Source: Carnegiea gigantea
Taxonomy: Eukaryota > Streptophyta > Magnoliopsida > Caryophyllales > Cactaceae
Assembly (NCBI GenBank): GCA_029747015.1
Contig: JAKOGI010000107.1
Coordinates: forward strand, 866,606-930,605
Direction: 5' to 3'
DNA: 64,000 nucleotides
This document shows positions 1 to 64,000 of this stretch, piece after piece. Made by a program: the position numbers and the translations under genes. How positions within the stretch are numbered: the stretch's first letter is position 1; the number at the start of each line of letters is the position of its first letter. The notes beneath the pieces are model-generated. The model saw only the letters and a list, made by a program, of their open reading frames with translations. It searched no databases and was not told where the DNA came from.

Positions 1-1330
1 TCTTTCTCTCATTGTTATAATTTGAGCCATAAATTAGGGTAAGATAAACTAGTGACATGGACAACGCAACAATGAATATTCTACTCAGACATTCCATCAT
101 CCAAATCCTTCCTCTCCTATCGTAGCTAACGTTATAGATGAAGCACCAACCATAAAAAATATTACTCACCACAAATCCCCTTTTTTTGGACTTTATTTTC
201 CAAAGCTCCAAACAGTACCAATTTATCCAGTGTAGGAAGACTCTTTATTTCTTTTTGTTTATCATAGTGATTGAGTCCTCTTATGTTCTAAAACCCCAAA
301 CGATCCATTGCAATATATAGTGAAATAACCTGCTTTTTCAATCTCATTTTGATCAGAAATAGATTGAACAAAAGGTCTATTCTCTCCTAGTAGAATATCA
401 AAAGGGTTTGAGGTGTTCATCTCACTCTGAATCATAGGTTAAGGTTTAGCACTCTTCCTAGGAGTAGTGCAGCTCTCTTCCCTTTGTTCTTTACTAGTTT
501 AACATAAGCCAAGTCCGATTAGGCAGACTTACATATTGCTCAACAAGTTGTTCAGTATTTTGCTGGATCGAGATATCCTTCCTTACCTTTTTTTAGACAA
601 CACTAGGCCTCCTCTTATAGATCTCCTTGTTATACCCAAATGTGACATTATTGCTATGTTTGTAGGGCCTTCAATTATAATGAATAGGATAAGCAATGTC
701 ATAACCATGTTCATTCTCAAAGATGACCTCTTCTTCAACACTTGAGTAAGTTGAATCTCCACCAGCATCCTGGCAGAGGCCAATCTCTATTTTTGCAGTA
801 TTGCAATACGTTGTTTTATGAACTCCACTTTTACTAACAATCTTACTTAAGTTTAGAGAAACCAATATCTCACGTATAAGTCGGGCAACTCAACCAAACG
901 GCAATTGGACATTCTCTTTGTTTAGGCTCATATTTGGCTACCACTTCTTCTGTTTAGATGTTTATCAAAGAACAAAGGACCTCTATTTAGTGCATTTTGC
1001 CATTCATCGACATTCTTAATCGAAGTAGAAACAGCCCCCAAGTTATGCTTGTCCTAGACCATTTTGAAAAAAACACCCTGAATTACCTCGAAAGGTGGTG
1101 GGGTCAGCGCCAACCACAAATCCAACCACTGTAGCGTTCCAATAGTTCATCCTCTTGTATATCCTTTGTTCCAATCTCAGGTTATCTCCTAATTTGGTAT
1201 AAACTAGACTTTTCCTAACTTGATTTGCAATCAGATGATCCCTCCAACTATCCTTAAGATCAGGATTCCTCCCCCTCTTCCCCTATGGAAACCAACTCAT
1301 CCTTAGTTCCCTCCAAATCAAGCCCATCCT
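1..1330 (-). mobile_element. LINE (L1-type) remnant, ORF1 and start of ORF2, runs off left edge
   Basis: On the minus strand, broken reading frames match a plant LINE. From about 1330 down to 560 lies an ORF1 with a DUF4283-like part and the conserved stretch 'EVIFENEHGYDIAYPIHY' (ancestrally followed by the W-x-P-x-x-C-x-x-C zinc-knuckle lead-in). It is split between two frames at about 760-740. Below 430 comes 'NPFDILLGENRP', typical of the ORF1 C-terminus. Below 300 an endonuclease N-terminus follows, recognisable from fragments resembling 'LNDPNK', 'GLLENKV' and 'VVHVTSQ'. All frames carry stops and shifts, so the copy is dead. The rest of ORF2 must lie left of the window. Family is clear; subfamily is not. 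Confidence 0.7.
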
Positions 1331-3620
1331 CGTGAGACATATCTTATTCCAACCTCACCATAAGTATAGTGCTTTCAGCCTTTAACATTTGATCTATTAT
1401 GTTAGTTGGAGAGAAAATGGCACCATTAACACTATTTTAACACAACAAATGAGCTTTAGACTGAAGCTGATTCAATTTCAGTGCATAGCACATGCTTTCG
1501 ATAATGACTCGGTGACCTCCCACTCCTTTCGCCATAGCTTCGATTCACGGAAGCATACCACTCGCCGAGATAATAAGAGCTTTTTGTTTTTCTCAGGTAG
1601 CTTCGAGTGATGATGCCCATTGCCAGACAAGTTGTACTCAATAATATTAATGAAAGAGACAAAAATTCTTATCAACAAGATTTACATAATTGATAAGAAA
1701 CAAACACGTCTTAGGATATTTGTGCTTGATTCGATTTTGTTGCACTGATATATAGATTTTATTTGTAGGTATTGTGTAAGAACCTTGGAAGTATTCATTA
1801 ATTGATGCTTGGGGTGTGTCATAACCCTCATGTGATGACTAATATTCGACCTACTTCAACTTTTTGTACTTTGATGAGCAACTTATTAATCGCCCCTTCA
1901 GTATGAAAGATTAGGATTTCAAACTTGCCAATTACAAGCAAATGATAAATCGACATTTAACAATTGGACACAAAGAACATTCAAATTCTATATAAAAGAT
2001 TTTTAAAATCTTTTGAGGTTAGTTTCCCGTAAAAGTTAAGGGACATTATGTTAAATTCAAACGCACTTAACTAAATGACTAATTAACAATACTCTCATAT
2101 AGAATTTATGAATTTACTAATGTTTACAAGACATTATATTTAAAGAAGGTACATGGAGATCTTCTAATAAAACAATTAAGAAAAATTCTCCAAAAAAACC
2201 AAAGCATATAAAAGAAAGGTCTCAATTTATGTCTTTTATATTAAATCATGCATATAAAATAATTTATATAACATATTTTAATTTAAAAGATAAATAAAGT
2301 AATGATTCAAATTTTGCACAACATGAGTAGAAAGTAATTTCAAAAATAGGGCAATTTAAGATCTCTTCGGTTCAACATTTAGAATTAACGGTTAGTAGTT
2401 AGTAGTGGTTTACTACCGGCCGCTAGGAGCTAGGAATAATGTTAATAGTTACCAATGTTTATTACGGTTCAAGTTTAGAGATACCAAATAAAGGTTAGTC
2501 AGCATACAGTAGCATTTACCAACAGCCATGATTAGTGTTTAGCAACATTTAGAAGTGACTAGGAGTAGTTAGTGGTTATCAAATACTTTCTAAACTTCAA
2601 AAAGGCCCTTAGAGCACTTGCAATGCAAGGCTCGCGGGTCAAAAATTTGGCTCACGGTTCAAAAAATACTATGCATTAGTGATTCATTTCACGTGCCCCA
2701 CAGTCCAGCTCGTGGCCCTGATCCGCCCCCCACACATTTTCTCTCTTTTTTTTGCCAACTAAACCCTTAAAACTCTAAAACCTAATAATATATTAGTGGT
2801 GGGGTCTATAAAATATTATGTTATTTGGTGATCCATAGAATATAGAGAAGAGGAAAAAAAAAAATTAGCTCATGGGATGATGTGGAGGGTGTAAGCCCCC
2901 ACTCACCATTGCATATTAATAAATTTTGAACCTCAAAACAAAATCACTTTTCGCCACTGCCATTTGTCTGCAAATTATAAGGCAGTTTAGTGTCTATGGA
3001 TTCCAATATCATATGAAGTGATTTCCATTTTTCTTAGAAGTTTCTAAATCCCTTATTTTCACCCTATCTTCACAAAAAAAAAGTTAAATTTTCCCTTTTA
3101 GACAATGCCACGTCCCCTAAACAAATAGACCTAACGGTAGGGCATAAGTGTTGCCCGTCCTCTCTAATGGAGCAGAGAACGTGCTCGAAACTGACTTGAG
3201 TGGCTCGTACTCATTTCCGACTCAAGAACGTAAATAATCTCACCAAAATGTGGTCCCGAAACTCAAATCACCTAAATTGAATGCGAATTAAATTTTCCAC
3301 AAAATTGCTTCTTTTTGCAAGAAAAATTTATTAGACCAGTACATTATCTCCTAAAATAAAAAATCATTAGAATCAAGTTTGAATTGAACCAAAATATTTG
3401 CTGACTCACAACATAACTGTTTTTAACTTAACCAAACTTATACTCGAACCAAACAATCTTTTTACAAAGTATACTTTTTTCTTTGGTCCAGACTAGTAGT
3501 TTGAGGGCGTCCTCCTTTTCCTTTTCTCTCTTTTTTTTTTGGGCTAGCATGGAAGATATAAAGACCTTTTACAGAGGACCAAATTACGAGATTAGATTTA
3601 GATGAGAATATCTAATACAC
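1331..3620. other. AT-rich intergenic DNA, no gene seen
   Basis: No convincing open frame or splice-joined gene was found. Two stretches look like old MITE-type repeats. One is 2345-2607, rich in TTAG/TAGT motifs with loosely inverted ends. The other is 2609-2925, starting GAGCACTTGCAATGCAAGG and ending near CACCATTGCATA. Neither has a target duplication I can prove. Confidence 0.4.
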
Positions 3621-3628
3621 AATTTATT

Positions 3629-4503
3629 TAGAGGTGAGCGTGACTAGGCACCCGGTTAGATTTTCAGACACGAACCAGATCCTAGAATTTGAAACCAATC
3701 CCAGAACTAGTTCAATCAAGTATACAAATTTTCGACCCAATATGAGACCCGGTTGGGACCAAGTCCAATTTCGGATTCCCAATTCCTAAGTCAACTTCTT
3801 TTTTTTTTTTCATTTTTCCTAAGAAAATAGAGAGGGGGAGGGAATAAGGGGAGTCCAGAACCTATATCCAAAGTCAAATTCCTAAAAATTAAATTATAAG
3901 GTTAAATCAAATACAAAGTAAGCAGCAAAAAGATTCACGTACTTTAAATCTAAAATAAGCTCAGAGAATTGGAAACAATATTTATCACAAACCCACAAAT
4001 TAAGATTACGAAACGAAGAGAGACCCAAAAATTATTTTAATTCACTTGAAATAATTCACTTGAAATATAGAGGGAGAAAGAGAGGGAAGCTATTAAAATA
4101 ATATAAAAATAAATACTTAGTAAGCAACAAGACTCTTGAAGAAAAGAATCAAAGTTTGAAGGAAGAAATTCATAGTTGTCGAGATGCATAAAGAGTAAAT
4201 CAGTGATGAATTGAAAGCAAAGAAACAAAAAATTAAACTTGTGTAGTTAGAGACTGGATCTGGGCACATAAGATACATCACTTAGGGAATAAAGGTTTAC
4301 TTTTTATATTTTTATCGAAATTTTTTAAATTTTGACTAGGTGCTAGGTCTAGTTCCTGTTCCTAAATTTTAGTATTCGAAACCAAGTCCTAGATTTTTGA
4401 ACCCGTTCCAGAACTGATCTAATTGGGTCTAGATTCTGCATCCTTAGAATCCGAATCAGTTCTGGATCCGGAATTCGGTGCCTGGTTTTTTGGCTCACTC
4501 CTA
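3629..4503. mobile_element. Non-autonomous hAT-like DNA transposon (875 bp)
   Basis: The left end starts TAGAGGTGAGCG and the right end, read inward on the other strand, starts TAGGAGTGAGCC. Both continue into related 'GGCACC' sequence, giving imperfect terminal inverted repeats. The element is flanked on both sides by the same 8 bp, AATTTATT (3621-3628 and 4504-4511), the duplication length made by hAT transposases. The interior is AT-rich, has no transposase frame, and repeats a phrase about 'gaaaccaa-tcc-taga' in inverted orientation near each end. It lies 190 bp upstream of the BSH start codon. Confidence 0.85.
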
Positions 4504-4692
4504 AATTTATTATGTATTATTATTGGAAATAATTCTTTTTTAAAAAAAAAAGGCAAATTGCAGCACGAAAATTCTTGTTTGGTTTTTGCGACACTGCAAA
4601 TGAGGTTGGCCTTTGTGTACTCTAAACTGAGGGTTCGAGCACCAATAACAGAAGAAGAAGAGCTTCTGCGGCCTGAATTGAAACTTGAAGGG

Positions 4693-7600
4693 ATGAAGCC
4701 CCAACTCGCAGCAGCATTCAGAGCCCCCGTCAAATTCCGAATGTAACCCTAGTTTTCTCTCTTCTCCATTTAAGTTCCTTCTTTCTGCTTAATTTCTTTC
4801 TTTCTTTTTTTTTTTTCCGTTCAATTTATGATGATGTTTTGGTGACAGGCCAACCGCAGATAATCTGGTTCCAATCCGGCTGGACATAGAAATCGATGGT
4901 CAGAGATACAAAGATGCCTTTACGTGGAACCCATCAGGTTTCTCTCTCCTTCTCACTCCTTTTTTTTCCTTTTTTATTTTGGGTTTGTTGGCATTGTATT
5001 CATGGAAGGGGATTGCCCATTATGCAGTTTTAATTAACCAATTTCAACTGTTGCTAATTTCCAATGCCAATTAGTCTTAATTCAATGTGAGTTGAGTGTT
5101 TGTGAAGTTTTTGACTTGTAAAGTCCAAATCTTGGTTGTCTATTAGGATTAAAAGTCCAAACCCAGGTATAAAATTTACGTTCCCAGAACCGGTGAAAGA
5201 TGCTACATTAGATGAAACTTGGGATTTGGATTGTGGGGATATGATTTTTACTCTGTGGCGGCTAATGTTTTGCTTGGCATGTATGTTCCTTGTATAGTGA
5301 ATTGCTTGTCTTGTTCTCTATGTAAGATTAAACCAAGCTTCATGTGAGAAGCTTATTATCCTGTAATGTGGGTGATTGAAGCTCAATCCTACTGTGAGCG
5401 TAGTAAATTGGTATGCCGAGATTTGATGAATTCTCTTGTATCAGTGAACCTGTTAGAGACGAGCCCAATGAGCCCAAGCTCCTCTTGTCCCTCTTGATTG
5501 ACTTGGTTGGTGATAGGTTGCCAGTAACTAGTGCATGCTTGAACACTTCAAATAAAACTATTATTTCCTTCATACCCTACAAGCCTAAGTTCTTTTCTAT
5601 TACTTTTGCATTTCCTGTTCATTTTTGGATGCTTTTCCTTCAGTCAATGCTAGAAGTGTCTCTACTACTTTTTGAGGTGCAATTTTTCACTGAAGTCCTT
5701 CTTATTTGATTGATCCTGCAGATCCTGATTCAGAGATTGTAGTGTTTGCGAAAAGAACTGTCAAGGACTTGAAACTGCCGCCAGGATTCGTAACTCAGAT
5801 AGCTCAGTCTATTCAAGTAAGTGCAAGAATCCTAATATCTGCTTGTTCATCTGCTGAAAGAGACAGAACTTAGGAATATCAACCTTGGACAGTTTTGTGG
5901 GAACTAGTCACTGGCCCTCTTTCTTTTTTGTACATTGCATGTGCTTACTTTTGCGATTATAAGCTGATATACTCTTGTATTACTGCCTATGTTCTTTCCT
6001 TTGTCATCTGATTATCACAGTCACAGCTGACTGAATTCCGATCATATGAAGGACACGATATGTTTGTTGGTGAGAAGATTGTCCCGATCAAGGTTAGGTT
6101 TGTTTTTTTGTAGCTCTCGTTGTACTTGTCATATCTATTTGGGATCAATTATCACTGAGATTTGTTTTTGTTTTTTCGTATTTTCCAGCTAGATCTCCGA
6201 GTAAATCACACGCTTATCAGGGACCAGTTTTTGTGGGTCAGGGCATGTCTGAATTTTCTGATTGCTTCTATCATCTGGTAGTTGTTTTATGTTATATTCC
6301 TTATGAATGGCTTATGTTGTTAGGATCTGAACAACTTGGAGAGTGATCCTGAGGAGTTTGCGAGGACCTTTTGTGCTGACATGGGTATTGAAGATCCTGA
6401 AGTTGGGGTGAGTAAAGTTGTTCAATCTAATTACGTTGTTTATGATTTGAAATTTTCTATTGCAGTCTTGCTCTGTTATTTGCAATAGTTTAGGGGCTGA
6501 GACCTTATGCATTCATTCTTTGTGCGCTCTTGTGATTTGAAAGTTTCTTAGCCACATCTGAAACTGGGGACTTGTTTCTTATTACTTTCCACTCCTTCAG
6601 TACATGTTGGGCCATCTGAGCAGTTGCATATCATTGTCTTCCTGAAAGTCACATCAATGGCATGTGTCTGCACGATTGATATGTTTAATTATATATGTGA
6701 AAAATGTAGTTAAGTATTCTTAATTTGATCAATCTGATTTCCTGGTTTCTTATGTTATTGTCTTCTCATAATAGGCACAGTGTGAGTGGGACAGGCTGTT
6801 GCGGTTAACTTTGAGATTAAGCCATGTCTTTATGAGCCTATAATTTCCAACCTATACTTGGAACCAAAACAATGGAACCCAACCCCTTGTTTTGGCTGGC
6901 TTAGGTCTCCCAGTTCCGGTACTCAAAAAGATATACAAACTGAATCTGTAAGTTGAACAGGAAGAGCTTTACTTTAAGTTTTTCATTGAGAATACATAAT
7001 ATTTCATCTCTTTTTTAAACTTAGTAGAGGACGTTTGCAAACTCTTTTTGGACTATTTTGTTGATCTATTAGGAAACTTCTGTGCATATCTGTGGTTGCA
7101 TTTATTGCCAACAAAACTATAATCCTGGGTGAGTTGAATTTGGTTAATGGAGTTTGAATCCTTTAACCTGAGACGTCTTTGGCTTGTAGTATAGCTATCC
7201 AAAACCAAAGATGTATTCAATAACCTAAATCAACCTCATTTGGCTAGTTTAGTTTGTTTCTTTAGGTTTACTGATCCACGGCAGCAGTGAATTCGGGTTA
7301 AGATTTTCCAATGTGGAGACTCCTCTACCCCCCCCCCCCCAAAAAAAAAAAACCCTCCCTGCCGAACCAAAGAAAGGACATGTAACTTGTGATCATAAAG
7401 GCAAAATCTGGAGAAAATGAAGCATGTTGCACGAAATTACATTTCATTATTTTGCATACAGCTTGTAACCTTGAAGACAAGCACCCACTTTTCCTCTTAG
7501 GGAAACCAACTATCTACAATTTCCACTTGTTGCTTGGCTGTGGTTTGTCTGCTAAATAGTTTAATGCATTGAATGTCTCTTATCTTTTCTGTGCTAACCA

Positions 7601-10404
7601 AGCATTTGAAGCAATTTGCATGCTTCTTGGGATAGTAAAATATGATGGGTTAGCATAATCGCTCATATCAGTTTGCTTATGAAGGCGCGAATCTGGCAAT
7701 CTTACAAAGACTAAGATTCATATTGAAATCTCACTTGGGCCTTATGAAATCTGAAAGCAAGTTGACTGTTATGTGAAAAACAAAAATGCATGCAAAAATC
7801 TTGTGCCTTGCCAAACATCTAATTCGCATTCTGCACTCTTTGCCTGTTGCTCTTACTTGTACATCCTACTTATTCTAGTTCACTTCCTTCTTTAATAATT
7901 ATCATATGGTTTTATTCAATTTGTTTCATGCTGAGCAAGACTCGGTTTTTATTCCTTTTTTTTTTTGGGTGAAAGAGTCTTGATTCGATCGAGTATGCAT
8001 TTATTAGAGCACTTGAATATCTTAGCTACGTCTAGGATCATCTGGAGGTGTTGCTTTGGAAACCCTATTCTTTTTCTATTTATAACTTTTTTGTATGGTC
8101 ATGTTCTTTCATGTTAGAACAGAATTTCAATGTAAGGGCAAGCGTTCATTTCAGTTGATAATGCATTTGTTAGCACTTGGATATGTTGACCAGATAAGGA
8201 AATGATGTTGGGCATAAACTAAGCTACAAATAGAAACCAGCACAAAAAAAACCCCCCCAAAAAAAAAAAGCAAAAAAATAGAAAGAAGGAACAAAACAAC
8301 ATTGCAGCCTGCAGATGTAACAAATATAGACTCTCTGGGGTAGCAATTGAAGGAGAGGAATATGAAAGATGACTGATAATGTGTCTCAGATTGCTCTTGA
8401 ATGCACAGATGATAAAGGAAAATGCTTGCTTAGAATTATTGATTTTGTGCATTAATGGAAGTTATCCAGTGATGTTTTAACCTCACTCTTGTGGGACATT
8501 ATTAAGTACCTAAGTTTCTCCATTATTTTATTCTTATTCTGAGGGTCCTAATGGCTTAATCTTCACTGCTAACTCTTTTGCAGCCTGCTATTGCTTTTGC
8601 CATCAGGGAACAGCTTTATGAGGTACTTATAACTAAATCCTTTAAGATCTCTGAATGGGCTTCTTTCTAGAGTTCTAGTTTGTAATCAAGCACCCAAGCA
8701 ATCAAGCAAATAACTTAGGTAAGGCAACTCGTAAACAATTCACCTACTGTGGTTTTAGATTGCCGTGCAAAATGTGACCTCAGCAAAGGAGATAAGAATA
8801 AACAAGAAGCGTCGTGGAATTGAGTACATCCCTGTGAGGTATAGCTTTGATTGGTTTGGTGAGACAACACGCAGTTCTAGTGCTGATTATTTTTAATATG
8901 TCAACCCTGACCCAAGTTTTTGTTTCAGTAAAGCTGGTGTTACTGCAGTGGACTTGGTCAAGTTGTTTGGCAGCAAGTCAAGTGTTATTCGGTAAGATTC
9001 CCCCCCCCCCGGGTAAGCTCTCTTTCTTTGTTAATCATAAGAGAACTGTGTTGTGTCTTTTTGTCAATCCCTTCAGTTCTCTTTCTCTTCATCATCAGAT
9101 TTTGACCAGCTGTCGCAACATTTGCAAGCTTTCCCTTCTAGTCTTTTGCTTCCCAGCATTTTACTGTCTTTTGGTTCTCTTGTACATATGAGGAGCTAGA
9201 TTGTTAGTTGAGTCAACCGCAAGCTCACTTCTGAGAAGGGATCTAAATACAACGTTTTACATGCAGTCCCTATGCACTCAGCTGCTTGCCTTGTTATTAC
9301 GCCTGTAATACGTAGATGAATTTGTTTCTTCTTTCGAAAAATCCTCTTTGCAATTTTATTGTAGGGGTAAGGGTGTTTACATTCATACCTCTCCCTGACC
9401 TTTGGGACCATGGGGTAGTGGTTTTGCTTTTGTTGGTTGGTAATACTGCAAGTATGGAAGTGGCTGTGTACAGTAATCCTCTGATCATAAAAAGTTTGTC
9501 TTGCTTGTGCTAGTGCATCATGTGCTTGAATTGACATTATTAGCTTAGAATTAGAGGTGTCTAGTAAGCTACATCATGAGACATTAGTTGAAATTTAAGA
9601 TGGTGTTGTTTATTCTCTGCATGGCATTACTAGATTATGTTTGACTCACTATGATGTAAGGGTGACCAACAAGGACAACACAACTGACAGGTTAAGATGT
9701 GGACAAACTGTGCCTTTAACTGGGATTTCGAGGTTGGTTCTCAGTAAAACACGGTGTTGGCATCAGTTAAACCTTTCGTCAATAATTCCTTTGATGATAT
9801 TGTCCACTGCAGATTTCTTGTTTTGTTAGTAAAATTTGTACCCATGGACATTTCTGTAGATGTTGTGGTGAGCATCTTTTCTCACCCATCTTCTACCCAC
9901 TATTTAATTGTTGAATTGTTAGCTTTTTGTCAACTGTGTTGATCTCATGTGCTTTTAATGAATTAAATGTTTCTCCGCTTGGGCCCTTTGTCCTCCCCTT
10001 TTGAGCTACTCATGCAATTCTCTAACTTCATTGTGTGGCTGGAGTTTACCTTGAAAGAGGCGTATACTAATCATATTCTTTGCATCCGAGGCTGATGATT
10101 ATTGATTAGAGTGAACTTTCTTGATCATGCAAAAGATAACATGATTATGATGAGCACTGTTCTTTGCTTCTCATTGCCTACTTAGCCCTTCATGATCTCT
10201 TCCTCAACCCCTCGTTGAACTCGTTTATCTACTTTTTCCCCCTCCCTTGAATGTGACGGTCTAGTAATCTCTGTAAATCAAATTCTGTTTGCACATGGAT
10301 TCAGGAAAAGGAAAGACTGGGATGTGTTTGAACCAATTGTTGATATCCTATCAAACGAGGAAGTGGAAGCGCTCGAAGCAAGAGAAGATAGGACCATTCG
10401 CTGA
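4693..10404 (+). CDS. BSH: SNF5/INI1-type SWI/SNF chromatin-remodelling subunit (BUSHY), ten exons
   Basis: Core subunit of nuclear SWI/SNF (BAF-type) remodelling complexes. Exons read from GT-AG boundaries are 4693-4742, 4849-4937, 5722-5816, 6021-6092, 6189-6236, 6324-6407, 8584-8622, 8759-8838, 8929-8991 and 10305-10404. They join to 720 nt, a 239-residue protein without any internal stop, close to the about 240 residues of Arabidopsis BSH. SNF5 repeat 1 covers roughly residues 18-85 ([17 protein letters not shown], then [12 protein letters not shown]). Repeat 2 covers 99-165 ([20 protein letters not shown], then [10 protein letters not shown]). A basic stretch INKKRRG and a C-terminal RKDWDVFEP follow. 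The start was chosen because MK...PVKFRM matches the family; upstream in-frame ATGs at 4600 and 4423 exist, the latter inside the hAT element. Introns 6 (2.2 kb) and 9 (1.3 kb) are the long ones. The gene looks intact. Confidence 0.96.
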
Positions 10405-11333
10405 GTTGGTTTTATGGTAATTCTGCTCTGTCTAGTTATTACACCGTGCCCGGTTAATGGAGGAGGGAAAGGAACAAAAGTTGATGTATTTTCACCATGT
10501 AAAAGGAAGGAAAAGGGAGGGGAAATGGGTTTAAAATCGAGGTGATGAGGATGTGAAGGTCAACTTTGCTCCGTTTCTCCTTCATTTAATTTTCCCAACT
10601 TAAAATGGGTTAATTAGTCCCTTGTTTCCCTCCCGTGCCTCCCATCCTACTCTCAACCCCATGTGGATGCCATTGGTAGTACTTTGGCTCGGGTCGACGA
10701 TACTGGAAAGGGCCCAGGAACCATGTACATGATGCCTATATAAAAGTTTGTCTATTTGGGTACAACTTTGAATAACCATTTTTGCTGTTAACTTGGTATT
10801 TAACCAAATTCTCGTCATGTCAGGTTGGATATCCCCTCCTCTCCGACGGCCAATGTGCAATTCACTGCTTATAGTGTCATACTTGCACAGGGTGCCCATT
10901 GGCTTGTTCAATGCCCTGTTTTGCTTGTATTAGTCAATGTCTATCATATGTAGCATTAACTTTCGATACTAGAAATTGTTAGCTTACTAGTACTTGAATT
11001 AATCATTGTGCATATATTTCCTTCTACTAACGCATTTTTGGCAAGCATGTTTCTTATCACAAAATTCGTATATACTTGTTATATAGATAAAGTTTGTGAT
11101 ATTGTTTCTATTCGAGGATTAGTGTACGATTTAAACAACCACCATATGATGAAAAAATCTTATCCGTACATGTGTCTTCATCAAATCTCATCTTCTCTCT
11201 ATATTTCATTGAATGAAATTGAATTTCAAAAATTAGAAAAATAACTATAAGTTTGAAGAAATTCCACTTAATAGAGAATCATTTGGTTTTGCACGATTCA
11301 TCAACCCCAGTCCTTTTAATCAAGCATTGAGGT
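10405..11333. other. BSH 3' UTR and intergenic DNA
   Basis: The first few hundred bases after the BSH stop are presumably 3' UTR. No exact poly(A) site can be fixed. Nothing else coding is seen. Confidence 0.5.
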
Positions 11334-13108
11334 CCTGTTCTTTTTGTTTGAAAATTATAGGGGTAGGATGGTTGAGAGTGGAAGGGGAGGAAGGAGTGGG
11401 TAGGAGTTGTATTTTTTTTTTTTTTTAAAGTGTGGGAAAGAGGGGGAAGGAGTGGAAAAGAGTGAGAAGAAGGGGAAAGGAGTGAGAATGAGTTGCATAA
11501 CGTAGAAGAGTTGATGTAAGTTATGTATTTTGGTTTTTAATGTAATCTTTTATTTGTGATGGTAATTATCGATGATAAAAAAATATTTAGACTGAAAAAA
11601 CTATTTCTGTGTTGACTCAGGTACAAAATATTGTTTCGTGGCCATGGTTACCTCAAAAAAATTGTAATTTTCGTTATTCGTAAAACAAATTACGGATATA
11701 TTTTTTTCATATATTAACCAAATACGAACAACGAAAAAAATACACATATGTTCAGGCCTTGTTCTTTTCGTTGGTAAATTCAAATTTATCAACCTTAATC
11801 CACTTCAACCCACATCAACTCACTTTACGAACTTCAATAAAAAAATATCAACTTTAATTAATTTCAACCTACTTTAATCCACTTCAACTAACTTCAATCT
11901 AGTTCAGTCCACTTCAATCAACCATTTTCCACTATTTTGGCCCTATTCTTTTCGTGGGTCAATTATAAAATATCAACCTCAACTCACTTCAACCTACTTC
12001 ACCCCACTTCAATCTACTTCAACCCACTTTCATTATTTTAACCAAATTTAATTTGTCACATAAAAAAATTCAACCCACTTCAACAAGCTTCAACTCACCT
12101 CAACCTACTTCAACCTACATCAACCTACTTCACCCTTTTATCCACCCCAATTTATCCATGAAAAGAACAGACCCTTTAACCAACTTTTACCCATCATATA
12201 AAAAAATTCAACAAATTTCAACCCACTTCAACCTACTTCAACTAACTTCAACTTATTTCAACAAAAAAATACCTACTTTAACCCACTTCAATAAAAAAAT
12301 ACCCACTTCAACCTACTTTAACCCACTTCTATCAATCTCAACCAACTTCATCTATTTACTAATCAATATTTCCCAATGAAAAGAACAGACCTTCAGTATA
12401 CGGAAAGCAATCATCTGCAATTTGTATGAAGAACTTTCAATATTTTGTCACTAATGCACACGGAAAAAAATATTCGCTCCAAATACACGTACAATACATT
12501 TGCACTTCCTGTCACAAATTACAAACAACGCCAAAAAATTTACACATTCTTTCATCATGTCGGAAAAAACATCTGCAAATTTAGCCACAAATTACGATGA
12601 ACAAAAAATAAATATATTACACATACAGCAACAATCATCCACGCTTTGATGACCTATAACAATATTTCGTAACCAACGCAAAAATAAAAAAATTAAACAT
12701 CTTGTCCATATACAGAATCAAACCAAAAATATCTACCAGTCACAAAAAACTAGCATTTACTTAACAAAGCGAAAAAAAATTATTTCTTCAATATATATAA
12801 CAAAAATTACGTCATCTACAATTTTTGGCACGACTAATAAATATTTTTATAACATCTGAAAGATAAATAAAACTTTTCATAAATATTATCAAACTATTCA
12901 TACACACAATTACATAAATTATAAAAGTTTTCAAAATATGAAACATCATAGTTATATATAGGAGTGGGAAGGAGTGGGTGAAAGTGGATGAGAGTGGGAC
13001 GAAGTAGTATTTTTTTAAAGTGTGAGAAGATATGAAAAAGGGGGGAAGAAGTGGGTGAGGATGGAAAGGAGTGAGTTGAATTCATTAAACTACGAAAAGA
13101 ACGAAAAT
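11334..13108. repeat. Nested MITE-like repeats with GTTCTTTTCGTTGG-type ends
   Basis: Several copies of a terminal motif GGCCyTGTTCTTTTCGTGG or its complement (CCAATGAAAAGAACAGACC) are packed here. An outer pair at about 11755 and 12388 encloses an inner pair at about 11939 and 12174. The interior is a degenerate run of 'CCCACTTCAACCTACTTCAA' units. Outside them are two related purine-rich blocks (11334-11515 and 12957-13108) sharing 'GTATTTTTTTTAAAGTGTG' and 'GGAAAGGAGTGAG', the second ending CTACGAAAAGAACG. The simplest reading is element within element within element. Only a possible TTCAG repeat flanks the outer pair, so the exact boundaries are unsure. Confidence 0.6.
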
Positions 13109-15880
13109 TATATAAAATTTAAACAAATAAAATTAGGGCGAAAGGCTTATGAATTCAAAATAAATCAAATTTACAAACACACGCGCGAAGTCCCCTCAAG
13201 GAATTTAGGAACACTGGTGGGCAATGTAAGAAAAAGTGGTCTAAGTGGGGGCACATTGAATAGAGGTGGATATGCGGCCAGAAGAAACACAGGGGTTTGG
13301 GCTACCCAAGAATCCAAGATTAGTTTTTTTTTTTTTTTTGGGGGGGGGGGGGGGGGAGAGGGTGGTTCCTCGCTGGAAACTGGAAAAGTAGATGACCTGA
13401 TGGTGGTGGAGCATTCTTTTCTCCAGGATGAATGGAGGGAAGGAGGAACATTAGATGCAAATAGAGTTGAAAAAGTTTGATCCGACATAATAATACAATA
13501 CAAATCCGATCCGAAGTTATTGAGAGAAACACGAAATCCGACCCGAACCGATTTTGACCCGAAGTCGACACATTTTAATCGTTTAGCATGAAAACATATT
13601 ATTTTTCAAATTTAGGCAAATTTAAGTAATTTTCACAAGCGTTACGAAATTAAATTGTTTATTAAATAGGTTGACCTGACCTGACCCGTTTTCTTGTTCT
13701 AGATGATGAAGGGTGGGGGTGGGGATGATGAGGGGCAGGGGTGGGGTCTTGGCTGGCCACGATGGAAGGCTGTGGGCATTATGAAAGTACATGAATGTGG
13801 AAGCAAAGAAGGATGTGTTTTTTTCTTTTTTCTTTTTTAGTTTTCTTACTTTGGGAAATGAATTAGAAAAAAGCCAAACAAAAGTTAAGCTAATTATTTT
13901 CTTCAACTTTATATCTTTTTCTTGACTTCTAAAAGTAAACTTTTCATTCAATTAAAAGCTAAAAAAAATAATATGAGACACATGTATAGATGAGGTCGTT
14001 CAAAATGTGGTGGTTATCGGATGTGACAATCATTATAAGTTTTTCTAAATAGTTTTGATAGGAAAATTATGTCGTGGAGTACATTTGGCTATAGGAACTT
14101 AGTGAGCACTCCATATGCGAGAAGTGCATGCAAATTCAGATCTCAAACACGTGAGAGAATATATATTCATCTTGGGCAATTGGCAAGTGCTTTGCCTTTG
14201 CGTTTTCTTCGCATCTTTTAATATGCGTTGGCTTTAGTTATTATTATTAATCATGTTAATTAGATTCTGGTTAACAAAACACACCCTAAATCACGTGAAT
14301 AGACATTGCTGGAAAGCTGGTGTTTGATTCATGTTATATTTTTATATTAATTGGGTCATAAGCAAAGAGTTATGTACGTAAACTCAAATGGGGTTCCAAC
14401 TCAAAATTAATTGGTTATGCGTGGAGCAACTAACAAACTTATATATATGCTCAAACCCTTTAATTTATCAATGTGGGATAACATCCACTTTCATATTCTT
14501 TCATTTGATCAGTGTCGGACAACACCCAATTTCATACTCCAATAATTCATGTTAGCCGGCGATGACAATATTCCAACTCTCTAATCGGGAAAACCATTTG
14601 TTGAATTTTGATACTGCAATAATCAATTCAATCAAGAGTTGAAGTTAATGGTTGATAGTTTGTGAATAAATTTTAAATTCTAACGCACCCCTTAGGTGAA
14701 AGGCCTTTTGGCTTGAAGTGTGAATATTGCAAATGTTCAATTTATCTTGCACAATAAATCAATATGGGGCCTGCTGAAATTTGAACCAAATACCTCTCGC
14801 TAAAAAAGATGATAATACCATATTCAAGAACTAATTCAATCAAAAATTTAAGCAATGGTTGAGGATTAACAAATGCCACTTCTTTTTTTAATTTTTCAAG
14901 TCCTGTTATGAAATGTGATTGATGATCATCGTCCATATGAGAGTGTTTCACCTAAAAAAATTTAGAAAATAATAAATAAGTGGATGAACTATAAAACTTA
15001 AACTTAGAAATAATTCATGAGGCCATTTCATTAAAAAAATAGTGTTGTTTAATTCTTAAATCTCTTCCAAAGGTACAAGAATCAAATAATATAATCATTA
15101 GATTATGATAGCTTACAAGAGAAAGGTCTAGCAAACCTAAAATTTGCATAAATCGGTCTTTAAGTTGCCTACTCTTTTAAATAAGTTGTTTGTGTTAATT
15201 CAAGTCCTGTTATCTTAAGAGTTAAGAGTGCTTCAAAACGGATCTTGGGTTTGATTTTCATGCAAATCTACTGTCAATCAGTTGAATAAGCTTCTTCAAA
15301 ATATACAATAATTATTGTTCATGATAGGGTAGTCTATGATCTTGCCCAGAGACAATCCTTTTGTCTAGAGGGCAAGTTATGGAACTTTGATGTCTTCGGA
15401 GATCTTCTCGACTGGATTTCAGAGGATATGTACGCGTTCGTTGAAGACAATTTAATATAACGACTCTCACCCCTTTTTTCTATCAAAAAAATAATAATTA
15501 TTATTGTTCAAAAATTCACGCTTTGATTACAATGGAATATTTATCAAGCCAAATAATATTGCATTACTATAGATTGGTTAGGTAGGATAATCAAACCATT
15601 AGTCACTTTTTTTAGGAGTAAAGCCACCTTTTAATCCAAAAAATCTTCAGTAAACTAAAAAGTAAAAACAATATCTAAACTCGGGCACAAAATCCGCTAG
15701 TTTGTTTCCAGTAAAAATTCAGTACGTGACATCCTTGCATCTTAACTTGGACACAAAAACCTAATTCAATTTAAAAAAAAAGATTTATGTAACGTCTTTA
15801 TACCTTCATAATTCCTATGGAATTTCTTTTTTCAAAAAAAGATTTGTTAGATTGATTAATATGATCAGTGGGTTGCATGC
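13109..15880. other. AT-rich intergenic DNA, no gene seen
   Basis: Contains a T18-G18 homopolymer junction at about 13323-13357 and scattered simple sequence. The open frames here are low-complexity (poly-F/poly-G or their complements) and have no recognisable domain. Confidence 0.5.
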
Positions 15881-15882
15881 CT

Positions 15883-15889
15883 TATATAA
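15883..15889 (+). promoter_or_regulatory. TATA box of the PMP3/RCI2 gene
   Basis: TATATAA preceded by GCCT and followed by GGAGCTC. It lies about 150 bp before the start codon, leaving room for a 5' leader of about 120 nt. No other good TATA box is closer. Confidence 0.6.
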
Positions 15890-16035
15890 GGAGCTCATCA
15901 CGAAGTCGTAACTTGCTGACAAAGTCCCTACACAGTCAGTCATATTCCCTTCTCTTTTTTCTCCCACTTTTGAGAGGGAATTAAAAGTGAAATTAAGCAA
16001 ACTAAGCACAATCAAAGGGAATTAAGAAGAAAATA

Positions 16036-17854
16036 ATGTCAGATTCAACCACAACCTGCATTGACATACTTCTAGCCATCATTCTTCCCCCTCTTGGTGT
16101 TCTCCTCAGGTATGGCCTCGAGGTAAGTGCCCCTTTAAGTGTACACACATAATTTTCTTTTTATAAGAGGAAAGATTTGAACTTGAATCCTGCTCATGCC
16201 AGTCGTCATCAAGGATTCAAAATGCAATTTCGGTCGCGATTGCGATTCGGAAAAATCGCTCTAAGGCAAAAATCGCGTACCATATCGTGGCGAAAACGCG
16301 GTTCGGTCAACTCAAAAATCTTTCCGATGTGGCCGTTTCGTCGCGGACCGGCCACATTTGGAATCCATAGCCGTCATTTTTTTTATACGCTAAATATACA
16401 CATAATTTCCTTTTTTTCCCTTTATAATCTAATAATTCTTCCTCAATTGTTTGAGCTTTAACAGTTGTTGTCGCGAATTCATCCAAGACTCTATACATTT
16501 TATAAGGATGAACTTTTATACTCTAGGATCTGATGATGAGAGAGAAATAGACTTTAGAAGCTAAACAAGGGTATCTGAGCAATTGCAGAATCAGTCCAGT
16601 CATATTCTTGGCGTGATAGATGATTAGATGTTGTCAGCATATACTATTACTCAATTGATGGAATTCTTTGATCTTGTAATTCCTATTTCTCCATTTTCGT
16701 TTCAAGTTGTGGTTTCCGACTTTGCCCGTAATTAGGCTGTAACTACCACCCAAAAAAAAACCAACAAAAAAAGAATGATAGAAAAGAGAAAAGTGTTTTA
16801 ACCCTAATTTCTTCCTGTGTTGTGCGATTGTGCTTACAATGACTTTCTAAATCTGAATCCAAGCTGCGTGCTTTACTGCCAAAATTTTCTTGTCCTCGAT
16901 AAAAATTAATTGTTATGATCATTAGATGAATTTTGGGTGTGCCAGCTGCGTGGACTTTGGAGATTGTCACATACTTATTCTAATGTCATGTCATTATACT
17001 GTTTGTCATATTTATCTATACTTCAGATCTTCATGAGTTGTAAAAAGATGTTAATTTTAAAGCATAATGTTATAACGTTTTTCCAAATATGCTGTAATTT
17101 AAAATATTATTTAAAAATATGATTTTGTTGGATTATTTCCTCGGCACTCATGTAGTTAACGTTTTTAACTTTTTAGTAATCGGTGTAGTTATACATGTTA
17201 GTAAAGCATGCAATCTTATCAGCATACTTTCCGAGCACAGCACAATTATGGAAAGTCTCAAATGAATTATTATCTGGTAAGGCATTTCTCATAGCTGAAT
17301 TTTTTTATACTTGATCAAGACTTGTGATGTCATAAATTATGGGCAGTAGACCCTCAACTTTGTATATGACAGCAGCTCTCATTAAGGTTTCTGCTTCTGC
17401 GGAGTGGGGAGAGATCCAAATATAAATAGTGCTGTAAATAGGGAGAACGGTTTCAAGATAATGACCCTCAACTGTATTGCACCTTAGTCTAGAATCCAAC
17501 ATAAATCACACGTCTCTGCATCTAGCGGTAAGGTTGCTAGATCGGACCCTTTTCCCTTCATGCCCTACGTAAGCAGGATTTTGGGGTACAGATTTTGATC
17601 AAGCCATCATTTTTGAAGATTGAATGAGCAAATGAACGAAATGAAACTGTGATTAACTCATCAAACTGTGACAATATGCATGCTTGAACTACCACTAAAA
17701 GGCCGAAAATTTTCGGGTCTCTTTGATGTACTGTTGCTGTCCGCTGATATTGTGATACAATTTGGTGCAGATAGAATTCTGGATCTGCCTTATCTTGACA
17801 TTCTTTGGCTACTTACCAGGAATCGTCTATGCTGTCTATGTCTTAACCAAATGA
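16036..17854 (+). CDS. RCI2: PMP3/RCI2 (LTI6)-family small membrane proteolipid, two exons
   Basis: Exon 1 (16036-16122) ends GAG|gtaagt and exon 2 (17771-17854) starts after ttggtgcag. Together they encode 56 residues. The protein begins MSDSTTTCIDILLAIILPPL, followed by GVLLRYGLE, then IEFWICLILTFFGYLPGIVY and AVYVLTK. This is the whole PMP3 fold: two hydrophobic helices (about residues 9-27 and 32-52) joined by a short polar loop, with the family hallmarks ILPPLGV and FGYLPGIVYA. In plants these proteins sit in the plasma membrane, are induced by cold, salt or dehydration, and affect membrane potential and sodium tolerance. The single intron after the first helix is typical of the family but long here (1.65 kb) and contains repeat debris. 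The protein is complete with no odd residues. Confidence 0.95.
16180..16400. repeat. GC-rich low-complexity repeat in the RCI2 intron
   Basis: A block rich in TTTCGGTCGCGATTGCGATTCGG-type phrases (CG dinucleotides and 'aaaatcgc' repeats) contrasts with the AT-rich intron around it. It looks like a dispersed repeat; I cannot name the family. Confidence 0.35.
17513..17590 (+). repeat. Possible Au-type SINE remnant (3' half)
   Basis: The phrases CTAGCGGTAAGGTTGCTAGA, then GACCCTTTTCCC, then CCCTACGTAAGCAGGATTTTG run in the order seen in the 3' half of tRNA-derived Au SINEs of plants. No tRNA-like head and no flanking duplication were found, so this is a truncated copy at best. It lies in the RCI2 intron. 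Confidence 0.4.
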
Positions 17855-18740
17855 CCCTGTAAACCTCTCTTTTCCTCAGATTTAAACTCGTCTTATGACT
17901 CAGAACTCGGAAGTATAATTTTCCTTCTCCTTCTAAGCTTTTTTCTCACTCCAAAACTTTGTACCTTTAATTCAAAACCAGTATGTTTCTCACAGGCCAG
18001 TGTGGAGGAAGATCAAATACCCTTGATCACATTGATCTCATTCAACCTTCTGGTGGATCATATACTGCAGCTCTTAGAACATTTTTGGGTTTTGTACTGT
18101 TTGTTGTCCTGCTGTGTGATATCAATATGACTCATTCAGGTCGTGTTAAAACTTCTGAAATTATGTACTTCTGTAACTTTGCACGTTTCTGATTAATCTA
18201 AGTTATCAATTTATCTTCCTTTTTTGTGCGTTTTTGAGACTTCAAAGACGGCAAATAATTGTGCAAGCTTCACTTCCACAATTTCAGAAATTCCAGTAAG
18301 GGGCAGAAATGAATTTGGATGTTAGGAACAAAGACTGGTTTACTTTTACCCAAAATATGGCGTCGTCACTCATTAAATTTGCGCCAAGTTCCTCTTCACT
18401 ATTAGAATGCCACGCAGACCTTTCCTGATTCCTACTTGCCATATAAACCTGAAAATCTTATCCATCAAAGTCATTTTCCGCCCAGTTTTGCCACTGATCT
18501 AATCCATCTACTTGCCATATAATTGGATTATGCTTACAGATGCAATGCACAGTGTTAACTGACCTGCTTTAAGTTCTAAACTACCTTAGTTTGGCAAGAA
18601 ACCCTGCCAACTATGCTAACTTTATCCGTTAGTACAAAATCCTAACAGATCCCATATCGAACAGGATTCGGTCTCATCCAATGCCGAGGCAAGTTCAAAT
18701 TATATCCAACGCACTTATCGCGATCTAAGACCTCCAGTAG
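17855..18740. other. RCI2 3' UTR and spacer to the MADS-box gene
   Basis: No further exon is supported. The stretch just after the stop is presumably 3' UTR. The remainder is ordinary intergenic DNA leading into the MADS-box promoter. Confidence 0.5.
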
Positions 18741-18743
18741 CCC

Positions 18744-18750
18744 TATAAAT
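18744..18750 (+). promoter_or_regulatory. TATA box of the type I MADS-box gene
   Basis: TATAAAT lies 64 bp before the chosen start codon, a normal spacing for a gene with a short leader. It argues that the ATG at 18772, only 28 bp from this box, is too close to be the translation start. Confidence 0.6.
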
Positions 18751-18807
18751 ACCCGATGCCCATTACCTTGCTTGCTTCAAACCCATCACCAACAGAAAAT
18801 TTTCACT

Positions 18808-19503
18808 ATGACTAGGACAAAAGTAAAGCTGGAGTACATACAGAATGACACCACTAGGAGGGTGACCTACAGGAAAAGGTCGAGGGGGTTATTGAAGAAA
18901 AGTCGAGAACTGAGTGTCCTATGTGGGGTGGACACGTGTGTTCTCATATACAGCCCCTATTCAACAACCCCCCTGATGTGGCCTTCTATTGAGGATGAAG
19001 CAAAGAGGATCCTGATCGAGTTCAAGATGAGGCCGATGGCCGAGCAGTCCCAAAGGCGGTTCAACCAGGAGAAGTACCTAAGGGAGACTTTGGCTAAGGC
19101 AAAGGAGAAGTTAGCCAAGCTGCAGAGTAGGAACCGTGAGTTGGAGATGGAGAATTTGATCATGAACCTCCTCGATGGGAAGCCACTCAAGGAAGTTCCC
19201 ATTCGCGATTTAGGGGACTTGCTTTGTGCTATTGATGATAAGTTGAGGATTATTCAACATAGGATTGGGATGCTTGAGGGGAATAATAATGCTCTTTCTC
19301 CTCCCAATTATCCTAACCTTGGTGCTAATGAAAGTGTTAATCATGCTTTTAGTAGTAATCATTTTGTCAGGCATGAGATGCTGATCAATGGGATTCACAA
19401 TGTGATGGGTGTAACCCCGCCGTGGGAAATGGAGACTGCCCCTTCACAATGTCCTTCAGGAAATGGGCAGCCCACGAATGGGGATGGCTGCGATTTTGGC
19501 TGA
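18808..19503 (+). CDS. Type I MADS-box transcription factor, M-gamma / AGL80-like, intronless
   Basis: A 231-residue nuclear DNA-binding protein. Residues 1-60 form the MADS domain (MTRTKVKLEYIQNDTTRRVT, then YRKRSRGLLKKSRELSVLCG, then VLIYSPY). MTR-K-KL-YI and the following 'WPS' are marks of the M-gamma class that includes AGL80 and PHERES. Residues about 90-125 (EKYLRETLAKAKEKLAKLQS, RNRELEMENLIMNLL) are predicted coiled coil. The C-terminus is Asn/Pro-rich and variable, as usual. Type I genes lack introns and this one does too. The start at 18808 was preferred over the in-frame ATG at 18772 because MTR opens the MADS domain in relatives. In Arabidopsis, M-gamma proteins act in the central cell and endosperm, pairing with M-alpha partners. 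The exact orthologue cannot be named. Confidence 0.93.
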   Translation: MTRTKVKLEYIQNDTTRRVTYRKRSRGLLKKSRELSVLCGVDTCVLIYSPYSTTPLMWPSIEDEAKRILIEFKMRPMAEQSQRRFNQEKYLRETLAKAKEKLAKLQSRNRELEMENLIMNLLDGKPLKEVPIRDLGDLLCAIDDKLRIIQHRIGMLEGNNNALSPPNYPNLGANESVNHAFSSNHFVRHEMLINGIHNVMGVTPPWEMETAPSQCPSGNGQPTNGDGCDFG

Positions 19504-20142
19504 TCTGCTTTCACTGGGATAAATAAACCTCTAGCTGGTGTTCTCTTTTCTTTTCTCTCTGTGTCTCTGTGTTTGTTTGTGCGCGCACGTCTACGTGTGT
19601 GTGGGTGTTTCCAAACACATTACGTAATGATGGGATCCATTATGAAGTACTTATTATTTATGTCGTTATCTTCATCATGTGGTCGTATTTTGAGTAGATT
19701 CTGTCAGTCATTTGATTCTGTATTGGATTTGTTGTAAACACAATGAGTTGGCTAGAACTCATTACTCATCTAAGTATATGTTATATGGGTTAGATGGGTG
19801 GATCAAGTTTCTTCTTCACGCGTGCTTCCCATTTTGTTTTAAGAGTAGAATTGAATTCCCATGCTCTTAATTGGATGTTTTATGTTATGACTTCGATCAC
19901 AATATCATTCCCGTAAGTAACGAGCTGAGATTTAGAAACAGTTTATGCGATGTGTGGACATTAGACTATTGGCTAACTAAAAAGTTTAACTATTCGAAAG
20001 TTTTTATTCAGGATTTAGGTTTAAATTGGTCTATATCAATTTTTGCATCTTCCTCGATCTTTTTACACCCAAATTACAAAGGGGACCCAAAAAAAATTAT
20101 ATAACGACCATCATAGTTAGATTGTATATTGTCAAAAGCCTG
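19504..20142. other. MADS-box 3' UTR and intergenic DNA
   Basis: Begins with a TCTGTGTGT/GTGTGTGG-rich stretch (about 19555-19610) in the presumed 3' UTR. No gene is seen. Confidence 0.5.
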
Positions 20143-20691
20143 TACGGGTAACAATAGATCGGGTGAACCATTATCCATATCCATCATCTGCTTTTATCAG
20201 CTTCATCCAATCCATCCATTATCCATGAAAATCCAATCCGATCTGTATATCAATTAACCACGGTGGAAACTGTGGATAGGTTTGTAAATGAGTTATGAAA
20301 GTTATGTGTAATATGTTAGCAAATTTACAAGAAAAAATTAACTTTGCCGTTTGAAAAGTGAAAATAATATATTTTAGGTATAAGAAATGAATAAATATTA
20401 TATTTATCGTATTAATTTTGACGAAAACTATAAAACTAACAATATAATTGTCCAAAAAATGGTAAAATTCAAAGGACTAAAATAAAAAGTAAACCAATTG
20501 CAAATAGGAGATAAAAAGTGGATAACTATGCAAGTGATGGATCGGGTAGCGGGTTGGACGGTAGATCACCCGGATCCAACCCAATTCATCAAATCTTCAC
20601 TCATCATCCATATATTTCCGGTTGTCACCTGTTTTTTTTCAAATCGGATAGAGCGGATATCCATACGATATGGGTGAAATTGCTACCCCTA
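20143..20691. mobile_element. Non-autonomous hAT-like MITE (549 bp)
   Basis: The left end is TACGGGTAACAAT and the right end, read inward, is TAGGGGTAGCAATTTCACCC. The 8-bp flanks are AAAGCCTG (20135-20142) and AAACCTTG (20692-20699), six of eight identical, as expected for an old hAT duplication. Sub-terminal inverted phrases (ATCCATATCCATCATCTG and its counterpart) support the call. No coding capacity. Confidence 0.6.
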
Positions 20692-22123
20692 AAACCTTGT
20701 AGCTAAATGATATGTGAGGTACGAGTTCCAAATACCCCATTAAGGTTTGAATCCTGGTCGCTACAATTTTCACCCAAGGAAATTGTGCTGCTACTGGAGG
20801 CTCCTTCTGTGGGCCTAGTGACAAGGATAGGCCTTCATTGGGCCTCGTATGATGATTTTAGAACCTCTTTCCTGCCCACATGCCTACTAAACTTACACCT
20901 TATAGACGGAGTCCAATTACTACTTCAAAAAGGGGGGGGGGGAAGAGAGGTTAAATTGTATGTTGAATTTTTGCTCGACTTAATAATGAAAATGTTCTTA
21001 ATTTATAAAGTTATTGGTTAGGAAATATGCTAGAGTATATGTCTCGTTTTGTTCACCTAGTCAGTTGGCTCCAGGGAGATCTTTTCACTAATACAACTAT
21101 GTGATGGAGCCTACGTTGTGTGTATAGTGTATTTGAGGGGGGAGGGGGGTTGGGGAGGTTCTCAAAAATGTTATATTAAATCACATCTCATGTGAAAATT
21201 TGAATGGTATTATTTGGTTTGGTGGTAAACTCATTAATTTGTCTAATCGGTAATAAAATAGGCATCATTACATCACTCATAGAGAACGCATCAGATGAGA
21301 CCGTATCACTATAATTGAAATTTGACCAAGAATTATTCAAAAAACAAAAAAAAAAAAAATGAGCACATATGACCCAACTTATAATACACATGTGTATAGT
21401 ATCAGAAAGGCAGTTGTAAAACAACCTCATACAAACATTTGCGTTGTCTTGTAGCATGAATTTTCATAGCTGCAAGAATTCAGGATCTTTAGAACCCGTG
21501 GCGTTATTCTTTTTCTTCCCTCAATCTAGTCATCAATGTGAATTGTTTCTCACTTCTCACTAAAGCCCTCAATAACGGTATTAATTCTTGCTTTTGTTAG
21601 ACTAAGCTGTGAACCAAAATAACCACACCAAAGCCAACATCGATTACCCAATGAGCTACTATATATATCTAGTAAACAAATCATTCAAGTCCAGTATTTA
21701 CATCAGTATATATATAGATAAATGAGCTATTATATATATTTAGCAAACAAGTCATTCAAGTATTTCCATGTACTATGTGCAGATATCAAGATATGGTTAA
21801 TGGGTCAGATCAAGCCAAGTTGGCCCATTACCAAATTGGTGTAGGCTTAGGGCTAAATCCTAACTAACCCATTAATGGAGTGGATCAGCTAGGTTTTATG
21901 CGAATTAATATAATATGACAATTTTAGGCCACTTTATCGGATCAATGTAAGTTTTAACCTGGTCTTAAAATGGAGCAAAATCATATAAAAGTTTGCACTG
22001 AATAATCGTTGCCAACCCCCTCCCCCCAATTTCTACATATATGTTGTCAATAACAAGCTTGATCAAATTTAACATGTAAATTAGCGTAACAAAAAATTAA
22101 GGAAGATGTCATTTATTATGAGA
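20692..22123. other. Intergenic DNA with simple sequence and a diverged duplicate segment
   Basis: Contains short poly-G runs (20932-20942 and 21138-21160), an A13 run near 21346, and a segment at about 21490-21800 that resembles 31750-31990 (listed separately). No gene is seen. Confidence 0.5.
21490..21800. repeat. Diverged repeat, copy 1 (other copy 31750-31990)
   Basis: Shares an ordered string of short phrases with 31750-31990: 'CTCAATCTAGT', 'GTCAATA/CTCAATAACGGTAT', 'ACCAAAATAACCACACCAAA', 'AAACAAGTCATTCAAG'. The order and spacing match, so this is one ancient repeat present on both sides of the LINE at 22124-31700. The family is unknown. Confidence 0.5.
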
Positions 22124-22179
22124 TTTTTTTTGAGATAATAATCTTTCATTAATTCAAAAGAAAAACATCAGCCAACAAA

Positions 22180-22600
22180 TCATCAGAGAGCCACATAGGT
22201 GGGTTGTGACCCCCAAAACATAGTTTCATGTATAAATAAATACCGCTTAGCTATCCTATAAGCCACCATGTTAGCGGATCGACGTGCCCAAACTATCTTG
22301 ACCATATTGTTATTCATACACGTTCGAATTAAGTCTTCCATACACGAGGAGAGAGAATCTTTGCCTGGGCTTTCCTCCCTTAGAGCTCGAACCACCTTCA
22401 AGGAGTCGTGCTCTGACACATAGCCTCATAAACCCTGCCTTTCTGTCATCTCCAAAGCAAAGCGGATACCATCCATTTTAGCTAGCTTAGGTGATTTGTA
22501 ACCTTTCATAAAGCCGCTTGCTACCAAAAGAAAAAGTCTAGCTTCATTTCTTACAACGCACCTAGGGCCCACAATCACATCCCTTTTGCCAACTACTGCG
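22180..22600 (-). pseudogene. LINE ORF2 RNase H-like C-terminal domain
   Basis: Minus-strand frames give an opening 'KINSDAVVGKRD' (N-x-D-A core), 'FALEM', a mid-domain 'SEHDSLKVV', and the end 'IVWARRSANMVAYRIAKR'. This is the RVT_3-type plant RNase H found at the end of many L1-type ORF2 proteins. A stop interrupts it near 22425. Part of the LINE at 22124-31700. Confidence 0.75.
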
Positions 22601-22914
22601 TCACTGTTGATTTTGACACACCCAACAGCTCCTCCTTTCCGTCATCCTTATCCCTCTTCTCGTGCTCCTTCAAGGTTTGTAGAAATTCTAGGTCTGCTTT
22701 ACATGCTCGGTCTGCTACAAAGGTTACATCAAGGCCTCTCCTATTGAACATGAAATCGTTACGCGCCCACCATATGCTCCAAAGTTCGTAAAGCACACAA
22801 GCTAGCCACTGCTTCCCCACAATACGATATAACATTTGAGAACCAATCTTGACTATTAACTCCATGCACCTGAGAAACCTCTTATATACCCAACCATTCC
22901 CAAACTTCTCTCAC

Positions 22915-24836
22915 CTAGGGACACTCAATGAAGACATAACAAGCATTTTCTTTACTCAAACCACAAATCTCACATCCAACATCTGTAATACATCTCACAA
23001 TCAACAGGTTGACTCTCATGGGTAGGATATTACAAGAGAACATCCACATGAAATTCCGCACCCTAGGATGAGCTTTAGTGCACCATAGTTCTTTCCAAAA
23101 TGACTTACTTGACAAGGAAGAAGTTGATTTTCTGTACTGTTCCAAGCAAGAAAATACCCCGACTTAATTAACTAAATACTCACTAGAATTAGTAAGGTTC
23201 TATGTGAGTCAATCTGGTGGCCTTCGCACACTAGGAGGAATAGCGAGGATAGCCATACTGGTGTTTGTATCAAATAGTTCGCAAACTTGGTCAATGTTCT
23301 AATTGCTTCCATCCTCTATCATCAAATCCTTGACAACTCAGTGCTCTTTATCTGCCGGAGGGGTCCTAATAAATTGAATGGAGGCCCCTGATATCCATCT
23401 ACCCCCCCCCCCCCAAACATGTGCATGAGAGCCATCACCAATAATCCACCCTAGCCCCTTCTTTAACAGATTCTTTCCATCACCAGAATCTCCCACATTT
23501 GCGATCAAAATATCCCCACGAGGAAAATATCTTGTCTTTAGCAATCTTGCAGTGAGGGAGTCTGGGTTGATAGCTAATCACCAGACTTGTTTAGCAAGCA
23601 TGGCTGAATTGAAAGTTCTAAGGTCTCTAAACTCCATCCCCCTTGCTTTTTTATCCACACATTTTATCCCAATTCATCCAGAGAATTACCCTTTTTGCTA
23701 CATCTCCAGACCACCAAATTTTGCTAATCATGGCTCGGACATCATCATAAAAGAGGAGGGTAGCAAAAAGACTCCAATTACGTAGGCCGGGATTGCTTGA
23801 AGAACCGATATGGTTAAAACCTCTCGCCCCGCTTGAGACAAGAACTTCTCTTTTTAACCATTTGCCTGGTTCCATATTTGCTCCTTGAGGAGTTAAAAAA
23901 TAGCCTTTTTTGAATTCCCCACACTGAGATGGAGACTAAGGTATTTTTGTTGAGCACCTATCTCTTCCATGTCCAAAGCTTGCTTAAGATGAACATGATT
24001 CCCATCTGTCACATTGCCGCTAAAACCTAGCTCCAACTTATCTAAATGTACTTGCTGTCCCAAATAAAACTCATACTTCTCAATTACCCTTCTCAGGTTA
24101 GGAGCTTCCCCTTCATTAGCACGTAGAAAAACCAGGCTATCATCAGCACAGATAGATGGGACACAGTTAGTGCCCCCCCGATAAATCTTGACACCATGCA
24201 ATATACCTTCATTACAAGCCTTACCAATAAGAGTCAAGAGACTCTCAAAGACACGGAGAAAAAGATACAAAGAGAGGGGATCTTCTTACGAAATACCTCA
24301 GCTCAACTTCAACATGCCAACTGTTTGTCCATTCACCAAGAGGGAAAATGACACCGTTTTCACACACTTCATCATTAGCCGAATCTATATTGTCGGGAAC
24401 CCCACACTTTTCATTACAAATTCCAAAAAGCTCCGCTCTACAAGGTCATAAGTCTTACTTGTATCAAGCTTAGCCATCATCCAACCCCACTTCTCATTTT
24501 TCTTCTTCTTCAAAAAATGGAAGTTTCAAAGGTTGCTAGCATTTTGTTTGTTGTCAACCTTCCAAGAATAAAGGCTAAATATTTCTCATAACAATCATAT
24601 GTAGCATCTCCCTATGTTGATTAGCGAGGACCTTTGACACCAGCTTGTATAAGACGTTGCACAAAGATATAGGCCTAAGATCTAACATAGTTTTGGGATT
24701 TTTTTTCTTTTGGGGGCAAGAGAGATGATAGTGTGATCGAAATTCAGGGGCATATCGCCCCCATTCGATATGTTTATGACCACCCAAGAAGACTCACTAC
24801 CTATCACTTTCTAATATTTTAGATTAGGAATATAAC
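22915..24836 (-). pseudogene. LINE ORF2 reverse transcriptase (palm to thumb) and zf-RVT
   Basis: Contains '[20 protein letters not shown]' (RT motif region, about 24700-24630) and the catalytic loop 'CADDSLVFLRA' near 24150, where the usual preceding Phe is Cys. The conserved thumb region 'LGQQVHLDKLELGFSGN' follows near 24050. A zf-RVT domain (SFWKELWCTKAHPRVRNFMW, then C-x-x-C 'CEICG' and 'CYVFIECP') ends it. Several frameshifts and stops separate the pieces. Part of the LINE at 22124-31700. Confidence 0.8.
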
Positions 24837-26085
24837 TGATAAGTGCTTTTATATACTTTATTTTAGGGATGTTTTGTAACACTTTCTTCAGGAATTTATT
24901 AGTTTAATGTCATAATTTATACTCCTATTCTCATTTTATGCTTGGGTATGATTCTTTGATGATTTTTGCAGGCTTTGAGACTATTTGGCCTAGCGATTGA
25001 CCCTCATTAGAGTACAAATTAACCCACCACGGGGGTACCCCCAAGCCCTATGCCCATGGAGCAAGAGAAGAGAAGAAGATTTCGGAACCAGCCAAAACCA
25101 CAGTCTGCTCGTGGTGTCTTCCACGGATCGTGGTGAGTCTATAACTATTAGCTTCTTTATCTTCCTTTGTTGTGCAACTGAGGATGCTCCGTTTGGTACT
25201 TAAAAGGGTGTGTTCCAAGGCTTAAGAGAAGAAAATTCAGTTCCCATCACCATCTCATTACTACTCTCACATCTTTCTCTTTTAGTTAGAGTTTAGTTTA
25301 GTTTATTTTTAGGAGCAAAGAGTAAATTGAAGGGAGAAACTTTGCTCTTGGAGGCTTGAAGATTGTGGCACCATTGACAGGCTGCCATTGTTGTAAAGTT
25401 TTCCTTCTCTTTGAATTTATCATTGAGCTATTGTTGTAGTTGAATGTGAAATATGAGTGAGTAGTTTTATTTGATCTAGGGATTTGTTAGCTATAGTGTT
25501 GTAGTTGGATCCTTTATCTTTGTAATCTTGTGCTTATTTCATGATTGAAATGATTTACTTCTATCTTGGGATTGAAATGTTGTGAGTAAATTTTGGCCAA
25601 TTTTGCTTGCTTATGTTAGGTAGTTGAGTGAAGTACTGAAAGGTGAAACTCACTACTAGATCACCTTGATAGAACTTGATTTAGTGAAACTCGAGAGAAA
25701 ATTACTTGTTAAGAGGAAACTTAGTATTCATGAATCTTCAACCTAGACTAATTCAAAGACACTTGAAAGAGTGTAGTTGAATTTGTTTGAGTTATTTAGT
25801 TGATTTTGAAAGAAAGCATTAAATTCAACTCGATTGCAATTGAATCGTTCAATCCATAAAAGGTGCATGCTTAATTCTACGATCCAACTCTTTACTTGGC
25901 GAATCAAATTCCTAGATATTTTTTTTGATTGATTTCCAATTAGATAATTACTTTATTTGAAGCGACTCATTGAAAGATCAATTACTTAGCATTTTTAATA
26001 AGACATTATCTCGATAGATTAATGTGGTCCCTGAGGATGATCTTTTAATCTATACTACAACACATGTGCGGTTGTGGACGTTTCA
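24837..26085 (+). mobile_element. LTR insertion (probable solo LTR) inside the LINE RT region
   Basis: The inserted 1.25 kb starts TGATAAGTGC and ends GGACGTTTCA. It has the layout of a plant Ty3/gypsy LTR: a TTTAGTTTAGTTTATTTTTAGG-type transcribed region, and a terminal 'CTGAGGATGATC...CTATACTACAACACATGTGCGG' block typical of R-U5. It separates the LINE segments 'ASGLDGFFAV' and 'KVIG'. The 5-bp flanks ATAAC and ACGGC do not match, so the insertion is old or the ends are off by a few bases. No internal coding region was found. Confidence 0.6.
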
Positions 26086-27165
26086 ACGGCAAAAAAGCCA
26101 TCTAGACCCGATGCCTTCTCGGGAGCCATTTGTTTGAATGTCGTCTCCACATCCCTTCTAGTAAAGGGCCTAATGAATTTTGTGCAACTCTCACTAAAAA
26201 CTCGATTCTCTAACCCTGATAGACTGACACGTTCAAAATTAGGATTGGCATATTTGAAATTGTCGCCATAATACTCCAGAACCACTTTCTCTACCGCCTC
26301 TTTTCCAGTATGAACCATACCTTCGGCATCTCGCAAGTCTCTAATAAAATACTTTTTCTGTCGTTGATTAGAAGAAAGCTGTATTACGAGCTCCTTCCTT
26401 AGTGGAAGCATGATGAGCCCTTTGGGGCCAGAAGACTTCATTTAGCCTTTCCACAAGCAGTAACTCCGTCTCAATCCCCCATAATTGCTGAATATTTACA
26501 GTTGTCGGCTCAGCTACACAATTTTTAGAAAAACTCCCTTAGGGTCCTGGCCTTCTCATGAAGGGAGCCAAGCTTCTCCACACTCCAATCTTTAGAAGTC
26601 TCACCACAGGAGATAGGCCGATCATAGATACACTCAAAGCAACCCTTTTGTTCCCAAGTTTTAGAAACCATGTCTCAAAAGTCCTCTTCCTTAGTCCAAA
26701 AAGCCTTAAATTTATTTATTTTATTGCCCTTCATGCAGTCCTTGTATCTGTCCTCTGTGGTAAGAAGAATAAGGTAGTGATCTGATCCTACCCAGATGAT
26801 ATCACATACTTTATAGGTCGGCCACACTTCATCCCATTTTGCATTGCACATAAACCTATTAGGTCTCTCCTTAATATCATCATTTTCTTGCCTCATGTTA
26901 GTCCATGTAAAAGGGTACATTACAAAGCCCGCAACATGAAGTGCACTTCTATCCATGACCTCTATAAAGCCTCCAACCACCTCATAATCAAAACCACTCC
27001 TGCCTGTCTTCTCACTACGAAAGAGGATCCCATTAAAATCACCAAAAATAGTCCAATGACCAGTAATTTCACTAATCAGGAAGTTAATAACATCTTATAA
27101 GTTCTTCTTCAAATGTTGCTCTGCCATCCATAAAAACTTGTTACTCTAAACTTTTTATCTTTATC
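26055..27165 (-). pseudogene. LINE ORF2 endonuclease C-terminal half and RT fingers
   Basis: Minus-strand frames contain 'RVTSFYGW' (about 27145), 'FTWTNMR' near 26900, 'WVGSDHYLI' (the S-D-H catalytic motif, about 26790), and the linker to RT ending 'MAPEKASGLDGFF' near 26110. Several frame changes occur between them. Part of the LINE at 22124-31700, continued across the LTR insertions on either side. The last 30 bases below 26086 belong to the inserted LTR. Confidence 0.8.
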
Positions 27166-27170
27166 CATCA

Positions 27171-30100
27171 TATAATAGCCCGACCCTAAATCATGTTTAT
27201 TTATTTGATTAAGTTATATTATTAATTTTTCACATTGATTTATCTCATTTAATCATCCCGGTTGGGCGAATTTATTTAGGCCTCACTTTGTAATTCGAGT
27301 TCATTTACGTGACAATTTCGGGTGAATCGATATTAGTCCTCAGTAAATATAATTAGGTGTTAAATTATTTTTATAATGTCACAAAAATTTAATTTTTAAG
27401 CATGCAAAAATATTTGGGCCCAAATTCATTAAGTTTGGCCCTATTCATTTGGGACCGAATTGCATCCCGATTCATTTTGGACTGTAATAGGCCAACCCTA
27501 AATTATGTGTATTTATTTAATTACCTCATGTTAATGATTCTCTCAAATTTATTTATCGCATTTAATCATCCCGGCGGGAAAAAATTTATTTAGGCCCTCA
27601 CTTAGCAATTCGGGTTTTATTTATTTATTTAATTATTAATGAAAACTTTAGAAGAATTGACAATAGGCCCTAACAAGTTTAATCTAAGTAATTTATTTTG
27701 TTTTCCATAACATTACAAAAATTTCAATTTGAGTACGTAAAAATGTTATCGTTACGAAGCATTTTATTCCCGAATCCAACTTTCTTCGGCCCAATTTGAA
27801 GTCTAACATGTTTGCTTTCTTAACCTAACTAATTACCATGATTAAGCTTAACCATGGTTAGCTAAAAATCACTTTTCAAGATAAAAACTCAGTCAAGTTG
27901 TTAGACAAATCAAAAAAATACAAGCAAAAATCAAACCCATCTTCTCTCTCCTTTCTCTCTCAAACCAGGCCAGCCCTCTCTCCCAACTGATTCTGGTGTT
28001 TTTCGGCCAGTTTCTGGCTAGCTTTGGGCTGCCTCCAACTTCCTCCGACACCCCAATATCACTAGCTACCATCCTCCATTATCAAAATAACTAAACATCA
28101 CCTCCATCTCTACTTTTATCAAGTTTGAAGTGAGTAACCTTAATCTTGATCTTGTTCGTTTTAATCTTTATCTCACTTTTGATTCTTGTTTTGATGTTTT
28201 TGCTTGTTGATCGTAATGTTTTGATTAGAAATAAGATTTATTTTGATGTTGATCATGGTGGAGTTGAGTTAGGAGCATGTTAGAGTTTGGGTTATTCATA
28301 ATCATAGAAGCTTTAACTGGAAAGTTTGTTTTTCTTGAATTCTTGTATTTGATTTAGTGGTTTTAATCTCTAATAATGTTATGAGGATGTTTTTGGTGAT
28401 CTTGGATGAAGTGGAAGTTGGCCAAAAGTTACGATTTTATTGATTATGTAAGGGTTTAACCTTCCTTTGATAGCAAGCATGTTATTAATGTATATTTGAT
28501 TGAAAAATGATCTTTGATGTACATGATTTTGAAGTGAAATTGAGTGTGATGGTTTTGTAAGATGATGGGAAGGACTAAAGCCTTATTACATGACTTTAAG
28601 ATGTGATTTTGGATGGGGAATTGTGTGAAAAGAAAGGAGAAAGCCATGTCAGTGAAGGCTGAAAAATTTCAGAAAATAGGGCAAGCTTTGTGATTACACT
28701 GGTAATTATCAGCCCATTGAAAAATTATGATTTTTGTGTGGATAGATATTCCAATGTGTTAAATTTTAGATACCTTTTGAATCGCCTTAATCAAAGGTCC
28801 GCGCAAAAAGTTATGGCCGTTTTACCAGAGCTGCACAACTTAGATCAAAACTAACATACTTGTGTTCTAGTCTCATTTTGAGAATCCTATAGTGGAAATC
28901 GTGTTTGGTGTTCTGAAAGAAAGTGTTGCGGGACTTCTTAATCTTTTCATATTGTAGTTTTATAGCTCAATTGGAGGTTGGGGATGAAAGTTATGAATTT
29001 TCTAAGGTGGACCTTGAATTAGTAACAATTTTGATTGCACCTAGAAGCTTATTTGGTTTGGAAAAATAAGCTGTATGGTATGTGCTATGAAATTGAAGAA
29101 GTGGGGAGTTTAATAACTCAAGATCAGTGTTTATTGGTCCAAATCGGTGTGTTTGAAGTTATTCTGAACCTACCACCAGTCCAATTGCATTCAAACTTTT
29201 ATTATCTATCTCAGAAATATCAAAAACCCGTGATCAATTATACCTATCAAAGTCTTTCTTTTATGATCTCAATTATTCTACCTTAATCAGTTTTACGCCA
29301 ACATTATTTCACTTTAGTTAAATTACACTAATTTATTTAGTTTTCAAATCATGTTGGCAGAACTTATCTTCTATTAAATTATTTGAGTTATGGATGCCTT
29401 TTAATGAATTTCTATTACAATCAACAATTATTAAAGTCAACGTTGTTTATTAATTACATATACCTATAACTATATTTCTTAAACAAAAATCAGAGCCTAA
29501 TCTATCGTTTCCCATTGTGCATTAGTATTATCAAGTGAGATTCCATTCAAAGACTTTAGGTACGCTCATTATTTATATCTTTAGAAATCAGCACGTATTT
29601 ATCAAAATTATAATATTTTGGTAAGTACATCAATGAATCAATTTAATCAGTGATTTATCACATAATTAGTGACCCCATCAGTTATCAGTTACAGGGCATA
29701 GCTCTTCATTTACCCGCGTGGCTTCAGGCCAGGTCCCGATCAGCTTAGCAGGTGTACACCTATTCATAGATCGTAACAGTTATAAGGGGTTCACTGTTAG
29801 ATAATAACTAGCAATGCAGTTTTACATTCATCTTATCACTGTTTTAACTTAAAATAAATTACAAAGCGGGCGCCCAACCAATTTATGCAGTGATCATTTA
29901 ACAATACAGGAATGCATGTATTGAGCTTTGACTTACAGTTTGAAATGTTTTCATGTTTTGTTTTAGGCAAATGCTTAGTGAATCACCCTCATGTTAGCAA
30001 GTCAGCCGAAAAGCATGCTAGTGAGTCAGCTGAAAAGAATAAGTAAGCAAGGGAAACTTGGATGGATCAATAGTGATATAGACCATGCATACTTTGGAGC

Positions 30101-30354
30101 CGTATTTTGTAATCTTCAGTGTATTGAAGTGTCAGCTTTGTGATGAATTGCTTTACTCTAGTGTATATACCTTATGTTGATTAATGAGGATGGTTGAAGT
30201 TATGTCTGACTATGTTATCTCTAGTACACTTACAGCAAGCCTTGTCCCTTTGGAAATACGGTAATGCCCCGATCATTGGGTTTATCAGTTATAATTTAGG
30301 GAATCAGAATAATAATTGCAAATAGTAAAACATGGTTAATTAGGGGGTGTTACA
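27171..30354 (-). mobile_element. Solo LTR (3.2 kb, TGTAACACCC type) with CATCA target duplication
   Basis: On the minus strand it starts TGTAACACCCCCTAATTAAC and ends GGGTCGGGCTATTATA, where family members normally end TTACA. It is flanked by CATCA on both sides (27166-27170 and 30355-30359). The LINE endonuclease continues in step when the LTR is removed ('HIDAD' before, 'RVTSFYGW' after). The block AGGTCCCGATCAGCTTAGCA near 29730 resembles long LTRs of the Del/Tekay type. No gag-pol is present, so it is read as a solo LTR left by recombination. A diverged tandem duplication of about 312 bp lies at its 3' end (27173-27800). Confidence 0.85.
27173..27800. repeat. Diverged 312-bp tandem duplication inside the solo LTR
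   Basis: TAATAGCCCGACCCTAAATC at 27173 recurs as TAATAGGCCAACCCTAAATT at 27485. The same order of phrases follows in both: TTTAATCATCCCGG, TTATTTAGGCC, and ATTACAAAAATTT. The second unit is more diverged towards its end. Confidence 0.7.
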
Positions 30355-30651
30355 CATCACATCAGCATCAATATGGTGGGAGGAGAGGGGTCATAAGTTA
30401 ACCTTGGTTTCCTTCCTCTATAAAAGGGCAAGCCCCCGGCTCTCTTCTTCAATGGCACTACAATGCATCTCGCTTCTTGCCATTAAGCACTTCCATTTAA
30501 CGACATCCATTGTAGAAGCATGCATCTTGGTTTCACTAAGGAAAACTAAGCTTGGGGAATTTCGCTGCACTAAGGTAGCAAAGACGTCAATTGCCTTAGG
30601 ATTCCCTAATCCTTGACAGTTGTAACTAAAGATGTTCATTGGTGATGACAA
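30355..30651 (-). pseudogene. LINE ORF2 start: endonuclease N-terminus
   Basis: Opens MNIFSYNCQGLGNPKAI (the N-x-x-G-L endonuclease motif), followed by 'SLVFLSETKMH' with the catalytic Glu. It is interrupted at 30355 by the solo LTR and resumes below 27171. Part of the LINE at 22124-31700. Confidence 0.85.
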
Positions 30652-30659
30652 AATGGCTC

Positions 30660-31600
30660 TTCACCATTCCCACCATTTTATTATTGTCCATCATAATAGC
30701 ATCCTCAATCCGGCCATTCTTCTCATATAGTTGAACCTCCATAAGTAGCAGGTCATCACCCAAAAGATTAACCACCCCTTTTTTTCGTTTACTTCAAGTT
30801 AGCTTTTTTTACGAACAGCTTCTTTCCTTACTAACTTGTACGTTGGGTTTCTGTCTCTTCTACCCTTTCCTTCGAGAGCACATAGATGAAGAACTCAAAT
30901 CCAGCTCTACCGACCTAGCCTCTGGTTCACCCTTCTCAGCATGCCCAGTACCCTTAGACTTCCTTTCACTGCTGCCAACCCAACCATACTTCCATCCCCC
31001 TTATGCGTCGCATGCCCTACTTCTATCCCCTTAGAGATCATAGTTTCTTGGTTACTTTTCTACAAAAAAAAACCTAGTCTCCATCCTTTTTTGCACCAGC
31101 CCGAGACTTCATCCACCCCTATTTAGCTTGGGAACTGGTAGCTTCGAAAATATCTTTAAGTGATCTCCAAGCTGTAGATTTCACTCTTCCCTCTTCCCTC
31201 TTCCCTCTTCCCTCTTCCCTCCTCCCCCTCCTTCTCTTTAACCCCATTTCCAGTCCTCCCTAGCGTCCCCACCATATGTTTACATCACCCTCCTGCATGC
31301 ATGCATGCAAGTTTCGATAGGTTTTACTCAGAGACGCCTTAAGCCACTCCCCATACTGAGCATGTTCATCACAATCATCCTCTACATGCCCCAGCCTTCC
31401 ACACCGATAACAAAAGTTGGGTAACTTCTATATTTAAAAGGCACCCATTTTGCTCTAACTTTCCCCAAAATTTGCTATTGCACCCTGAATTAATGGCTCA
31501 TTGATATTAACTTTAGCCCTGAGGACTACATACTTGCACCATCCAAGATAATTAATGAAGCAATCAAACTTGACCAAATAACATGCTTTAAATAGGTCAC
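30660..31600 (-). pseudogene. LINE ORF1 (nucleic-acid-binding) remnant with zinc knuckle
   Basis: The minus strand near 31381-31430 encodes FCYRCGRLGHVEDDC, a complete C-x2-C-x4-H-x4-C knuckle. It is preceded near 31500 by 'RAKVNINEPLIQG', the usual lead-in of plant LINE ORF1. Between them is an Asn/Lys-type segment with stops. A CTTCCCT microsatellite (31186-31230) sits inside the degraded C-terminal part. Confidence 0.75.
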
Positions 31601-31749
31601 TCATTATCAAACCTTACAATTACGCCTTCACAAATATTGTGAATCTAAAAAGGTCGATTTACATGATGTTTTGAATACCTAATCCATTTTCCATCTCTAA
31701 CTATGTTACATGAATCCTGCGTGCACTTACAGGTGTTGGGCAGTTTCAA

Positions 31750-31990
31750 ATTAACTTTATTTTCTCAATCTAGTGTTTATCACTGCAATTATTTCTTATA
31801 GCTAACTTAAGCCGTCAATATCAGAGTATCATTTTTGCTTTCATCTCTTAGCCAAATACTGAAGCCCACTACAAATTGGGTTGTGCACCAAAACAGTTAC
31901 ACCAAATCCCATATAAACTACCTAATATTGGTCCATCATGTGAGATCTAGCGAACAAGTCATCTGAATCATATTTTGAAATTATATTATA
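31750..31990. repeat. Diverged repeat, copy 2 (other copy 21490-21800)
   Basis: Same phrase order as copy 1, for example 'TCTCAATCTAGTG', 'CCGTCAATATCAGAGTAT', 'ACCAAAACAGTTACACCAAA', 'GAACAAGTCATCTGAA'. It lies just beyond the presumed 5' end of the LINE. Confidence 0.5.
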
Positions 31991-32101
31991 ACTTCCCAAT
32001 CCAAATATATGAGAGTTTGTAACAAGACTTTGTTTTCACATCCATAATCTACGATAAACAAGCCAAGTGTAATGTTTCATATCCATAACTTGACAACAGT
32101 G

Positions 32102-32295
32102 GACGTGTTCTTTTCGTTGGAAAATAGGGGTTGGAAAATGGGTGAAGTTGGTTGAAGTTGGTTAAGGTGGGTATTTTTTTGTTGAAGTGAACTGAAGTTA
32201 GTTGAAGTTGATTGAATTTTTTTTTTTTAAAAATTAAAGTTGGTGAAGTGGATTGAAGTTGGTAAATTAGGATTTACCAACGAAAAGAATAGGGC
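32102..32295. mobile_element. Short MITE with GTTCTTTTCGTTGG ends
   Basis: The left end GTGTTCTTTTCGTTGG and the right end CCAACGAAAAGAATAGGG are inverted repeats. The interior is a GTTGAAGTTGG-rich run, the complement of the interior of the repeats at 11755-12388, so this is the same family in opposite orientation. No matching flanking duplication was found. Confidence 0.65.
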
Positions 32296-33160
32296 CAAAG
32301 CATTAATTAAAGTTGGTGAAGTGGGTTGAAAACTGATCAGTGATACATCAATACCTCTAGCTGTTGGACTTTGTACATTAATGGATTGTGTTGTATGAGC
32401 TCTTTAGTTTGTCGTTCCCATTATATTTATGTTGGATAAAATTTGAAACAGATTTGATTTTTACATAATTCTAGGCTAATCTGAAAGTTAAATTGCACAT
32501 TGTGGGTATGGATTGGTTTGACTTCACATCATTTAGGTCAAGTTTAACATTTGCTAACTGGTAAACTGAAATAACTAGTGTTTACAATAAACAGCCACTC
32601 ACCGTTTCATCATTAAACCTTTGCCTCAGAACATGTGCACGAAATGGGTTTTGGCCCTAGTTACACGGTAAAATAACATTAGAAGTATTAAATTATTGGA
32701 CTACTACCATGAGTCATCCTATGCTTTTCCTTTAGTCATAAGATTCCTCCACCACAACATATTAAATAATTGTTGGATTATTATATCATGAAATATCTTA
32801 AGGAAAGAACTGCTTATGGTTTTAGGAATCCAAAGTTATATATTAATGCATAAGATTACCAATGTTATCTATCTAAAGGTAGGTCCAATTTGAATTATAA
32901 TAAAACTTCTTTTAACCTCCTCTGTTTTCCTTCCTATTTGCTTAACAACGTTAAACATTGAAGTAAGAAATATTATTATTTTTATCAATTAAACTAATTG
33001 ACATTCTTTAACAAAAATTAAAGTCTAAAAGTAATATTTTTAGCAGCCCAGTAAGTAGACGACTCAAATTATGTCGTCAAAGATAATTTGGATTAAATAG
33101 GCATACTCTATAGGATATTCTTTATTATTATTTTTTGAATTTTCTAGGCTCATGAACGAA
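32296..33160. other. Intergenic DNA, nothing recognised
   Basis: AT-rich, no open frame of interest and no clear repeat structure. Confidence 0.5.
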
Positions 33161-33700
33161 AATAGAATTGACATTAGTCACTTCTAAGGAATTTGGGCCC
33201 TTTCATGTGAATGAGATCCATTTCAATTTGAATTAAAATTAAATTTCTAATATCAAGCCCAAGGTGAGTATAATTTTCAATAAATGCTCTGCAAAAATCT
33301 ATGACTAGATTAAGCAAGAGTTTTTTTATTTCTCTCCTTTTAATCGTTAAATGGGGTTCCAAACATTAGGAGTGGTCAAGTGGATTAGGCCCAATGGTAT
33401 ATTAGGACCGATTGTCGCTCTCAGAATTTGAATTAACAAGGGTGACTTCCAAGGAGTTTGAGCTATTTCATATGACTCGGATCTATTTCCATTCGAATCA
33501 AAATGAAATTTCTAATATCAAGCCCGAGGTGAGTATAATTTTCAATAAGTCCTCTACAAAAATCTATGAGGGGATTAAGAAAGAGTTTTTTATTTCTTTT
33601 CTTTTAATCGGTAAATGAGTTTCAAATATTAGAAGTGGTAAATTGGATTAGGCCCAATAGCTTATTAGGACCGATTGTCGCTCTTAGAATTTGATCTTGG
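33160..33700. repeat. 265-bp tandem duplication
   Basis: Two direct copies about 265 bp apart: TCTAATATCAAGCCC at 33246 and 33511, and AGGACCGATTGTCGCTCT at about 33404 and 33667. The copies are roughly 85-90% alike by eye. A separate perfect 31-bp direct duplication (AATCTCACCGTTGATGAACA) lies at 33825-33880. Confidence 0.8.
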
Positions 33701-34144
33701 TTTGCCTAATAGGGAGGGTGACCATTTGACAACCAAAGCGACTATGGACAACAAAGAAGGAATCAGATGAGAATACATAGACATGTGGGAAATCGAAATT
33801 TATCATAGAAAAAAGAAAGAAAAAAATCTCACCGTTGATGAACATTATCAGAAAAAATCTCACCGTTGATGAACATTATCAACCACGGGGATTCCCTAAT
33901 CAAAACATTACATATTTTTAAAAAGAGAAAAACGTTGGAAATTTGATGGTGTAGCCATTGGTACATGGCAAATAACCACAATTGACCATACTCTCTCATC
34001 CAACATCAAAATTCCTTTTTTTTAAAATATATATATTTTAGCTCCTGCAAGCTAGGACACCATTCCGAAACACGACAATTATCTACAAGGACCCAATCCC
34101 GCAGGGGGGAGTTCGATTGGGCCGAGCTAGGCCCAATGGGCCGG
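33701..34144. other. Intergenic DNA downstream of the small conserved gene
   Basis: Contains the 31-bp direct duplication at 33825-33880 and otherwise nothing coding. Confidence 0.5.
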
Positions 34145-35029
34145 TCAGGAAGAAAGATTGCAGGATGTTCTGGGCTTGGACTTGTCCAACATGGACCACA
34201 TCACTTGAACATCCTCATATGCACATGCCATCACTTCTCCATGTAGGTGTTCCATCCCCCTATTTTCATTTCCTGGAATAAAATTATATATATGTAAGTT
34301 TTTGCAGTCACTATGAAGATGAGGAATACAAATTTATAAGCCACATAAATTTTAATAAATTAAATAGAATCCAATAAAATTACAAAGTAATAAATTTTAA
34401 TTTCTTTTGGCCTAATTTTGGAAGGAGATAGTTTTATAAATTATTTATGAAAGATGGATATATGATATTTTCAATCCTTTTTTAAGTACCCAAACAACTC
34501 CTTCTGATGTACTCTAATTATCAAAGCTAGGGTAAAATGGTATAGCCCAAAATAAGCTTTCTTTTTAATGTAATTAGCTAAAAAGAGGGGCTTGTTTCAT
34601 GGAATTAAGCCATAAAGCACAACTTATACTCCAAATTGTTAAGGAATTTGGGGGTGGGGGTGGGGGTGGGGGTGGCTAATAACTTGTTGCAACAGTCATG
34701 AGATCTTGCCTTAATGGTTCAGATTGAGCTCATGAGTATATTATTTTCAGATTCGATTTTCCTCTCTCCTTCTAGGAAAAAAAAAAAAGAAAAAAAAAAA
34801 CCTTGTTGCAAAATATTTCCTCTAATTAGCCAAAAAAACTAAAAGGGGATATTTGATTTAACCCGTAACGGTAGGTAAAAAAGCGCACAAACAAGAAGAG
34901 AGAGAGAGAAGAAGAAGAAGAAGAGTGTATACCTGGTTTGGACTTCTTATCTCTTGGAGGCTGATGATTGAGGAAGGTGCAAGCCTTCTTGAATGGAGAT
35001 GTGATTGTCTTAACCCATGAAGTTGCCAT
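34145..35029 (-). CDS. Small conserved plant protein of unknown function (74 aa), two exons
   Basis: Exon 1 (35029-34933) encodes MATSWVKTITSPFKKACTFL and a basic NHQPPRDKKSKP tail. It ends CCAG|GTATAC. Exon 2 (34272-34145), after TTATTCCAG, encodes GNENRGMEHLHGEVMACAYE then DVQVMWSMLDKSK and ends CNLSS. Together they give 225 nt, 74 residues plus stop, with no break. The pattern 'MA-SWVK-TSPFKKAC' plus 'LHGEVMACAYEDVQVMWS-LDKS' is one I associate from memory with a short, uncharacterised land-plant family. No function is claimed. The ATG at 35029 was chosen over an in-frame one at 35065 because MATSW matches the family start. The N-terminal half is basic and amphipathic; there is no signal peptide. 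The 660-bp intron carries a G-rich tract. Confidence 0.85.
34645..34675 (+). other. G-quadruplex-forming tract in the intron of the small gene
   Basis: Four consecutive GGGGGT units plus a GG end. The G-rich strand is the plus strand, that is, the strand opposite to the one transcribed as RNA sense, so a DNA rather than an mRNA quadruplex is expected. Confidence 0.7.
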
Positions 35030-35274
35030 TTTTGACCTTAATCTCTCTCCTCTACCTAAATTCAAGCTTTGGATCTCTTCAATTCTCCTTTTTCCTCTAA
35101 GTTTGTGTATGTAATCAAGCCTTTGCTGAAAAAGATCAAGAAGAAGAAGAAGACGATGATGATTGATGATTGATGATGATGGTGATGGTGATGGTGATGG
35201 GTGGATAGTTTTTCTTTGGTTTTTGGGCTCTACAGCTACACTTAATTGACCCTCGTAGGTCGTTGGGGGTTGGG

Positions 35275-35285
35275 GCTATATATAT
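35275..35285 (-). promoter_or_regulatory. Likely TATA box of the small conserved gene
   Basis: TATATATATAG on the minus strand, about 250 bp upstream of the ATG. Between lies a transcribed-looking leader that includes a GAT/GGTGAT microsatellite (35150-35200) and a CT-rich stretch. Confidence 0.45.
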
Positions 35286-35299
35286 ACTAGCTCATGAGA

Positions 35300-36876
35300 C
35301 ACAAAATAAAAAAGGAAAGAATAAAAGAAAATAGTGGGAAGAAATAAATTATATCCAACAAAATAAAATAAAATAAATTAATAAAGCAAGTTCAATGAAT
35401 AAGATGGTGTAGTTTAAAGAAAGAAAATAAAGAGGGGGAAAACAGGGGGAAATTAAAGCGAGTGAATGGATGAGTGAGATGACGAACAAGGCTTGGACGG
35501 CTAGGCAAGATCCGTGAGATGAGCCAAAGACTAAGGATTTTTTTCTTTTAATTCATTCAAAATTGTTTTCACATTTAGGCGTCCAGGCTTAGGGTATTAA
35601 GTAAAGATTTTGTTCAAATTGCAAATTTGAACAAAAAGATTGCAAATTGATTGTCTAGTTATGGGTAATAATCCAACCACATAGATTACAAATTTGGATA
35701 AAACTTATTTCATATTTATTGTACCTTTGAAAACCCATTTTAATTCAAAGGTAACCTCATTTGATTTGTGTGCTTTGAAATAAAATGATTATTGGATCAA
35801 AAAAAATATTGAAATGTTTACTTTATTGGATATTTTTGAGCTAACGCTTCTAACATTGGGGAGTATCAAGTATCAACTATCCTACATGTTTCCATTATGG
35901 GTGGATTTGAGTCAAGTTCGAGCTTAATTGGCTAGGCTTGGCTTAACTCGCTAAACAACCGGCCCAAGTTCGAACACGAATCAAGTTTGATCAAATCAAG
36001 TTCAAGTTGAGTTTTGATTGAATCAGGTCTCATAAAGTCAAGTACGAGCTCAACCAAACCTTGACATACTATATATATATTTTTATATAATTCAAATATT
36101 CACATGATCAAATCAAAATATGTTTTGACTTTAAAGAATTTTAACGCTCAAAGATGGTTTAGTGATTGTTTTTATTGGACTTCTAATCATAAATTACTAA
36201 TGACACATAAAATGTGAATGTGAATCATCACAATTCAAAATAATTCCTTAAATGAAATGAAAATTAGTAGAGGTTGGTGTGGTTCTACGATAGCATAAAA
36301 TGGGGACTACAGGTTCTGAAGCCAGCACATGCTGCACGCTCCCTACGGAACCCGACACGTGAACTCCTTAACTTTTTGGGATGGGACGCCTAACCAAAAC
36401 CCGTAAGAATCCCCCCGCTACATACATATTTTTTTTAAGAAAAAAAAAGGAATTAGGCACTAATTACTACAATATTATGAGAATTCAATGGGGTTATTAT
36501 TAATCGAGCCCTCGCATTGGCAGTAAAAAAACTCTGTTTGGGATGCATTGGCAGTAAAATTTGAATACGTGTTTTTTAAATTTTAAAATTGCATCAATGT
36601 CTTATCATCAATTATTGATGAAAAATCTAAAAACTTTATATACTTGTATCTTATTTTTTTAAAATTTTCTAAGATTTGTTAATACTAATTAATTTCATAG
36701 GCTACATTAAAATTTAGAAACGTGCGCATAAAATTATTAATAGATTTTTAACTAATAAATGTCTAAAAAAACAATCCCTTAATATGCATTTTCTTCTTAT
36801 CAAGGGCATCAATTCCAATTAATATTATCCCATTATTTTCAAAGAATCATCTTGGCTCACTCCCAAAGTGTTAAAT
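35300..36876. other. AT-rich intergenic DNA, nothing recognised
   Basis: No gene or bounded repeat is supported. Around 35935-36060 a GTTCGAG/CAAGTTCGA-rich stretch suggests an old dispersed repeat. Confidence 0.45.
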
Positions 36877-37290
36877 CAGAACTGTTGAGTTTTAGGTACT
36901 ATGAGATTTGATACATTAATTTTTATGATCCTGATAGTTTTGAATTCATTTTTAAATACGCTCACTTATAAATTCCTTACAATTCGGTCCTGAATATACA
37001 AAAATACTCTTACTGTTATTCTTTATGTGTTTTTTTTTAAAAAAACCTCCAACACATCTCTTTCAAGTACTCACAATACCACCGCTAGACTATCCAACAG
37101 CGAAAAGATTGTTTTGAGGATTTTGCTTGAAAAGAACAAAAAAAAGGATAATAGTAAGGATATTTTTGTAATTTCAGGACTAAATTATAGAGAATTCATA
37201 ATCGACGATACTTAAAAATAAACTTAAAAATATTAGAGTCATAAAAATTAATGTATCAAATCTCAATACGCCTAAAAGTCAATAGTCCTG
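36877..37290. mobile_element. Foldback MITE with about 160-bp inverted repeats
   Basis: The left arm (36877-37030) and the complement of the right arm (37135-37290) share 'ACTRTTGASTTTTAGG', 'GAGATTTGATACATTAATTT', 'TTATGA' and 'AGTCCTGA', separated by about 100 bp. The same six bases TTAAAT lie at both outer ends (36871-36876 and 37291-37296). The arms end CAGAACTG and CAGGACTA. No coding region. The superfamily is uncertain: CAG ends suggest hAT but the duplication looks shorter than 8 bp. Confidence 0.75.
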
Positions 37291-37791
37291 TTAAATTATG
37301 ACCCTTACCCTCCTTTCATTTCATTGCCCCCTTCTATTTGGAATGAGGACCGTGTATGCCTGCCCTCAATATCCATGCTAATTATTCTAGCACTCAAAAC
37401 AAGGGTGATTCCCATATTTGTCCAAATTCCTTTATCATCCTTTTCCTAGCATTGTTTTGTGTTTATTATATTTTCTTTCTCATTCTTGCTTTTCTATGTT
37501 GGGTAGTCCCTTCTTACATTTAAAAAGAGTGTCTAGGAATTATAATGTCACAAAAACATTACGATTTTTGTTCCTATCTTGGTTTTGAAAAAGTTACATA
37601 TATAACAATATAAACATACATATTTCGAATCAAATTGATTCAAGTATTTAGTAGTATTTTGAAGGATTTTATAGATGATTGATATGTAAGACAATAATGT
37701 TCCAATTATATAAATTTAAATTCTAAACCAATGCTGATATATAAAATTGATAGTTTACCAACTTACCAACATGTTTTAGATATTAAGAAGG

Positions 37792-37792
<1 letters not shown>

Positions 37793-37859
<67 letters not shown>

Positions 37860-37864
37860 AGAAC

Positions 37865-37949
<85 letters not shown>
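37793..37949. repeat. Compound AT/GT microsatellite, left flank of the Tat element
   Basis: (AT)n, then (GT)n, then GAGAACATACATACATACAT, then a long (AT)n that runs directly into the 5' LTR. The other side of the element (52839-53055) has the same kind of sequence. Confidence 0.9.
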
Positions 37950-37954
<5 letters not shown>

Positions 37955-37955
37955 T

Positions 37956-38416
37956 TGGGAAAAATTCGATTTTTCCTAAGTGGGCCCATCCAAGCTAGAC
38001 CCATAAACAAGGCCTATACCCTGGATAATGGGCCCTAAGACGCAACCCTAGGGGCTCCTCCTAGGGCCCTTCTATGCTGAGACCGGCGGTCGACGAGGGT
38101 GTTCTAGGTAAAATTACTCTTCTATCCCTTTGCCTAAGGGACTATAAGTAGTCACTTACCCTCCTCAGGAAAAGGGTTGGCACTCGGATATACTAAACTC
38201 ATACTGCATTCTCTCTTTCTTTTGACCTGTAACTTGGATCTTGGGCTGGTTTGACTGTCGAAGAGGCGTCCCGGCCCACAACTCGGGGGTGCCTTTTTTA
38301 CAAGTTGGGCCACTTGGAGAAGAGGACGTTAGGTGTTGCACGTAAGCTGTCAGATAAACCCGTTCCTGCGTCCCATGTCATTATTAGCAATACCTCAGAA
38401 GAATATTTTGCAATCA
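37956..38416 (+). repeat. 5' LTR of the Tat element
   Basis: Starts TGGGAAAAATTCGATTT and ends GCAATCA. It matches the 3' LTR along its whole length. The TATA box position reads TATAAGTA (38143-38150), against TATAAATA in the 3' LTR, a likely loss of promoter strength. Confidence 0.9.
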
Positions 38417-38419
38417 GAT

Positions 38420-38437
38420 TGGAGCCGTTTGTGGGGA
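38420..38437 (+). other. Primer-binding site of the Tat element
   Basis: TGGAGCCGTTTGTGGGGA, starting 3 bp after the LTR. It resembles TGGCGCCGTTGCCGGGGA, the complement of the plant tRNA-Asp 3' end, in 14 of 18 positions. Confidence 0.55.
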
Positions 38438-38528
38438 AAGATTGGTAGTGATGGTGGTAAGCGAAGCAACATGAGTACGGACTCGTAAGGACAAAGCCCC
38501 CTTAGCCAATACCTCTGCGCCTCCAGAG

Positions 38529-40180
38529 GTGCAGGACACATCGCAGAGTTCGCGGGCAAATCCCCGATCAGCTAGCGCGACTCGTCTTGAGAGAGAAGCG
38601 TACGTCACAGTGGACGCTCTGAAAAACTTTATGTCCACCATGATGGACACTATCACCTGGCAGGTCTCAGAACAGGTTAAAAGGGCTATGGAGGTGGCTA
38701 ACTTGACTAGGCCGCTTCCTCACCTCGATTACATACCTACCCACGGGGGTGAGCCCTCCCACCGGCCGGAGCGGGTACCATCTCTCTGTTACCCAGAGCG
38801 GAAGCAAGAGGTATCTCGGTCGAACCGGAGCGGTCGGCCCTATATAGAGCAGCTAAGTCGACGTGCGTCAGCGAGACCCAGTGGCCGTCCCACGCAGGGG
38901 CAATGGCCAAATCAACAACTGCTTCCACTCCCTATGCAACCTATTGCAGGCGAACCACCTAGCTCGAGGAACAAGAACAGACTTCCAAGCCTTGGGGGGA
39001 TATCTCGGGCAGGCGACGGCTCAGCCCGGAACGCTGTACCCACCGTGACTGCACACGAAGCCCTCCGCGGGAGATCCGCGGTTAGGAGCCGCGCCGAGGG
39101 GACCGGTCCCCTGCAAGGGCTTCGAGGCACGGCAGGGAGAGGAAAAGTGCTTCTGTTGCTGAGGTGGAGCACAATCCTGAAACCCCCATCAAGGTGTCGG
39201 GAACGGCCGCTCGACCAACTGCTTCTCCCTTCTCCACCTCGTTCAGCGCGGAAATCACCAACGTTCCGTGCTACGAGAAAGTTAAGATGCCCACGGTAGA
39301 CCTTTACGATGGGACAATAGATCTCGAAGAGCATCTGGGGGTCCACAAGGCGCAGATGTATATGCAGGACGTAGACGATGATGCTTATTGCCGCTATTTT
39401 TCTGCTACCTTAAAGGGAGTGGCGCAATCATGGTTTAATGGTCTGCCTCCGAGAAGCGTTACTTGTTTTCAGGATCTGGCTGACAAATTTCTTAGCCAGT
39501 TCATCGCCAGTCGGAAGGAAAGGAGGAGTAGTATCCACCTGTTCAAAATTAAGCAAGGACCACAAGAGTCCCTCGCCGAATTTGTCAATCGCTTCCATCA
39601 GGAGGCCGTGCTGATTCCAAACCTGGAAGACGAGGTGGCTTACACCTCTTTCTTGAACAGTCTCAAGAGCGGCTGTTTCAAGTTCTCCTTGGCGGAACAG
39701 AAGGAGACCACGTTAGTCGAGGCCCTGAGGAAGGCCGCAGATTTCATTCGCGCCACAGAGATTTGTGCTGACAATTATGACGACCCGAAGAAGGCTGGGA
39801 TCCCGGGGCATAAGAATCTCAATCGTGGCAACAGGAATCCCGCCCCCCGAGAAATAAGACCGCTATTAGAGGCAATCGACCCTCGGTTTACTACCTATGC
39901 TAGAAGCATCCTCATGGAGGTCAGGGGACATTCCGTGCTCCGAAGACCGCCACCTATGACCGCACCCCCGAAGCCGCAGAATGCCAGGAAATATTATGAG
40001 TTTCACGAGCAGAGTGGACACACCACCACTGAGTGCTGAGAGCTGAATAAAGCCCTTTATGAATTAGCAGACAAGGGTCAGATCGATCGATTTTTGAAGA
40101 GAGGGCCCGATTCATTTGACGAGAACAGGAGCCCACACAACCCCAACCGCGAGATGAGGAGTGTTCGCCAGAAGTTGTGG
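38529..40180 (+). pseudogene. Tat element gag (broken)
   Basis: The N-terminal part is an open frame at 38529-39299. The conserved capsid-like retrotransposon gag domain is in another frame at 39164-40036 ('YFSATLKGVAQSWFNGLPP', 'FLSQFIASRKERR', 'LAEFVNRFHQEAVLIPNL'), so at least one shift lies near 39170-39290. A stop (TGA, 40037-40039) replaces what is normally Trp or Arg after the zinc-knuckle region. In that knuckle (YYEFHEQSGHTTTEC) the first Cys has become Tyr, so zinc binding would be lost. After the stop the frame continues with 'LYELADKGQIDRFLKRGP', a usual Tat gag tail. Confidence 0.85.
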
Positions 40181-40740
40181 CCACAATTGCTGGGGGTTAT
40201 GTAGAAGGAATGACCCGATCAGCTTGGAAAGCTCAACTCAGAAGTGCACAACAGGTACTTACCACTGAGCAAGGACCCCGCACAACGGTTCCCACAATGG
40301 TGTTTGCTGGGAAGGAAGCCCCGCAATTCGCCTTTCTACACAATGATCCCTTAGTCATTAAGATGAAGATAGCAAGTGCAACTGTATGGCGAATTTCGAT
40401 TGACACGGGTAGCTCTGTTGACATCATAACCTGAGACTGCTTGAAGAAACACAAGCATCCTAGACGTGACATCGTCCCCTTAGTGTGCTCCATCTTGGGC
40501 TTCGGCGGCCAGGAGGTGAATCCCATTGAGATGATCCGTCTCCCTCTACGCTTTGGCGATAGGCTCAAATTTAAGAATCTAGAGGTTGACTTCTTGGTCG
40601 TTGATGTGCCCACGGCCTACAATGTGATCCTAGGACGTCCAACCCTCCACAAGGTGAAAGTCGTCATCGCCCCATACCTCATCCAACTCCAATCAGCATC
40701 AGTGAAATACATGGGGACCAACAAACGGCCGGGGAGTGTT
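40177..40740 (+). pseudogene. Tat element aspartic protease region
   Basis: Contains the active-site motif ISIDTGSSVDII just before a TGA at 40432-40434 (normally Trp). It then continues in the same frame with 'LGFGGQEVNPIEMIRLPLRF' and 'AYNVILGRPTLHK', the usual flap and C-terminal motifs of Tat proteases. The frame is lost near 40740 before the RT. Confidence 0.85.
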
Positions 40741-40742
40741 AC

Positions 40743-42350
40743 TTGGTGAGCATCAGACCCCTGGTAGGACGAACGAAGGAGCATGGGCCTAATGGGTTGT
40801 CCCAGGTGGAGAAGCGTGCAAGGACTGGACCAGCCACCATGGTCCCAGAAGCATTGGTCATCCACACCCTCACCTTGGCAGAACTCTCACGGCCTCGACT
40901 AGAGGCCGCAGGTGATGTGGAGCAAGTTTCACTTGAAGAGGAATGGCTTGAGCACATAGTTCAGCTAGGTTAAGATATCACGGCCCTCAATTAGCAATCA
41001 TTGCTTTCCCTCTTACAGAAGTATAAAGATATCTTCGCGTTTGGACCTGTGAAAATGCCCGGTATCGCCCCAACTGTTATGGAATAGTGGCTGAACATGG
41101 ACCCTCAGCATAGGCCGATCATCTAAAAAAAGGACCATATGGGCCCAGAGAGAGCGGCTGCTGCTAATGCTGAAGTATAGAAGTTGCTAGAAGTTGAGTT
41201 CATTCGAGAATGCCAATACCCCGAATGGATCTCGAATGTGGTGTTAGTGAAGAAACCCAACGGTACTTGGAGAATATGCATGGATTTCACGGATTTGAAC
41301 AAGGCCTGTCCAAAGGATAGCTACCCGTTGTCGAAAATTGACAAGTTGGTGGACGCCACGGCCAGACATGCCTTTTTGAGTTTCGTGGACACTTTCTCCA
41401 GGTACCACCAGATACCCCTCTGCCCGAAAGATTAGGAAAAGACTGCGTTCATCACAGACCGCGGCCTCCACTGTTATGAGATGATGCCCTTTGGATTAAA
41501 GAATGCAGGGGCCACTTACTAGCGCTTGGTTAACAAATTATTCGAACTCCTCATTGGCAAGACCATGAAAGTCTACGTCGACGACATGATAGCAAAAAGC
41601 AAGATCGATGGGATCATGGCCATGATTTGAGGAAGACGTTTGATATACTACGGGCCTTCAGCATGAAGCTTAGCCCCAAGAAGTGCGTATTTGGGGTACG
41701 GTCGGGCAAGTTCCTCGGCTTCATGATCAACAACCGCGGAATCGAGGCTAACCCGGACAAGATTCAGGCCGTCCTCGACATGAAGCCTCCACGGAGTGTA
41801 AGAGAAGTGCAACGCCTAACCGGCTGCATAGCCGCCTTGGGCCGATTTATGTCCTGGTCCACAGATAAGTGCTAACTGTTCTCCCGCATCTTACGACAGC
41901 AGGCCAACTTTAGTTGGGACCAGCAGGCTGACGAGGCTTTCCAAGCCTTGAAGACCTACCTATCTCAGCTACCCAAAATCCCCAGCCCCGTGGAAGGGCA
42001 AATTTGGGTCCTGTATTTGGCTTTTTCAGAGCACGCAGTCAGCGCTGCTCTCATAGTGGAAAGGGCAAGGGAGCAGATCCCGGTGTACTACGTAAGTTAT
42101 GATTTGGCGGGGGCGGAAGTGAACTATCCTCTTATAGAGAAGTTTGCCTATCCCTCAGTGATGGCCAGTTGGAAGCTGAGGCCTTCCTTTGAGGCTCACA
42201 AGATCCTGGTCCTAGCCGATCAGTCCTTGAAGAACATCCTTCAGAAGTTAGATGCCTCAGGGCGGCTCTTGAAATGGGCCGTCAAACTATCACGCTATGA
42301 CTTGGCCTTTGAACCACAGCGGGCCATCAAAGCCCAGGCGTTAGCCGACT
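40743..42350 (+). pseudogene. Tat element reverse transcriptase and RNase H
   Basis: RT blocks are visible in order: 'GTWRICMDFTDLNKACPKDS', 'FLSFVDTFSRYHQIPLC', 'MMPFGLKNAGATY', and the catalytic YVDDM at about 41576. The connecting 'LSPKKCVFGVRSGKFLGFMI' and an RNase H segment ('LYLAFSEHAVSAALI', normally with Asp at the start) follow. Stops include 41433-41435 and 41520-41522 (TAG for Gln), and a frameshift lies at about 41625. Confidence 0.9.
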
Positions 42351-42389
42351 TTTTGGCCGAGAATACAATGACAGCTGAGGAGGGTGACT

Positions 42390-42700
42390 TGCACCAGCGG
42401 CCCTGGAACCTGTACATGGATGGCTCGTCCACCAAGGACGGGAGTGAGGTCGACCTCATCATTGAAAGTCCCGTCGGGGCACAGTACGAGCAAGTTTTGA
42501 AGTTCATGTTCAAGGCATCCAATAATGAAGCAGAACACAAAGCCCTCATCGCGGGAATAGAGCTATGTTAGACCGTGGAGGAGGATTCTGTCCAAGCCTT
42601 CTCTGACTCCTAGTTAGTCGTCAGCCAGCTCAACGACGCATATAAAGTAAAGGATGACACTATGGCCGCATATGTTCGGCGGGTACAGGACGAGTTAGTT
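42390..42700 (+). pseudogene. Tat element second (archaeal-type) RNase H
   Basis: 'WNLYMDGSSTKDGSEVDLII' and 'FKASNNEAEHKALIAGIELC' are the D-G-S and N-N-E-A-E core motifs of the extra RNase H that marks Tat elements. TAG stops at 42569-42571 and 42611-42613 both sit where Gln is usual. Confidence 0.88.
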
Positions 42701-43029
42701 ACTAAAACACTTTGCAATCACACACATCCCTCGCTCAGAGAACCGACAGGCTAATGCCCTGTCTAAACCGACAAGCTCATCTGATGACGGGAAGCCCAAA
42801 CACATTCTGTAGGAGACCCTGACGGAGAGGAGCATCGACCTACATGAAGTGTTGTGGTTAGACAGTAGCTTGAAATGGATGGATCCTATCCGCACGTACC
42901 TCACCGACGGTACCCTTCCCCCAGATCCCAACGAAGCGGATAGAGTGAAAAAGAGGTCAAACTAGTTTATCCTATACAAGGGGATCTTATACAAGAGATC
43001 TTTCGCCTGGCCTGTCCTACGCTCAGAAG

Positions 43030-44098
43030 GCGGGAAAAAGATACTGAAAGAGCTTCACGAAGGCGTTTACAGTACACATGCTGGAGGCCGCGCCCTAGTT
43101 GTTAGGGCCATTCGAACTGGCTACTACTGGCCCAGTTTGCGGAAGGATGCAATGACACTAGTGCGGACCTGTGACAAATGCCAAAAGTTTTCCCCCATCC
43201 TGCGAGTACCCTCCACCCCCATGACGCCAATCGTCAGCCCCCTACCGTTCGCCACATAGGGAATGGATATCCTCGACCCTTTCCCCAAAGCTACGGGGCA
43301 GCGTAAGTACATTTTTGTGGTGGTCGACTACTTTACCAAATGGATAGAGGCCAAGGCCGTAGCCTCTATAACCACCGTTGAGGTGCGAAGGTTCATTTGG
43401 CGGAACATCATCACCAGCTTCGGTATCCCTCGTGCCATCATATTTGATAACGGCAGGCAGTTCGACACCAGTAGGCTCACGAACTATCTCAGCAGCTTAG
43501 GCTGCCGAGCTCGGTTCACCGCTATGGCTCATCCTCAGACTAACGGCCAAGCCCAGGCGGCCAACTAGTCTATCCTCCATGGCCTATAGAAGAAACTCGA
43601 TGACGCAAAGGGCAAATGGGTGGAGGAACTACACGACATCCTGTGGTCTCTCCGTACTACTGAGAAAACCGCTACTGGCGAAATCCCTTTCAGGTCAGCT
43701 TATGGGTCCGAGGCTATTCTACCTGTGAAGGTCACCCTCCAAACTTATCGGTTGACAACTTTCTAAGAAGAGTTGAACAATGCAGCGCTCCAAGAAGCTC
43801 TCGAGCTCCTTCCCTCCCTCCGCGGCGACGCTCTCCTTCGAGAGGCCCTCTATAAACTCCGTATCGCATGCCTGCACAATTGCTCAGTGCGATTGCAACC
43901 AATTCATATGGGCAACTTCGTTCTCCGACACATGGAGGCCGTAGCTCGTGCGAGGGAACATGGAAAACTCACTGCTAATTGGGAAGGTCCATACAAGGTT
44001 GCTTCTCAAGTCTGTCCCAGAACGTATCGCCTCCAGACCATTAGCAGCTCTCCCATACCACGAACCTAGCATTCCAGCAACCTGAGCAAGTACTATAC
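43030..44098 (+). pseudogene. Tat element integrase
   Basis: The zinc-binding end is visible as 'TCDKCQKF' (about 43170). The catalytic core has 'MDILDPFPKATGQ', 'VVVDYFTKWIEA', 'GIPRAIIFDNGRQF' and 'AHPQTNGQAQAAN', with the final Glu in 'VEELHDILWSLRTT'. The C-terminal part ends 'GPYKVASQVCPRTYRL'. Stops at 43257-43259, 43566-43568, 43587-43589 and near 43764 break it. Confidence 0.88.
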
Positions 44099-44211
44099 TT
44101 AGGCTCATGTTTTTCGTTTTCCTCCAACAGACATGTATTCCTTTAGTACAAGTAACAAAATCAGAAGCCCACAGCGGCCACGTTTGCACTCATCCGCACC
44201 CTCTTTTTTTC

Positions 44212-44868
44212 TAAGCACGGTCTTATAGCCGGTCATTACACTGTTAGCCCCAATGGGGGTAAGGGTCTCTAAGCACGACCTTATAGCCGGTCGCTACACT
44301 CTTGGCCCCAATTGGGGCTAAGGGTCCCTAAACACGACCTTATAGTCGGTTGCTACGCTCTTGGCCCAATGGGAGCTAAGGGTCCCTAAGCATGGCCTTA
44401 TGGCCGGTCGCTATAATCTTAGCCTTAATGGGGGCTAAGGGTCCCTGATCACGGTCTGACGGTCGGTCGCTATACTCTTAGCCCCAATATGGGCTAAGGG
44501 TTCCTGAGCATGGCCTTGTGGTCGGTCGCTATACTCTTAGACCCAATGGGAGCTAAGGGTCTCTGAGCACGGCCTTACGGCCGGTCGCTACACTCTTAGA
44601 GGGTCCCTAAGCACGGCCTTATGGTCGGTCGCTACACTCTTGGCCTCAATGAGGGCTAAGGGTCCCTGAGCATGGCCTTATGGCCAGTCGCCATGCCCCA
44701 ATAGAGGCTAAGGGTCCCTAAGCATGGCCTTATGGTCGGTCGCCACAATCTTACCCCCAATGGGGGCTAAAGGTCCCTAAACATGGCCTCATAGCCATTC
44801 GCTACACTCTTAGCCCTAATGGGGGCTAAGGGTCCATAACCACGGCCTCTTGGCCAATCACAAGACGA
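44212..44868. repeat. Hairpin repeat array 1 (about 12 units of ~59 bp)
   Basis: Direct repeats with a regular 59-bp step from 44229 to 44581, then some shorter units. Each has CACGGCCTTATGGCCGGTCG, then CTACACTCTTAG, then a hairpin of the form TTAGCCCCAATGGGGGCTAA (8-bp stem, 4-base loop), then GGGTCCCTGAG. A second small palindrome, GGCCTTATGGCC, lies in most units. No open frame spans it. It starts about 115 bp after the integrase end. Confidence 0.9.
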
Positions 44869-45117
44869 GTTACATATTCCTCAGCCAAACGACACATCAC
44901 TTCTTCTTTCGCGTAGGGGTTGCTACCCTACAGCATATGAAGAACGAAAACACAAGCTAAAATGAAAGAGCAAGTATGAAGCAGAAGAGCGATCAACAGA
45001 AGAAGCTGGTTACCAGAAATGAACATTTTTCACTAATGAAGTACGAGCACAATCTCTAATTAAAAAAAAAAAGAGGATGAGGAAGAAAGAAGAAAGAACA
45101 AGGGGAAAAGAGGGAGG

Positions 45118-47564
45118 TTACACATCGGGCTCTCCACTATCCTCATGACCATCCTCTTCAGAAGCCTCGGCTTCAGAATCTAAGGGGTTAGTTGCCTCAT
45201 CCCCTACAGCCTCACCCTCGCTAGGAGGAGGAATGAATTCCACCTCCTCAGGGTTTCGGCCTTCGTTCCCGCCGGTGCTCGTCTACGTAATGGAGGTAGG
45301 CCTCGAAATAGCCATCCTCCTGAAATTCCTGAGCCAAAGTCACCAAGACTTTGTATAAATACCCCAAGGTATCGGCATGGCCTTGTTGACAGCCTTGCTC
45401 TTTGGCTTGAGCCACCCTTTCAGCCCCCGCAGTTGCTTCAATCTTGGCCTTTGTGAGCGCCTCCTCTAGTTGATGCTGCAAGTCTTTCTTCTCGGCCTCT
45501 TGGGCCTCCTGATCATCCTTCAGCTTTTTCCAGCGCCGCTGGTATCTGGTTGCAAGCCCCTCCAGCCTTCGGCACTCCGCTGCGGCTCTCACCCCCTGAG
45601 GGAATGCTTCGGCCATTGTCACCTCCTCCTCGGTGATCCTGAGGGAATCTGAGGTGCCCGAGGTCGCCAAGTCCCACGACTTCATTAAGTCCTGAACAAG
45701 TGAAAACTTAGCCGCGGGATCCGCCTTGATAAAATTAATGGATGGCCGCTGGGCCCTCAGGAGAGAACTGCCGACGGCTTTAGAAGCAGCCCCCACGATC
45801 TTAGAGGGGGCAGTTTGTTCCTAGAGACCGGGGGTTCGATCCCCAGTTGACCGACTTCCAGATTGCCGAGGGGCAGATCGTGCGGCTCCTGCTTCCCCTG
45901 CATGGGTAGGGGCGGATGCCGCGGTCTCATTAGGGCAGCCCTCAGTTCATTGGCCCTTGCGGATCGGTAAGCTGATGGCAGGCTTCTTTCTACGCGGTGC
46001 TAGAAGGGGTGCCTGCGGTCAAAATAACTTAGTCAGATTATCCCAAACCAGGGATCACGAGGAAAGGGGGCGAATAGGGTTCTAAAGTGCACCTTCTTGG
46101 CTTGTTGATTGATGAGGCGTTGCCTCTCCCCTTCTCGACGGCGCTCGGCATCGGCTGCCACTTGCTCCGGAGTGACGTCCTCGGTCTCAAAGACCGTCAG
46201 CCTCGCCCTTTGCTTGCTCTACATAAAATAAAAGGGAAGTCAGGTCACAACCAAACAGAAAAGCTGACTAACATTGGGACGACCAATACCGTTAGAAAAA
46301 TTTTTAAGGATCAAAAGGGCCACCGCGGCAAGGAAGAAGTGATTCCTAAAAAACATCAACTTAGGGAGCTAATTCAAAGGTTCCCTATCACTAGACTTGC
46401 TTTTCCTCTTCTCAGGGCTCTTCACGGATTCTATCGCCTGAGCCATAAACTTGGGGATGGGCCGGGGCTTATCGTCTTCCTGTATGTTGAATTAGAAATA
46501 ACGAGCCGTTTTTCTTTCCTTGGCCGTGGGCTCTCCAAAGGGGTTCCTAACAGGCTTACCCTCGTTCTAGCCAGGAACCTTCCCCCACCTGACTCTCGAC
46601 GGACAAAGAGGAAGTCATATTTCCAATACTTCACCTTTGACTTCTTCTCGATGGCCATCATAAATCCCAGCCTGTTGTTAAAACAATATCATCCCAAGTC
46701 CCCCGTCTCCTATGGGGTCTTCTGGACGGTATGCATGAGACTAAACGCTCGTGTTGAGCAGGTAAGACTGTGCAGTTTGCAAGTAGCGATGAAAGAACAA
46801 ATGTTGTGCCATGATGTGGGCATAACCTGCGCGGGTGCCAGTTCATACTCGTTCAAAATCTCTTCAATTACCGGGTGAAGAAGAAATCGGAGACCGTAGT
46901 TGAGAGTCGCGCGATAAACAGCTATACATTTGGCGGGCGGCTCATTCACGGTGGCGTCCGCCTTAGGGATTACAAAGGTGTACCCAGCAGGCAGGAGGTA
47001 TTGCTCCTCGCGGGCCATCCTTTTTAGTGTAGGCACGATCTTGGGGTAGGGAAAGTAACTGCCCGGATCGTCCTACGGGTCCAAGCGGGTTAAGGCCCCC
47101 GGGAATTCTGGTCCCTCCGCAACAATCTTCGGAGCTAGTCTCACGGGCGAACGACCTTTTCTCTTAAGTACCGACTTACCTAGAGCCGAATGCCCTTCGT
47201 GGGGCGAGGAGCTAGTCGACACCACCTCCGAGGATGAACACCTCAATGAGCTGTCAGAAGAGGAGGAGGAGGTTTCCCCTAAGGTAGAACTAGTACTAGT
47301 GGAGGCCACTTTGGCCCTAGATTTTGATGAGCTTGGGGCAGAATGGGGATTACCTTGTGTACTCTCGGCCAACAACTCATCTGAAGACCTGATGCGAGGG
47401 GTAGACTTGGTTTTTGCCATTCTTCGTACCTGAAAATCAGTCATATAGTCAGCTATGATGATATCCCATGGATATGAGACCTCTACCTCAGAACTAAGGA
47501 TGCTAGGGGTGGAGGAGTACTCGCAGCTACACCACGAAGGAGTGTCTGTTTCAAAAATAGGCAT
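45118..47564 (-). pseudogene. Antisense accessory gene of the Tat element ('putative gypsy type transposon' domain), broken
   Basis: The minus-strand frame from 47564 (or from the in-frame ATG at 47420, MAKTKSTPR) runs through a Ser-rich N-terminus. A domain follows with 'EEQYLLPAGYTFVIPKADAT', 'AVYRATLNYGLRFLLHPVIE' and 'YWKYDFLFV', the layout of the plant 'putative gypsy type transposon' family (Pfam PF04195 from memory) found antisense in Tat elements. In-frame stops at 47073-47075 and 46710-46712 and a TGA near 46690 look like CAG or TGG changed by transition. After a damaged or intron-containing stretch (46430-45800), a C-terminal part (45796-45248) is strongly coiled-coil. After a shift it ends in an acidic tail (stop at 45118-45120). 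Function unknown. Confidence 0.75.
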
Positions 47565-48001
47565 CGCACAAGGAATTTATTTGGGTTCCCTGGATTGATT
47601 CTTTCGGGGGACGCCTGTTACCGCCCGACCATTAATAAAGGCCGGGAGGCTAGGGAATTGCGGATGGCGGCCCTCCACTTGGGGACCGGTCAACCCCTCA
47701 GGAACGTCTCCACTGGATGAGCAAGACGATGACATCATTTACAAGTACAACAAATAATGCTTCGAAGGGGTACGAGGGTGTTCCTGCGGAAGATGAAGAT
47801 TCAAGGAGGTTGTTTGAAGATAAGGATGAATACTCAAGCAAAGCCTTCGAAGATACAAGGGGGGAGCTTGAGACACTACAGTGAATTTGAATGCACAATA
47901 GGAAAGGGGAGCAGAGCCTCTATCTCTCTAGAAATCATTTCTCTCTCTAGGTGGTTGAAACACGCGATGAGCAAATGACCCTTCCTATTGAATCCTCACC
48001 C

Positions 48002-48078
48002 TTATATAGAGTAAGGAGGCAGGACACACCTCCCGAGAACACCCAGCAGGCACGACCCTTCCCAACCAACGCCACGTG
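48002..48078 (-). promoter_or_regulatory. Promoter of the large antisense gene: G-box plus TATA
   Basis: Read on the minus strand: CCACGTGGC centred at 48073-48078, then CTCTATATAAG at 48002-48010, about 65 bp downstream. The gene start lies 440 bp or more further on. The G-box sits next to hairpin array 2. Confidence 0.6.
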
Positions 48079-48104
48079 GTGACTTGTTATCATCTCATCA
48101 TTAG

Positions 48105-48722
48105 CAAGACACTCTTAGCCCGATGGCCGGTCGCTACACTCTTAGCCCCAATGGGGGCACAGGGTCCCTGAGCACGGCCTTATGATCGGTCACTACACTT
48201 TTAGCCCCAATTGGGGGCTAAGGATCCCTGAGCATGGCTTTATAGCCGGATGCCACACTCTTAGCCCCAATGGTGGCTAAGGGTCCCTAAGCACGGCCTT
48301 ATGGTCGGTCGCTATACTCTTAGCCCCAATGGGGGCTAAGGGTCCATGAGCACGGCCTTATAGTTGGTCGTTACACTCTTAGCCTCAGTGGGGACTAAGG
48401 ATCCGTAAACACGGCCTTACGGATGGATGCTGCACTCCTAGCCCTAGTAGGGGCTTACAATCCATGAGCACGGCCTAAGGATCGGTCGATACACCTTGAG
48501 GCCGGTTGCTGTGCTCTTAGCCCTATTTGGGGCTAAAAGGATCTCAAAGTAGGTCCTAGGGCCGGGCGCTCCACTCAGCCCTCGTAGGGGCTAAGAACCA
48601 CAGGGTATGGATCTGCAGCCGATCGCTACATGCTTAGCCTTTGTGGTGGCTAAGGGTTCCAGAGCACGACCTCGCCATCAGTCGTTATACTCCTAGCCCT
48701 AGCAGGGGTTAGCAATCACAAC
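48105..48722. repeat. Hairpin repeat array 2 (about 11 units of ~59 bp)
   Basis: Same unit and same orientation as array 1 (for example CTCTTAGCCCCAATGGGGGC then TAAGGGTCC), with a 59-61-bp step and greater decay at the right end. Together the arrays bracket the antisense gene and its promoter as direct repeats. Confidence 0.88.
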
Positions 48723-48764
48723 ATGTGGATGCAAGCAACCTGTACAAAGGGCGAGCCGTAAAAG

Positions 48765-48775
48765 GATCTTTTATT
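48765..48775 (-). terminator. Poly(A) signal of antisense mini-gene unit A
   Basis: AATAAA on the minus strand, about 70 bp after the stop codon of copy 1. Confidence 0.45.
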
Positions 48776-48843
48776 ATAATAGCCAGATCAATATATGGTT
48801 TTCCTGTAAGCACAAAAAGCGAATACAATAGAAGCCCATATGC

Positions 48844-49299
48844 CTACTTCTCATCACTTGACATAGGAGGAGCATCACTAAAACTCGAGGCCTTCGTAAG
48901 ACCGCTAGAGGAAGCGAGGCCAACGGAAGGGTTCACAAGGCACAAAGCGCGGGCTCCCCTGAGCATGTACTCGATGTTCTAGAACCAAAACTCAAAGGGA
49001 CCCCAATGCAGCTACTGCAGGGCCCACATCAGGTACTTCGCCGAGATTCTGCACGTGATACCCTGCTCTGCAACTTTGTTCATGACTATGGCGAAGACAG
49101 CCTGCAACATTTCGGGGATGGTGGAGTCTGGGCCGCACTGCGTAGCCACGCCGGGGTTAAAACTTGGACAGAGGATGAGGTGATCCTCAGGGAGTGGCCT
49201 CGGACGCTGGGCCAAGGTCTCTCTCAGCGGCCATCAAAAGGCTTCTCGCGCGTATTCGGCCGCCATCTCGGTGCCAGTGAAATTCGGAAAGTGAACCAT
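48844..49299 (-). pseudogene. Antisense mini-gene A (copy 1 of an unrecognised domain family)
   Basis: One frame of 152 codons from ATG at 49299 to TAG at 48844, interrupted only by three nonsense codons. The first is TGA at codon 22, where copy 3 has CGA. The opening is MVHFPNFTGTEMAAEYAREA. The shared core follows: 'PLPEDHLILCPSFNPGVA', 'IPEMLQAVFAIVMNKVAE', then 'HWGPFEFWF', ending SSDEK. The same domain occurs in copies 2-5 to the right. I do not recognise it; the core is predicted to be mostly helical, with no signal peptide or metal-binding cluster. It has its own TATA box and G-box upstream and AATAAA downstream. Confidence 0.7.
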
Positions 49300-49380
49300 G
49301 CTTTTCTTCTTTCCCTCTCTTCTCTAAAGAATTGGAGAATGGGCAGGAGGTGACATGATAAAGAAAGACCCGTTGCCCTC

Positions 49381-49456
49381 TTTATAAGAAAGGAAGCAGA
49401 TCGGAGTATGCTTCCTTTCCCGAGGCGTCCTTCAACTAGCCTACCATCGACACGTG
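49381..49456 (-). promoter_or_regulatory. Promoter of mini-gene A: G-box plus TATA
   Basis: On the minus strand GCCACGTGTCG (CACGTG at 49451-49456), then CTTATAAAGAGG at 49381-49388, about 85 bp before the start codon. Confidence 0.6.
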
Positions 49457-49553
49457 GCACTTACCAACTGGTACCCAATTCATGAAAATAATAAAAATAA
49501 AAGATAAGCAATGAAGGCGAAGAATTGCCTGCTCCTAAAAGAAAAAGAGGGCG

Positions 49554-49564
49554 GCGTTTTATTG
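49554..49564 (-). terminator. Poly(A) signal of mini-gene B
   Basis: GCCAATAAAACGCC on the minus strand, about 70 bp after the final stop of unit B. Confidence 0.45.
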
Positions 49565-49629
49565 GCAAGATCTGCAATTACACACACCTTCCTCATGGGG
49601 GGACATACAAGGGGAGGGGAATCTTAATA

Positions 49630-50499
49630 CTACTCCTCGTTCACTCAACAGGGGGGCATGCCCTCCGCCTCGGAGTCACCGTTGGGCATGGCCGAGGGTT
49701 ATACACCGTTTCCACCAGGCAAGGAAACTTGGGCATCTTTAAACTTGTCCTCATTAGACAACAGCCACGCTTCAATGATGTCCCATCTCAACTTCCGTAA
49801 GTCCAACATCAGGCTCTCTTCAGTCTCTCTCCTAATGAGCCTCAGTATTCCCACGTCGTTGATCACCATGGGATAAAAGATGGCCTGCACCATCTCAGGG
49901 ATATAGGTAGCATGTGCAAACTGCATTGCCACAATATGGTCGAACTCGGGGCAGTAGGCCGTGAAATGTAAAGGGAGCAAGTTCAGACAGAGGCTTGATG
50001 TTTCCCTCACGGACTAGCAAAGGTTGTTCCTAACATACTCTGCCGCCTATACGGTGTCACGGAAGGAAGGAAAGAAGGCCGTCTTCCCCTTTGAGGGACC
50101 GCCAGCTAGTGCGGGGTTTGTCGGGGGATCGGTTGGACAAGAGGCCTGGGCTCATCGGAGTCTTCGGCCATTGTCCCCGAGCCATGCTTCCATAGGGCCC
50201 CAGTCCAACTTTCGCATGGCCCACATCACGCAGTCCATGGTAAGCCTGCATGAAAGGTCCAACTCAACGGCGTCATTAATAATCATGGCGTAGAAGATTA
50301 TCTGCACCATCTTTGGGATGTCGGAATCGCAAGCATATCGCATCGCCACCCCAAGGTCGAAACGGGGATAGAGGCCGTGGTAGTCCGATGGAAGCGGCCT
50401 ACAGCCAGGAGCCGAGGGATCCCTCAACGGCCATCGAAAATGGTCACAGATGTATTCGGCCGCCTACTCTGTGTTAGTGAAATTAGTAAAGAGCTTTAT
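49630..50499 (-). pseudogene. Antisense mini-gene B (copies 3 and 2 fused in one frame)
   Basis: 290 codons in a single frame from 50499 to the TAG at 49630, broken only by nonsense codons (including 50152-50154 TGA and 49699-49701 TAA). It contains the family domain twice. The first has 'PLPSDYHGLYPRFDLGVAMR', 'IPKMVQIIFYAMIINDAVEL' and 'LDWGPMEAWL'. The second has 'CPEFDHIVAMQF', 'IPEMVQAIFYPMVINDV' and 'LRWDIIEAWL'. Each domain opens with (E/V)-x-AAEY. The first codon, aligned with the ATG of copy 1, is ATA. A C-terminal 'NEE' echoes the SSDEE end of other copies. A tandem domain duplication inside one gene is the simplest reading. Function unknown. Confidence 0.68.
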
Positions 50500-50570
50500 T
50501 TTCGATTTCTCTCTCTTCCCACTTCTCACCTGCAAGGGAAAATGTGAAGTTCTATGGGCACCTCAGCCTC

Positions 50571-50648
50571 TTTATAAAGAGAGGAAACCAATGCCCAAAG
50601 AGGTACAACCCCTGAGGGAGCAGTAGGCCACCCCTACCTCGCCACGTG
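50571..50648 (-). promoter_or_regulatory. Promoter of mini-gene B: G-box plus TATA
   Basis: On the minus strand GCCACGTGGC (50641-50650), then CTTTATAAAGAGG (50569-50581), about 75 bp before the first codon. Confidence 0.62.
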
Positions 50649-50780
50649 GCTCCTGTAATTTGGAATCCTGACCTAAAGTAAAAGGAAAACATTTTTATAG
50701 CCCTAGAGTCCATCATTCATCACAAAGCGTATCATAAGGCAAGAAGGAAACAGTTCTTCATGACAAAGAAATGCTACTTT

Positions 50781-50788
50781 ATTATCAA
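50781..50788 (-). terminator. Poly(A) signal of mini-gene C
   Basis: GATAATAAAGTAGC on the minus strand, about 75 bp after the stop of unit C. Confidence 0.45.
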
Positions 50789-50859
50789 AAGCCCCCACGA
50801 GGGGCAGCCTCAGGAAAGAAAGGGGACGATACAAGAGAAAACCCAAAGCCAAACTGAGG

Positions 50860-51313
50860 CTACTCCTCGTCGCTAGAGGGGGACCGGGGGCCATTTGATC
50901 CCGAGCTCCCTTCCTGACCATCCGAAGGACCACGAACCTCCCTCGTGATGGCCTGTTATCGAAGCTGCGCTTCTCTCAGTTCGTAATCAACACAGCTCAT
51001 CCAGACCTCAAAGCTTGACCACCTCAAACCCACCAGGGCCAACCTCAAGCCTTCGACCATAAAGCCGTGTACCACCCCCAACTCCACGGCCTCATTCAGC
51101 AACATGGCATAAAATGTCGCTTGCATCATTTCAGGGAGCTCAAAGTCCGTTGCCGCTCCTTCAGCCTCGGGCAATGAAAAGTGTGGACATAAGACATGGT
51201 AATCTTCGGGAAGGGGGGTGAGGCGAACATGTGGCCCTCCTCCAGTGCCAGATGAAGGATTCCCTCACATAGTCGGCCATCACTCTGGTGTTGTAGAGGG
51301 GAGGAAACGCTAT
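50860..51313 (-). pseudogene. Antisense mini-gene C (copy 4)
   Basis: 454 nt, so one frameshift relative to its siblings; it lies near 51230. The first part reads 'AFPPLYNTRVMADYVRESF' and starts with ATA where copy 1 has ATG. The second part reads 'FELPEMMQATFYAMLLNEAV' then 'LRWSSFEVWMSCVDYELREA' and ends SPSSDEE. A premature TAA follows LREAQLR. This is the best-preserved core of the family. Own TATA, G-box and AATAAA. Confidence 0.7.
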
Positions 51314-51426
51314 AATGAAAGGGAAAATGGGCGTACCAATCGTTCTTTGTCTTCACTCCTCTCCCATTGTATTGCTTCCTTATGAAGGATGGATACCTCC
51401 ATTTAATGTATAGGATTATGAAGTTG

Positions 51427-51509
51427 TATTTATAGAGGGGGCATAGGGAAAGTTGGGAGATAAGGAAGTACTCCCAAGCACCTAATGGCCAATTCATTTC
51501 AGCCACGTG
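51427..51509 (-). promoter_or_regulatory. Promoter of mini-gene C: G-box plus TATA
   Basis: On the minus strand GCCACGTGGC (CACGTG at 51504-51509), then CTCTATAAATAC (TATAAATA at 51427-51434), about 115 bp before the first codon. Confidence 0.62.
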
Positions 51510-51579
51510 GCGATTTAGTCAGCACCAATTGAGACCAGCACAAATAGAGTAATGACTATTTAGAAAGGTATAAAAGCAC

Positions 51580-51590
51580 GGCCTTTTATT
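51580..51590 (-). terminator. Poly(A) signal of mini-gene D
   Basis: GTAATAAAAGGCC on the minus strand, about 80 bp after the stop of unit D. Confidence 0.4.
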
Positions 51591-51665
51591 ACTGTCATCA
51601 TAGGAGATACAAAAAAAAGGAAAAGAAAAGAAAAGGAAAAAGCTGGTGGGGGAGAGGCCGCGCGT

Positions 51666-52096
51666 TCAAGGGCTTAAAAGCTTCACCTCCGAGCCCTCTT
51701 CTTGTAGGCCGGCTCCTGAAGTTTCCTTTGGTGCCGCCTTCGTCCGGAACTGAGCTTCGAAAATTCGGTCATCATACAGCTACACCCACGATTCAAAGGT
51801 GTTCCAACGAAGTTCAGTGAGGGCTGACTCCAACGTTCGAAGCACTCACCCGTGCAAGACCCCAAGCCTTTCGGCCTTATTCAGAAGCATTGCATAAAAG
51901 ATTTCCTGGGGCAGCTCTGGGAATTCATAGTCCTCGACAGCCTCCTCGGCCACGGCCAACTTGTAGCTCGAGCATAAGGCCTGAAAGTCTTTTGGGAGAG
52001 GCAACGGTGGGAAGGCAGCCCCACGCTGGTCCCACACGAAGTGGCGGACAACATACTCAGCCATCTCCTTAGTACTGAGGGAGCATGGAAAGCCAT
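51666..52096 (-). pseudogene. Antisense mini-gene D (copy 5)
   Basis: The frame begins 'GFPCSLSTKEMAEYVVRHF' (an ATG at 52096 is one base out of step, so the start is damaged), then 'PLPKDFQALCSSYKLAVAEE', 'FPELPQEIFYAMLLNKAERL' and 'LRWNTFESWV'. Stops are TGA near 51846 (aligned with an ordinary codon in siblings) and TAG near 51770 (CAG type), with the end at 51666-51668. Upstream is TATAAAAGG (52165-52173), but no G-box was found within 100 bp of it. Confidence 0.65.
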
Positions 52097-52164
52097 GAAA
52101 GGAACGCCAGATAACGATCGTTACGGAAACATGAAGGATGGACCATCCCCTCCTCGGCAGTTGC

Positions 52165-52173
52165 CTTTTATAC
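52165..52173 (-). promoter_or_regulatory. TATA box of mini-gene D
   Basis: TATAAAAGG on the minus strand, 70 bp before the damaged start. No CACGTG lies at the position seen in the other units. Confidence 0.5.
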
Positions 52174-52374
52174 TTGCGAAGAAGGCAGTTTCCTAAAACC
52201 GCCGTCCAAGTCTCGAAACTTGCCCACTTATGGTCGGTGGCCATGGAGCCATCCGTCGTAAGGGCCTAATTTTCGAAGACCCCGGGATGCATGTCGACCT
52301 TGGACAGTTCTCCACATTCTATCTGACTGCTCATCGGGCTCGACGTGCAGGAAAAATGCGAGGGGCTAAGTAAT

Positions 52375-52836
52375 TGGGAAAAATCCGATTTCCCCTAGGT
52401 GGCCCTATCCAAGCTAGACCCATAAACAAGGCACATACCCTGGATAATGGGCCCTAAGACGCAACCCTAGGGGCTCCCCCTAAGGCCCTTCCATGCCGAG
52501 ACCGGCGGCCCACGTGGGGTGTTTCAGGTAAGATTACTCTTTTATCCCTTTATTTAAGAGACTATAAATAGTCACCTACCCTCCTCGGAAAAAGGGTTGG
52601 CACTCAGATATACTGAACTCATACTGCATTTTCTCTGTCTTTTGACCTGTAACTTGAATCTTGGGCTGACTTGATCATCAGAGAGGCGTTCTACGGCTCA
52701 TAACCCGGGGGTGCTCTTTTTGCAAGTTGGGCCACTTGGAGAAGAGGACGTCAGGTGTTGCGCGCAAGCTGTCAGATAAACCTGTTCCTTCGTCCCACGT
52801 CATGATCAGTAGTACCTCAGAAGAATATTCCGCAAT

Positions 52837-52838
<2 letters not shown>
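52375..52838 (+). repeat. 3' LTR of the Tat element
   Basis: Starts TGGGAAAAATCCGATTT and ends CGCAATCA. TATAAATA is at 52563-52570. It carries CCCACGTGGGG at 52509-52519, where the 5' LTR reads GTCGACGAGGG, so a G-box is kept only here. A purine stretch GCGAGGGGC just upstream is the likely polypurine tract. Confidence 0.9.
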
Positions 52839-52878
<40 letters not shown>

Positions 52879-52950
52879 ATGTGTGTGTGTATATATATAT
52901 ATGTATGTATGTATGTATATATAGATATATATATATACACACACACACAC

Positions 52951-52981
<31 letters not shown>

Positions 52982-52999
52982 CACACACACACACACATA

Positions 53000-53035
<36 letters not shown>

Positions 53036-53055
53036 TATGTGTATACACACACGAT
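52839..53055. repeat. Compound AT/GT/GTAT/AC microsatellite, right flank of the Tat element
   Basis: (AT)n, (GT)n, (GTAT)n, (AC)n, (ATAC)n, (AC)n, (GTAT)n in sequence. Open frames over it are only I/Y, C/V or H/T repeats and are not genes. Confidence 0.95.
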
Positions 53056-53179
53056 TATAACTTTCAATGAAAGTATATAATTCTAATTAGTAGGTTTTTT
53101 ATGAATTTTTTAATGACTAATATAAATCGGCTCTTAGGTATCGCCTTCTCTTGATGCACGTTAACCACCTTCTGCTAAC

Positions 53180-54340
53180 ATGCGCTTCGCTATGGCAAGG
53201 ATGGCGAAATCGGCAGCTCGGGGAGTGCGTACTGGATCTTTGAGACCATCAGCTATGACACCTAAGCAACGTTTCATGGTTATGCCTGCTGCTGAGGTAT
53301 GCGCATCTCATCACTCTATTGGTTCATTGAATGACAAGGAATTTTGCGTTGCCTTGGATGGAAAACCAATACCAGTGATAAAAATAGTTGATCTCAATAC
53401 TTATAGAATGGATTCTGGTTCACATAATGCAGAGAAAGCAAAGAAATCTATATGGGATGGCTTTGATGTTAATAATGTGCCAAATGCAAGCACTAAGCTA
53501 TCCTTTGTAGAGCCAAATTGCATTAAAGGTAGGGTGATAGGGAAGATTGAGGCTGAGGATATGTAATCTGAGATCAGTTATTAGCAATCATCTTTGGTTT
53601 GCTTTGTCTTAGGGGCTGACTTCCCTTTTGTTACAATAAAGGGCTATCTTGAATGAATTTGGAGGCAGTGTGCCATAGAGAAAATTGTTTTGTTAGAGAA
53701 TAATATCTTCCTAGTCCAATTTGATTTAGTGGAAGAAAGACACAATGTCTTGCAATATGATATATATCACTTTGATAATCACCCTTTGGTTATGAAGCCA
53801 TGGTGCATTGATTTTGCTTCCATTCATGATGAAACTCACAAGGTGCCAGTGTGGATTCAACTCCTAAGATTGGACTTAAAGTATTGGAGCCACCAATCTC
53901 TAAGCAAGATAGGAAATTTGGTAGGGGTACCAATAATAACTAATCAAATAACATAATCTAGAACCAGAGCAAATTATGCTCGATTGCTTGTGGAGTAAAG
54001 AACTTGAAGAGATAGTAGCATTTGAGAAGGAACAAGGCCTGCTGAGTGATCTTCGAATAAAAAGCAATTAAATGCCATAATTACACTGGTTATGGCCACA
54101 CGACTATGTAATGCAAGAAGAAGCAGGATACATGGGTGTGGAGAATGAAATTCACTTCATCCCCTGTAGTCATAGCACTTGAGTCTGTTACTACACAACT
54201 ATAGCCTCAGGAACAACAATGTGAAGCCCTTCAGGAGATTACTACCAGCTCCTGTAACACTGCTATTCATTCTCAGGCTATGAGGGGGAATTTTGCTATC
54301 TCAAGTAGGACACAAAATGGGGTGGTGACTAACACACTTC
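53180..54340 (+). pseudogene. LINE ORF1 remnant
   Basis: Two readable parts: 53180-53566 (basic N-terminus, then 'FCVALDGKPIPVIKI' and 'LSFVEPNCIKGRVIGKIE') and 53690-53956 (DUF4283-like core, ending 'GNLVGVPIITNQIT'). A stop and a shift separate them. No zinc knuckle is preserved. Part of the LINE at 53150-57617. Confidence 0.65.
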
Positions 54341-54353
54341 ATGAAAATGGCTA

Positions 54354-57300
54354 GCATTCTTACTTGGAATTTAAGGAGCCTCAATGACTCTAATAAGCAT
54401 AAGGCAATAGCTTCGTCCTACCAAAATAAAAAATGCCTGTATATCGGGTTTACTTGAGACAAAAATCAGGGATGTGAATGTCATTAAAGTGAAGGATAAG
54501 CTTTAGAGAGATTGGGGGTATGTTATCAATAGCAGTAAGCATCCTAGAGGTCGGTTATAGGTTTTATGGAATAGAAATATGGTGGATATGGCTATAATTG
54601 ATATGGGTGCATAGTTCATCCATTGTAAAGCTTACATTTAAGAAGCAGGGGTTGTTTACATCACTTTTGTCTATAGTTTCAATGAGGATACTGATATAAG
54701 TCAACTATGGAACACTCTACCTCATTTATCCCCTACAACTATGGAGCCATGGATGGTCTTGGGGGACTTTAGTAATGTTTGGTGTGAGGAAGATAGATTA
54801 AGGGGATTATCAATTCTGCCATACGATTATCTTGATTTCCGATAGTGTATGGAAACTTGCGGATTATTAAAGCTAAAATGGATAGGACAACAATTTACAT
54901 GGTGCAACAACCACACTGATGGTACTAGGATCCACTCCATAATTGATAGAGTCTTTGCCGATGAGACTTGGATTGATAAGTTTGGACTTCGGTCTGTTCA
55001 ATACTTGACATTGGATATCTCATACCACACTCTAATGATAGTTACCATTGGCCACAACAAACACGAGAGAAGAGGGAGATTCATATACTTTAATATATGG
55101 AGCTCATCCATTACCTTTGAGGGGATTGTCAATCAGGCTTGGAGCCAACATATCCCTGGATGCAAAATGTTCCAAGTTGTCAAGAAATTACAAAGTCTAC
55201 AAAAACCTTTAGGAGAACTCAATAGGAGAGAATACAACATGATTAGAGAACCAGTCTTGCAACTACGAGATGTACTATACTAATATCAACAGGCCTTATA
55301 GTTGACCCAATGAATATTGAGCTTCAGTAGAAGGAGAGAGAGAGGATTTATTAGCTTTCAATCAAAAACATGCAGCAGAGATATCATTCCTATACAGAAA
55401 AGCAAGGTAGAATGGGTGACACAAGGTGATCAGAATATAAAACTCTTCGACCCATTAAGTAATGAACATTTAAAAATACTATTCTTGCTGTGGAAGACAG
55501 TGATGGGGAATTGAAGACTAAAAATGAGGAAATTAAACATGTATTGTTCAAATTCTATCAGTCATTGCTAGGGACTGAAAAAGAAATTGCTTGGATGTTA
55601 ACCTTGTAGTAGTGGCCATGGGGGAAAACTTGACTGTGGAACAACAACTCCAGCTGAATCAGGCCTTCTCCAGTAATGATGTTAAAAAGCCATGTTTCCA
55701 ATTGGCCAAAATAAGAATCCGGGGCCTGATGGTTTTGGCAACAGTTCTTTAAGGATGATTGGCACATTGTTGGAAATGACATTATTGAGCCAATTCTTCA
55801 ATTCTTCTACAATGGCTTGCCGCTTAAGCAAGTAAATTCCACTATAATCTCTCTGATTGCTAAGATTGCACATCCTATGACTGCAGCTGATTATAGATCT
55901 ATAGCATGTTGCAATACAATCTTCAAGTGCATATCTAACATGCTATGTGACAGATTGGCCAAGGTCTTACCATATCTTGTAAAAGACAATCAAAGTGTAT
56001 ATATAAAAGGGAGAAACATTGTGGAGAATGTGTTAATCAACCAGGACTCATTCTGATGTATAACAGGAAGAATGCGTTACCAAGAGCTTCAGAAAGCCTA
56101 TGACTCTGTAGCCTAGAAAAAGTCTCCAATAAATTTTAATGGCATACAAATTCCCTCCCAAATTCACTAGTTGGTTCATGAAGTGTGTGACAACCACCAG
56201 TTACTCAATTATGCTGAACGGAGAAGTTTTTGGCTCCTTTAGAAGAATTAAAGGCATCAGGCAAGGTGAGCCATTATCACCACTCGTATTTGTGATGGTA
56301 ATGGATTACTTGAGATTATCTTTGCATTGTCAAGGATAACTATCTAGATTCAAGTTCCATCCACTTTGCAAGAAACTTTATTTGGTGCATCTTTGCTTTG
56401 TTGATGATATCATGATCATCTGTAGAGGATATTTAGATCTATTAACCTTATAATTGATGACTTTGAGCACTTCTCAAGGCTCACATGATTTGTGGCAAAT
56501 AGAAACAAATCTCAGGTATACATTAATTGAGTCTCAAAGGCAACAAGAGAGGAAATCATTGCCAGAATAGGGTTCACTCAAGGACCTTTTCCTATTAAAT
56601 ATTTGGGAATGCCTCTCTCTCCTACCAACTGGTATGTTTCAACTTGGTAGCAGGTGGTAGAAAATATTAAGACTGGACTACGAATCATCTCTATAAGATA
56701 TTGTTCCCATGCAGGTGGTAGCAGGTGGTAGAAGTTTGCACCTTTGCCGCTCTTTATCATATCATATTGGTCCTGCATCTTAATGCTTTCTAAAACTATC
56801 ATTAAAGCAAGCTGAGCGATTATATAGGAAGTTCCTATGGGGGAATGGAGAGAGAAAGACCATTGCGTTGGCTACTTGGGATAAAGTCTGTCTACCTAGA
56901 AAAGGTGGCTTGAACATCAAAAATTGCTCTAACTAGAACACAATTGCCATTGGAAAACTAGTTTGGGCTGCATCTAATAAAGCTGACTCTCTTTGGGTAA
57001 AAATGGGTTCATGAGGTTTACCTAAAAGGTGCAAACTTCTGGGATTACTACCCTAAGCAAGGAACATACTGGTATTTGAGGAGAATTAATAAAGTTAAAG
57101 GAAGATTTAGGATTGTATATGAGGGGAACATATGGAAGAGCATAGACTTAGGTGTGTACACTATGAAATCGAGCAATGAATGGCTCCAAGGGTGCAACCC
57201 TTTGTTTAAATATTAGAGGATTATCTAGTTTCTAAAATTAGTACTAAAGCATAACTATATTTTTTGGCCGGTGCTTCAGGATAGGCTACTTACAAGAGAT

Positions 57301-57600
57301 GGACTTCAAAAACTAGGTATGACAATCATTAACATCTCTGATAGCTTATCGACTGGTACTGACAACATAAACCACTTGTTCTTCCAATGTGCTTTCGATC
57401 AGCACCTACTACAAACAATATGCTAGGAGCTTGGCTTACCAACCGATGGTGATCAGTAGGAATTAACACTCCTTAAAATCAGAGGAACAAGAATTAGAAA
57501 AAAGGATCAGATATGCAATGTATGCAGCAATAGCATATCATGTCTGGAGAGAGAGAGAGAGCAAGATGCAATAGAATCTTTAGGAGCAAAAGATATTAAG
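54354..57600 (+). pseudogene. LINE ORF2 (endonuclease, reverse transcriptase, zf-RVT), broken
   Basis: After the endonuclease, RT is visible as 'LKQVNSTIISLIAKIAHPMT' and 'LPYLVKDNQSVYIKGRNIVE' (55830-56030). Then come 'GSFRRIKGIRQGEPLSPLVF' (56249-56310) and the catalytic 'CFVDDIMIIC' (about 56395-56425). The zinc-binding C-terminal domain is weak. At least six stops and several shifts. Confidence 0.8.
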
Positions 57601-57617
57601 AGTCAAGCATATCTTAG

Positions 57618-58921
57618 TGATGTAAAGCTCAATGGAAATCACTTACAATCAAAGGAGAACACAAAAACAAATAAAGGAACTCACGGCCTTAGCTTGTTTC
57701 CTATACAATCCGAAACTGAAAGTGAGTTTAGGATAGTTCTAAACTTGAATCTTGGATACAGTAATCACCACCAAGACCAAGATTAGGGCCCCTAAGTTTG
57801 ATTAAAATACAGAAATCACCACTTAAATAAGATTAGGACTAGACTTGAACACCACCTTAACCGGCCTAGTTAAGGATAAGCAAGTTTAGTGTTTTGGTTT
57901 TAAGGAGCAAAGCTCTCTTTCTTTCTTTTCAAATGTACGAAATTTGATTGAAAAGTGAAGAATACAAAAGCCTTATAAGCTAGTAAGCAAGCAACCAAGT
58001 AGCTAAAGCCTAAGGAGTGGGGTTTCTTCATAATTAGGGAACCTCTTAAACTTACTTAGTTCACGATTTTTGCTAACCCGTGAGGTTTCTATGCTAATCC
58101 TAGCTTAATCCTTGTTAAGTACAACCATTGAGTCTATCTAGTCATTAGGATTAAATCTAAACTTGTTACTAAGTAAGCAATTAAGCAAATAAGCAACTAC
58201 CTTGAAGTGAAGAAAAGGAGTGATGTTGACTGGCTGCTTTATGCTTTCCGGCTAACCACTAGGGATGAAGCTACCTTTCTCACTTGCTCCTCATTGGATA
58301 ACTTGGTGGTTCCTTCATGATTGTGTCCAACAACTTGTTATTTAGTCATCCCAGTAGCTAGACATGAATTGGACACCAGAAAGGGCTTCAACCACCAAAT
58401 GTACTAATTAGGTGCAACCGGGCAGTAGCTAGCAGTTTTCAGGTTCTGATTGGAGGCCACGTTTCACATGTAAAACATGAGCATGATTTGGCTTATCATA
58501 TATCGTTGGAAATCTATGGAAGTCTTCTAACTCCTCCAAGTGGAATTACTCAATTTAGGGTTCATTTGCCTGCCCAAAAGATCAAAATACTCAGATAGGT
58601 CCAAACTAAGTTCCAGCCTACACGGTTTGAAAAATTGACCTGGTTCTTCATCTTCTACTTGACTTAAACTTTATTTAATCACTTAGACCAGGTAGTTAAC
58701 ATCTTGAGGACCCAAAATATGTAAAAATTTAGGACTTAAATCTCATGGAGGCCTAAGTAATTAGAAACACAAAACAGGGCTTGAAAACTGTTTGGAATCC
58801 ATAGGGTTCTGTTTGTGTTTCTAGTAAAAGGTAAGCTATCTTTTGAACTTGTGACCTTGTTCTTAGACGTTCTGGACTTGATTGATCTTGAACTTGGTCT
58901 TGACTTGGTCGGACTCCATCA
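57618..58921 (-). repeat. 3' LTR of the right-edge gypsy element
   Basis: On the minus strand it starts TGATGGAGTCC immediately after the polypurine tract and ends GAGCTTTACATCA, giving TGATG...CATCA ends. The stop codon of pol, TGA, is the first three bases of the LTR. The far end abuts LINE sequence. Confidence 0.75.
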
Positions 58922-59008
58922 CCCCCCTTGTTGAAAAGATTTGATCCTTAAATCTGCTTGGGAGTCATCTGGATGGAAGGAGCTCAAATTGGCCACATTG
59001 AACGTGGC
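58919..59008 (-). pseudogene. Integrase C-terminal tail, cut off by the solo LTR
   Basis: The minus strand directly after the LTR insertion reads on in the integrase frame (SATFNVANLSSF, then HPDDSQADLRIKSFQQGG) to a TGA that overlaps the LTR start. The other part of the integrase ends at 61315 on the far side. Confidence 0.85.
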
Positions 59009-61309
59009 TGATAATTTATATTTTATATATAATTTTCTCCTTTATTTTACCTACTTTTAAGTCTTTGAAATATATTTTTATGAGTAAATAATGCATATTT
59101 TATGTAATTTTCAGGTAAAAATAAAACAAAAGAATTCGACTACAGAGCTGATCAAGTTGATTTGAATTTGTTCGAGTTCCCGCAAATGCAAAGCTCATAG
59201 ACTAAGCTCAAAAGTCCAAAAGAAAGAGAAAGCAGAAAAAACATAAAATGGTTTGTTTGGGCCTGTGCACCGCGGCCCAGTCTTGACCGGTCCAGCTCTT
59301 CCTCTCTTCACTCATCTTTCTTTCTGGACCTGTGAGCCAGCGACCCAGCTCAGCTCCCCCCTAGCCTCATCTCTCCCCCCTTGCTTCTTCTCCCCGTGTG
59401 GGCCTGTCCTGGCGAGGCCCAACCAGAACCCAGCGCCAGCCTGAAGCCTCTCATTCTCCCTTCCCCTCACTTCAGCTCTCCCAAGCTGCGTCTACGCCTA
59501 TTCTTTTCCAGCAGCCCAGCAACTTAAGCCTGCCTCCAGCTTTCCACCTCAGCCCGCCAGCTCCAATTTAGCTTGCATCCAATTATTTCAGCAGCCAAGA
59601 CATGGTTTTTGCAAGCAACCCCAAGTGACCTAGTCAAAGCTAGTTAATTTTTGATTAATTCTATACTTATGACTAGCCATAACCATGCATGTAATGTTGG
59701 GGAAAGGGATTCATATCAACTTTGTGGTACTGGATATACCAACGAGTCGTGAACGACATCACTTTCCGTAAGACTTATTTGCTGTATACTACAAATAGTC
59801 TTCGGGATAAAACGCTGATAGACAAGTGTACATGTTCATGTTTTCTCGAGTTTGAACCATGGGAAAGTGATTCATAAGAATGTGTTTTTGCACACCTTAT
59901 TCCCATCTTATTATCATATCCTATATATATATATATATCTTTTCCTTATCCATGACTTTTATGACATGCCAAAAGACACTATACCAAGAGGCACCACAAA
60001 GGATAGGAAAAGGTACCATGCCAAAAGGCACCATGCCAAGAAGCACTACAAAGGATAGGATAGAAGTTAACAAGGGTTAAACTTGAAAAGGTACCTTGCT
60101 TATTCACCTTTTCACGAACTGGATTGGATAAGACGGGTAAACTTGAAGAGGCACCATGCTTATTCACCTTTTCGGATAAGCACTAGAAAATCTGCCACTT
60201 TTATTTTATTCTTGGAAAATTCCAATATGTAACATCCCAAATTAATTGAAATTAATTTTCAGTAATTTTGAGGTATCCAAAGGGGTTGGTTTTCCACTAT
60301 AAAAGGGGCCATAGGTTGAAACATCCATACACACACACATTCATCCACTCTCTTGCTCAAGCATCTTCTTATTCTTCCATCTTTCATTTTTCTAGAGAGA
60401 ATCTTTGTAAGACAAGATCACTTGGGTTGAGAGGTTAAGAAGAAAATAAGCTTCGCTAGCTATTTTTCTCTTCTCTTCTCATCTCATTTGTGAGTCAAAT
60501 TTGAGAGTTTACATTAAGTTTCATAATTTTGTGTAATTGAGTATAAGGTTTGGACATAGGAAGTGAAATATACCAATTTCAATGGTGTTTTCACTAACTA
60601 TGGCCGGCTAAACTACTCATTCTAGGATTAGGATGGATCCTTGGTAATAATATTATTTTGCTAATTTCTTATGGGGTTATTTTTGTCTCTTTTGCATAAT
60701 CTTGAGTTTACATTTGATCATTATCTACTCATGCATTTTAATACTAATGCTTAATCATATTGACGACACTAGTTTAATTTGCTATCTCAAATGAATATTA
60801 GACCTTGTAGGCTAATATGATGGTTATGTAATTGGGCTTAAAATTATAATTGTTTAAATTGAATAATTTATGCTAGAAATTAGATGAGTTATATCTAGAA
60901 AGAATAATTCATGCTAAACCACTAGATAAATTATGTCACTTTATAATTATAATCATCTTTTTAATTTATGACCTAATGTTTGTAGCTTAGGTTGAACAAG
61001 AGACAAATTGAATCTCCATTTGAAGTATTAATCAATATTGGCTTCAAAGGTGAAATCCGAAGTCCTAGATTTTTCTCCTATTTGAATTCTCTCTACTTTA
61101 CTACTCACTTACTCTGCTCTTGTTCCTTAAATTATATTGATAATCGAACTCATAAAATTGTGATTGTTCTTTATAATCGGAAAGGTTAAGTTTAAGAATC
61201 ACTATTGTTTCTCATGGGATCGACATCCTAATACTCACTAGTCTATAAGTAACCTTATGCACTTGCAAGTAAAAAGGGTTTTAAAACAAAGAACATAAAA
61301 TCCACACCA
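59009..61309 (+). mobile_element. Solo LTR (2.3 kb) inserted in integrase, GTGGC target duplication
   Basis: Starts TGATAATTTATATTTT and ends AAATCCACACCA. It is flanked by GTGGC on both sides (59004-59008 and 61310-61314). TATAAAAG at 60298-60305 and a terminal 'GGGATCGACATCCTAATACTC' then 'ATGCACTTGCAAG' block show plus-strand orientation. A duplicated 'TAAACTTGAAgAGGcACCaT' phrase of about 58 bp lies at 60072-60175. No coding region. Its excision point falls inside one integrase codon stretch, confirming the borders. Confidence 0.88.
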
Positions 61310-61314
61310 GTGGC

Positions 61315-62688
61315 TAAAATTTCATACTCTCTTGGTAAATCAACCTTGTATGCATTGTCATTTACCTTCTCTAGGACCTCAAATGGACCTTCAGCTCTTG
61401 GCATCAGTTTGTTCTTCCTTGTGGAAGGAAATCTCTCCTTCCTCAAGTGGATCCATGCTAGGTCTCCAGGTTGAAAAACCATCTTTCTCCTATGCTTGTT
61501 GGCTTGGGCTTCATAGGATGCATTTGTTTTCTTAATTTTGGGCTTTATCAACTCATGGAGCTTTTGAATCTCTTCTACTCTTCCCACTGCATCCACACTT
61601 GGTTTCTAGTCTAGGGGTCGTGGGTTGAGGTCAATGGGACTTAATGGATCAACCCCATATACCACCTTGACAGGAAGGGAACCAGTAGCCTTACTTCACG
61701 CTTTGTTATATGCAAACTCAGCATGGGGTAAGAGCAAATCCCAAACTTTGGCATGAGGTTTAATCAAAGCTCTTAGGAGTGTACCTAAGATTCAATTAGT
61801 CATCTGAGTTTGCCCATCAGTTTGGGGGTGACACGTGGTACTATACATTAATTTAGTACCAAGCGTCTTCCAAAGGGTAATCCAGAAATGGCTTAAAAAC
61901 TTTGTATCCCTATCAGAAATAATAGACTTAGGGATAACATGTAAGCTAGTTACTTCTTTAAAGTATAATTCAGTAATTTGTGTAGCATCATTGGTCTTGT
62001 TGCAAGGTATAAAGTGTACCATCTTTGAGAATCTATCTACTACCATAAATATTGAATCCTTGCCCCTTTGAGTCTTAGGTAGACCCAAAATAAAGTCCAT
62101 GCTCACGTCCACCCAAGATTGAATCGAAACTGGAAGTGGCATGTGCAAATCATGGGATAAGGTGTGACTCTTGGCAACTTGGCATGTTCTACACCTTCTT
62201 AGGATGTCTTAAACATCCTTTTCCATTCCAGGCCAGTAGTAATGTTCCCTTAACATGATGAAGGTCTTGGATTCATCAAAATGACCAGTCAATGAACCAC
62301 CATGAACTTCCCTAATTAGGAGCTCACGGGTGCTACACTTTGGAATACACAATCGTACTCCCTTGAATAAATAGCCCTCTTGGATTAAGAAATCCTCCTT
62401 GGGGTGCTTCAAGCACACAGAATATAAGTCCCCAAGGTCTTCATCATCAAGACATAAACCTTTTAGATGCTCAAAACTAAGAATAAGAGCATCCAATTGA
62501 AATAGAAGGAGATGCCTCCTAGACAATGCATGGGCACCTTGATTTAACTTTCCAAATTTGTGCTTAATGGTGAAGTAGAATGACTGTAGGAACTCCACCC
62601 ATTTACCATGGCGTGAGTTTGACTTGTGTTGGCCTTGAATATACTTCAAAGCCTCATGATCTAAATGCAAAATAAACTCACTAGCCAC
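61315..62688 (-). pseudogene. Gypsy integrase, main part (broken)
   Basis: The zinc-binding end at about 62330-62210 reads 'STRELLIREVHGGSLTGHF' (H-x-H type, one His now Leu/Gly context) and 'YYWPGMEKDV'. The core reads '[20 protein letters not shown]', '[14 protein letters not shown]', '[17 protein letters not shown]' and '[16 protein letters not shown]', with D, D preserved. The post-core reads 'FQPGDLAWIHLRKERFP' and 'GPFEVLEKVNDNAYKVDLP'. Stops lie at about 62206 and 61790 and the section between 61790 and 61596 is damaged. Confidence 0.88.
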
Positions 62689-62700
62689 TAAATAATGGCT

Positions 62701-63183
62701 CTAATGCTCTAAACACTGTACAATATCATAGAATTTCTTGTCATAAGTGGAGTACTTTCTTCTTGAATCACATAACTTCTCACTAAAGAAGGCTAATGGC
62801 TTGCCCTCTTGTGTAAGAACGCCACCTATACCCACTCTTGATGCATCACATTTAACTTTAAAGACCTTCTCAAAGCAAGGCAAAGCAAGGACAGATGCAT
62901 GAGTTAGTCTTTTCTTTACTTCTTCAAAGGTAGATTGGGCTTTAGGGGTCCATTTCAACGATGTACCCTTAATTACCTTAGTCATGAGAGCTATAATATT
63001 GCTTAAGTTTTGAATAAACCTCTTGTGAAAGAAAGCTAATCCATGAAAGTTTCGAACATTATGAATGCTTTGTGGTTGAGGCCATGATCTTATAGCCTCT
63101 AACTTGCTCTCATCTGCCTTTATCCCTTCTTCAGAGACAATATAATCTAAGAATGTAACTTTATGAGTGAAAAAAAAGTACAT
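62701..63183 (-). pseudogene. Gypsy RNase H region
   Basis: One frame from RT thumb ('[20 protein letters not shown]') through the RNase H start ('VKCDASRVGIGGVLTQEGKP', with the first catalytic Asp) to 'AFFSEKLCDSRRKYSTYDKK'. It ends at a stop that replaces Trp after 'LEH'. The next frame continues with 'LHLDHEALKYIQGQ' after 62688. Confidence 0.88.
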
Positions 63184-63926
63184 TTCTTAAGGCTACCATA
63201 CAACTTCTCACGTTCAAGAACAAGTATGACTTGATTGAGATGATCTTGATGTGTTTGCTCATCCTTGGAATAAACCAGAATATCATCGAAGTAGACTACC
63301 ACAATTTTATCAATGTAAGGCTTGAATACTTGATTGATTAGCCTCATGAATGTACTAGGAGCATTAGAAAGACCAAATGGCATGACAAGCCATTCATATA
63401 AGCCTCCCTTGGTCTTAAATGTCGTCTTCCATTCATCTCCCTCTCGGATTCTGATTTGATAGTATCCATTTCTAAGATCAATCTTTGAGAATATTTTAGA
63501 GCCATGTAGTTCACCCAGCATATCTTCAAGTCTAGGTATATGATACCTATACTTGATTGTAATTTTGTTTATGGCTCTATTATCCACACACATTCATTGG
63601 CTGCCATCCTTCTTAGGAACCAACAATGTAGGTACGGCACATGGGCTTAAAGACTCTCTTATAAGCCCCTTGGACATCAACTCTTCTACTTGCCTTTGAA
63701 TCTCCATGGTTCTCTTTGGGTTCATCCTATAAGTTGGCTTATTAAGGAGGGTTGAACTAGGAATGAGATCAATGTGATATTGGATGTCTCTCTTAGGAGG
63801 TAACCCCATGGGTATCTCCTTAAGAAATAGGTGACAGAACTTTTGTATGAGTGACTTGGCCACGGGGTGAGTAGGTAAGGGAGTTTCTGGTTCATCTTGG
63901 ATGTTTAAGATCCACTTTAAACTCAT
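63147..63926 (-). pseudogene. Gypsy reverse transcriptase
   Basis: The fingers 'LLNKPTYRMNPKRTMEIQRQ' and 'ALIRES'-type segment are followed by a stop replacing Trp at 63594 (after DGSQ), then '[20 protein letters not shown]', '[17 protein letters not shown]', '[15 protein letters not shown]' and the catalytic YFDDILVYS at about 63270. A frameshift near 63170 separates it from RNase H. Otherwise well preserved, so this insertion is younger than the LINE it entered. Confidence 0.9.
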
Positions 63927-64000
63927 GATATGAAGCCTTTAAGAGAGGTTCACTAAAAGATAATAAGTAACCAGAATGTTCAAGCTTTTTTGTAAGCTTG

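Follow-up and report, generated by a model that had tools for sequence, protein, structure and literature searches.

Antisense accessory genes have been on record in plant retrotransposons since the 1990s, and the role of extra ORFs in these elements is debated (PMC6317226, PMC7264820); gag and pol are deemed enough for the transposition of LTR retrotransposons (PMC7264820). In the Retand lineage, antisense accessory genes of the TRP28 type are standard (PMC11963269). One survey took ORFs of at least 600 bp and kept shorter ones only if they had a TRP28 domain (PMC11963269), and another applied a cut-off of 250 codons (PMC6317226). We analyzed a 64-kb stretch of the genome of Carnegiea gigantea (saguaro), hereafter the window, in which a retrotransposon resembles the bearers of Retand-lineage antisense aORFs (Silene Retand, rice RIRE2, and maize Grande with gene23) in its TRP28 gene and its arrays of a 59-bp repeat, but differs from them in having five paralogous non-TRP28 domains in four antisense units. 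Based on sequence comparisons, we estimate a probability of about 0.85 that this array consists of selected protein genes of a multigene accessory locus and not of relics or chance frames.

Host element

The array belongs to a Retand-type Ty3/gypsy retrotransposon, with gag, RT, RNase H, and integrase in Ty3/gypsy order (Pfam). As a Retand feature, it has a TRP28 gene in antisense orientation in the stretch from pol to the 3' LTR. Its parts outside the array are as follows.

37950..38416, + strand: 5' LTR (TG...CA), from the blastn LTR pair, ends read from the sequence
39086..40039, + strand: gag, Retrotrans_gag PF03732 (Pfam E=3.1e-14)
41181..43568, + strand: pol pieces RT, RNase H, and integrase H2C2 and rve, in broken frames (Pfam)
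44211..44887, no strand: 59-bp tandem repeat array 1
45248..47564, - strand: antisense TRP28 gene, broken frames, PF04195 domain within 46713-47036
48003..48078, - strand: TRP28 promoter-like module, CACGTG 48073-48078 and TATATA 48003-48008
48095..48711, no strand: 59-bp tandem repeat array 2, repeat unit as in array 1
52367..52838, + strand: 3' LTR, from the blastn LTR pair, ends read from the sequence

The 5' LTR is inserted in an (AT)n microsatellite. The LTRs are 86.9% identical over 466 columns (blastn) and every array unit is broken, so this copy of the element is dead. At the position of the second RNase H (aRH) in the RH-INT interval, a piece in broken frames had only an RVT_3 match with E=0.18. 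The distance from pol to the 3' LTR is ~8.3 kb, compared with 2.9-6.6 kb in PMC11963269. The TRP28 gene matched PF04195 with E=6.1e-5 and 23.6 bits, a score below the curated Pfam cut-off of 26.2; 16 of its 33 relatives (64-81% identity) had a precomputed PF04195 match.

Array layout

Between pol and the 3' LTR, at 52.1-48.84 kb and adjoining the TRP28 gene, lie five antisense copies (A-E) of one domain of ~90 residues. They are grouped as units A, B, C+D, and E of ~150-290 codons, with C and D forming a single two-domain unit. Percentiles below refer to hexamer conservation.

52167..52172, - strand: TATAAA of unit A
51666..52096, - strand: unit A, one domain, with one frame change and two internal stops
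51585..51590, - strand: AATAAA after unit A (99.2nd percentile)
51429..51509, - strand: unit B promoter-like module, CACGTG 51504-51509 and TATAAA 51429-51434 (TATA 100th percentile)
50860..51313, - strand: unit B, one domain, tail SSDEE, with one frame change and one internal stop; start set by comparison with relatives
50778..50783, - strand: AATAAA after unit B (99.8th percentile)
50571..50648, - strand: unit C+D promoter-like module, CACGTG 50643-50648 and TATAAA 50571-50576 (TATA 95.8th percentile)
49699..50499, - strand: unit C+D, two domains (C ~50155-50463, D 49702-50013); start coordinate approximate
49558..49563, - strand: AATAAA after unit C+D (99.6th percentile)
49381..49456, - strand: unit E promoter-like module, CACGTG 49451-49456 and TATAAA 49381-49386 (TATA 97.3rd percentile)
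48844..49299, - strand: unit E, one domain, tail SSDEK, in one frame
48770..48775, - strand: AATAAA after unit E

The array had been described in an earlier note as one domain family in five antisense copies and four units, and A-E indeed align as one family. In a six-frame scan of the window, subtype profiles made without the window sequence matched only the five array loci (E up to 0.1), and each copy scored highest with its own profile (A 112.5 bits, next 62.7; B 158.6, next 107.8; C 157.1, next 83.3; D 161.8, next 77.2; E 109.9, next 57.3). The reversed window as a control gave zero matches. The frames, whose retention the same note had stressed, are broken in this copy. Unit C+D is a single continuous frame with four internal stops and unit E runs from ATG to SSDEK in one continuous frame with three, but internal stops occur in all units and the frame changes in both B and A, near the start of the latter. 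Likewise, the S-S-D-E tail that had been assigned to every copy terminates B and E but is absent from A and from the end of C+D; across 219 relatives, 50 end in a tail of this type.

Genomic copies

Forty genomic loci were collected by similarity to unit E, and they therefore sample a single family within a single genome rather than separate lineages. The A-B-C-D-E order was intact in 29/40. Related elements retain the array, and A-E align as one family, so neither outcome that the earlier note had named as contrary evidence was obtained. In the other 11/40 at least one unit was missing, which suggests that the full set is perhaps dispensable for some transpositions and may not be required for every one. 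None of the 40 loci had an opposite-strand match to the array domains. Since the array was antisense only, in the window scan as in these loci, it was rejected as an ENV-like aORF, which has sense orientation. Gene models kept the same order (A>B 48, B>C 18, C>D 19, D>E 4, A>C 3, B>D 2) with no reversals of these, and A and B within one model co-diverged (Mantel r 0.73, 0/2000 permutations, 39 models). Where a model spans more than one unit, the fusion is probably an error of gene prediction.

Selection on the protein

Between genomic copies, with only open pieces counted, dN/dS was 0.356 for domain A, 0.369 for B, 0.375 for C, 0.419 for D, and 0.345 for E, with upper 95% bounds of 0.46-0.57, and dN was below dS in 2347/2404 pairs. 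The proposed frame gave the lowest dN/dS of the six frames for each of the five domains. The element's own integrase served as a yardstick: 19 copies of the same family had a dN/dS of 0.398 (0.319-0.501), with dN<dS in 170/171 pairs, and constraint on the array domains is about as strict. Values were higher in near pairs (0.55-0.76) than in distant pairs (0.27-0.34), which fits selection on source copies followed by decay. Among the five window copies themselves, third bases were the most divergent in 10/10 pairs. Parsimony changes by base numbered 76/71/110 (p=0.005). These substitution patterns show purifying selection on all five domains, bearing out the earlier suggestion of past selection on the protein.

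Promoter-like and poly(A) signals

Three TATA (95.8th-100th percentile) and three AATAAA (99.2nd-99.8th) were among the best-conserved hexamers between the domains. As a set, the six signals beat 20000/20000 random sixes drawn from 218 AT-rich hexamers, while two of the three TATA were not extreme singly, with 13 and 12 of the 218 conserved equally or better. In the window alone, TATAWA in the gap was unremarkable for B (30% of shuffles) and TRP28 (52%). CACGTG was common to four window modules (TRP28, B, C+D, and E) and absent in the 80 nt examined upstream of unit A; its conservation between copies showed no excess over the surroundings (23rd-65th percentile). The upstream stretches of C+D and E were homologous (z 6.5). 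Individual promoters and poly(A) signals had been proposed from the window, and the conservation of TATA and AATAAA between copies supports them: each unit most likely has a promoter and a poly(A) site of its own.

Protein properties

The array domain is predicted to be all-helical, with structure models giving a compact helical domain, and fold searches returned nothing usable. The pI was <6 in 38/40 tailed array proteins, and the median for 33 TRP28 pieces was 8.6. Neither the five window copies nor 42 relatives matched PF04195, and hhalign gave a probability of 0.15% for the array domains against TRP28. These results ruled out the array proteins as TRP28 (Transposase_28); as far as hhalign can tell, the domains form a separate family.

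Origin and alternatives

A single ancestral antisense gene would have been tandemly duplicated into four units with five domains, with the promoter probably carried along at least for C+D and E. The units would then have diverged, with fixed order and protein-level selection held while the element multiplied. Each unit is presumably transcribed separately from the antisense strand, an arrangement in which its terminator could not truncate the sense genomic RNA, and its product would be a helical protein of small size and low pI, in many cases ending in a disordered S-S-D-E tail.

The antisense transcripts could instead function as RNA, as self-limiting double-stranded RNA or a small-RNA decoy, with the open frames as relics. 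Antisense RNA over the 3' half could pair with genomic RNA, and an aORF review raised this possibility (PMC7264820), but RNA function leaves codons unprotected, and a dN/dS of 0.35-0.42, near that of integrase and lowest in the predicted frame, makes it very improbable as the sole function. RNA and protein roles are compatible and could occur simultaneously. A functionless array that arose passively, through template switching or unequal recombination, would agree with the loci lacking units and with the frequency of tandem repeats between pol and the 3' LTR (window; PMC11963269). The five diverged subtypes, fixed in order and under selection, and the well conserved TATA and AATAAA leave very little room for it.

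Capture of a host gene family would explain why the antisense strand carries promoters and poly(A) signals like those of genes. However, the 42 relatives had no consistent Pfam match (seven families, one member each, best E 0.017), no solved structure was related (best E 0.99), and the 120 of 219 relatives that had a name among the matches listed (the best 120 of 173 and the best 120 of 218) were all unannotated Carnegiea proteins; we regard capture as highly improbable. It is less far-fetched, though doubtful, that the array encodes gag-like structural partners of the particle. Small all-helical paralogous domains could co-assemble, and weak Foldseek rows included retroviral capsids (E 5-9, not significant), but gag families had no sequence match to the domains, and with promoters on the antisense strand expression should be independent of gag. 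For the favored reading, selected protein genes, we tentatively suggest trans-acting products that work in the nucleus alongside the basic TRP28 and regulate element expression, anti-silencing, or integration. A more speculative, rather unlikely extension is that the five paralogues form a hetero-oligomer with a new helical fold and join TRP28 in a multi-subunit complex dedicated to nuclear regulation or anti-silencing, with antisense placement sparing the genomic RNA. If so, several complete promoter-to-poly(A) units fit in an element with its genomic RNA uncut.

Comparison with known systems

The earlier note saw no parallel to the array; what is new is the tandem paralogues and not antisense coding, already known from TRP28 in Retand, since the literature searched contained no tandem family of diverged antisense paralogues. 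Single-domain units would escape the published ORF-length cut-offs, and similar arrays elsewhere may have escaped surveys that use them. Integrase-like constraint on five paralogous domains makes the question of extra-ORF function directly testable, and the array suggests a route to several independent genes per retroelement, antisense and each with a promoter and poly(A) site. In lentiviruses the accessory genes vpr/vpx are duplicated, and they are sense-strand genes with one promoter and splicing. Like the saguaro array they are a duplicated and diverged retroelement accessory gene, whereas the saguaro units are antisense with their own TATA and AATAAA. The HTLV antisense gene is, like the array, an antisense retroelement gene with its own promoter (PMC11963269, PMC7264820), but that promoter is located within the 3' LTR (PMC7264820), whereas the promoter-like modules of the saguaro element lie between genes.

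Element carrying the array

The array, five paralogous domains of about 90 residues (A–E) encoded antisense between pol and the 3' LTR at 48.84–52.1 kb, sits in a Retand-type Ty3/gypsy retrotransposon (the element, 37950–52838) with the following parts:

37950–38416, 5' LTR (blastn LTR pair)
52367–52838, 3' LTR (blastn LTR pair)
+ strand, pieces of gag, RT, RNase H and integrase with broken frames

The LTRs were 86.9% identical over 466 columns, and the insertion is therefore old. Because the element inserted in an (AT)n microsatellite (37795–37950 and from 52839 on), the target-site duplication was unreadable. A second RNase H candidate had a weak Pfam match (E = 0.18). Downstream of pol the order was a 59-bp tandem array, the antisense TRP28 gene (a PF04195 match with 33 close relatives), another array built from that 59-bp unit, the A–E array and the 3' LTR. 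The two 59-bp arrays flanking TRP28 (44211–44887 and 48095–48711) contain a CTTAGCCCC/GGGGCTAAG dyad in their unit, and folding of three stretches beat most shuffles (z = −5.7, −2.0 and −3.2). They could possibly serve as a terminator or boundary between the antisense genes.

Elsewhere in the window we observed:

11427–12350, degenerate repeats with a 10-bp period, many of them TTCAACCTAC-like
18811–19500, + strand, MADS-box ORF (PF00319, E = 2.8e-16), probably a host gene and presumably type I
62212–63183, − strand, pol pieces of another retroelement (RNase H, integrase zinc finger)

One domain family with five subtypes

A first protein search returned 173 relatives and a second, queried with an alignment of 42 of those, returned 218; the best 120 of each gave 219 distinct proteins. 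Among these 219 relatives, the 120 with a named source were all 'hypothetical proteins' of Carnegiea gigantea (saguaro cactus), the same genome as the window. The tree and the profiles separated five subtypes, one per window copy, with 112/122 domain rows falling within five clades of uneven support. Mean identity was 0.59–0.66 within subtypes vs 0.30–0.53 between them. Subtype profiles built without window sequence matched only the five array loci in the window, each copy scoring best with its own subtype, and found no match in the reversed window. The open pieces of the five window copies also aligned with one another, and the earlier proposal that they form one family held. Four closely related open B-like proteins of 150 residues (P0196, P0194, P0068 and P0069; 85–93% identity to P0196) all end in SSDEA and may come from another cactus.

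The window units were interrupted. Unit E could be read in a single frame, starting at ATG and finishing with SSDEK, that contained three internal stops, and the two-domain unit C+D in a single frame containing four. Unit A had one frame change and two stops and unit B one of each.

Selection on codons

We searched the genome's own assembly (1.13 Gb, 5575 contigs; the window lies on contig C107) and compared each domain's codons between genomic copies. Pieces <40 bits and pairs with <40 shared codons were excluded; only open pieces entered, and copies rich in stops weigh less.

Pooled dN/dS between genomic copies (95% intervals, column bootstrap)
Domain A: 0.356 (0.251–0.455), 32 loci, 357 pairs
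Domain B: 0.369 (0.275–0.501), 33 loci, 524 pairs
Domain C: 0.375 (0.279–0.505), 34 loci, 484 pairs
Domain D: 0.419 (0.302–0.568), 34 loci, 465 pairs
Domain E: 0.345 (0.237–0.480), 39 loci, 574 pairs

For every domain the proposed frame had the lowest dN/dS of the six, and the second lowest was always the other-strand frame sharing the same third bases (0.43–0.53). Integrase, calculated identically, gave 0.398 (0.319–0.501; 19 copies, 171 pairs); 17/18 integrase stretches fetched lay in the same orientation as an array locus 4.5–8.1 kb off, and one lay 16 kb away. Among the five window paralogues, third bases were the most divergent in 10/10 pairs, with parsimony changes of 76/71/110 by codon base (p = 0.005). 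The domain values, 0.345–0.419 beside that of integrase, bear out the earlier note's suggestion of past selection on the protein, and the existence of the array genes under selection is well supported. Close pairs had dN/dS of 0.55–0.76 and distant pairs 0.27–0.34, the pattern that selected source copies decaying after insertion would leave.

Promoter-like and poly(A) signals

TATAWA was found upstream of all five antisense genes in the window, TRP28 included, and AATAAA followed each of the units A, B, C+D and E (4/4 gaps). In the longer gaps TATAWA alone is unremarkable, as up to 52% of shuffles have one. Across loci, upstream TATAWA was present in 25/33 (A), 31/33 (B), 29/34 (C) and 31/40 (E), and downstream AATAAA in 27/33 (A), 31/33 (B), 31/34 (D) and 32/40 (E). 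Since relatedness alone would preserve some of these, we ranked the signals against all hexamers in the stretches separating domain A from B, B from C and D from E at 29 loci. TATA fell at the 100th, 95.8th and 97.3rd percentiles of conservation and AATAAA at the 99.2nd, 99.8th and 99.6th. Out of 218 AT-rich hexamers in the same stretches, 0, 13 and 12 matched or exceeded the three TATA and 4, 1 and 2 the three AATAAA. Jointly, the mean conservation of the six signals was reached by 0/20000 random sixes. An extra AATAAA at 50500 and TATAWA at 50699 had no special conservation (percentiles 52.9 and 84.7). CACGTG, which in the window lies 70–75 nt upstream of TATA at B, C+D, E and TRP28, reached only the 23rd–65th percentile between copies. 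The putative promoter and poly(A) signals noted earlier are present, the three TATA and three AATAAA between domains are as a set better kept than their surroundings, and the predicted transcription of the units is supported at the sequence level.

Predicted proteins

In both AlphaFold models (mean pLDDT 77.0 and 76.6) the domain was predicted to be compact and helical, and the model of a full-length relative also had a low-confidence tail. Structure and fold searches for structural relatives returned none usable. Array proteins with the S-D-E tail were acidic (pI <6 in 38/40, median 4.95), and the TRP28 pieces had a median pI of 8.55 (n = 33). The acidic array proteins may pair with the basic TRP28 protein, a predicted DNA binder according to PMC11963269.

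Comparison with known Retand antisense genes

Titles and abstract beginnings on antisense ORFs of Tat elements, cacti, Carnegiea and gene23, from a search with subscription journals mostly outside it, yielded no description of a tandem antisense array in retrotransposons. In published work, extra ORFs were counted from 250 codons and their having a function was questioned (PMC6317226), and a review of antisense ORFs has maize gene23 transcribed from its own upstream promoter (PMC7264820). According to a survey that counted ORFs from 600 bp and shorter ones only with TRP28, 97% of Retand clusters have antisense TRP28 ORFs and roughly half have tandem arrays (PMC11963269); the gag-pol parts, antisense TRP28 gene and tandem repeats of our element follow the anatomy surveyed there. 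The locus is a selected multigene antisense array, a variation on the known Retand antisense genes.
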